Shown in pieces: positions 1-25,573 of a stretch of DNA of 25,573 nt. The position numbers were made by a program, and so were the translations under genes. The notes below the pieces were generated by a model that saw only the letters and a list, made by a program, of their open reading frames with translations, searched no databases and was not told where the DNA came from. The DNA comes from a virus, in the IMG/VR virus record IMGVR_UViG_3300028197_000140, positions 1 through 25,573 of that record, one strand, 5' to 3'. Within the stretch, counting starts at the first letter, position 1. Each line of letters begins with the position of its first letter.

Positions 1-769
1 GTTCATATTGATATTTAACTAAGTCATCCACTACTTGTTCAAAGTCATCTAGTCTAAGCATATTTGGACCATCGCTTGGCGAGTCATCAGGCATAGGGTG
101 GACTTCGAGGAAGAAGGAAGTGATCCCAAGAGCAGACCCAGCACGAGCGAGCCCAGGCACGTAATCACGATTCCCGCCGCTACTATCCCCCAGTCCTCCG
201 GGTTTTTGTACAGAGTGCGTGACATCAAACACAATATCAGAATCATAATTATCGAGCATATAGATAAGACCAGTATAATCCACAACAAGACTATTGTATC
301 CAAAACTTGTTCCTCTCTCAGTAATCCAAACTTCTTTAGCGTCTGTACACTTGCTTAGTATACCTTTGACATCCCAGGGAGCTAAGAATTGTCCCTTCTT
401 TATATTTACTATTTTGTCTGTAGAACAAGCCGCTTGTAGTAGGTCAGTTTGTCTACAAAGAAATGCGGGTATTTGTAGTACGTCTACAGCATTATTAAAG
501 AAAGTAGTAACGTGACTAATTTGCTCTACTGTATGAACGTCTGTGAGCGTCTTAGAGCCCACTGTGTCTTTTATTTGTTGAAAGTCAGTTAGTGTTGCAT
601 TTAATCCAACACCTCGCTTGCCTTGCATACTACTTCTATTTGCTTTGTCAAAACTTGCTTTAAAGTAATACTCAATGCCGTGTTTATCACATACACGTTG
701 ACACTCTTTAGCAATCATTAAACTTTCTGTAAGTGTTTCGTGTTGACAAGGTCCTGCTATAATTCTCAA
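1..769 (-). CDS. kdsA: 3-deoxy-D-manno-octulosonate 8-phosphate synthase (3' end cut by window)
   Basis: Condenses phosphoenolpyruvate with arabinose 5-phosphate to Kdo-8-phosphate, a cytoplasmic step toward the Kdo sugar of LPS inner core or capsule. 256 codons are visible; the family is about 265-285 aa, so only the C-terminal end is missing. Family motifs run in order: IAGPC (4-8), KASFDKANRSS (37-47), QIPAFLCRQTDL (99-110), KKGQFLAPWD (124-133), ERGTSFGY (151-158), THSVQ (184-188), EVHP (222-225) and SDGPN (232-236). C8, H185, E222 and D233 match the four metal ligands of the metal-dependent class (Aquifex type); the E. coli type has Asn at the first site. The start is TTG at 769, chosen because AGGAGA lies 4 nt upstream and the frame reads straight into the family N terminus. 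The TTG overlaps the TGA of the cupin gene, suggesting translational coupling. A GC-rich patch lies at about 95-205. Identification is secure; effect on the host surface is inferred. Confidence 0.95.
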   Translation of the reverse strand, partial: MRIIAGPCQHETLTESLMIAKECQRVCDKHGIEYYFKASFDKANRSSMQGKRGVGLNATLTDFQQIKDTVGSKTLTDVHTVEQISHVTTFFNNAVDVLQIPAFLCRQTDLLQAACSTDKIVNIKKGQFLAPWDVKGILSKCTDAKEVWITERGTSFGYNSLVVDYTGLIYMLDNYDSDIVFDVTHSVQKPGGLGDSSGGNRDYVPGLARAGSALGITSFFLEVHPMPDDSPSDGPNMLRLDDFEQVVDDLVKYQYE

Positions 770-1095
770 TGTGATCTCCTTCCATCAAACACACATACAA
801 AATAAAGTTCTTCGTACATACCTGCATGTACTCTATGGAATACTCCATCTTCAATTAGTACAACATCGCCAGGCTGAACTTTGATAGTATCACCATCTAG
901 TTCCATCTTACCAGTACCTTCAATAAAGTAATATACTTCTTCTTGGCCTTCGTGCTTGTGACCTGATGTTGCTTTGCGTGGTTGTAGTCTAGTGCTACTA
1001 ACTACCAAATTCTTTAGTGTTGTATTATCTTTTACAACATATCGTTCGTCTTGTTTAGCAACTGCTCCACCGATATCATTAATAGTTACTTTCAT
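766..1095 (-). CDS. Small single-domain cupin (sugar-isomerase-like)
   Basis: A 109-aa single-domain cupin. Cupin motif 1 is visible as H46-x-H48, E52/E53 and G60, and motif 2 as PGDVVLIEDGVFH with H87, so a His/Glu metal site is intact. Such stand-alone cupins include phosphomannose-isomerase-like and sugar epimerase or isomerase enzymes; substrate cannot be read from the sequence. Coupling to kdsA by a TTGA stop/start overlap suggests a role in the same surface-sugar pathway (inference). Start: the ATG at 1095 follows GGAGAG at good spacing and sits one base after the polymerase stop. The frame also opens at a TTG at 1113, but that lies inside the polymerase gene and adds a non-cupin extension, so I reject it. 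Confidence 0.8.
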   Translation of the reverse strand: MKVTINDIGGAVAKQDERYVVKDNTTLKNLVVSSTRLQPRKATSGHKHEGQEEVYYFIEGTGKMELDGDTIKVQPGDVVLIEDGVFHRVHAGMYEELYFVCVFDGRRSH

Positions 1096-1096
1096 A

Positions 1097-3766
1097 TTAC
1101 TCTCCAAAGTCAAACAACGTATTAAATGTATTGTTTTGCTTAGTATCTTCTAAGTCATAGTTCAACACACCGATTAAGTTGTCTAGTTTATTATCAATAA
1201 TTGTTGATTCCATTGCTACATCATCAAACGGCAGTTCTTTAAACCAGTCTGGAATACGTAATTCATCTGTTGGATATGCGACACTAGTATACCCTAGTGG
1301 ATTTTGTTTTAGTTTACAAACAATAACTTTCATACCGTCAACAATTTCTTGTGAATACTTGTCACCGTTCATACGTCTTAGTGTATTCCAGTTAATACTT
1401 GCTCTAACATGTCCTGGCATATTTGCCTTGCCTTGCTTTTCTTCTAGTCGACGATAGTGGCCAACTTTATTTGCACGTTTAGGTGAACCTTTTTCAAAAC
1501 CAGGACGTAATTTGAACTCTTTACGGAATTCTGTAATACGATCTAAAACTTTTCTTTCTTCAACATCAGTAAGTACCATAAGTAATAATTCACTTAAAAA
1601 CTCTTGCATAAACACTGGAGTATCTGAGCGTCTTAAATCAAGACCCATTGCTTTTACTTTACCTGGGCTATCTTCAGAGTCACTTCTAAAACCTTCAATG
1701 TCATATACTAATGCCGCATAACGTTTTTTAGTAATATACAAACCACTTTTTGCTACAATCTCTCTACCTGCCGCAATAACGTCCGACCGACTCTTCGGAC
1801 AATGAAATGCATCTACCATAAACCCTTCAAATGTAGCATTTGCCGCTTCACATACTTGATCATAAAGTGTAATAACATTCTCTTTACTCCAAGGAATAAC
1901 ACCTGCGTCAATATCTTTCTTAAGAGTAGGATATGCACTAAAGTATACAGAGTCTGTATCTCCATAAATTACTGAGTCACCTACGTGATCATATGTACCT
2001 GTAATAACCTTGTTTACTTCGGCACTCATATGCTTCACAATAGTTCTACCACTTAGTGTAGTTGACTGCCCAATACGTTTATCAAAGAATCTACAACCTG
2101 GATTAAGGATAGCACCATACAAACTATTCAAGTTAATCTTTTTAACTAACTGTCGCTTATCCCAATACTCGATTTCGATCTTATTATCTGCATCTTTTGC
2201 CTTTTTAAGATGTCCTTGTAGTTCTTTACGTTCACTATACCAACGTTTAAGTAGTCCTGGAATAACACCTTCGTGTTCTGTTGTAAAGATTGTACCATTT
2301 GAACTAAGCATCCAAGGTTTGTTGCTATCAAAGATTACTTTGTATATTTCAGCACCACTCATAACTTCTGTTTGACCGTCTTCAAAGTCAATAGTTAAGG
2401 CAATAGACTTACTTTGAGCCATAACTGCTTCATATTCTTCTGTACTAAATCGACCTTCCCAACTACCTGCGAATGACTTCTTCTTCAAGCCCATATCTTC
2501 TGTTACACGAGCGTCACTAATCTCAGGACGTATTTGTCCAACAACTGTTGCCGGATCCATATTCAAGGCACGAATTACACTAGGGTATAGACTGTTTAAA
2601 TCCATTGAACCAATCCATTTGTGTAACCCTTTTTTAGGAAATGCCACATACGCACCTGCGGCTTGTGTGTTCTCGTCATCACGTTTAGGGCGATTAGGCA
2701 CTTGCATACCACGTCTGTGTGCTTCGTTAACAATAGCTTGTTCTGTAACTGCTACTGCACCCATTGTAGTCTGTAATAGTACAGTATTTGCATGTGCTAG
2801 TTCGTTACTAAGGTCAATAAATCTTAGTTTTTTGTCCAGCTTGTCCAGTAGTGCGGTATCTTGTATGTTATATTCGATGAACTTTCTAAAGTCATTGTTG
2901 TACAGTTGATCCAAAGTACCTTCATAAGGAACCTTATTCTCACCAACTTCAACTTCACCAATTGCATCAAGTCTATATGTATGTCGTTCTTCATATGTGT
3001 ATTTACGATATAATTCTAAACTATCTAAATGCACTCTACCTATGAAGTCATAGGTTACTGCTTGTTTACCGTATTTTTCATACTCACGCTTCTTAGGAAG
3101 TTGACCCCATAGACAAAAACGTCTTGTATCATCTTTACTTAAAACTCTTTGTGTACGGTTTACAGTATAAGGAATATCATAACCTTCACTGTTCCAACCT
3201 GATAAAATATCTGCATCTTCAATTAGTGTTAAGAAAGTGTCAATCATTTCACCTTCTTTTTCAAACAACATTACGTTGTCAATACCTTCAAGCTCTGCTT
3301 TTGCTTGATCCATAGTAAGTGTTTTAGGAGGAACTGCTAAACATATCATAGTTTCCATCCACTGTAAGTATACAGAGATACTTGTAATTGGCATAAAAGG
3401 ATCTGCAGGATCAGCAAAGCCTCTCTCTGGATCAAAGTCAGTCTCAATATCAAAGAATGCAATGTTTAGTTTTGGAGCGTCTTGATTAAGATAGTTTTCA
3501 CTCAAGCACTGGAAGATAGGATTAATATCACTTTCAAACATCTTCTTGCCTTTGTTAATAGCAAGTTCTTTACGGAATTCTTTTGTATTTTTTGTTACAA
3601 TTCTAGTTAATGGATCACCATATATACTCTTATACTTGCCTCTTTGATCTTCATAGTAAAAAGTATATTTGATTGGATATTCGTGAAACTTTCTCTTGCC
3701 GTCTTTGCGTTCTACAACACGGATTATATCACTATCTCTATCAAAATGTGCGTCTACGTAACTCAA
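1097..3766 (-). CDS. 43: Family B DNA polymerase, T4 gp43-like
   Basis: Replicative DNA polymerase with 3'-5' proofreading, 889 aa against 898 for T4 gp43. Exonuclease motifs: Exo I FDIET (D106, E108), Exo II around 189-203 (N192, D197) and Exo III Y299-x3-D303. Polymerase motifs: motif A D389 with SLYPS (392-396), motif B around K542-G551 (NSLYG), motif C YGDTDS (601-606). All catalytic residues are present and there is no intein or split, unlike some T4 relatives. The start is TTG at 3766, directly abutting the TAA of the upstream oxygenase gene, with AGGAGA 5 nt before it; no closer ATG fits. It should act with the phage sliding clamp and clamp loader, which are not in this window. The downstream cupin begins one base after its stop. 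Identification is secure. Confidence 0.97.
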   Translation of the reverse strand: MSYVDAHFDRDSDIIRVVERKDGKRKFHEYPIKYTFYYEDQRGKYKSIYGDPLTRIVTKNTKEFRKELAINKGKKMFESDINPIFQCLSENYLNQDAPKLNIAFFDIETDFDPERGFADPADPFMPITSISVYLQWMETMICLAVPPKTLTMDQAKAELEGIDNVMLFEKEGEMIDTFLTLIEDADILSGWNSEGYDIPYTVNRTQRVLSKDDTRRFCLWGQLPKKREYEKYGKQAVTYDFIGRVHLDSLELYRKYTYEERHTYRLDAIGEVEVGENKVPYEGTLDQLYNNDFRKFIEYNIQDTALLDKLDKKLRFIDLSNELAHANTVLLQTTMGAVAVTEQAIVNEAHRRGMQVPNRPKRDDENTQAAGAYVAFPKKGLHKWIGSMDLNSLYPSVIRALNMDPATVVGQIRPEISDARVTEDMGLKKKSFAGSWEGRFSTEEYEAVMAQSKSIALTIDFEDGQTEVMSGAEIYKVIFDSNKPWMLSSNGTIFTTEHEGVIPGLLKRWYSERKELQGHLKKAKDADNKIEIEYWDKRQLVKKINLNSLYGAILNPGCRFFDKRIGQSTTLSGRTIVKHMSAEVNKVITGTYDHVGDSVIYGDTDSVYFSAYPTLKKDIDAGVIPWSKENVITLYDQVCEAANATFEGFMVDAFHCPKSRSDVIAAGREIVAKSGLYITKKRYAALVYDIEGFRSDSEDSPGKVKAMGLDLRRSDTPVFMQEFLSELLLMVLTDVEERKVLDRITEFRKEFKLRPGFEKGSPKRANKVGHYRRLEEKQGKANMPGHVRASINWNTLRRMNGDKYSQEIVDGMKVIVCKLKQNPLGYTSVAYPTDELRIPDWFKELPFDDVAMESTIIDNKLDNLIGVLNYDLEDTKQNNTFNTLFDFGE

Positions 3767-4369
3767 TTAATTCTCCTTATAAGAAATGTCGTTAATATTA
3801 CCTGCTAAAATATATCTTGTTGCATTTACAGGATATACTTTATGATGTACAGTACTTGGAAACATAACTATCATATCATTATACACTGGTAAATGTATTT
3901 CGTCAACCGGAGATACTTCGTTTTTATGTTCTTTCATTTCAACAAATGTAAGTGGACTATTAGTTTCGCCTACATCTAAATAATACACCCAACTGTAACG
4001 ACTTAGTGTACCATGTTCGTGTTGAGGACATCCTTGTCCGGGCAAACTCTCCTGAAACCAAACTTCTGCATCAATACTTAAACTTGTAGTATCTTTCCAA
4101 ACTTGATTAGTTATAAAATGAGGGCCTCGTGGACCTATAACATTATGACAGTACCATAAATGCACTAGATCTAGTAAAGGATTAAGTATGTTGTGATCAA
4201 GATGAATATCATGTTCTGTTTTCCATGACTTATCTGAAGGCTGATTATCTTCTTTTAAATTAAGAAAATGATCAATAATAGGTTGTCTATGTTGTTTTTG
4301 AAAACCGAGCGGGCCATGCCTGATAGCGGTCGGTTGAGAGATGTATAATGTGCTACAACTTAACTTCAT
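3767..4369 (-). CDS. Putative 2OG-Fe(II) oxygenase
   Basis: A 200-aa protein resembling the phage 2OG-Fe(II) oxygenase family. The likely iron-binding first half is HEHG (117-120), followed by a beta strand WVYYL. The distal histidine lies in MFPSTVHHKV (H175 or H176) and the 2-oxoglutarate-binding arginine is probably R185 (ATRYILAGN). Such enzymes hydroxylate or demethylate proteins, nucleotides or small molecules; the substrate cannot be predicted. The family is abundant in T4-like marine phages. The ATG at 4369 follows GTAGGAAA, a fair ribosome site. The gene abuts the polymerase gene with no gap, so they are probably co-translated. A second, distinct oxygenase of this kind lies at 23888-24421. 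Fold moderately sure, reaction unknown. Confidence 0.7.
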   Translation of the reverse strand: MKLSCSTLYISQPTAIRHGPLGFQKQHRQPIIDHFLNLKEDNQPSDKSWKTEHDIHLDHNILNPLLDLVHLWYCHNVIGPRGPHFITNQVWKDTTSLSIDAEVWFQESLPGQGCPQHEHGTLSRYSWVYYLDVGETNSPLTFVEMKEHKNEVSPVDEIHLPVYNDMIVMFPSTVHHKVYPVNATRYILAGNINDISYKEN

Positions 4370-4408
4370 TTTTTCCTACGTTGCTTATGGCCAACTTAAC
4401 CGTCTAAT

Positions 4409-4428
4409 GCCTAGCTATTGCTATTGGC
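4409..4428. other. Intergenic hairpin of unknown role
   Basis: The 76-base gap between the membrane-protein gene and the oxygenase gene holds an imperfect inverted repeat: GCC plus TAGC pairing with GCTA plus GGC around a TATT loop, with a 2-nt bulge. No T-run follows on the minus strand, so a rho-independent terminator is unlikely. It could be an RNA-processing or stability element, or chance. Nothing else recognisable was seen in the gap. Confidence 0.25.
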
Positions 4429-4445
4429 GTTACTAGTACTTATTG

Positions 4446-4724
4446 TTAGTTTAAGAACAACTGTACTAAAGCGAATGTGTTCATAATCGTAAACCAGCTA
4501 CAAAGAAGTATAACAAATGCCGCACCTCTAATTACGGCACTTACAATACCTAGTATACTTCCTACTAGATATAACGGAACAAAGATTGTTGTAGCTGGAT
4601 CTAATATTGTAAAACTTAAGATAGCACTTGCACTAATCAAAAATACTGCTTCAACCATTTCACAATAGAACGCAACTGGACTAGAGCTATGGCTATCTTT
4701 AAAAAATTGTACGACACGATTCAA
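4446..4724 (-). CDS. Small hydrophobic membrane protein, unknown function
   Basis: A 92-aa protein that is mostly hydrophobic. One segment covers about residues 22-58 (probably two closely spaced passes) and a last one about 66-91, so two to three membrane passes are likely. No catalytic motif is visible. The start is TTG at 4724, one base after the TAA of dsbA, with AAGGA about 8 nt upstream; the first internal ATG (residue 23) would lose a polar N terminus and has no obvious ribosome site. It lies between dsbA and the oxygenase/polymerase genes, a replication-transcription setting that does not explain a membrane protein. I do not recognise the family; a holin cannot be excluded but the lysis genes are far away. 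Confidence 0.65.
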   Translation of the reverse strand: MNRVVQFFKDSHSSSPVAFYCEMVEAVFLISASAILSFTILDPATTIFVPLYLVGSILGIVSAVIRGAAFVILLCSWFTIMNTFALVQLFLN

Positions 4725-4725
4725 A

Positions 4726-4986
4726 TTATTTGTCCTTACCTACAGTAACGACTAGTGTTTCTAAGTCGTCAAATTCATCTTGTACACGATCCCAGTCACC
4801 TTTATGAGCAACTTTAATCGCTTTATTAATCAAACTTGGCTTAATGTCAAGTTCTTCTGCTACTGCTTTCACAGTTTCTTTAAGACCTGTGCTTAGATCT
4901 TCAATTTCTTGCATAACTGTAGCGCCTTCGTTAACCAAACGTTCTAGTTTAGCCTTCTCGTCACCACCATATACTCGATCACTCAT
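4726..4986 (-). CDS. dsbA: DsbA-like dsDNA-binding protein (late transcription)
   Basis: An 86-aa protein resembling T4 DsbA (89 aa), a small double-stranded-DNA-binding protein that binds near late promoters and enhances late transcription. It is highly charged and predicted all-helical: a first helix around residues 9-42 (LERLVNEGATVMQEIEDL), then AEELDIKPSLINKAIKVAHKGDW, a helix-turn-helix-like segment seen in the marine homologues, and an acidic C terminus. ATG at 4986 follows AAGGAG at good spacing. The gene has its own consensus sigma70 promoter (5011-5039), so it is probably expressed early by host polymerase and could help switch the phage to late transcription from GATAAATA boxes elsewhere in the window (inference). 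Family assignment rests on pattern memory, not on a search. Confidence 0.75.
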   Translation of the reverse strand: MSDRVYGGDEKAKLERLVNEGATVMQEIEDLSTGLKETVKAVAEELDIKPSLINKAIKVAHKGDWDRVQDEFDDLETLVVTVGKDK

Positions 4987-5010
4987 ATGATTCTCCTTAA
5001 TTTATATAAT

Positions 5011-5039
5011 ATTATACAATGTATTTAGGTTATTGTCAA
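5011..5039 (-). promoter_or_regulatory. Consensus sigma70-type promoter for dsbA
   Basis: On the minus strand TTGACA (5034-5039) and TATAAT (5011-5016) are separated by exactly 17 bases, a perfect host sigma70 consensus. It lies in the 58-base gap upstream of dsbA, with AAGGAG and the ATG at suitable distance. It fits an early or middle promoter read by unmodified host RNA polymerase. A CTAAATAC in the spacer loosely resembles the late box but is off consensus. Confidence 0.85.
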
Positions 5040-5044
5040 GTGTT

Positions 5045-5641
5045 TTATTTAACAAATGCACCAATTCTACCATGTATGTCTGGATATTGGCGATATTTAT
5101 AGCCAGTAGGTGGGTTAGTATCTTGTCCGAACCATACCGGAATAAATTCTGATATATTCCCTTCAAAATCTTCGTTGTGTCTTAGGTGTACTTCAATAAC
5201 TTTTCCGTCTATATACTCAACATTCATATATTCTCTATGTGAAAATGTTCGTAGTTCAAAAGGTAGTGATATTTCATCGTCAGTTTTAACCCATTTATCC
5301 CATTTTGTAAATGTATTATTTGATTTAAAACCTTCTACACATAGTATTTGATTTCCGTAGTTATAGTCAATGCTTAGGTGTCTTCCTTCAAACCATTCAC
5401 ACCAAAAATGTCCTACTGGAAGATGCATAGTTTCTTGTTCTATCCATATCTTTTGTGTTCCTAGTCCTAGGCCCATCATATTGACACAGGGACGAACACA
5501 ATACCAATTAGGTGTTGGTACATCTAGTCCTACTGGACCACTAATATATTTTAATTTACGGGAAAGTATAAGTTTGTCCATAACCCAAAGTTGGTCCGGA
5601 TCAATGTCGTGCCATACGAAGTCTTCAGCACTATCTTCCAT
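5045..5641 (-). CDS. Conserved marine T4-like phage protein, unknown function
   Basis: A 198-aa soluble protein with no signal peptide or membrane segment. It is rich in aromatic residues and glycines: GPVGLDVPTPNWYCVRP (36-52), MMGLGLGTQKIW (55-66), HFWCEWFEGRHLSIDY (78-93) and FIPVWFGQDTNPPTGYKYR near the C terminus. I recall similar proteins in T4-like marine phages without an assigned role. The glycine-rich loop followed by a W-C-E-W segment faintly suggests a ligand-binding or ATP-grasp-like fold, but I cannot support that. The ATG at 5641 begins 3 bases after the upstream stop with only a weak ribosome site. The gene ends just before the dsbA promoter, so it is the last member of the structural-type operon to its right. 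Confidence 0.8.
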   Translation of the reverse strand: MEDSAEDFVWHDIDPDQLWVMDKLILSRKLKYISGPVGLDVPTPNWYCVRPCVNMMGLGLGTQKIWIEQETMHLPVGHFWCEWFEGRHLSIDYNYGNQILCVEGFKSNNTFTKWDKWVKTDDEISLPFELRTFSHREYMNVEYIDGKVIEVHLRHNEDFEGNISEFIPVWFGQDTNPPTGYKYRQYPDIHGRIGAFVK

Positions 5642-5644
5642 GTG

Positions 5645-6460
5645 TTACATCTTTACACAGTTGTCTACAGTCTTGCCGCCCTTTTTCTTTGTTCCCATAC
5701 GTTTGTAACCCTTCCAACAAGCCTTGCCATCTACGCCTTTTTGCTTTTCTGTTTCTGGTAATGCATTGTATAATTTGTTACTCAAGTAATCTTCGTATGA
5801 TTCGTTTTCTGTAGTTTTGTCGTTATAACGTTTGTCGCCAGCTTTCATTCTTTTGTAAGCAGGTGTATTTAATTTCTTATCAGCGTCAGTAACATCCATC
5901 TTATCTGGGGTAGCCTTCTTCGGCTCTGGCTTTACTGATTCTGCAACTTTAGGATCGTTACAGTTACAATGCTTACAAGTAGGAGCACATTTGCAATCTT
6001 CTCTTTTAACATCTGCACCGCAACACTTGTCTGAACAATGTGTATCTTTTTCTGATTCTTTAATGTCTACTTTTTTAGGCTTGTCGTGCGTCCAACCTTT
6101 TTTTGCTAGGTCTATATGATCTTGTTCTTTGTTAGCTTTCTTACTTTTACCATCTTTATACATAGTATGTGGTTCAAATTTGTCAGCTTTTTTAGCTTCA
6201 GATACCTGTTCAAATTGTGTTTCATAATCTAAATGATGATATACACTACCTAAGTAGTCTGCGGCTTTAGTAATCTTTGCTTGTACCCAACCTTCAAGAC
6301 CTTGTTCTTCACTTACACCTTTAAGCATTTCGTGTAGTTTAATACCGTATTTTGCAATCTTGTATAAGTCGGCTCTAGCCATCTGTACTTCATGGTCTTG
6401 CTCAACCTTATAAGCCATGTCAGCTAATCCGTTTTCATTCAAGTCTTTTTCTCTCATCAT
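5645..6460 (-). CDS. Putative prohead-interior protein with Cys cluster
   Basis: A 271-aa protein of a kind I recall from T4-like marine phages. The N terminus has LNE (7-9), a candidate prohead-protease motif. A helical conserved domain spans about 14-80 (YKIAKYGIKLHEML, GWVQAKITKAADYLGSVYHH). A Lys/Asp-rich linker includes eight cysteines within residues 142-167, in CxxxCC, CxC and CxxCxC spacings, suggesting a metal-binding insert. The C terminus is basic with a cysteine pair (C248, C268) around KRMGTKKKGGK. Start: ATG ATG at 6460/6457; the second is better spaced from AAGGA. A GATAAATA box just upstream (6476-6483) suggests its own late promoter. Function unknown; a packaged or structural head role is inferred from neighbours. 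Confidence 0.8.
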   Translation of the reverse strand: MMREKDLNENGLADMAYKVEQDHEVQMARADLYKIAKYGIKLHEMLKGVSEEQGLEGWVQAKITKAADYLGSVYHHLDYETQFEQVSEAKKADKFEPHTMYKDGKSKKANKEQDHIDLAKKGWTHDKPKKVDIKESEKDTHCSDKCCGADVKREDCKCAPTCKHCNCNDPKVAESVKPEPKKATPDKMDVTDADKKLNTPAYKRMKAGDKRYNDKTTENESYEDYLSNKLYNALPETEKQKGVDGKACWKGYKRMGTKKKGGKTVDNCVKM

Positions 6461-6475
6461 ATTATCCTTATAATG

Positions 6476-6483
6476 TATTTATC
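6476..6483 (-). promoter_or_regulatory. T4-type late promoter box GATAAATA
   Basis: GATAAATA on the minus strand, close to the T4 late consensus TATAAATA, overlaps the stop codon of the 99-aa gene and lies 15 bases before the ATG at 6460. The resulting leader would be very short but still hold the ribosome site. The box matches those next to phoH exactly. The position is plausible but may be chance in AT-rich DNA. Confidence 0.45.
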
Positions 6484-6778
6484 TTTTGATAGTTTTGCCG
6501 CCCATGATATTGTTACTAATATCTAGTGCATTTTTAGCAGTTCCGTCTGAATTTTTCTTTTGTGGAGCCTTAGGAGCACCATATTTGTCTTTTCTCTTAG
6601 GCTTATGATATGCCGCATCTGGACTTGCTACTGTAGCTATATTACCTGCTGATGTTGCACCTGCTGTTGCAGTTTCCTTTACTGATTCTCCGGCATGTAT
6701 AGCGGCCATATGTTTTTTGTACTTTTTAGTACCTTTTTTATGTGGGCTTTTACCTTCGATAATCTCGTTAATTAACAT
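6479..6778 (-). CDS. Small basic putative prohead-interior protein
   Basis: A 99-aa, very basic, low-complexity protein. The N terminus reads MLINEIIEGKSP: I-N-E (3-5) and I-I-E followed by G (6-9). The second fits the T4 gp21 prohead-protease cleavage pattern [L/I]-x-E before a small residue. After it come Lys-rich stretches (HKKGTKKYKKH), an Ala/Thr-rich segment, and KPKRKDKYGAPKAPQKK. Charge and size resemble the DNA-associated internal proteins of T4 heads. The ATG at 6778 follows GAGGAA and overlaps the end of the 269-aa gene by 11 bases. No enzymatic motif is present. I recall similar small proteins in marine T4-like phages; the head-interior role is inferred. Confidence 0.75.
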   Translation of the reverse strand: MLINEIIEGKSPHKKGTKKYKKHMAAIHAGESVKETATAGATSAGNIATVASPDAAYHKPKRKDKYGAPKAPQKKNSDGTAKNALDISNNIMGGKTIKR

Positions 6779-7577
6779 TTAATTTCCTCTTTTTATCTTT
6801 ACGCAAATAGTCAATTAGTTTTTTACCGCCATAAAGTAATGCTACTACTGCCGCCGCTGGTAAAGCGTATTTTACAGCCATATTAGACATGTTTTGTATT
6901 GTAGATGGATTTACATTTCCGCCTGTAACTTTACTAATGCCATCTGCCCATTGTGAAGCTGTTTGCGGGTTTGAATTAGCCAATGCACTCGCCGCACCTT
7001 CATCTTTTACAATGTTAGGTAAGTTTGCTACTGCTGGTGGAATACCGCCACCGTCACCTGCATTTGGGTTATTATCCTGTCCAGTTTGTTTAGGTTTTAC
7101 AGGTGCTTTTGGAGTAACTTTTGGTGTTATTGCTGTTGTTACACCTCCAGGATTTCCACCGTCTCTAGGTTGTGTTACTGGTAACTCTTTAGGAGCATCG
7201 TTTGGTTTAGCAACAACATCGTTTGGTGCTACAGGAGCAGTCATACCCTTAAATTCAAAAGGAACTTCTGTTGATCCTGTAATATTCTGAAACATTTTTA
7301 GTAATTCTGGTGTAGGGCCTTTAGCTATACGCTGATTAAATTCTTTTGCCGCGGCGTCTGCTACTCCTCTATCTTTACCTTGTGCTATAAGTGAATTATA
7401 AATTTGTGATGCTGGACTCATATCACTATATGCTCCTGCTGGAGAAGGAGTTAATGCCCCAATAATAGCACTTGCTGGTCCACCGAGTGCTTTACCACCT
7501 AACCATTTTAACCCACCTAATATATCAAATTCATTTAACGGTGGTCTAATATCTGTTGTAAGTTCTCTTAATAACAT
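6768..7577 (-). CDS. Putative virion-associated protein with C-terminal membrane segment
   Basis: A 269-aa protein. The N terminus has L-R-E (3-5) and L-N-E (14-16), again the prohead-protease-like pattern. Residues 20-45 are Gly/Ala-rich and mildly hydrophobic. A Pro/Asn/Gly/Lys-rich disordered middle (about 115-185) has several PKxTPKAPVKPK-like runs. Near the C terminus is one hydrophobic segment (about 236-250), followed by LLYGGKKLIDYL and a very basic tail (RKDKKRK). That TM-YGGKK module recurs in the 691-aa and 64-aa proteins of this window. It could be an ejected protein acting at the host membrane, or an internal head protein (inference). The ATG at 7577 has AAAGG about 11 nt upstream and starts 4 bases after the 691-aa gene. 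Confidence 0.75.
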   Translation of the reverse strand: MLLRELTTDIRPPLNEFDILGGLKWLGGKALGGPASAIIGALTPSPAGAYSDMSPASQIYNSLIAQGKDRGVADAAAKEFNQRIAKGPTPELLKMFQNITGSTEVPFEFKGMTAPVAPNDVVAKPNDAPKELPVTQPRDGGNPGGVTTAITPKVTPKAPVKPKQTGQDNNPNAGDGGGIPPAVANLPNIVKDEGAASALANSNPQTASQWADGISKVTGGNVNPSTIQNMSNMAVKYALPAAAVVALLYGGKKLIDYLRKDKKRKLNVN

Positions 7578-7581
7578 ACTA

Positions 7582-9657
7582 CTATTTACCTTTCTTTTTA
7601 CGTCCAGACTTCATATTTGCACACCAGTGATACATTTTAGCACGTTCACCACTTGCGTTCTTTGCTTTCTTACGTAGTTCTGTGACACTACCGTTACAAC
7701 TAGCACCAGACTTCTTTACTCTTCCTGGCTTGCTTTTACCACTCTTCTTGCCATCAGCAAAGTTTTCTAATAAGTCTAGTACTTGATCAGTAGTATAAAG
7801 TCCACTTATAAGAGCCTCTTTTGCCATTTTAGTGGCAGTTGCGTACATAACAGCATCAGCATCTTTGCCGTAACGGTCTTTAAAGTCGCCTTTATTCTTC
7901 TTCATACCCTTGACGTTTTTTTCTTTTTTCTTTTCTTCGCCTTTGGTAAGAGTACGTTCTTCTACTTCTTTTTTAGTAATTTGTGGAAGTTCAGCTCTAG
8001 CATAGTTCTCTTTTACAGATTTAAGTTTTTTAAGATCTTTATCTGATTTAGGTGCATAACCTTTTAAAATTTCTTCTAGTTCTTCTTCTGATATTGTATC
8101 AGGATCTTTATCTTTTAACACATTATAAAGTTTTTTCCCACCATATAAAGCAACAACACCTAATGAAACAGGTATTGAGTATGCGTATAACCAAGATAAG
8201 CCTTTTAAAAAAGATGCTAAAATTGGTCCTGTCCATGGTAAACTAAATGTACCTAAACTTGTTTTAGGATTACGTCTAATAAATCTTCCTAAAAATTTAA
8301 TTGAAGCTAAACCAAAACGGAAAGCAGGAATAACCCATTCTTTTAGTTGAATATCTTCTTCAACTTCTTTTTTACGGCCTAATGAATCGTGATCATATCT
8401 CCACATTTTGCCAGGCTTAACAAGTTGCATTTCTTTTTCTAATTCTGATTCTCTGCGAATTAACTTTTTTAGTTCGTCTCTTCTATCTTTCCAATTTGGA
8501 TCATTGTAAATATCATCAATTGCTTTTTGAACAGCAAAGAGTTCATCTGCTCTGCCTTCTTCTACAGGCTCTTGCATGTGTTGCTTAATATCTTTTGCAG
8601 TTCTTTCGAACTTGTGATCTTTGTGTTTAAATCCAATACCACCTGCGGCTTCCCAACTAGCAATATTTTTACCAAAGTCGTCAATTAATATGTTAGGTGT
8701 GCCATCTTTATTTGTAGCATATTGTGCTTTGTTACTGTCAATGATTACACTACTTGGCATAAAGTCTTGTAGATTATTTTTAATCCATTCTTTCTTTTGT
8801 GGAATACTATTTTTATCTCCTGGTAAAGGACTGCTTAATATATTATAAGATCCTTTTACTTGTTTAATAAGAGATAGTAAATTATCTGCATTACTAGTTT
8901 TTGGTAAATTAATCCAGAAGTCTTTTTTATCTTTAATTTTCTGTAGTGCAGGTTCTAAATCATCGCCCTTTATTTGTCGCCAGTCTTTACCTGTTAGCTT
9001 AGTCCAAGATCCAAAAAAGTCTGCTAATACTCCGTCCATGTCAACAAATATTTGGCTTGTACTAGCTATTTCGCCCAATTCTTCTTTCATATTAGCATAG
9101 TATAACATACTTTCATCGGTGTTGTCAACTAATAATTTTTGAATTTGTCTTAAAAGTGGTATTGTTTCGGTAGGGAATTTGTTTTTTTGTATAAATGATA
9201 TAAACATGTTATAAGAATTATTCAAGTCTCTAATAAACTTTTTAGGATCTTGTTTTGCTTGAATTACTTTACCTATGTGTCTAATTCTTTGGTTCTGAGA
9301 TTTCCATGGAAATTGCCTGCCAACTGTTCTTTTCCATATTGCTTCGGCTCTTGCTTCTAATTCTAGTGCTTGTCCAATATGTAAAGCTGGATTTTTAGAT
9401 TCAGCCAAACCTAAGTTGAATAATACATTTGTTTTAGAACCTTTTACCTTTTTTGATAGTGTAGGTGGGCGTCCATCTTTGTCTACTTTGTTACCAAACT
9501 TAGCGGCTTGCTTCTTAATACCATCAACACCGACATCTGCTGTAGTGTTAACACCTTTTACAATACGTCCACCATTTTCGTGTATACGAAGATAGTGTTT
9601 AAAACTTTTATTTTTAGGAACTTTATTTTCGAGATCTTTTATGTTATAAAATTTCAT
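7582..9657 (-). CDS. Multidomain virion-type protein with HAD 5'-nucleotidase-like domain
   Basis: A 691-aa multidomain protein. Residues 20-30 carry a candidate cleavage motif (I-H-E, 25-27). A HAD-like domain spans about 202-345: nucleophile motif DMDGVLAD (206-213), motif II serine in LSSP (274-277), a lysine near 289, and the DD pair in LIDDFG (D326-D327). This is the layout of the small 5'(3')-deoxyribonucleotidase-like HAD phosphatases. Then come a charged helical stretch (380-440), hydrophobic segments (about 442-460 and 474-507) ending in ALYGGKKLY, a long Lys/Glu linker, and a basic C-terminal module with C654 and C679. The ATG at 9657 overlaps the upstream stop (ATGA) with GAGGA before it. 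HAD assignment is good; a role as packaged or injected enzyme is inferred. Confidence 0.8.
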   Translation of the reverse strand: MKFYNIKDLENKVPKNKSFKHYLRIHENGGRIVKGVNTTADVGVDGIKKQAAKFGNKVDKDGRPPTLSKKVKGSKTNVLFNLGLAESKNPALHIGQALELEARAEAIWKRTVGRQFPWKSQNQRIRHIGKVIQAKQDPKKFIRDLNNSYNMFISFIQKNKFPTETIPLLRQIQKLLVDNTDESMLYYANMKEELGEIASTSQIFVDMDGVLADFFGSWTKLTGKDWRQIKGDDLEPALQKIKDKKDFWINLPKTSNADNLLSLIKQVKGSYNILSSPLPGDKNSIPQKKEWIKNNLQDFMPSSVIIDSNKAQYATNKDGTPNILIDDFGKNIASWEAAGGIGFKHKDHKFERTAKDIKQHMQEPVEEGRADELFAVQKAIDDIYNDPNWKDRRDELKKLIRRESELEKEMQLVKPGKMWRYDHDSLGRKKEVEEDIQLKEWVIPAFRFGLASIKFLGRFIRRNPKTSLGTFSLPWTGPILASFLKGLSWLYAYSIPVSLGVVALYGGKKLYNVLKDKDPDTISEEELEEILKGYAPKSDKDLKKLKSVKENYARAELPQITKKEVEERTLTKGEEKKKEKNVKGMKKNKGDFKDRYGKDADAVMYATATKMAKEALISGLYTTDQVLDLLENFADGKKSGKSKPGRVKKSGASCNGSVTELRKKAKNASGERAKMYHWCANMKSGRKKKGK

Positions 9658-9869
9658 TTTTTACGTCCTCGAAATGATACAGGACCATTAAGGTATGGTT
9701 TAGTAAACCAAAGTTTAAACCAGTCAGCATCTCCAGGCTGGATATTTAATTTTTTTTGTTTGTCTTTGAGTGCTTGTGCAGTATAACTAATATTTTCTAA
9801 ACTAACTGGTTGATAACCTTTGAATTCGTTTATACCTGCTAATTTTTTAAGCTGTTGAATCTCATCCAT
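9654..9869 (-). CDS. Small conserved phage protein, unknown function
   Basis: A 71-aa protein. The N terminus reads LKKLAGINEF (7-16), with I-N-E (13-15) fitting the candidate prohead-protease pattern. The middle is polar and helical. The C terminus has PGDADWFKLWFTKPYLNGP (45-63), a Trp/Phe-rich motif I recall from small proteins of marine T4-like phages. A related LAGA segment occurs at residues 171-174 of the 289-aa protein upstream. The ATG at 9869 lies 3 bases after the nucleotidyltransferase stop with only a weak ribosome site (GAGTGG). The 3' end overlaps the next gene by 4 bases. Function unknown; it may be a small structural or scaffold component. Confidence 0.75.
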   Translation of the reverse strand: MDEIQQLKKLAGINEFKGYQPVSLENISYTAQALKDKQKKLNIQPGDADWFKLWFTKPYLNGPVSFRGRKK

Positions 9870-9872
9870 ATC

Positions 9873-10832
9873 TTAACCACTCTTTACAACTAACTCGAGG
9901 CCTAAGTTTTTAAATAAACCTGTAATACCAGAAACTGATTTTAATGCTTTATCCATCAATTGTTGATTATCTTGTGGTTGATTGTCATAGAATGCTATAA
10001 ACCTTTTTGCTGTTTGTGGATCGATATATACTTGTCCACCAGTTGCGGCCGCACCATCTCCAGTATCTTTATAGCTTAATGGAAATGATGTATTGTCCTT
10101 ACGCATTGCAATATTATTGATAACATCTAACTTAGGGCGTTGTTGCTTAACAGCATATTCGTCTATATCTAGTTCATCTAATACTTCGTCAGGAGTAGTT
10201 AGAACTTCGAATGAATCATGTTCGTGTTTAGGATCATCTGCTTCTTCCACAGGATCAACACCCATAGCACCTTGAACTGATTTAAATAATTTATCTGCTA
10301 GATCTTGTTTTGGTACGCCTTGCTTGAATGAATCAAAGTCGTTATTAAGTGCCGCAGATCTCATTTTACTTGCACTCATACCTTCAGCACCGTCAGCATC
10401 TGGGTCTCGGTCACCTGCACTAATAACACTAATGCTATTAAATTTGTACGGAACAACACCTGACTTATCGGCTACACCGTTATACTGATTAAAAAGTTTA
10501 TCAAATCCTTCTACTCTATCAGATCCTGCTACATAGATAACATCAGAGTAACCTAGTTCTTGTAGCTTTTGTAACATTTGTATAGGTGTCCGTACTTCCG
10601 AATGACCTACAGTAATATTTGGAAAAAACGACTTGGTAAATGCAAGTTTAGTATCAAAGTCTAAAGGATCTGTTTTAGCTTTTTGAGTCTGTGATAAAAA
10701 AAGATAAGGGTCACCATCTTTTGATAGTATTGTATTAACAAGTTTTTGATGACCAATAGTTGGAGGATTTAGTCTACCAAATGCAACTACTGCTGTTTTA
10801 CCTTCAGCTTCAAATAAATTTCGTAGGCGCAT
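9873..10832 (-). CDS. Cytidylyltransferase-like nucleotidyltransferase with capsid-targeting-like N terminus
   Basis: A 319-aa protein. Residues 12-190 form a nucleotidyltransferase domain of the HIGH superfamily: AFGRLNPPTIGH (17-28, the T/HxGH site at 25-28), a GSD loop (103-105), and SASKMR (153-158), matching the ISSTxxR-like second motif. These enzymes transfer AMP or CMP to phosphorylated substrates such as NMN, pantetheine phosphate or glycerol phosphate; the substrate is not clear. The remaining 130 residues are an acidic linker and an unrecognised domain. The N terminus L-F-E then A (6-9) is a very good match to a T4-type prohead-protease site. The ATG at 10832 has GGAGG at 6-nt spacing and overlaps the previous gene by 23 bases. 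Enzyme fold likely; packaging is inferred. Confidence 0.8.
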   Translation of the reverse strand: MRLRNLFEAEGKTAVVAFGRLNPPTIGHQKLVNTILSKDGDPYLFLSQTQKAKTDPLDFDTKLAFTKSFFPNITVGHSEVRTPIQMLQKLQELGYSDVIYVAGSDRVEGFDKLFNQYNGVADKSGVVPYKFNSISVISAGDRDPDADGAEGMSASKMRSAALNNDFDSFKQGVPKQDLADKLFKSVQGAMGVDPVEEADDPKHEHDSFEVLTTPDEVLDELDIDEYAVKQQRPKLDVINNIAMRKDNTSFPLSYKDTGDGAAATGGQVYIDPQTAKRFIAFYDNQPQDNQQLMDKALKSVSGITGLFKNLGLELVVKSG

Positions 10833-11151
10833 TCATTTCCTCCGGTGGATTCTTTTCGTAGTCTACTATGTTTTGTGCAAGTTCTGCTTTTTCTTCGGGT
10901 GTTATAAGCGTCTTAGGATCGACTGACAGATCATATTTTAATACATAATGGTTACAACCAGCATTAATCATTGGCATTATATGCCCTTGTATAACATCTT
11001 CGTTATAATCACTTTTACATTTTTCGATTGCTGGGAGGTAATGCTTTCTATAGAACATAGTATCATTGAGCATATGATATTGTAAGTCATCACATACATC
11101 AAACGGTAATTTATCTACATCGTCTTGTTTAAAAAATTCATCTATTCTCAT
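10810..11151 (-). CDS. Conserved phage protein, unknown function
   Basis: A 113-aa acidic, soluble protein. The N terminus MRIDEFF has I-D-E (3-5). A conserved-looking core, DDLQYHMLNDTMFYRKHYLP (about 22-41), is followed by MINAGCNHYVLKYDL, then a charged C-terminal helix. I recall similar short proteins in T4-like marine phages with no assigned role. The frame opens further upstream at 11208, but that part lies inside the previous gene; the ATG at 11151 sits one base after the previous stop with AGGAAA upstream and is preferred. The 3' end overlaps the nucleotidyltransferase gene by 23 bases and contains its GGAGG ribosome site, so the two are probably translationally coupled. Confidence 0.75.
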   Translation of the reverse strand: MRIDEFFKQDDVDKLPFDVCDDLQYHMLNDTMFYRKHYLPAIEKCKSDYNEDVIQGHIMPMINAGCNHYVLKYDLSVDPKTLITPEEKAELAQNIVDYEKNPPEEMNAPTKFI

Positions 11152-11152
11152 A

Positions 11153-12022
11153 TTACCATTTCCTACATGACCAATAACGTGCTTTAGTACGTGGTCCTGG
11201 GTTATCACAATTATGTCTTGCTCTAAAGCTCTTACGTCTTTTTGGATTATTCTTTTTAATGCTCATTGCTTTACCTTTAACACTTGAGCCACCATGTCCA
11301 AAGTTTACTTTTTTAATGTTACCCGTCTTAGGGTCTTTTACATATACTTTAAATTTCTTAACATCACCTTGCATTGGTTTACCAAGTTTAACTTTACGTC
11401 CTTGGTACTCTGCTTCATCCATAATGTCATCTTCATTGTACCACATTTCACCATATGCTTTGTAGAAGTCATCATCATCGTCATATGTTTCGTCAATACT
11501 TGCACCAGCAAGTGTTTTAATTCTATCAAGTTCTAAGCTCTCGTTATCATCATCAGGTAAATTCTTTGCTTGTGCATATGCTTTTTTAAGCAAACCCATG
11601 TTTATTTTCTCATCAGCTTTTATATCAATTCCCTTATGAAAGAATCCTTGAATGTCAGAGTAATCAGAATCCATATAACCTGCCATATCTAAATCATGTA
11701 ATAAATTTCCTAATGCAAAACGCATCCTTTCACTTGTATACCCACCATCTTTTTTAGCATCATTGTACATGTCTACTAAATGTTTCATTACATTTGCTTT
11801 TACTCTGCGTGGATCAAACTCATCATCTTCTACACCTTCTTCACCGATAGATTCTTTTTCAGCTTTACTATATTTGTCTTTAATGCGTCCTAACTCTTCT
11901 TGACTAGCACCTTCACGTCCTGCTTTAGCGGCTTTGTCCATATATTCTTTACCATGTTTTTTCACACCAGTATAGTATTGTAAGCCACTTTCTTCTAGAT
12001 AATCTTTAAATGTCTTAGTCAT
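11153..12022 (-). CDS. Putative internal head protein with T4 IP-like N terminus and basic Cys-pair C terminus
   Basis: A 289-aa protein. The first residues, MTKTFKDYLEES, look like the capsid-targeting N terminus of T4 internal proteins (T4 IPI begins MKTYQEFIAEA); L-E-E then S at 9-12 would be the cleavage site. A conserved segment follows (YYTGVKKHGKEYMDKAAKAG, 16-35). An acidic middle has a DDDDD run (181-185). The basic C-terminal domain (about 220-289) has KFKVYVKDPKTGNIKKVNFG and ends RARHNCDNPGP and ARYWSC (C272, C286), a module I recall at the end of several virion proteins of marine T4-like phages. The ATG at 12022 has AAAGGA at good spacing; a longer frame start at 12097 lies inside the upstream gene and is rejected. 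Exact function unknown. Confidence 0.8.
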   Translation of the reverse strand: MTKTFKDYLEESGLQYYTGVKKHGKEYMDKAAKAGREGASQEELGRIKDKYSKAEKESIGEEGVEDDEFDPRRVKANVMKHLVDMYNDAKKDGGYTSERMRFALGNLLHDLDMAGYMDSDYSDIQGFFHKGIDIKADEKINMGLLKKAYAQAKNLPDDDNESLELDRIKTLAGASIDETYDDDDDFYKAYGEMWYNEDDIMDEAEYQGRKVKLGKPMQGDVKKFKVYVKDPKTGNIKKVNFGHGGSSVKGKAMSIKKNNPKRRKSFRARHNCDNPGPRTKARYWSCRKW

Positions 12023-12032
12023 CGTTTTTCCT

Positions 12033-13751
12033 TTATCTTGATTTAGAATTGTAACCCGGAGTCGGTGTTTGTTGGTCATCATTCCAATTAAAGCCACCGC
12101 CAGTTATTACATTTCCACTCTTCATTTGTGTCATTAAGTCATTAGCATCCTTGAATATTGTATAGTCTAATGTATCTGTTCTTAATAACATTACAGTTGT
12201 AATACCATCTGCTAAATGATAGCTAGAATACGCAATTTTAGAATATGCAATATTCATTGTTACCATGTCAACTGTCGTATATATTCTACCGTCAGGGTAT
12301 TTCTCCGACGGTGGCTCTTTTTCTTGGTTAATAGCTTCCATAATTAGTTTCTTTGGATCAAAAGGAACATGATGTTTATTAGGAGTACCATCTTGATTAG
12401 TTGCTGGTTTACCTAAAGCATCATAATTTTGTACTAGTGCTTTAATTGTTGAAATAAACAAATCAGCTGTTTGCTCTGGAGTTGCATAAGGTTCTATTAC
12501 TTCAGCATTAAGAGCGTCAAAGCCTTTCTTGTTCCAGTTATATTTGCTACCTTCTTTGGCTTTGCCTTTAATAACATTATATTGATTACCGTTATACTTA
12601 TTTGCTTTTATTTTTATAATTTTACCATCTTTTTGTTGAACATTAATTGTTGCATCTTTGTCTGCTGATTGCATTATTTCGTTTATCTTCGCTGACCATA
12701 CTGCCCAGCCAGTAGTTGCTTTTGCAATAGATTTACTATTAAAACGTCCACCTGTTTTTGCACTAGCTTTAATTTCTATTTCCTCATCACCAATCTTAAG
12801 ATCACCCTTCTTGCCTTTTTCAGCAGGGTTACCCATCATTGATAATGCCATTTCACCTGGACCAATTGCACCTGATGTTGTACCCGGAGAGTAACTAAAA
12901 ATATTTTCTTGTACAAAAACATCAAATACTTTTTTATACTCTGGATTAACATGATCCTTAATATTACCACTAGGAGTTGAAATAACTTTAAGCATATTAA
13001 TTACTTTACCATCTACACATGCTTGTAAAAATCCTTTAATTTCTTCTTGTGTAACATCACTACCTTCTTGCATATCAAGTATTTTTCCAAACAATGCTTG
13101 TTTAAGAGTTTTTGTAAACTTCTCTGCATTAACAGACATTTTTTTATAAGAAGATCTATCTCTAGAGGTCATAGAACTTGTATCTACATCATTTTGATAT
13201 CCTTGTACTTTGTTACCTAGTGTAACTAATACACCTGTTACTTCTTTAACAAAGTTAATTGCTTCGTCACGTTCAGAACGAGCTGAATCACGTTGTGCTC
13301 TTAACATTTCAAAGTCTTTTGTTAAGTTGTCTAAATTTTTAGTAAAGTTACTCAAAACATCTTGCTTTTGTTTTTCGTCCATTGGAATAGTTTCAAGCAT
13401 TTTAATATTCGTTGCTAACTCCTCAAGATCTACTTGTGCCTTTGCGTCAGCTTTTTCAAGTTCTTTAACTGAGTATAATTTTTGTTGTACGTTTGGGTTT
13501 GCTTTTGCTTCAACAGTTGTATCTGTAGGTACATCTCCCTTTGCTTTTACTACAAAGTTTTTTACTATGTCATTAAGTTTACTAATTCTATCATATAGAT
13601 CTAATTTTTCTTGATTTTTTTCAGCAGGAATCTCAGACATAGCTTTACTAATAGTTTGTATGTCATGAACAGCATGTTGGATTTGCAGGCCTTCGTTAGC
13701 TTCTGCTAATTGCGATTCATTAATAGATTTCTTTATATTCCAAAATCTCAT
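12033..13751 (-). CDS. Coiled-coil protein with PD-(D/E)XK nuclease-like domain
   Basis: A 572-aa protein. The N terminus carries I-N-E then S (10-13) and L-A-E then A (15-18), the second an excellent prohead-protease-type site. Residues about 30-225 are charged and helical with coiled-coil character (RAQRDSARSERDEA, 151-164). Residues about 295-345 show a PD-(D/E)XK nuclease signature: E300 in GPGEMAL, D317 in KGDL, E326-x-K328 in EIEIKAS, then GGR and a basic region. This is the usual order E, D, ExK of restriction-endonuclease-like folds. The C-terminal 200 residues are not recognised. ATG at 13751 overlaps the upstream stop by one base (TAATG). If the motif is real, this is a nuclease encoded among virion genes; structural annotation only is the fallback. 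Confidence 0.75.
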   Translation of the reverse strand: MRFWNIKKSINESQLAEANEGLQIQHAVHDIQTISKAMSEIPAEKNQEKLDLYDRISKLNDIVKNFVVKAKGDVPTDTTVEAKANPNVQQKLYSVKELEKADAKAQVDLEELATNIKMLETIPMDEKQKQDVLSNFTKNLDNLTKDFEMLRAQRDSARSERDEAINFVKEVTGVLVTLGNKVQGYQNDVDTSSMTSRDRSSYKKMSVNAEKFTKTLKQALFGKILDMQEGSDVTQEEIKGFLQACVDGKVINMLKVISTPSGNIKDHVNPEYKKVFDVFVQENIFSYSPGTTSGAIGPGEMALSMMGNPAEKGKKGDLKIGDEEIEIKASAKTGGRFNSKSIAKATTGWAVWSAKINEIMQSADKDATINVQQKDGKIIKIKANKYNGNQYNVIKGKAKEGSKYNWNKKGFDALNAEVIEPYATPEQTADLFISTIKALVQNYDALGKPATNQDGTPNKHHVPFDPKKLIMEAINQEKEPPSEKYPDGRIYTTVDMVTMNIAYSKIAYSSYHLADGITTVMLLRTDTLDYTIFKDANDLMTQMKSGNVITGGGFNWNDDQQTPTPGYNSKSR

Positions 13752-14017
13752 TAAACACTTACCTCAATATCAAAGTTATCGTATCCTAGATCAAATAGTT
13801 TATTTGCAATATCGTTAGCAACATCATCTGATTCGCTTTCACCTAATTGCTTGTGTGTTTGTACAGTAAGAACAGTTTGACCTTCTTCAGTATCGTATAA
13901 ATCGTATGAAGTTTCATCTTCCAGTAATGCTACAGTAGCTGAACCAGTTACTTCTTCTACTACAATTTCGTCTACTTCTTCTACTTTGTCAAATACGATA
14001 TTAATATAATTTTGCAT
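13751..14017 (-). CDS. Small acidic protein, unknown function
   Basis: An 88-aa, strongly acidic protein (many Asp and Glu, few basic residues). Alternating hydrophobic and acidic residues suggest beta strands in the first half (VEEVDEIVVEEVTGSATVALL) and a helix in DDVANDIANKLFDLGYDNF near the end. There are no cysteines, membrane segment or catalytic motif. The high acidity and small size could fit a DNA mimic, scaffold or chaperone-like piece, but nothing specific supports any of these. ATG at 14017 has AGGATAAG upstream. The gene overlaps the start of the 572-aa gene by one base (TAATG), so the two are likely coupled; a partner or chaperone for the nuclease-like protein is possible (inference). 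Confidence 0.7.
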   Translation of the reverse strand: MQNYINIVFDKVEEVDEIVVEEVTGSATVALLEDETSYDLYDTEEGQTVLTVQTHKQLGESESDDVANDIANKLFDLGYDNFDIEVSV

Positions 14018-14026
14018 GTTCTTATC

Positions 14027-14368
14027 CTAATGATTTAATAAAATACTATTTACTGTACCGTCAGTATATACAAGTTTAGCTCTAATGTAAACATAATTTC
14101 CTGTAAAATTTGCAATCTTAGATGCAGTTTCTATAGAAGCAGTATATGTATGTACGTTAAACCAGTCAGTCTCTGCTGGTGTTGTAGCTAATGATGCTTG
14201 TATTGTAATAGTACCTGTAAGACCTACGTAATCATACTGTACAGTATGAACACCATCTGATCTTCCATAATATCCGTCACCTTTAAAACTAGATCCAGTG
14301 ACAGTGGTGACTGTGCTATCCCCTGGATGTGTATTTGCTGATAAAATTATTTCACTATTGCTTGGCAT
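14027..14368 (-). CDS. Beta-rich putative virion protein
   Basis: A 113-aa Thr/Ser/Tyr-rich protein with predicted beta strands throughout, little charge and no cysteine or membrane segment. Motifs GDGYYGRSDGVHTVQYDYVG (30-49), TITIQASLATTPAETDWFNV and GNYVYIRAKLVYTDGTVNSI resemble small jelly-roll-like decoration or tail proteins that I recall from marine phages. No ligand-binding site is identifiable. The ATG at 14368 is 8 bases after the upstream stop. A GATAAATA sequence overlaps that stop but is only 5 bases from the ATG, too close for a normal leader. The assignment as virion structural protein is an inference from composition and position beside the head-type gene block. Confidence 0.7.
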   Translation of the reverse strand: MPSNSEIILSANTHPGDSTVTTVTGSSFKGDGYYGRSDGVHTVQYDYVGLTGTITIQASLATTPAETDWFNVHTYTASIETASKIANFTGNYVYIRAKLVYTDGTVNSILLNH

Positions 14369-14376
14369 ACAGTTAT

Positions 14377-15057
14377 TTATCTTATATCTTGCTTGTAGAC
14401 ATGTTTAATAATTTTGCTAATTTTTCCACCTACTGCTATTTTTGCCAACATTAAGTACTTTTCGTCTGTAACCCAGAAGTATAAACCGTCCGTAAAGTGT
14501 GATTTAGTTATTGCTTTTTTAGCAGTTACTCCAATCCTAACATTTAACGGGTTTCCTTCACACCATGAAACAAATCTTGGATCACAGTTTTTACCTAAGT
14601 AACATTTGTATGTCCATTTTACTGGCCTATCAGATATATGTGTATTTGTGTTATTAGAAAGGAACTCTTCAATTTCTATATTTTCTGGTTCGTGTATACT
14701 TAGAACATAAACTTGGGTAGATAACTTAGTTAACCAATCTAATTGATTTGAGTACACATCTAAAGTAAGACCTTCAATTCTTGTCATTGCTTCTTGTTTG
14801 TGAGCATCAAGTGCAGAGTATATAACCATGCAATCCATAAAGGTTTCTATGCTGACATTTTTTTTCTTACTTCTGTAATAATTAAAAGGACTATCAATAG
14901 GTATATGAGCTTCTGCTTGAACTTGCATTTCATCAAGTTTTGATTTGGCATAGCCTAAGTTCATTCCTCTAAAAAGAGGTGCAAGTTCACACCTTATTCG
15001 AAGTTTGTAAAGATACTTGTTGTAAAATAAATTACTCGTTTGGTACTTTTTCAACAT
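14377..15057 (-). CDS. Conserved phage protein, unknown function
   Basis: A 226-aa soluble protein. The N-terminal portion MLKKYQTSNLFYNKYLYKLRIRCELAPLF-like region (residues 1-29) and the C-terminal SHFTDGLYFWVTDEKYLMLAK (187-207) are features I recall from a family in T4-like marine phages, with no assigned role. No catalytic motif, signal peptide or membrane segment is visible; cysteines at 23, 76, 152, 158 and 166 show no metal-site spacing. ATG at 15057 lies within the end of the clpA gene (26-base overlap) and has no good Shine-Dalgarno, so it may rely on translational coupling to ClpA. A functional link to the chaperones is possible but unsupported. Confidence 0.75.
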   Translation of the reverse strand: MLKKYQTSNLFYNKYLYKLRIRCELAPLFRGMNLGYAKSKLDEMQVQAEAHIPIDSPFNYYRSKKKNVSIETFMDCMVIYSALDAHKQEAMTRIEGLTLDVYSNQLDWLTKLSTQVYVLSIHEPENIEIEEFLSNNTNTHISDRPVKWTYKCYLGKNCDPRFVSWCEGNPLNVRIGVTAKKAITKSHFTDGLYFWVTDEKYLMLAKIAVGGKISKIIKHVYKQDIR

Positions 15058-17290
15058 TTTTGGTTGTGTGTCCAGTAGTTACAAGATCCAATTTTGAACC
15101 TGACGTCTTAATCTTAAGATGACCGCCATCTCTAAGATCACCAAATAACAGTTCTTTACTCAAAGGACGTTTAATCTCTTTATCAATATACCTTTGCATA
15201 GGTCTAGCACCCATTTTATCATCAAAACCGTTTTCAACTAAATGATCAATTGCTTCGTCGCTAATCTCAACAGTAACTTTTTTGTCTGTTAGCATGTTTT
15301 TTAGTTCAACTAAAAACTTACCAACAATTTTAATCATAATAGGTTTTTCTAGCTTACCAAATGTAACAACACCATCAAGTCTATTTCTAAATTCAGGAGC
15401 AAAGAATCTTTTAAACTCCTCGTCACCGTAATTACCACTAGCATCGTCACTAAATCCAATAGTATTTTTCTCGGCTTGTTCAGCACCTAGGTTAGTAGTA
15501 AGGACAAGTACACAATTTCTTGCATCTGCTTCTTTACCATCGCTACCTGTAACTTTACCGTTGTCCATAATTTGCAATAGTATCTGCGATACGTCAGGAT
15601 GTGCTTTTTCAATCTCATCAAGTAGTAATACACAATTAGGATGCTCTTGTAACTTATTAATTAATTGTCCACTACTATCTTCGTGTCCAACATAACCTGG
15701 AGGCGAACCAATTAATTTAGCTACACTATGTTTTTCCTGATATTCACTCATATCAAAACGTGCAAGGTGTACACTTAATTGTTTTGCAAGTTGTTTTGCA
15801 AGTTCTGTTTTACCTACACCAGTTGGACCCATAAACACAAAGCTACCAATCGGCTTTTCTTCTGATTTAAGCCCAGCTTGTGCAACAAGAATTTTATCTA
15901 CAATTTCTTCAATTGCAGTATCTTGTCCGTACACTTCTGCTTTAAGATTCTTATCAAGACTTGCAAGATTATTTGTTTCTTTTTGTTGTATTTGTTCAGG
16001 AGGAAGATTAACAACTTTTGCAAGTTCAAATTTAATTTCTTCTGGACCTACAACTCTATTTTCTTCTTGATTTTTAACTTTAAATCTTGAACATGCTAAG
16101 TCAATTAGATCAATTGCTTTGTCAGGTAATTTTTTATCAGTCATATACTTAACACTAAGTTTTACAGACTCTTCAATTGCTTCTTGTGTAATAATAGTGT
16201 CATGAAACTCTTCATAATACTTTTTAATACCTTCTAATATTTCGGTAGTAGTTTTCTTATTAGGTTCGTCAATACTTACACGTTGGAATCTACGCATTAA
16301 TGCACGATCTTTTTCAAAGAATTTTCTGTACTCGTCCCATGTTGTACTTGCTACAACTTTAATATCACCTTTACCTAGTGCAGGTTTTAGCATATTAGCT
16401 AAATCGTTACTGCTATTACCACCGCCTGCTCCAGCACCGTTCATCATATGTGCTTCGTCTATGAATACTATAGTTTTACCTTGCTTTTTAATTGCCGCCA
16501 TTACAAGTTTGAAACGTTCTTCAAAATCACCTCGATATTTACTACCTGCTAACATAGCACCAATGTCGAGATTATAAACACTATATTCTTGTAAGAAATT
16601 TGGAACTTCTTTATTAACAATACGAAATGCAAGTCCTTCTGCAATAGCAGTTTTACCTACACCTGGATCACCTACTAACATAACGTTGTTTTTACTACGT
16701 CTTCCAAGGGCAAGTGCAATAGTTTCTAATTCTTCAGCACGACCAATAACAGGATCAATTTTACCTTCTTCAACTTCTTTATTAAGATTAGTTGTAAATG
16801 CCTTAAGAGCTCTTAATGCATGACTATGTAATTCTTCATCTTCTAGATTTGTCTCAAATTCTGCATTTAAATATTCAGCAAACTTATCTTTTTCAACACC
16901 AACGGCTTGAATTTGATAGTTGGCCCAAGATTTCTTTTCGCTCATAAGGCTTAAGAATACATCAGTAATATCAATATTGTGACGCCCACTAAACAATACT
17001 TGTGTAAATGCTCTATTAAGAACACGTTCTACAGTTTGTGTTTTTTTAGGCTTATACTTTGTACCTTCAGCAACTTTAATATCGTCAAGTTTTGTTTTAA
17101 GATAATCCAATAGATTATTCTTAAGTAAGTTTACATCTGTACCAAAGCCATCTAGTATATTCAAAAATTTATCTGAACATAGCATAGCAAATAGCAAATG
17201 CTCTAGTGTAACATACTCGTGATGTAATTTTTTAGCATCTTTTATTGCTTTGTCAAAAACGACTTGTAACTCTTTTGATGGCTCAACCAT
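15032..17290 (-). CDS. clpA: ClpA-like AAA+ unfoldase
   Basis: A 752-aa two-ring AAA+ protein (E. coli ClpA is 758 aa). An N domain with two Clp repeats spans about 1-145. D1 has Walker A GDPGVGKT (207-214), Walker B IVFIDEAH (274-281) and pore loop KYRGDFEERF (251-260). D2 has Walker A GPTGVGKT (488-495), Walker B VLLLDEIEKAH (554-564), pore loop GSPPGYVGHE (528-537) and GAR sensor 2. There is no ClpB-type coiled-coil M domain. The ClpP-docking tripeptide IGF lies at 611-613, just where ClpA carries IGL. No clpP or clpS is in the window, so it likely uses host ClpP. ATG at 17290 with GGAG upstream, behind its own sigma70 promoter. It is preceded by dnaJ, giving a protein-remodelling pair. 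Confidence 0.95.
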   Translation of the reverse strand: MVEPSKELQVVFDKAIKDAKKLHHEYVTLEHLLFAMLCSDKFLNILDGFGTDVNLLKNNLLDYLKTKLDDIKVAEGTKYKPKKTQTVERVLNRAFTQVLFSGRHNIDITDVFLSLMSEKKSWANYQIQAVGVEKDKFAEYLNAEFETNLEDEELHSHALRALKAFTTNLNKEVEEGKIDPVIGRAEELETIALALGRRSKNNVMLVGDPGVGKTAIAEGLAFRIVNKEVPNFLQEYSVYNLDIGAMLAGSKYRGDFEERFKLVMAAIKKQGKTIVFIDEAHMMNGAGAGGGNSSNDLANMLKPALGKGDIKVVASTTWDEYRKFFEKDRALMRRFQRVSIDEPNKKTTTEILEGIKKYYEEFHDTIITQEAIEESVKLSVKYMTDKKLPDKAIDLIDLACSRFKVKNQEENRVVGPEEIKFELAKVVNLPPEQIQQKETNNLASLDKNLKAEVYGQDTAIEEIVDKILVAQAGLKSEEKPIGSFVFMGPTGVGKTELAKQLAKQLSVHLARFDMSEYQEKHSVAKLIGSPPGYVGHEDSSGQLINKLQEHPNCVLLLDEIEKAHPDVSQILLQIMDNGKVTGSDGKEADARNCVLVLTTNLGAEQAEKNTIGFSDDASGNYGDEEFKRFFAPEFRNRLDGVVTFGKLEKPIMIKIVGKFLVELKNMLTDKKVTVEISDEAIDHLVENGFDDKMGARPMQRYIDKEIKRPLSKELLFGDLRDGGHLKIKTSGSKLDLVTTGHTTKNVEKVPNE

Positions 17291-17316
17291 TAATATCTTT
17301 CTCCATTGTTTCTAAT

Positions 17317-17345
17317 AGTATATATGATTTTATTAAACTTGTCAA
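17317..17345 (-). promoter_or_regulatory. Sigma70-type promoter for clpA
   Basis: On the minus strand TTGACA (17340-17345) and TATACT (17317-17322) are exactly 17 bases apart, directly after the dnaJ stop codon and upstream of clpA with its GGAG ribosome site. It is a strong host-type early promoter, so clpA can be made early and separately from the genes before it. Confidence 0.85.
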
Positions 17346-18161
17346 CTATATTTTATTTCTCATTCGCTCAATTCTTTGTATGTCTTCAGGCTCTAATCTA
17401 GTAGGAACTTTTGTATTAATTCTAACTAGTATATTACCAGTTCTTCCATTTTTTCTATCTGGAAGTCCCTTACCGTTAATACTAAAAACTGTATTTGGTT
17501 GTGTTCCTTTTGGAATATTTAACTTAACCGATGTCTTGTCGGGTAGTGATATTGGTATAGATGTACCTAAAATACAATCAAAAACTCCTATATCTTGTAT
17601 AGTTAGTAGATTTATACCATCAAGTTGGAACTTTCTATCACTTTGTATAGCAATTAATACATACAAGTCTCCGGATGGTATTTGTTGTATATCATGTTGG
17701 CCCATTCCTGCATATCTAATTCTGTCATTGTTACTAATTCCTGGTGGTATTTTAATTTCAACTGTTTGTTCTTTTCCGTTGTTTAATCGATAAGTTGCCA
17801 TAACAGTTTTTCCAGAATATACTTCAGCTATACTAACATTACATCCAATAGTAATATCTTGGTTACGCATTTGTTGTCTTGCACCGAATCCAAATTGGCC
17901 CATTAAGTCGTTGATATCAAAGGCTCCATTAAAGCCTCCGTTTTGGAAATGCTGTGAATTAAATTGTGGTTGGGGGTTGTCGTACTGTTGTCTTTTTTGG
18001 GGATCTTTTAACGTACTATATGCTTCGTTAATTTGCTTAAATCTAGCATCATCGCCTCCAGTCCTGTCAGGATGGTGTTGCATACTTAATTTTTTGTATG
18101 CTTTTTTAAGATCTGTTTCTGAAGCGTTCTTTTCGACACCTAGTATGTTATAATAGTCCAT
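17346..18161 (-). CDS. dnaJ: DnaJ-like co-chaperone, type II (CbpA-like)
   Basis: A 271-aa J-domain protein that should stimulate host DnaK ATPase and deliver substrates. The J domain covers 1-65 with the HPD motif at 30-32 (QHHPDRTGGD). A short Gly/Phe/Gln-rich linker (65-100) follows, then two beta-barrel substrate-binding domains; IPPGISNNDRIRYAGMG and LNIPKGTQPNTVFSINGKGLP are the paired CTD signatures. The cysteine zinc finger of type I DnaJ is absent, so it is CbpA-like and shorter than the usual 300 or more aa, lacking the dimerisation tail. ATG at 18161 has no clear Shine-Dalgarno. It lies next to clpA. Phage J proteins can redirect host DnaK to capsid assembly or replication; which applies here is unknown. 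Confidence 0.92.
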   Translation of the reverse strand: MDYYNILGVEKNASETDLKKAYKKLSMQHHPDRTGGDDARFKQINEAYSTLKDPQKRQQYDNPQPQFNSQHFQNGGFNGAFDINDLMGQFGFGARQQMRNQDITIGCNVSIAEVYSGKTVMATYRLNNGKEQTVEIKIPPGISNNDRIRYAGMGQHDIQQIPSGDLYVLIAIQSDRKFQLDGINLLTIQDIGVFDCILGTSIPISLPDKTSVKLNIPKGTQPNTVFSINGKGLPDRKNGRTGNILVRINTKVPTRLEPEDIQRIERMRNKI

Positions 18162-18178
18162 ACTAGTACTTATTTTAA

Positions 18179-18568
18179 CTATTTGCTACGTCTACTTGAT
18201 CCGGTATATAATCCGAACCATGCCGCTCCAGCACCTACAACAATACTAATTAAACCTGATTGTTCTAAAGTTGGATTAGGCAATTCCATATACCAAATTA
18301 CACATCTGTATAGTAGTATAATATATGTTGTAATAAAGATACGTGGAAAAATTCTCCAAGCATCTACAGCCCTTGCCATGTGTATAATCCTAACGTAAGG
18401 ATTAGGACCTAGGTCTTTAACGCTAGTATCAACTTCTAAGTCAAGTTTAACTTTCCTTGTAGTTGAATCGCTAGTTGAAACTACTTGTGCTTCGTACTTT
18501 TGTTCTTCGTACTTAATAGGTTCTTTTTGAGCTACTGGTGCTAAGTCTTCTGGTTTTTTTCTAGGCAT
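18179..18568 (-). CDS. Two-pass membrane protein, holin candidate
   Basis: A 129-aa protein: a charged cytoplasmic N-terminal 60 residues (Lys/Glu-rich), then a motif HMARAVDAWRIFPRIF leading into a first membrane segment (about 75-94, ITTYIILLYRCVIWYM). A short loop (ELPNPTLEQ) and a second glycine/alanine-rich segment (about 104-122, LISIVVGAGAAWFGLYTG) follow, ending in a short basic tail SSRRSK. A membrane hairpin with a charged C-terminal tail is typical of holins, and it lies in the same operon as the endolysin and spanins, but its long N-terminal domain is unusual. ATG at 18568 overlaps the upstream stop by one base (TAATG), with GAGGGA upstream. Holin is an inference; other membrane roles are possible. 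Confidence 0.7.
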   Translation of the reverse strand: MPRKKPEDLAPVAQKEPIKYEEQKYEAQVVSTSDSTTRKVKLDLEVDTSVKDLGPNPYVRIIHMARAVDAWRIFPRIFITTYIILLYRCVIWYMELPNPTLEQSGLISIVVGAGAAWFGLYTGSSRRSK

Positions 18569-19026
18569 TACTGTTTCCCTCTTTTTATATTTTCTATTGC
18601 TTCTTTGTTTCTAGCAATACTATCACTGTTATTGTGTATAGTTGCATCTTGTGCTTTATCAATAAGACCTTGTAGTCTACGTCCTTTTTCAATATCAGTA
18701 TCTAAGTGCAAATCTTTATTAATAAGTTTTTCTAACTTTAACATACCTATACGATCGTTAGAAACATATCGCCAAGTATATCCGTGTTCTCCATATAATC
18801 CAAATACAGTTTCTCTTAACCCTATTTTTACTATTATAGATTGTTCTCCGTCTAGTACTACTTCATCACCTTCGTTAAATGCAGGATTAAATCTAAATTT
18901 TAAACCTTGCATAAAGTTTGTAGCAAAATCTTTAAACCAGAACGCGGCACTAATACTAATAAGTATAGCAATCCAAGGAACTAGCATTGATGCTACATCC
19001 AGTCCTAATTTATCAAATTCTTCCAT
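18568..19026 (-). CDS. One-pass membrane protein with MscS-like beta domain
   Basis: A 152-aa protein. A short N terminus is followed by one membrane segment (about 11-30, VASMLVPWIAILISISAAFW), then FKDFATNFMQGLKFRFNPAFNEGDEVVLDG (31-60) and IVKIGLRETVFGL..GYTWRYVSNDRI. This order (amphipathic pore-like helix, x-N-x3-G, P-F-x3-GD-x-V, Ig-R-T, x-V-S-N) follows the TM3 end and beta domain of MscS mechanosensitive channels, but the first two MscS transmembrane helices and the cytoplasmic cage are missing. The C terminus (95-152) is charged and helical. It overlaps both neighbours by one base (TAATG). It might form pores or sense tension during lysis, or protect against osmotic swelling; all are inferred. 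The MscS likeness needs profile confirmation. Confidence 0.7.
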   Translation of the reverse strand: MEEFDKLGLDVASMLVPWIAILISISAAFWFKDFATNFMQGLKFRFNPAFNEGDEVVLDGEQSIIVKIGLRETVFGLYGEHGYTWRYVSNDRIGMLKLEKLINKDLHLDTDIEKGRRLQGLIDKAQDATIHNNSDSIARNKEAIENIKRGKQ

Positions 19027-19133
19027 TACTTACAATGCTCACATTTACAATCGCCACATACATCGTTAGCACAGTTATCGCATGTCTTGCCACAGTGATG
19101 TTCGCAATGACATTTTTCACATTTACAGTCCAT
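19026..19133 (-). CDS. 35-aa cysteine-rich metallothionein-like peptide
   Basis: A tiny gene of 36 codons. The peptide begins MDCKCEKCHCEHHCGKTC and ends CGDCKCEHCK: 11 cysteines and 5 histidine/charged metal-friendly contacts in 35 residues, in CxC and CxxC spacings typical of metallothioneins. It should bind several Zn, Cd or Cu ions in the cytoplasm (inference). It is a real gene by context: its ATG at 19133 overlaps the TAA of the 97-aa gene by one base, and its own TAA overlaps the ATG of the MscS-like gene by one base, so it sits precisely in a coupled chain. A similar cysteine cluster is found inside the 271-aa protein at 5645-6460. It is shorter than most bacterial metallothioneins (about 55 aa). 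Confidence 0.8.
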   Translation of the reverse strand: MDCKCEKCHCEHHCGKTCDNCANDVCGDCKCEHCK

Positions 19134-19426
19134 TATTTTTTACCCTCAACCTTCTTATAGCCGTGCTTCTCGTGCAGATCTTTTTCAATATCTTGTAAAC
19201 GTAGTTCTAACTCGTCTAACTTTTTAGCAATCTTCGGGTGTACTTTACGCCATGCCTCAGGGTCTTGATTTAACCAAGTCCAACCATATCGATCACGTAA
19301 CCAATCACAATATAAGTCAAATTTTGCATAACCCCATAGACCTATTCTAGTATCTTTAATATAGAATAAGCAAGCCGCACCTAGTAGTGAACCTGCAATA
19401 CTAGTATAAATCCAAATGTAGTCCAT
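19133..19426 (-). CDS. One-pass membrane protein, unknown function
   Basis: A 97-aa protein with one N-terminal membrane segment (about 4-23, IWIYTSIAGSLLGAACLFYI), an aromatic-rich middle (FDLYCDWLRDRYGWTWLNQ, 36-54) and a charged helical, possibly coiled-coil C terminus (KKLDELELRLQDIEKDLHEKHG). N-in or N-out cannot be told. I recall alike proteins near lysis genes of marine phages but not their role. ATG at 19426 has AGGAG at 6-nt spacing. It is the first gene after a terminator-like hairpin and a late-type AATAAATA box, so it may start a transcription unit with the Cys-rich peptide, MscS-like and holin-like genes. It could be a pinholin, antiholin or unrelated. Confidence 0.7.
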   Translation of the reverse strand: MDYIWIYTSIAGSLLGAACLFYIKDTRIGLWGYAKFDLYCDWLRDRYGWTWLNQDPEAWRKVHPKIAKKLDELELRLQDIEKDLHEKHGYKKVEGKK

Positions 19427-19448
19427 ATAATACTCCTGTTATATAGTA

Positions 19449-19456
19449 TATTTATT
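19449..19456 (-). promoter_or_regulatory. Late-type promoter box AATAAATA
   Basis: AATAAATA on the minus strand lies 22 bases before the ATG at 19426, followed by TATACTATATAAC and the AGGAG ribosome site. It matches seven of eight bases of the T4 late consensus and sits just after a terminator-like hairpin, so it could restart transcription for the membrane/Cys-rich gene set. Chance is not excluded. Confidence 0.45.
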
Positions 19457-19609
19457 CTAAAAAGAACAGGATAACCTGGCGCCGGGTGTTACCTCAACGT
19501 TATTAGAATCTATTTTTACTTTGGGATCTGGTTTAGCTTCGCAATCTGCGGGTCTTGTACAGCTATTCAGCAGTATCGTCAGCAGGATTAGGCTTAACAG
19601 CTTCTTCAT
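19457..19609 (-). CDS. Second small lipoprotein, overlapping the o-spanin gene
   Basis: A 50-aa lipoprotein in a different frame from the gene before it. Residues 1-16 are a signal peptide (MKKLLSLILLTILLNS) with lipobox L-N-S-C at 14-17; the mature 34 residues include C23 and C48, which could form a disulfide. The ATG at 19609 lies inside the end of the o-spanin gene (47-base overlap) and the frame continues about 105 bases past that gene's stop, where no other gene exists, so it explains an otherwise empty gap. The ribosome site is weak. Nested small lipoproteins are typical of Rz1 o-spanins, so it may be the true Rz1-like partner or an accessory. The terminator-like hairpin lies within its last codons. 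Confidence 0.72.
   Translation of the reverse strand: MKKLLSLILLTILLNSCTRPADCEAKPDPKVKIDSNNVEVTPGARLSCSF
19459..19487 (-). terminator. Terminator-like hairpins with T-run
   Basis: Reading the minus strand, a GC-rich palindrome (19474-19487, centred on GGCGCC) is followed by CAGG-TTAT-CCTG (19467-19478, overlapping it) and then TTCTTTTT. The second, short stem with T-run looks like an intrinsic terminator; the GC block stands out in AT-rich DNA. It lies at the end of the 50-aa lipoprotein gene and just before a late-type promoter box, which fits a unit boundary. Confidence 0.5.
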
Positions 19610-19943
19610 AATATAAAATAATTGCCTTTTGCTGTTCTATATAACGTCTAAGTTCAGCAAAGTTTTTTGATAGGTTTTCGTAGTCTTTAACACTAATAGC
19701 AATGTAAGAATCGCCGCCGTTCTTTGCCTCAAACTCTTTTTTAAATTCTTCTAAGTTTTCTTCAGGTGATACAACATAAATTTTTATGTCGTTCATTTGC
19801 ACAGGCTTAGGCCATGGAACAATAGGAACTACAGTTTTTTCAATTTTAGTAACTATTTTAATTTCTGCGTCTGGTCTAAAAGTACTACAACTACTCAGTA
19901 GGAGTATTACTAGTAATAGACTCGAGATCTTTCCAAAGTTCAT
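19563..19943 (-). CDS. o-spanin-type outer membrane lipoprotein (Rz1-like)
   Basis: A 126-aa lipoprotein. Signal peptide at residues 1-18 with lipobox LLSSC (the cysteine at about 19), then a Pro/Val-rich part (VVPIVPWPKPVQMNDIKIYVV), and a helical C terminus with KDYENLSKNFAELRRYIEQQ and YYEEAV. The polyproline-like stretch and the position, starting out of frame within the end of the i-spanin gene (53-base overlap), are the hallmarks of Rz1 o-spanins, which link to the i-spanin across the periplasm and fuse the two membranes at lysis. It is longer than classical Rz1 (about 60 aa). Start: the ATG at 19943 has AGGGA at good spacing; the frame opens earlier at 19970 but that would bury the signal peptide. 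Confidence 0.75.
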   Translation of the reverse strand: MNFGKISSLLLVILLLSSCSTFRPDAEIKIVTKIEKTVVPIVPWPKPVQMNDIKIYVVSPEENLEEFKKEFEAKNGGDSYIAISVKDYENLSKNFAELRRYIEQQKAIILYYEEAVKPNPADDTAE

Positions 19944-20277
19944 CTGTTTTTCCCTGCATTCGTTTTTCAATTAAGCCTGGCTTTTTATTAGCCAAGTGTG
20001 TCAAGTTGTGCTTGTTTAGAGTAGCACGAAGTTCATCTCCGTACTGCTCTGATCTATCTAATTCTTTATTAAGGTTATCAGACAAAGTGTTTAGTCTAGC
20101 ATTATCTGCTTTAAGTGTTGCAATACTTTGTTCACTAGTTTCAACTGCAACTTCTAGTTTAGCATTATTTAATTTTTGTATTTCTAAGTTCTTTTGTAGG
20201 GTATTTACATAGGCATATGCACCGCCAACTCCGGCAAGAATAATAAACACTAATGCTATTTTAATCGTACTAAACAT
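19891..20277 (-). CDS. i-spanin (Rz-like), inner membrane
   Basis: A 128-aa protein with one N-terminal membrane anchor (about 5-23, IKIALVFIILAGVGGAYAY) and a long periplasmic coiled coil (about 25-90; repeated LNNAKLEVAVETSEQSIATLKADNARL pattern). The C terminus reads KKPGLIEKRM..ELWKDLESIT, typical of Rz-like proteins in T4-type marine phages. It should form the spanin complex with the overlapping lipoprotein gene product, disrupting the outer membrane after the endolysin has acted. ATG at 20277 begins 8 bases after the endolysin stop; GGGG of the preceding codons may serve as ribosome site. Assignment rests on architecture, gene order and overlap, and is good. Confidence 0.85.
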   Translation of the reverse strand: MFSTIKIALVFIILAGVGGAYAYVNTLQKNLEIQKLNNAKLEVAVETSEQSIATLKADNARLNTLSDNLNKELDRSEQYGDELRATLNKHNLTHLANKKPGLIEKRMQGKTDELWKDLESITSNTPTE

Positions 20278-20285
20278 ATTCTTAT

Positions 20286-21134
20286 TTACCCCAGTAACTT
20301 TCCCAGTGTGTTTGGTCCTACAATGCCGTCAGCTGTCAAACCGTTTTCAGCTTGCCATGTTTTAACTGCACGTTCTGTACCTGGTCCAAAATCTCCGTCA
20401 GCACTTAAACCTAATGCTTCTTGTACTGCTTTGACTGTTGCACCTTTTGAACCTTTACGTACTGTTTCGGACATATCTACTGCTGGTGGTGTATAGTGTC
20501 CTCCTAGAACTTCTAAAGCATGTTCATAATGATTAATCCTATCTTCTAATCCTATGTATCCGCCGTTAATACGCTTTGTTAAAGTTTTAATATCTTGTGA
20601 ATCTGCATATTTGTTAAGACTGTTAGTGTCCCAATACCAACATGCTGAATCAAGTGCGCCTTTCTTAGTACGCACATAATCTGTTGCTTCTTCTGCTGAC
20701 ATATCAACAGTTTTGCCAAATTCTGTATAATTGTATCTACCAGTTAATTGAAGTATGCCACCACCGCGAAACTTCCAACCGTCGCCGCTATTAGTATCGT
20801 TGTTGTCCATACGTGAAGCGTAAATAACATTCGCAATTCTTTCTGGTTGTCTATGGTAATCTTCTGCATCTCGACCTGCTCTTTTAAAATATTTAGGAAA
20901 AATAGAATCAAGTGCTTTTGCACTATAGTTTAGATTCTCTGTTAGTACTTTAAAGTTGTTCGATTCATGACCACATTGTGCTACGAAAGCCGCTACGCGG
21001 TCTTCTGTTGTAACATCATATAATGGCAAGATTTCACACATTGCTTCATACCATTCGTCTGCTTCGGAATTGCCTTTAAGCATTTCCCTCACATGATCTA
21101 CTGTAAAATTAAATTTAAAGTGTTCTGCTGACAT
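20286..21134 (-). CDS. Endolysin: GH19 lysozyme/chitinase-like plus peptidoglycan-binding domain
   Basis: A 282-aa cell-wall hydrolase. The N-terminal GH19-type domain (about 10-205) has FVAQCGHESNNF with the likely catalytic E57, a second acidic candidate E66, and GWKFRGGGILQLTGRYNY (119-136), a GH19 hallmark. A Pro-rich hinge at about 210-218 leads to a C-terminal PG_binding_1 domain (about 219-282) with VRKGSKGATVKAVQEALGL, DGDFGPGTERAVKTWQ and ADGIVGPNTLGKL. It should cleave the glycan strand of peptidoglycan at lysis. There is no signal peptide, so it needs a holin. ATG at 21134 follows AAAGGG. The gene is directly followed by the i-spanin and o-spanin genes, forming a lysis cassette. 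Confidence 0.93.
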   Translation of the reverse strand: MSAEHFKFNFTVDHVREMLKGNSEADEWYEAMCEILPLYDVTTEDRVAAFVAQCGHESNNFKVLTENLNYSAKALDSIFPKYFKRAGRDAEDYHRQPERIANVIYASRMDNNDTNSGDGWKFRGGGILQLTGRYNYTEFGKTVDMSAEEATDYVRTKKGALDSACWYWDTNSLNKYADSQDIKTLTKRINGGYIGLEDRINHYEHALEVLGGHYTPPAVDMSETVRKGSKGATVKAVQEALGLSADGDFGPGTERAVKTWQAENGLTADGIVGPNTLGKLLG

Positions 21135-21136
21135 TT

Positions 21137-21838
21137 CTATACCCTTTTTAATTGTAGACTATAGCCTTGGTTTTCCAGTACTAAAGTCGGGCCGTACTTT
21201 GTGATATTGTAATCACCTAAGAACTTTGTTAACCAAAGTACTTCGGCCATGTCATTAACGTTGATAGTTTCGTTTAATTGTAATTCTTTTCCAAAGTCAA
21301 TTACTTCGAATCTCTCAGCTGGTCTAAATGTATTTTTAATTATTAATGTGTTTTCAACTAGATCAATATGATCAGCGTAACTTTTGCTAAAGAAATTTTT
21401 GTAATTTTCTAATTGTACTTCATTGATTTTAACATCGTAAGATTCTTTGTCTAGTGGTATAACTTCTGATAATGAGTCATTAGTAAGATCTAAACTTTTG
21501 AAATTTTTGTAATATCTATATTTAAAATTATCAACTCCAGCTAGTTTACTTACACCATCTGCAATTTCTACAATTTGCAAAGGTATTTCTTTGTTACGTT
21601 CCATCTCAACAAATACTTTGTACATGCCATCTGATTGTTCACCTGAAGTAACATCAGCGTCTAGTACAAAAGGGTAACCTTTTTCTAAAAAGTTCTCTAA
21701 GTCTTTGGCCGCTTCGTTACCTTGAACACTAAATGCTAGTGTTACAATATCTCTGTCTTCACCCATTTTAGACTTATACGAGTCAACTTCTAAAATGCTG
21801 TATACTAGATGTTTAAGATCGTCTTTAATTAGTCCCAT
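21137..21838 (-). CDS. Conserved marine T4-like phage protein, unknown function
   Basis: A 233-aa soluble, acidic protein. Motifs YSILEVDSYKSKMGEDRDIVTLAFSV (13-38), LENFLEKGYPFVLDADVTSGEQSDGMYKVFVEMER and WLTKFLGDYNITKYGPTLVLEN are ones I recall from a conserved protein of T4-like marine phages. No catalytic motif, signal or membrane segment is visible; alternating strands and helices suggest an alpha/beta fold. ATG at 21838 overlaps the stop of the previous gene by one base (TAATG) and the gene ends 2 bases before the endolysin ATG. Its partner is probably the 175-aa protein upstream, as the two are coupled. A structural or assembly role is plausible from the late-type promoter, but this is inference. 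Confidence 0.8.
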   Translation of the reverse strand: MGLIKDDLKHLVYSILEVDSYKSKMGEDRDIVTLAFSVQGNEAAKDLENFLEKGYPFVLDADVTSGEQSDGMYKVFVEMERNKEIPLQIVEIADGVSKLAGVDNFKYRYYKNFKSLDLTNDSLSEVIPLDKESYDVKINEVQLENYKNFFSKSYADHIDLVENTLIIKNTFRPAERFEVIDFGKELQLNETINVNDMAEVLWLTKFLGDYNITKYGPTLVLENQGYSLQLKRV

Positions 21839-22365
21839 TATACTTGTGCCTCTGTAGGGTCAACTTCAGCCGCTACAACATCACCTTGCTGTGCTTCTGC
21901 TTCAACATTCGGAGCTTCTGTAGCTGGATCAACACTAAAGTCATTCATACTTTTATAACCTGAATAGATGTCCATAATTAGCTTTTTAGGCATCATGATT
22001 TCTACTACCCATATAGGGTGTGTATCTAACTTACCTTTTTTAGTACCTGGTCGAATATCGTCCGGTTTGCGTATCTTACGAGGTTTAACAACTTTATCTT
22101 TTTGATAGGTAACTTTACAGTCGTAATCTAGTAATCTTTTGCCACCGGCAGGATCAGGCATTTTATTAAAATCCCACATAAATGCACAAGTAACCCAGTG
22201 TCTACCAATATTAGGTCCAGAAGCTAGTTCGCCATCAGCCCAGTTTTCGTAAACATATAAGTCAAGATCATCTAATACTCTTTCAAAATCTTTTAAAACA
22301 GTAAAGCCATAATCACTAGAATATATCTCTTGAATGTTTTTAATTACGTCTATAATATCTTTCAT
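21838..22365 (-). CDS. Conserved marine T4-like phage protein, unknown function
   Basis: A 175-aa protein. Its conserved-looking core contains GPNIGRHWVTCAFMWDFNKMPDPAGGKRLLDYDC (50-83), RKIRKPDDIRPGTKKGK and THPIWVVEIMMPKKLIMDIYSG. The C terminus is an Ala/Glu-rich acidic tail. There is no recognisable enzyme motif. I recall the family, next to the 233-aa partner, from T4-like marine phages, without a known role. ATG at 22365 has AGGAAG upstream and is 23 bases after a GATAAATA late-type box (22389-22396), so it is probably the first gene of a late operon that runs through the lysis cassette. The stop overlaps the next start by one base. Confidence 0.8.
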   Translation of the reverse strand: MKDIIDVIKNIQEIYSSDYGFTVLKDFERVLDDLDLYVYENWADGELASGPNIGRHWVTCAFMWDFNKMPDPAGGKRLLDYDCKVTYQKDKVVKPRKIRKPDDIRPGTKKGKLDTHPIWVVEIMMPKKLIMDIYSGYKSMNDFSVDPATEAPNVEAEAQQGDVVAAEVDPTEAQV

Positions 22366-22388
22366 TAGGTCTTCCTATCAACTACAAG

Positions 22389-22396
22389 TATTTATC
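22389..22396 (-). promoter_or_regulatory. Late promoter box GATAAATA (minus strand)
   Basis: GATAAATA, close to the T4 late consensus TATAAATA, lies 23 bases upstream of the ATG at 22365. It faces away from an identical box on the other strand at 22434-22441. The two boxes are in the only divergent intergenic region of the window (130 bases), which strengthens the promoter call. Confidence 0.65.
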
Positions 22397-22433
22397 AATT
22401 TAATGTATTAGCAGTTTACCTTTGCGAGATCAC

Positions 22434-22441
22434 GATAAATA
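22434..22441 (+). promoter_or_regulatory. Late promoter box GATAAATA (plus strand, phoH)
   Basis: GATAAATA on the plus strand lies 54 bases upstream of the phoH ATG, leaving room for a leader. A second -10-like element, TACTATAAAG, occurs nearer the gene (about 22465-22474) without a good -35. The matched, divergent box at 22389-22396 supports a bidirectional late promoter. Confidence 0.6.
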
Positions 22442-22495
22442 TTTTAGTAAGCAAAGTTAGTTTACTATAAAGTAAGTCATAAAGGAGGACGCTTA

Positions 22496-23218
22496 ATGAG
22501 TGCAAAGCGAGCTCGTAAGAGCAAAAACTTTCACAATAATGTTGTTCAAATTAATAATTACCTTCCTGAAAAGAAAAAAGAAGTTAAAATACTACCTAGA
22601 AATAGAAATCAAGAAGCATATATGCTTAAACTTGCAGATCACACTAAGAACGTTGTTTTTGGTATTGGCCCTGCCGGTACGGGTAAAACTTTGATTGCTG
22701 TTTTAACTGCTGTAAAACTTTTCAAATCAGGTAATGTAGACAAAATTATTGTTACTAGACCAGCCGTATCTGTTGACGAAGATCTTGGGTTCTTACCAGG
22801 AACACTAGAGCAGAAAATGGCTCCATGGACAAGACCTATATTTGATGTGTTTAGAGATTATTTTACGGCACGTGAAATAGAAGGTATGATTGCAGAAGGT
22901 GTAATTGAAATAGCCCCCTTAGCATACATGCGAGGACGTACATTTAAAAATGCATTTATTATTGCTGACGAGATGCAAAACTCAACAGCAAATCAAATGA
23001 AAATGCTACTAACTCGTTTAGGTGAAGGGTCTAAGATGGCTGTAACAGGTGATCTAAATCAAGCAGATCGTTTAAAAGATAACGGACTAATTGATTTTAT
23101 TACACAACTTAAACGTCATGGAAAAGTAACAAGCCTTTCAAGTGTAGAATTCTTTCACGGAGATATTGAACGTCACAAAGCTGTGCGTGAAATATTAGAA
23201 GTATATGGTGATGAATAG
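22496..23218 (+). CDS. phoH: PhoH-like P-loop ATPase
   Basis: A 240-aa PhoH-family ATPase, the only plus-strand gene here. The Walker A motif is GPAGTGKT (58-65); Walker B lies in AFIIADEMQNSTANQMKMLLTR, followed by GDLNQAD. A basic N-terminal 35 residues (RARKSKN, KKKEVK) precede the domain. PhoH is a marker of marine phages; it is RNA helicase-like and often linked to phosphate stress, but its role in phages is unproven. The ATG at 22496 has a perfect AAAGGAGG site 8 nt upstream, the best ribosome site in the window. A GATAAATA box lies further upstream; no host-type Pho box was recognised. It ends 3 bases before the stop of the opposing thyX gene. Confidence 0.95.
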   Translation: MSAKRARKSKNFHNNVVQINNYLPEKKKEVKILPRNRNQEAYMLKLADHTKNVVFGIGPAGTGKTLIAVLTAVKLFKSGNVDKIIVTRPAVSVDEDLGFLPGTLEQKMAPWTRPIFDVFRDYFTAREIEGMIAEGVIEIAPLAYMRGRTFKNAFIIADEMQNSTANQMKMLLTRLGEGSKMAVTGDLNQADRLKDNGLIDFITQLKRHGKVTSLSSVEFFHGDIERHKAVREILEVYGDE

Positions 23219-23231
23219 AGCCTAAAGCTCT
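23217..23231. terminator. Bidirectional terminator-like hairpin between phoH and thyX
   Basis: AGAGC-CTAAA-GCTCT forms a 5-bp stem and 5-nt loop that covers the phoH stop and the thyX stop. TTC follows on the plus strand and ATTC on the minus, so T-runs are poor. Position between convergent genes supports a weak bidirectional terminator. Confidence 0.4.
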
Positions 23232-23887
23232 TTCATTAACGGAAAGATCTCTGCAATAACTTTGGCACAAGAATGGGCAATATCCATATGTTCTTTTTGT
23301 GTGCCATTGGCTCCGCGTAACTCGATGTAGTGTACCCAACTGCGTAAAGTTCCGTTCATATAGAGTCGTGTTTTTGTGTTACCTTCAGGTAATACTACAC
23401 GAGCTTGTTCCTTAGCGATTCCGTTATGTATAGCCCAGTCGTATACTTCTTTAGCTTTGTCGATTACTTCTTGTTGTCTACTAGACCAAGCATGGTGTAA
23501 TTCAGAATCGAAGTCAATTTCTACACTATTCTGTCTGTTCTTTTCATCTTGTAGTCTTGCTTCACGAGTAACAAACTGTTCTCCCATTTCAGCAGGGTTT
23601 GCATAACGTTGACTAAACTCTTGAAATGCGAAGCTACGATGCCTTACAATCTGATGTGCAATATCTCTAGTAGTGTTTATTTCTAATACCGCATTAACCA
23701 TTTCTAAAGGTGACCAATGTTGATGCTTAATTAAGTATTTTATTAAACGTTCACTTGTCTCCATATTAATTTGTGCTGTAGGATTAGATACTTTAGCACA
23801 AAAAGCAATAAGATCTTGCACATTTTCTAGTCCTTCTTCTTTAAACTCGTCTGACGGTTTACTATAACTTACTAATTTAACTTCCAT
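23222..23887 (-). CDS. thyX: FAD-dependent thymidylate synthase ThyX
   Basis: A 221-aa flavin-dependent thymidylate synthase that methylates dUMP to dTMP using methylene-tetrahydrofolate, FAD and NADPH. The signature RHR-x7-S is complete: R82-H83-R84 and S92 in RHRSFAFQEFSQRY. Other family features are HWSPLEM (57-63), VLPEGNTKTRLYMNGTLRSW and the tail region with the HMDIAHSCAKV helix. The length is standard. It supplies dTTP for phage replication, useful in a strongly AT-rich genome. ATG at 23887 follows GGAG and directly abuts the stop of the oxygenase gene (TAAATG). The gene converges on phoH. Identification is secure. Confidence 0.96.
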   Translation of the reverse strand: MEVKLVSYSKPSDEFKEEGLENVQDLIAFCAKVSNPTAQINMETSERLIKYLIKHQHWSPLEMVNAVLEINTTRDIAHQIVRHRSFAFQEFSQRYANPAEMGEQFVTREARLQDEKNRQNSVEIDFDSELHHAWSSRQQEVIDKAKEVYDWAIHNGIAKEQARVVLPEGNTKTRLYMNGTLRSWVHYIELRGANGTQKEHMDIAHSCAKVIAEIFPLMKEL

Positions 23888-24421
23888 TTAAAACTCCATA
23901 TCTGCCGCCACAATGTAGCGATCTTCCATTGATTGTACAATACCCGGACGGTGGTAAATTTTACCTGGATAAATCATCCAGTGTCCTGTCTTCCACGGAG
24001 CAAAATAACTACCTGCTCTGTTTACACCATTTGGTGCAAGTTCAGTTCCTGCTTTTTCTAAATCTGTTACATCATCAGGTAAGTGCATATAGTATACACC
24101 ACTTACTGTAGTTGTATCTGGATTATGATTATGATGATGCCAAAGTATATCTCTATCTTCTACATGTTTAAGAGAAGTTTGAAAACTCCAGCTTTGAATA
24201 TTTTTAATTTGCACTTCTCGACCTAAGAATCTAAAACATGACCATATGAACGACATTTTAAGATCAGTAAATTCTTGAAATACATTCCAGTTAGTTTGAT
24301 ACTTAGGACTGTTCTCCCAATAGCGACCTGCTGTAATACCTAGTGCAACATCGTTACACATACGCTGACGGTCTTCTTCACTAATTAGATTACTCCAATC
24401 GTACAATTCGTAATCAACCAT
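23888..24421 (-). CDS. 2OG-Fe(II) oxygenase-like protein
   Basis: A 177-aa protein of the phage 2OG-Fe(II) oxygenase kind (2OG-FeII_Oxy_5-like). WHHHNHNPDTTTVSGVYYMHLP (94-115) carries the candidate iron-binding histidines H97 and H99; the distal histidine is H157 in YPGKIYHRPG, and R168 may bind 2-oxoglutarate. The H-x-H-N-P-x(n)-SGVYY layout is the recognisable signature. Substrate is unknown. It differs clearly from the 200-aa oxygenase near the polymerase gene. ATG at 24421 has AAGGA upstream and lies within the end of the zinc-finger gene (8-base overlap); the stop abuts thyX. Fold call good; function open. Confidence 0.8.
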   Translation of the reverse strand: MVDYELYDWSNLISEEDRQRMCNDVALGITAGRYWENSPKYQTNWNVFQEFTDLKMSFIWSCFRFLGREVQIKNIQSWSFQTSLKHVEDRDILWHHHNHNPDTTTVSGVYYMHLPDDVTDLEKAGTELAPNGVNRAGSYFAPWKTGHWMIYPGKIYHRPGIVQSMEDRYIVAADMEF

Positions 24422-24590
24422 TTTTATGATCCTTGTATTTTTTATCTCTAGTAAACTTAATATCGCAGTAATTGCATTTTACAAAACCTTCTTCAGGTAC
24501 ACTATAATAAACTTTAGGATGATCCATGTCTTCACCCATACAAGAAATACGTTCTTCAGTAGTATATATAATTGTTTTAGGATACTCCAC
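24414..24590 (-). CDS. CHCC-type zinc-finger small protein
   Basis: A 58-aa protein. Cys and His are spaced as C17, H24, C39 and C42: ISCMGEDMDHPKVYYSVPEE (15-34) then VKCNYCDIKF. This is the zf-CHCC pattern (G-x-HPxVYx, CxYC), as in the NDUFS6-like zinc subunit of respiratory complex I and small bacterial relatives. It should bind one Zn ion; partner unknown. The start is GTG at 24590, sharing one base with the TAG of the prolyl isomerase gene (TAGTG), the same junction type as the TAATG overlaps elsewhere. It covers the 168-base interval between annotated neighbours completely. The tail is basic (TRDKKYKDHKNG). Confidence 0.78.
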   Translation of the reverse strand: MEYPKTIIYTTEERISCMGEDMDHPKVYYSVPEEGFVKCNYCDIKFTRDKKYKDHKNG

Positions 24591-24910
24591 TAACCTGTCC
24601 GTAATATAACATGTACACCCCAGGGTGAAATAACTGGAGGACCAATGGTATCAATGCTAATAACTTTTACAGCTTCACTAAAATCAGGGTGCATTCTTTC
24701 TTCAGGAAACCAACCAAGGTCTCCGCCGTTTCTTGGGCCACTTGCACATGAACTATGCTCTCCAGCCGCATCTGTAAAATTAATAGTTCCTGCTTTTAAA
24801 TCTTTAATTAGTTTTTCTGCATCTTCTACTGCAACTCCTAATGGTCTTTCATGTGAGCTATTTTCTGCTTTATCATAGCTTAATAAAATATGTTTACATT
24901 TTAATTTCAT
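24590..24910 (-). CDS. Parvulin-type peptidyl-prolyl cis-trans isomerase
   Basis: A 106-aa stand-alone parvulin (PpiC/rotamase family). KHILLSY (6-12) with H7, AEKLIKDLKAGTINFTDAAGEHSSCASG (31-58), NGGDLGWF (61-68), F77 region PDFSEAV, and PPVISPWGVHVILRTG (91-106, H100) give the full parvulin pattern. Catalytic-site residues H7, C55 and H100 are present. It catalyses prolyl bond isomerisation and could aid folding of a phage or host protein. No signal peptide, so cytoplasmic. ATG at 24910 overlaps the stop of the upstream membrane gene (ATGA). It ends overlapping the zinc-finger start. Phage-encoded parvulins are uncommon. Confidence 0.9.
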   Translation of the reverse strand: MKLKCKHILLSYDKAENSSHERPLGVAVEDAEKLIKDLKAGTINFTDAAGEHSSCASGPRNGGDLGWFPEERMHPDFSEAVKVISIDTIGPPVISPWGVHVILRTG

Positions 24911-25101
24911 TTAAACTTCCTATCAATCCATTTTTTACCCACGTATAACAATGCTACAACAACTACAATAGCTGAAAGCACAATAGCTTCAACTACTATA
25001 TTTCCTTCACTTGCATCTACTTCAATACCGTCTGTACTAACTATTATACGACAATTTTCGCAATCTGCGTTTGCTTCTGCTACTCCTTTACCCCAAAACA
25101 T
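24907..25101 (-). CDS. Small one-pass membrane protein with CxxC
   Basis: A 64-aa protein. Residues 1-36 are polar with a CxxC pair (C14, C17; DCENCR), then STDGIEVDASEGN. A single membrane segment spans about 36-56 (IVVEAIVLSAIVVVVALLY), followed by VGKKWIDRKFK, a basic tail. The TM-YxGKKxxD end resembles those of the 269-aa and 691-aa proteins. CxxC could be redox active or bind metal, in keeping with the ferredoxin just upstream (inference). ATG at 25101 has AAAGGAG at good spacing and directly follows the ferredoxin stop. Function unknown. Confidence 0.75.
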   Translation of the reverse strand: MFWGKGVAEANADCENCRIIVSTDGIEVDASEGNIVVEAIVLSAIVVVVALLYVGKKWIDRKFK

Positions 25102-25452
25102 TTAATCTCCTTTACCTGGTTCAAGTGATAGTAATTCTCTCTTATTAGGTTTACCTGCCCATTCCTCTGCATCTTTAGGAACATCATCGGATCTTACTTC
25201 TGTAATATTAGGCCATTTATTAGACATGTCTGTATTAATGTTCATCCAATATTCTAATTCTGTACCTTGTAAAGTACCATCTGGAACAATAGCATCAACA
25301 GGGCATTCAGGTTCACATACACCACAATCAATACATTCGTCTGGATTAATTACAAGCATATTTTCGCCTTCGTAAAAACAGTCAACTGGGCAAACTTCTA
25401 CACAGTCCATGTGTTTACATTTTATACAATCTTCAGTAACGAGGTACGTCAC
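25102..25452 (-). CDS. fdxA: 7Fe ferredoxin, FdxA/FdI type
   Basis: A 116-aa bacterial-type ferredoxin. Nine cysteines (9, 12, 17, 21, 25, 40, 43, 46, 50) have exactly the spacing of Azotobacter FdI shifted by one: C9, C17 and C50 would hold a [3Fe-4S] cluster, and C21, C40, C43 and C46 a [4Fe-4S] cluster. Motifs [20 protein letters not shown] and [16 protein letters not shown], and the C-terminal WPNIT, are those of alpha-proteobacterial FdxA. It is a low-potential electron carrier in the cytoplasm. Cyanophage ferredoxins are plant-type 2Fe, so this type suggests acquisition from a proteobacterial host. The GTG start at 25452 overlaps the stop of the upstream gene (GTGA). Confidence 0.93.
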
Positions 25453-25573
25453 AGTTCGCCTTTATCTCTCATTTCTGCACGTATCTTTGTCGCACTAATA
25501 TTATGTATCTCTTTTCCTAAATCATGCTCTGTGAAAGTATACCCTACTCCTCGTCCGTAGCTAATATCAACAA
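25449..25573 (-). CDS. Nucleotidyltransferase, C-terminal part (5' end outside window)
   Basis: Only the last 40 residues are visible, starting [19 protein letters not shown] and ending [16 protein letters not shown]. The ISATKIR segment is the ISSTxxR-like second nucleotide-binding motif of cytidylyl/adenylyltransferases (HIGH superfamily), and the YGRGVGY lead-in is one I recall from nucleotidyltransferases of marine T4-like phages, where NMN or similar substrates are suggested. The stop overlaps the ferredoxin GTG. The sequence differs from the nucleotidyltransferase at 9873-10832. Substrate cannot be told from this fragment. Confidence 0.7.

Follow-up and report, generated by a model that had tools for sequence, protein, structure and literature searches.

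Whether a set of phage enzymes is addressed to the virus head by short N-terminal peptides is the question raised by nine consecutive minus-strand genes in the 25,573-nucleotide stretch of marine T4-like phage DNA analyzed here (the window). The T4 internal proteins IPI, IPII, IPIII and Alt carry capsid targeting sequences, and gp21 cuts after L/I-x-E (PMC9026906). A sequence-only reading of the window had noted this tripeptide near the start of all nine products and proposed a head-loaded enzyme set; of that proposal, loading is now well supported, while we infer that the proteins are cut behind the E and ejected into the host. The nine open reading frames were borne out at the following positions (an arrow follows the E of the motif):

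12033..13751, minus strand: 572-residue protein, starting MRFWNIK, predicted to be cut at LAE17↓ANEGL
13701..13703, minus strand: E17 codon of the 572-residue protein, where site conservation in homologues predicts the cut
11153..12022, minus strand: 289-residue protein, strict targeting peptide MTKTFKDYLEE↓S; phrog_7595
10810..11151, minus strand: 113-residue protein, MRIDEFF, a weak member
9873..10832, minus strand: 319-residue cytidylyltransferase or NMNAT-like enzyme, MRLRNLFE8↓A directly ahead of the enzyme fold; phrog_3041
9654..9869, minus strand: 71-residue protein, MDEIQQLKKLAGINE15↓F
7582..9657, minus strand: 691-residue multi-module protein; phrog_2643 (E=8.6e-24), phrog_12788, module boundaries
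6768..7577, minus strand: 269-residue protein, MLLRELTTDIRPPLNE16↓FDILGG
6479..6778, minus strand: 99-residue basic protein, MLINEIIE8↓G and VKE35↓TATAGATSAGNIATV
5645..6460, minus strand: 271-residue protein, MMREKDLNE9↓NGLADMAYK, with a C-terminal basic Cys module

Confinement of the motif to the island

The comparison that the sequence-only reading had called for revealed clear enrichment, with [LI]xE within residues 1-30 of 9/9 island products and 5/25 of the remaining called window genes (Fisher P=3.8e-5). No other run in the window is as long as this one of nine genes (permutation P=0.0005). Lone matches say little because the background is about 0.25 per protein per 30 residues, in keeping with the caution voiced at the outset, and chance might give such a run when a frequent tripeptide is counted in a block chosen by hand; indeed, runs of 6-7 genes in T4, C48C1 and S-SCSM1 were not significant by permutation, and neither HTVC008M nor the related record G011 had a significant run. 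Against chance stand position-specific conservation, virion data (below) and replication in two relatives, G004 (11 genes in a row where the block has its homologue, permutation P=0.00025) and G007 (15 genes, P<5e-5), and in 78 other viral contigs, such that we consider this explanation scarcely credible.

Within those 78 contigs, [LI]xE was present in 257/349 genes (74%) at positions -4 to +2 relative to the HAD gene and in 78/435 (18%) of the genes at least 7 positions away from it (Fisher 1e-57, a value that ignores kinship among contigs). The per-family fraction was 0.58 near the HAD gene versus 0.28 further out (P=6e-4), and enrichment was absent from residues 61-90 of the near-HAD genes. 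The loose motif is nevertheless able to mislead, as a downstream 86-residue family reaches a fraction of 0.84 in relatives via plain conservation. The motif, its N-terminal position, its conservation and its confinement to the island are direct observations. Island proteins are also more basic than those of surrounding window genes, and T4 internal proteins are likewise said to be basic.

Targeting peptides, protease and virion proteomes

The strict T4-type capsid targeting pattern (hydrophobics at about 4 and about 7, [LI]xE ending at about 10) is carried by the 289-residue protein and by relatives of the 319-residue protein, with the remaining island members fitting only loosely. The strict pattern was rejected as a feature common to the nine, since the 289-residue protein alone qualifies in the window. 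T4 IPII and IPIII begin MKTYQEFIAEA, and the closest T4 match found for MTKTFKDYLEES was gp61.1 (MKTFKEFIKED). Heads of the MTKTFKDYLKEA type occur on relatives of the 289-residue protein in about 14 other contigs, and the C terminus of this protein is a basic Cys module with the end ARHNCDNPGPRTKARYWSCRKW.

The nucleotidyltransferase noted earlier in the block is the 319-residue protein, recognized by phrog_3041 (E=3.5e-52) and by conserved GRxNPPxxGH (GH) and SASKMR (SxSKxR-type) motifs, which identify it as cytidylyltransferase-like. A single-sequence query gave no homologues in viral contigs, and an alignment query found them; 61/75 of these wild homologues bear MKSFxxFLxEA-type heads. The T4 targeting and cleavage positions are conserved in wild cytidylyltransferase heads, with F4 in 64/65, F7 in 65/65 and E10 in 64/65, and with positions 8 and 10 fixed and position 9 free. 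The cytidylyltransferases of S-CREM2, S-SZBM1 and other aligned cyanophages place [LI]xE directly ahead of the enzyme fold; the E of the motif is absent from that of HTVC008M in the N-terminal alignment, and in cyanophage contigs the strict pattern was found in 3/327 neighbours of the cytidylyltransferase. Relatives of the 319-residue protein have been detected in the virions of S-SM1 (T4-GC190), S-CREM2 (ORF154), S-SZBM1 (S-SZBM1_140) and S-SCSM1 (ORF91), although the authors of the virion studies caution that such lists may contain carried-over enzymes.

We scored the S-CREM2 proteome against its published virion list, using GenBank starts. Equal motif frequency in non-virion proteins had been named as grounds for abandoning the packaging proposal, and the loose [LI]xE did not differ significantly (17/52 virion versus 39/167 non-virion proteins, P=0.12); weak on its own, it was rejected as a virion-protein predictor, as were basic Cys tails (2/52 versus 1/167, P=0.14). 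The more specific strict pattern did reach significance, with 3/52 virion and 0/167 other proteins, and the S-CREM2 SAM lyase carries a targeting peptide. The search for a gp21-like protease proposed in the sequence-only reading located the S77 prohead protease gp21, along with gp23, in G004, G007 and G011, which are near-complete and the longest three records of relatives, and none within the 25.6-kb window, a genome fragment. PHROGs and Pfam scans of the island proteins named no internal protein, and a search of open-licence literature for capsid targeting sequences together with cyanophages returned only a T4 review.

Collectively, loading of island proteins into the head is well supported because a T4-type peptide marks the 289-residue family and relatives of the 319-residue cytidylyltransferase, gp21 and gp23 are encoded in near-complete relatives, relatives of the 319-residue protein are present in four cyanophage virions, and the targeting pattern is enriched among S-CREM2 virion proteins. 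Nine products carry T4-like address-and-cut tags and therefore probably travel inside the virus particle. Our main reading, to which we assign a probability of roughly 0.8, is that the island encodes internal head proteins that are targeted, cut by gp21, kept with the DNA and probably ejected; packaging of the other eight members, cutting and delivery are what we infer. The short N-terminal peptide of each product would direct entry into the prohead core, as T4 capsid targeting sequences do, and gp21 would then cleave after [LI]xE to free a mature enzyme or basic protein that would stay with the DNA in the head, with ejection at infection probable.

The N-terminal peptide might instead address another site, such as a membrane or the replication site, with its likeness to the T4 tag being convergent. 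Amphipathic N-terminal helices serve many uses, and most window members fit the T4 pattern only loosely; however, tagged enzymes are detected in virions and the match falls at genetically defined positions of T4, making this alternative very improbable.

Module boundaries and peptides shared with scaffold and capsid

Several long members may be strings of modules with further [LIVM]xE sites between them. The order in the 691-residue protein is GRIVKG, a HAD 5'(3')-deoxyribonucleotidase-like domain, RTLTKGEE/YATA and an NFADGK Cys module. The HAD part matches phrog_2643 with FVDMDGVLADF and scores 22.7 bits against Pfam NT5C, under its 24.8 cut-off. Module-boundary analysis placed four sites in this protein, and three further peptides resemble scaffold or capsid sequences:

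9577..9579, minus strand: codon of E27, boundary IHE↓NGGRIVKG
9070..9072, minus strand: codon of E196, boundary LGE↓IASTSQIFVDMDG ahead of the HAD domain
7957..7959, minus strand: codon of E567, boundary VEE↓RTLTKGEE; in fused contexts E 18/18, LIVM at -3 14/18
7765..7767, minus strand: codon of E631, boundary LLE↓NFADGK; in fused contexts E 48/48, LIVM at -3 39/48
11501..11530, minus strand: LDRIKTLAGA, scaffold-tail-like motif within the 289-residue protein
9831..9860, minus strand: IQQLKKLAGI, scaffold-tail-like motif of the 71-residue protein
6629..6670, minus strand: ATAGATSAGNIATV peptide in the 99-residue gene, occurring also near the gp23 N terminus in relatives

Module boundaries in the long island proteins bear [LIVM]xE, as a cleavable polyprotein would. 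The LKxLAG motif of the 71-residue protein is common to the gp22 C-terminal tail; the cyanophage gp22 tail MxAYVxALSR was not found in other proteins of those cyanophages. Among the smaller members, the G004 orthologue of the 269-residue protein reads MRLREITSNIKQPINE↓FDILGG, the head of the 99-residue protein is kept in its L007 orthologue, and orthologues of the 271-residue protein in both records keep LxE at the same position, with the xxE↓GLADLA boundary occurring in fusions too. The new elements here are [LIVM]xE at internal module boundaries and peptides common to island members and the scaffold C-terminus or major capsid protein. We tentatively propose, at somewhat less than even odds, that the cargo of marine T4-like phages is modular, consisting of head-packaged polyproteins whose exchangeable modules each lie behind a gp21-type [LIVM]xE, some with LKxLAG or ATAGATSAGN peptides.

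The peptides could also load the proteins while the E stays uncut in most of them, belonging simply to the helix used for targeting or to the module that follows. Cut N termini are so far unobserved, and the E ahead of NFADGK never varies, which could also be true of a residue of the module. Yet the sites show the hydrophobic -3 and the freedom at -2 and -4 that mark this protease, and the cytidylyltransferase heads leave position 9 free with 8 and 10 fixed; we judge an uncut E to be quite unlikely. The scaffold-tail-like LKxLAG and capsid-like ATAGATSAGN peptides, together with the many basic members that have no known domain, would suit head-packaged proteins that act in assembly or DNA packing, as core or scaffold, with no role in the infected host and with enzyme domains kept for other reasons. 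This is a less favored but serious possibility, against which the 319-residue nucleotidyltransferase with its conserved catalytic-type motifs, the nucleotidase-like domain and the tagged S-CREM2 SAM lyase all look like host-cell enzymes.

Known head cargo and individual island members

As internal head proteins, the island products would share with T4 IPI, IPII, IPIII and Alt the short N-terminal peptide and its spacing, an S77 protease (here in near-complete relatives) and mixed cargo. They differ in forming a contiguous nine-gene island, in the greater size of the enzymes, in multi-module proteins that have sites inside them, and in extra LKxLAG and ATAGATSAGN peptides. The cyanophage cytidylyltransferase/NMNAT proteins, kin of the 319-residue protein with [LI]xE ahead of the fold in S-CREM2 and S-SZBM1, were described as virion-associated enzymes, and the link to a targeting peptide was not drawn. 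The ejection proteins of the giant phages phiKZ and SPN3US likewise comprise many proteins packaged with the DNA. Proteases resembling gp21 process them, cleaving behind the E of a brief motif and at times repeatedly within one propeptide. Their cargo is unrelated, and theirs are mostly long propeptides that are removed, whereas the inter-site pieces here look like modules that would stay. Our reading offers a testable reason for the recurring non-structural enzymes of cyanophage virion proteomes, which their authors had to allow might be contaminants, and would make the head cargo of abundant ocean phages predictable from sequence. Widespread use of the T4 targeting code for carrying enzymes is also suggested, and we speculate that such carriage acts against host defences or tunes NAD and nucleotide pools early in infection.

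The members are not equally secure. The IDE motif claimed for the 113-residue protein is present in the window and G004 and is not kept in the L007 orthologue (family fraction 0.77), which leaves its membership doubtful. For the 572-residue protein, [LI]xE followed by A/S/T/N/G occurs in 14/15 divergent homologue N termini (shuffled mean 1.9), and the site is also kept in unrelated gene neighbourhoods. Its earlier description as nuclease-like draws on a catalytic-type motif. Fold searches with full and C-terminal models turned up nothing convincing among solved structures; among viral proteins they matched uncharacterised phage proteins best, and the best VIA-align row, a restriction endonuclease (Z 2.8, rmsd 4.7, 140 aligned), is too weak to count. 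A PD-(D/E)xK catalytic D...ExK motif is present in the protein, and in its C half E300, D317, E326 and K328 (E326xK328) are invariant in ten aligned homologues, from which a nuclease is weakly suggested. Outside the island, the adjoining gene previously named DsbA (17346-18161) instead encodes a DnaJ-type protein, its J-domain recognized by eye.

The motif run and its replication

All nine ORFs of the island at 5645-13751 (-), which the sequence-only reading had proposed as a head-packaged enzyme set, are present as claimed, and [LI]xE lies within residues 1-30 of 9/9 island products versus 5/25 other window genes (P=3.8e-5). Per 30 residues this motif has a chance rate of roughly one quarter, and when gene order in the window was shuffled, the nine-gene run had P=0.0005. 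Over the homologous block, the related records G004 and G007 carry runs of 11 and 15 genes; both are kin of the window and hence not independent replicates, and some of the outer genes in the G007 run, the polymerase and an 86-aa protein among them, are surely incidental.

Scanning viral contigs for relatives of the 691-aa protein yielded 80 loci; three repeats of the G004 group and one locus without gene calls were left out and two found with the 269-aa protein added, giving 78 loci and 1056 distinct genes, with gene starts in uncultured contigs being our own calls that may be wrong in places. Across these loci, the fraction of genes with the motif was 0.64-0.84 from position -4 to position +2 of the HAD gene, as against 0.06-0.18 for most positions past 7, with pooled counts of 257/349 island versus 78/435 outside genes. 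Residues 61-90 showed no island excess (61/270 versus 110/346). Fairer than this gene-level count is the family-level test, in which the mean motif fraction was 0.58 for 39 island families versus 0.28 for 105 outside families (P=5.6e-4).

Targeting heads and virion proteins

Targeting by the T4 IPIII peptide depends mainly on residues 4 and 7, and processing on residues 8 and 10 (PMC9026906). The strict pattern, the full T4 capsid-targeting one, matches IPII, IPIII and gp61.1 in T4 and, in marine phages, the 289-aa protein, the cytidylyltransferases of the cyanophages S-CREM2, S-SZBM1, Syn9 and S-SCSM1 and of phage C48C1, and other proteins of the same island in C48C1 and the Methylophilales phage Melnitz. 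Viral contigs supplied 75 distinct cytidylyltransferase N termini, of which 61 match it; an alignment of 65 heads shows essentially no variation at positions 4, 7 and 10, whereas 5, 6, 9 and 12 vary. The head of the window's 319-aa protein, MRLRNLFEA, departs from the strict pattern, but its [LI]xE occupies the same position ahead of the enzyme fold.

The cytidylyltransferase has been reported in virions of S-SM1 (PMC3037559), S-CREM2 (PMC10665884), S-SZBM1 (PMC9146016) and, as NMNAT, S-SCSM1 (PMC9602691), with possible carry-over of such enzymes in purification conceded by the S-CREM2 and S-SCSM1 authors (PMC10665884, PMC9602691). When all 219 annotated S-CREM2 proteins were set against the published virion proteome of 52 proteins, the strict pattern was found in 3/52 virion versus 0/167 other proteins (P=0.013) and a relaxed pattern in 7/52 versus 5/167 (P=0.009), several patterns having been tried and both values being uncorrected. 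The three strict matches are the SAM lyase ORF6, the kinase ORF14 and the cytidylyltransferase ORF154. The loose motif proposed originally was not significantly associated with virion proteins in S-CREM2 (first 30 residues, 17/52 versus 39/167, uncorrected P=0.12).

T4-type or closely similar heads are carried by S-CREM2 (OR473000) ORF6, ORF13, ORF14, ORF136 and ORF154, all virion-detected: the three enzymes with strict matches plus two hypothetical proteins. Shielding of entering DNA from restriction is a possible role for a packaged SAM lyase.

Two further genes have related heads:
NC_000866 18966-19130 (-), T4 gp61.1, 54 aa, locus L241, annotated hypothetical; head MKTFKEFIKED, the strict pattern
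13751-14017 (-), 88-aa protein directly upstream of the island; its MQNYINIVFDKVEEVDEI is similar to the head MEHFIRVIMEK seen on some RYWSC proteins

Judged by these heads, gp61.1 may be an unrecognised packaged protein and the 88-aa protein may be a further island member or a relic.

Module boundaries and the prohead protease

The NFADGK Cys module stands by itself in some proteins, where heads include MRIFELVE|NFADGK, and follows other domains in fusions. The preceding residue is E in 48/48 distinct fused contexts and position -3 is L/I/V/M in 39/48 (background 0.22; P=4e-18 with kinship ignored), while positions -2 and -4 are variable. The RxLTKGEE module has E in 18/18 contexts and LIVM at -3 in 14/18, and GLADLA behaves alike in 8 contexts. 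Such sites in the 691-aa protein are:
IHE27, before the GRIVKG module
LGE196, before the HAD module
VEE567, at the RxLTKGEE boundary
LLE631, at the NFADGK boundary

Cutting of the gp21 type between modules, as in a polyprotein, would fit [LIVM]xE at the boundaries. An E that simply belongs to each module would also fit, but leaves the hydrophobic residue at -3 unexplained. T4 has L/I at -3, and the V and M found here go beyond that.

Window gene content is T4-like, including a PhoH-like protein, a ClpA-like ATPase, a DnaJ-type protein, an endolysin, spanins, two virion structural proteins and:
1097-3766, DNA polymerase

A protease-family search found no gp21 in the 25.6-kb record; G004, G007 and G011, the three longest of 22 related loci reached via the 572-aa gene, encode both an S77 prohead protease, which aligns with T4 gp21 over conserved regions, and gp23. 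G007 (an L008-type record) has 357,559 bases and G011 383,411, placing island relatives in very large marine T4-like genomes.

Most likely, an N-terminal peptide would take island proteins into the prohead core, gp21 would then trim or separate them, and they would leave the head with the DNA. Head loading is strongly indicated and trimming is likely; delivery is suggested by T4 precedent alone.

In G004, G007 and G011, gp22 has an LKxLAG-type pattern at its C terminus, the 71-aa protein has one at its start and the 289-aa protein an internal one; the pattern is present in 49/349 island versus 4/435 outside proteins, most from one family and thus few independent cases. The 99-aa protein contains TATAGATSAGNIATV, and gp23 of the same three records has [NS]A[TS]AGATSAGNVATL after LAE, where we would guess that gp23 is cut. 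The peptide so shared, ATAGATSAGN[IV]AT, lies near the N terminus of gp23 in these records and in the 99-aa protein:
6629-6670 (-), peptide in a small island protein

The 572-aa family and the RYWSC tail

Among divergent 572-aa-family heads, 14/15 have [LI]xE followed by A/S/T/N/G (shuffled residues average 1.9), near the point where a head of the type M[RK][FY]xx[FI]K meets the conserved start. The gene lies in a different neighbourhood in L001, L002, L003, L009 and other related loci, and since genes there mostly lack such heads, the tag accompanies the protein. In the C half (modelled at pLDDT 84), E300, D317, E326 and K328 are invariant, and its model found no good solved-structure match; nuclease function is a guess.

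Genomes with this family range from about 146 kb to >380 kb. In several large-phage contigs (L001, L002, L009, L013, L021), the gene adjoins Hsp20-, ClpS- and haem-oxygenase-like genes and lies upstream of secreted curli-like proteins, all named by eye.

The 289-aa protein ends in a basic tail:
11153-11230 (-), ARHNC...RYWSC

The same tail occurs in pelagiphages Aegir, Kolga and HTVC111P and roseophages CRP-901/902, whose genomes are short and outside the T4-like group.

Follow-up and report, generated by a model that had tools for sequence, protein, structure and literature searches.

Does an open reading frame of 35 residues, 11 of them cysteines, encode a functional peptide when it lies amid phage lysis genes and, if so, what might such a peptide do? 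The frame in question (19026-19133, minus strand; MDCKCEKCHCEHHCGKTCDNCANDVCGDCKCEHCK) is found in a 25,573-base IMG/VR virus record, which we analysed over its whole length and refer to as the window. A first-pass annotation had described a metallothionein-like peptide gene, a rarity in phages, proven genuine by one-base overlaps with both neighbours and possibly concerned with metal released at lysis or with donating zinc to metalloproteins. Translation bore out the length and the cysteine content (31% Cys, with three CxC motifs and no aromatic residue), and both junctions indeed read TAATG, a one-base overlap on each side (Table 1). Because the antisense frames of these phage contigs also contain short Cys-rich ORFs by chance alone, such overlaps alone are little proof of a gene. 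The ORF is nonetheless a real gene, conserved and under selection, a conclusion that we draw from the conserved family uncovered by pattern scans and not from the overlaps.

Table 1. Coordinates of the peptide gene, its neighbours and related loci in the window.
Feature	Position	Strand	Remarks
CL3 homologue (phrog_3577); in relatives it often follows the peptide gene immediately	5045..5641	-	3 bases from 5645-6460
CL0 homologue; in relatives the commonest immediate upstream neighbour of the peptide gene	5645..6460	-	without peptide gene here
Downstream gene, 152-aa membrane protein	18568..19026	-	ATG overlaps peptide TAA by one base; no Pfam match
Cys-rich peptide gene	19026..19133	-	35 aa; constant C5 C8 C10(C/H) H13 C14(or C12) C18 C21 C26 C29 C31 C34; N23 D24; V/I at 25
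Upstream gene, 97-aa protein with N-terminal membrane segment	19133..19426	-	TAA overlaps peptide ATG by one base
Lysis cassette upstream	19457..21134	-	endolysin 20286-21134, i-spanin 19891-20277, o-spanin 19563-19970, small lipoprotein 19457-19609; phrog_181, phrog_739, phrog_812

The genes of this region run in the order endolysin, i-spanin, o-spanin, small lipoprotein, 97-aa protein, Cys peptide, 152-aa and 129-aa membrane proteins, DnaJ and a gene whose product we take to be ClpA-type. Two membrane proteins thus follow the spanins (18179-19026, minus strand): the middle part of the 152-aa protein recalls, in our reading, the MscS beta domain, and the 129-aa protein (phrog_10198, function unassigned in PHROGs) could be a holin.

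A conserved peptide family in marine phage contigs

We scanned IMG/VR with a degenerate DNA pattern that imposes only C18, C21, D24, C26, C29, C31 and C34 (numbering of the window peptide) and obtained at least 116 matching viral ORFs. Among the matches listed, 102 of 116 ORFs also display the non-imposed C5, C8, C or H at position 10, H13 and N23 (one of the 102, L111, lacks C5), whereas the remaining 14 have at most one non-imposed feature each, and this gap argues that the former constitute a family. Searching other viral contigs for the Cys pattern, as the first-pass annotation had proposed, accordingly yielded at least 100 relatives, a lower bound for IMG/VR, and at least 88 distinct family peptides were collected. 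No frameshift or stop codon was met at the same place in relatives, where the slot is simply empty, but the collection counts depend on exact patterns that find intact copies only, so the absence of broken copies is no evidence. The median dN/dS is 0.27 (1015 pairs), or 0.52 with the shared Cys codons left out, and a Shine-Dalgarno-like GGAG precedes many of the family starts. That the window frame is a chance product, as short Cys-rich ORFs in antisense can be, is refuted by a large conserved family with these properties and retains practically no probability.

Applied to 84,980 cellular genomes, this pattern matched 44 ORFs, 43 of which were rejected as antisense or unrelated. The single true member lies on a contig from a Pirellulales MAG (L223), no further member was detected among 198 other genomes of its phylum, and L223 may be a mis-binned phage contig. 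The family has no credible match in Pfam, PHROGs or NCBIfam; it is hitherto unnamed and, as no entry for it was found, its members have probably been missed or left as hypothetical in annotations. A tblastn search of annotated phages with the window peptide and a longer member returned no match, possibly owing to low-complexity masking, and nothing relevant on phage metallothioneins or knuckles was found within the limited set of literature searched. Contrary to the supposed rarity in phages, this family is widespread and common in marine phage contigs, although we found no cultured phage carrying the peptide.

Conserved cysteine and histidine positions

Across the family C5, C8, H13, C18, C21, N23, D24, C26, C29, C31 and C34 are constant, with V or I at position 25, and the length of the core is unchanged in 87 of 88 distinct peptides. 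Some of these residues were fixed by the search pattern; C5, C8, position 10, H13 and N23 were not, and it is they that test the conservation without bias. All 11 putative ligand positions are filled in each of the 87 ungapped members, by nine Cys, one Cys-or-His and one His. At position 10, 45 of the 87 have C and the other 42 have H, while C14, found in 79, is replaced by C12 in all eight members that lack it; such swaps are the exchange expected of metal ligands. The total number of cysteines per member ranges from 9 to 14, the core is devoid of aromatic residues in 68 of 88 members, and the net charge has a median of -2 and is zero or negative in 86% of members. A structural model of the window peptide, computed without metal and not relied on here, displayed no secondary structure (pLDDT 78, pTM 0.43) and gave no match with Foldseek.

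A subgroup of members (L091, L100, L115, L118, L121, L146, L158, L173 and L177) ends in a C-terminal tail, W..(A/Q/V/C)DSG.E.G(F/L), that is absent from every other protein in the fetched loci; a docking or degradation signal is a possible interpretation of this tail.

Comparison with metallothioneins and zinc knuckles

With its small size, about 30% Cys, CxC and CxxC motifs and few aromatic residues, along with its 11 constant ligand positions, the peptide is metallothionein-like by sequence, and to this extent the first-pass annotation was right. It is, however, no member of the bacterial metallothioneins, and its relatives are zinc-finger-like phage proteins (see below). The PF02069 profile, which in a positive control gave matches in S. 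elongatus and, within one cyanobacterial class, in 80 of 116 genomes, recognised 0 of 79 family members at E<=1, and an hhalign comparison between the peptide family (A1) and 26 bacterial metallothioneins gathered with PF02069 (A2) returned a probability of 0.7% (E 0.08). As profile search and profile comparison were both negative, membership in PF02069 was rejected. Like SmtA and BmtA of that family, the peptide is small and Cys-rich, and the window peptide and part of its family have C.C..C.C near the N-terminus, but the other Cys are spaced differently and both the KCAC start and the long spacer are missing. The alpha domain of mammalian metallothionein also has 11 Cys in about 30 residues, as in the window peptide, yet in the phage family certain fixed positions have His in place of Cys, and Pfam scans gave no sequence relation of the family to mammalian metallothionein. 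The likeness to SmtA extends to ligand number, since the SmtA core is Zn4Cys9His2, i.e. eleven ligands (PMC10119931), and that paper and its reference 46 describe SmtA as a metallothionein whose four-metal cluster encloses a zinc finger.

The constant residues C5, C8, H13 and C18 match exactly the C-x2-C-x4-H-x4-C spacing of the CCHC zinc knuckle, and the best PDB profile matches of the peptide are AIR2 and retroviral nucleocapsid knuckles, at E-values (~0.07-0.1) that are not significant. If the likeness reflected function, C5-x2-C8-x4-H13-x4-C18 would contact ssDNA or RNA as in a retroviral nucleocapsid protein. The peptides are acidic, though, and most cores are without the base-stacking aromatics, so that the basic and aromatic residues with which a knuckle touches nucleic acid were not found; moreover, five more Cys follow the knuckle-like segment, and the additional Cys at positions 10, 12 and 14 are foreign to knuckles. 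We consider nucleic-acid binding of this kind improbable.

Relation to a phage zinc-finger-like family

On the evidence of profile comparison, the peptide family is related by descent to a small phage family of 40-50 aa (A3) with the arrangement C..CG..[ST]HC, loop, then [VI]C..C.C..C. The two were aligned by hhalign with a probability of 96% and a score of 43.7, compared to maxima of 24.3 in 100 column shuffles and 21.6 in 50 shuffles in which the Cys columns were kept fixed. Proteins listed as hypothetical in two cultured Pelagibacter phages, HTVC008M (AGE60383.1) and Mosig (QOI69074.1), belong to A3, and in L127, L159 and L170 the A3 gene lies directly downstream of the peptide gene and overlaps it, a further small Cys4 protein with weak zinc-ribbon matches being encoded upstream of the peptide in this group.

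Both families share C..C-x4-HC in the N-terminal part and [VI]C..C.C..C in the C-terminal part. By contrast, the C18..C21.NDV segment of the peptide corresponds in A3 to a loop of ~15-25 residues that is predicted to form a beta hairpin; the constant set is 7 Cys plus 1 His in A3 versus 9 Cys plus 2 in the peptide, and the Gly that follows the second Cys in the A3 motif is present in only 46 of 87 peptide members. An AlphaFold2 model of an A3 member (pLDDT 79, pTM 0.44) placed strands at 17-22 and 28-34 and a helix at 40-48, a predicted knuckle-hairpin-helix order like that of a treble clef, and comparison of this model with the PDB (Foldseek, VIA) gave no significant match, the top rows being ribosomal proteins at E ~0.5. 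Because it is without the hairpin loop, the peptide is best regarded, on sequence and model, as a relative of A3 and not as an A3 member. It may have evolved from a small phage zinc finger or share an ancestor with one.

The usual locus adjoins DNA polymerase

The position of the gene in relatives bears on the proposed link to lysis. In 70 of 127 loci the peptide gene lies at most 6 kb upstream, and in the same direction, of homologues of window genes 5045-5641, 4726-4986 or DNA polymerase (1097-3766), and in 48 of the 127 it follows homologues of 5645-6460 or its neighbours. The usual home of the gene is thus between internal-head-type genes and DNA polymerase, and the lysis-cassette site is exceptional. 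In the window this home site is empty and the peptide gene sits 13 kb away, within the lysis cassette. In near relatives of the window lysis genes, the 97-aa and 152-aa genes are usually adjacent, with no peptide gene between them. Of 37 records of this kind, 9 contain a copy of the peptide gene, in most cases a long way from the cassette; the L024 copy occupies a different slot within it. A lysis-time function tied to the spanin and endolysin cassette, such as handling metal released at lysis, would accord with the gene position in the window and in L024, yet most relatives with the cassette do without the gene and, where present, it is elsewhere. This synteny, with the usual locus beside DNA polymerase, largely refutes the role in lysis, which we dropped as very improbable.

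Other settings include ribonucleotide reductase operons (the L127, L159 and L170 group) and genes that we take to be neck-like or baseplate-like. In L127, L152, L156, L159, L170, L187 and L194, genes for a class II-type ribonucleotide reductase, the Cys4 protein, the Cys peptide, A3 (in three of them) and a PDDEXK-type nuclease are tightly packed or overlapping. Metalloproteins are encoded beside the peptide in a few cases, with a Cu/Zn-SOD-domain protein in 3 contigs and an IscU/NifU_N homologue in 2. The former is a large protein encoded just upstream of the peptide (L087:1997-4216, plus strand; also L079 and L085), with a Cu/Zn superoxide dismutase insert (PF00080, E 1.5e-45) beside a ParB-like part; the flanks of the L087 protein resemble the window protein 7582-9657, which has a deoxyribonucleotidase domain instead. 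The latter, an Fe-S scaffold homologue (PF01592, E 2.7e-52), is encoded 16 bases downstream of the Cys peptide gene in L177 and occurs also in L201.

The DNA polymerase of the window phage has at most ~50% identity to that of any phage record compared. The nearest DNA polymerases are those of the jumbo phages Phosso, Atu_ph07 and Vibrio 2.275.O, and the peptide is absent from all three. Many proteins of the window module 5645-13751 (minus strand) start with short motifs (such as MLLRELTTDI, MLINEIIEGK, MRLRNLFEAE and MKFYNIKDLE) that to us recall T4 capsid-targeting sequences, and these proteins may be packaged, injected enzymes. The protein 5645-6460 contains near 5998 a second Cys-rich motif, CSDKCCG-x6-C-x-C-x3-CKHCNC, which is spaced unlike the 35-aa peptide and is also found in similar phage proteins of L114, L207, L212, L167, L176, L270 and L271 (5 distinct versions, 8 loci). 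Elsewhere in the window (25102-25452, minus strand) a 4Fe-4S-type ferredoxin with DUF3470 is encoded, which is FdxA-like.

On the basis that the N-termini of its usual neighbours recall, as we read them, such capsid-targeting sequences, and that one of them has a Cu/Zn-SOD domain, the peptide itself could be packaged as an internal head protein and, once inside the host, carry metal or contribute to an antioxidant function linked to Cu/Zn-SOD. The peptide lacks such an N-terminal motif, however, and its gene is also found beside neck-like, baseplate-like, lysis and ribonucleotide reductase genes, which leaves a packaged virion component with a small chance.

Discussion

The reading that we favour, tentatively, is that of a zinc-finger-related mini-protein that works like a small metallothionein, as a zinc store or donor. 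From the sequence we infer metal binding, zinc as the metal, a stoichiometry of four and the store or donor role. With 11 Cys/His ligands in 30 residues and no hydrophobic core, the 35-residue cytoplasmic peptide would need metal in order to fold, with most probably some four Zn(II) bound by the 11 fixed ligands as a single polynuclear thiolate core; a CxxCxND segment, which adds ligands, would stand in place of the long A3 loop. Made along with neighbouring phage genes through coupled translation, it would hold zinc as thiolate during infection and give it to newly made zinc proteins or, alternatively, keep zinc freed from host proteins harmless. The agreement between its eleven ligands and the Zn4Cys9His2 count of SmtA favours this reading, as do the ligand positions filled throughout the family, the Cys content with its CxC motifs, the relation to A3 and the metalloproteins encoded beside some copies. 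Several observations count against it: N23, D24 and V/I25 are constant yet non-ligand, a constancy that a pure metal sponge would not require; the exact CCHC spacing of C5, C8, H13 and C18 fits ordinary, separate zinc sites; the A3 relatives resemble zinc fingers, proteins that typically serve to bind a partner; and the metalloprotein neighbours stem from only two or three independent phage lineages.

Nearly as likely, and ranking close behind, is that the peptide serves as a dedicated zinc-finger adaptor with two or three separate zinc sites, whose N-D-V/I patch would bind one phage or host protein involved in polymerase, head or transcription functions. The relation to zinc-finger-like A3, the constancy of the non-ligand N23, D24 and V/I25, the invariant core length and a usual home adjoining DNA polymerase all speak for such an adaptor, and a precedent exists in small phage zinc-finger proteins of the TraR/lambda Orf73 type that bind and reprogram RNA polymerase (PMC9239242). 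Conversely, eleven ligands in 30 residues exceed the need of two or three mononuclear sites with distinct folds, the surface is variable except for N-D-V/I, and the gene moves between loci and is missing from many close relatives.

Should the store or donor reading hold, the peptide might be a phage-born metallothionein, independent of known metallothionein families: a zinc finger of marine T4-like phages would have lost its loop and gained ligands to become an 11-ligand Zn-thiolate store or donor, with the ancestral-type finger still adjoining it in some phages. We regard this scenario as speculative and rather doubtful. The family is a rare instance of a metallothionein-like peptide whose sequence sets it next to a zinc-finger relative, so that a transition from finger to metal cluster can be tested with two peptides, 35 and 50 residues long, that are accessible by synthesis. 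In surface seawater zinc is in short supply, yet phages employ zinc proteins in replication, transcription and nucleotide metabolism. If the peptide encoded by so widespread a phage gene does hold zinc, phages would be managing their metal supply in the course of infection.
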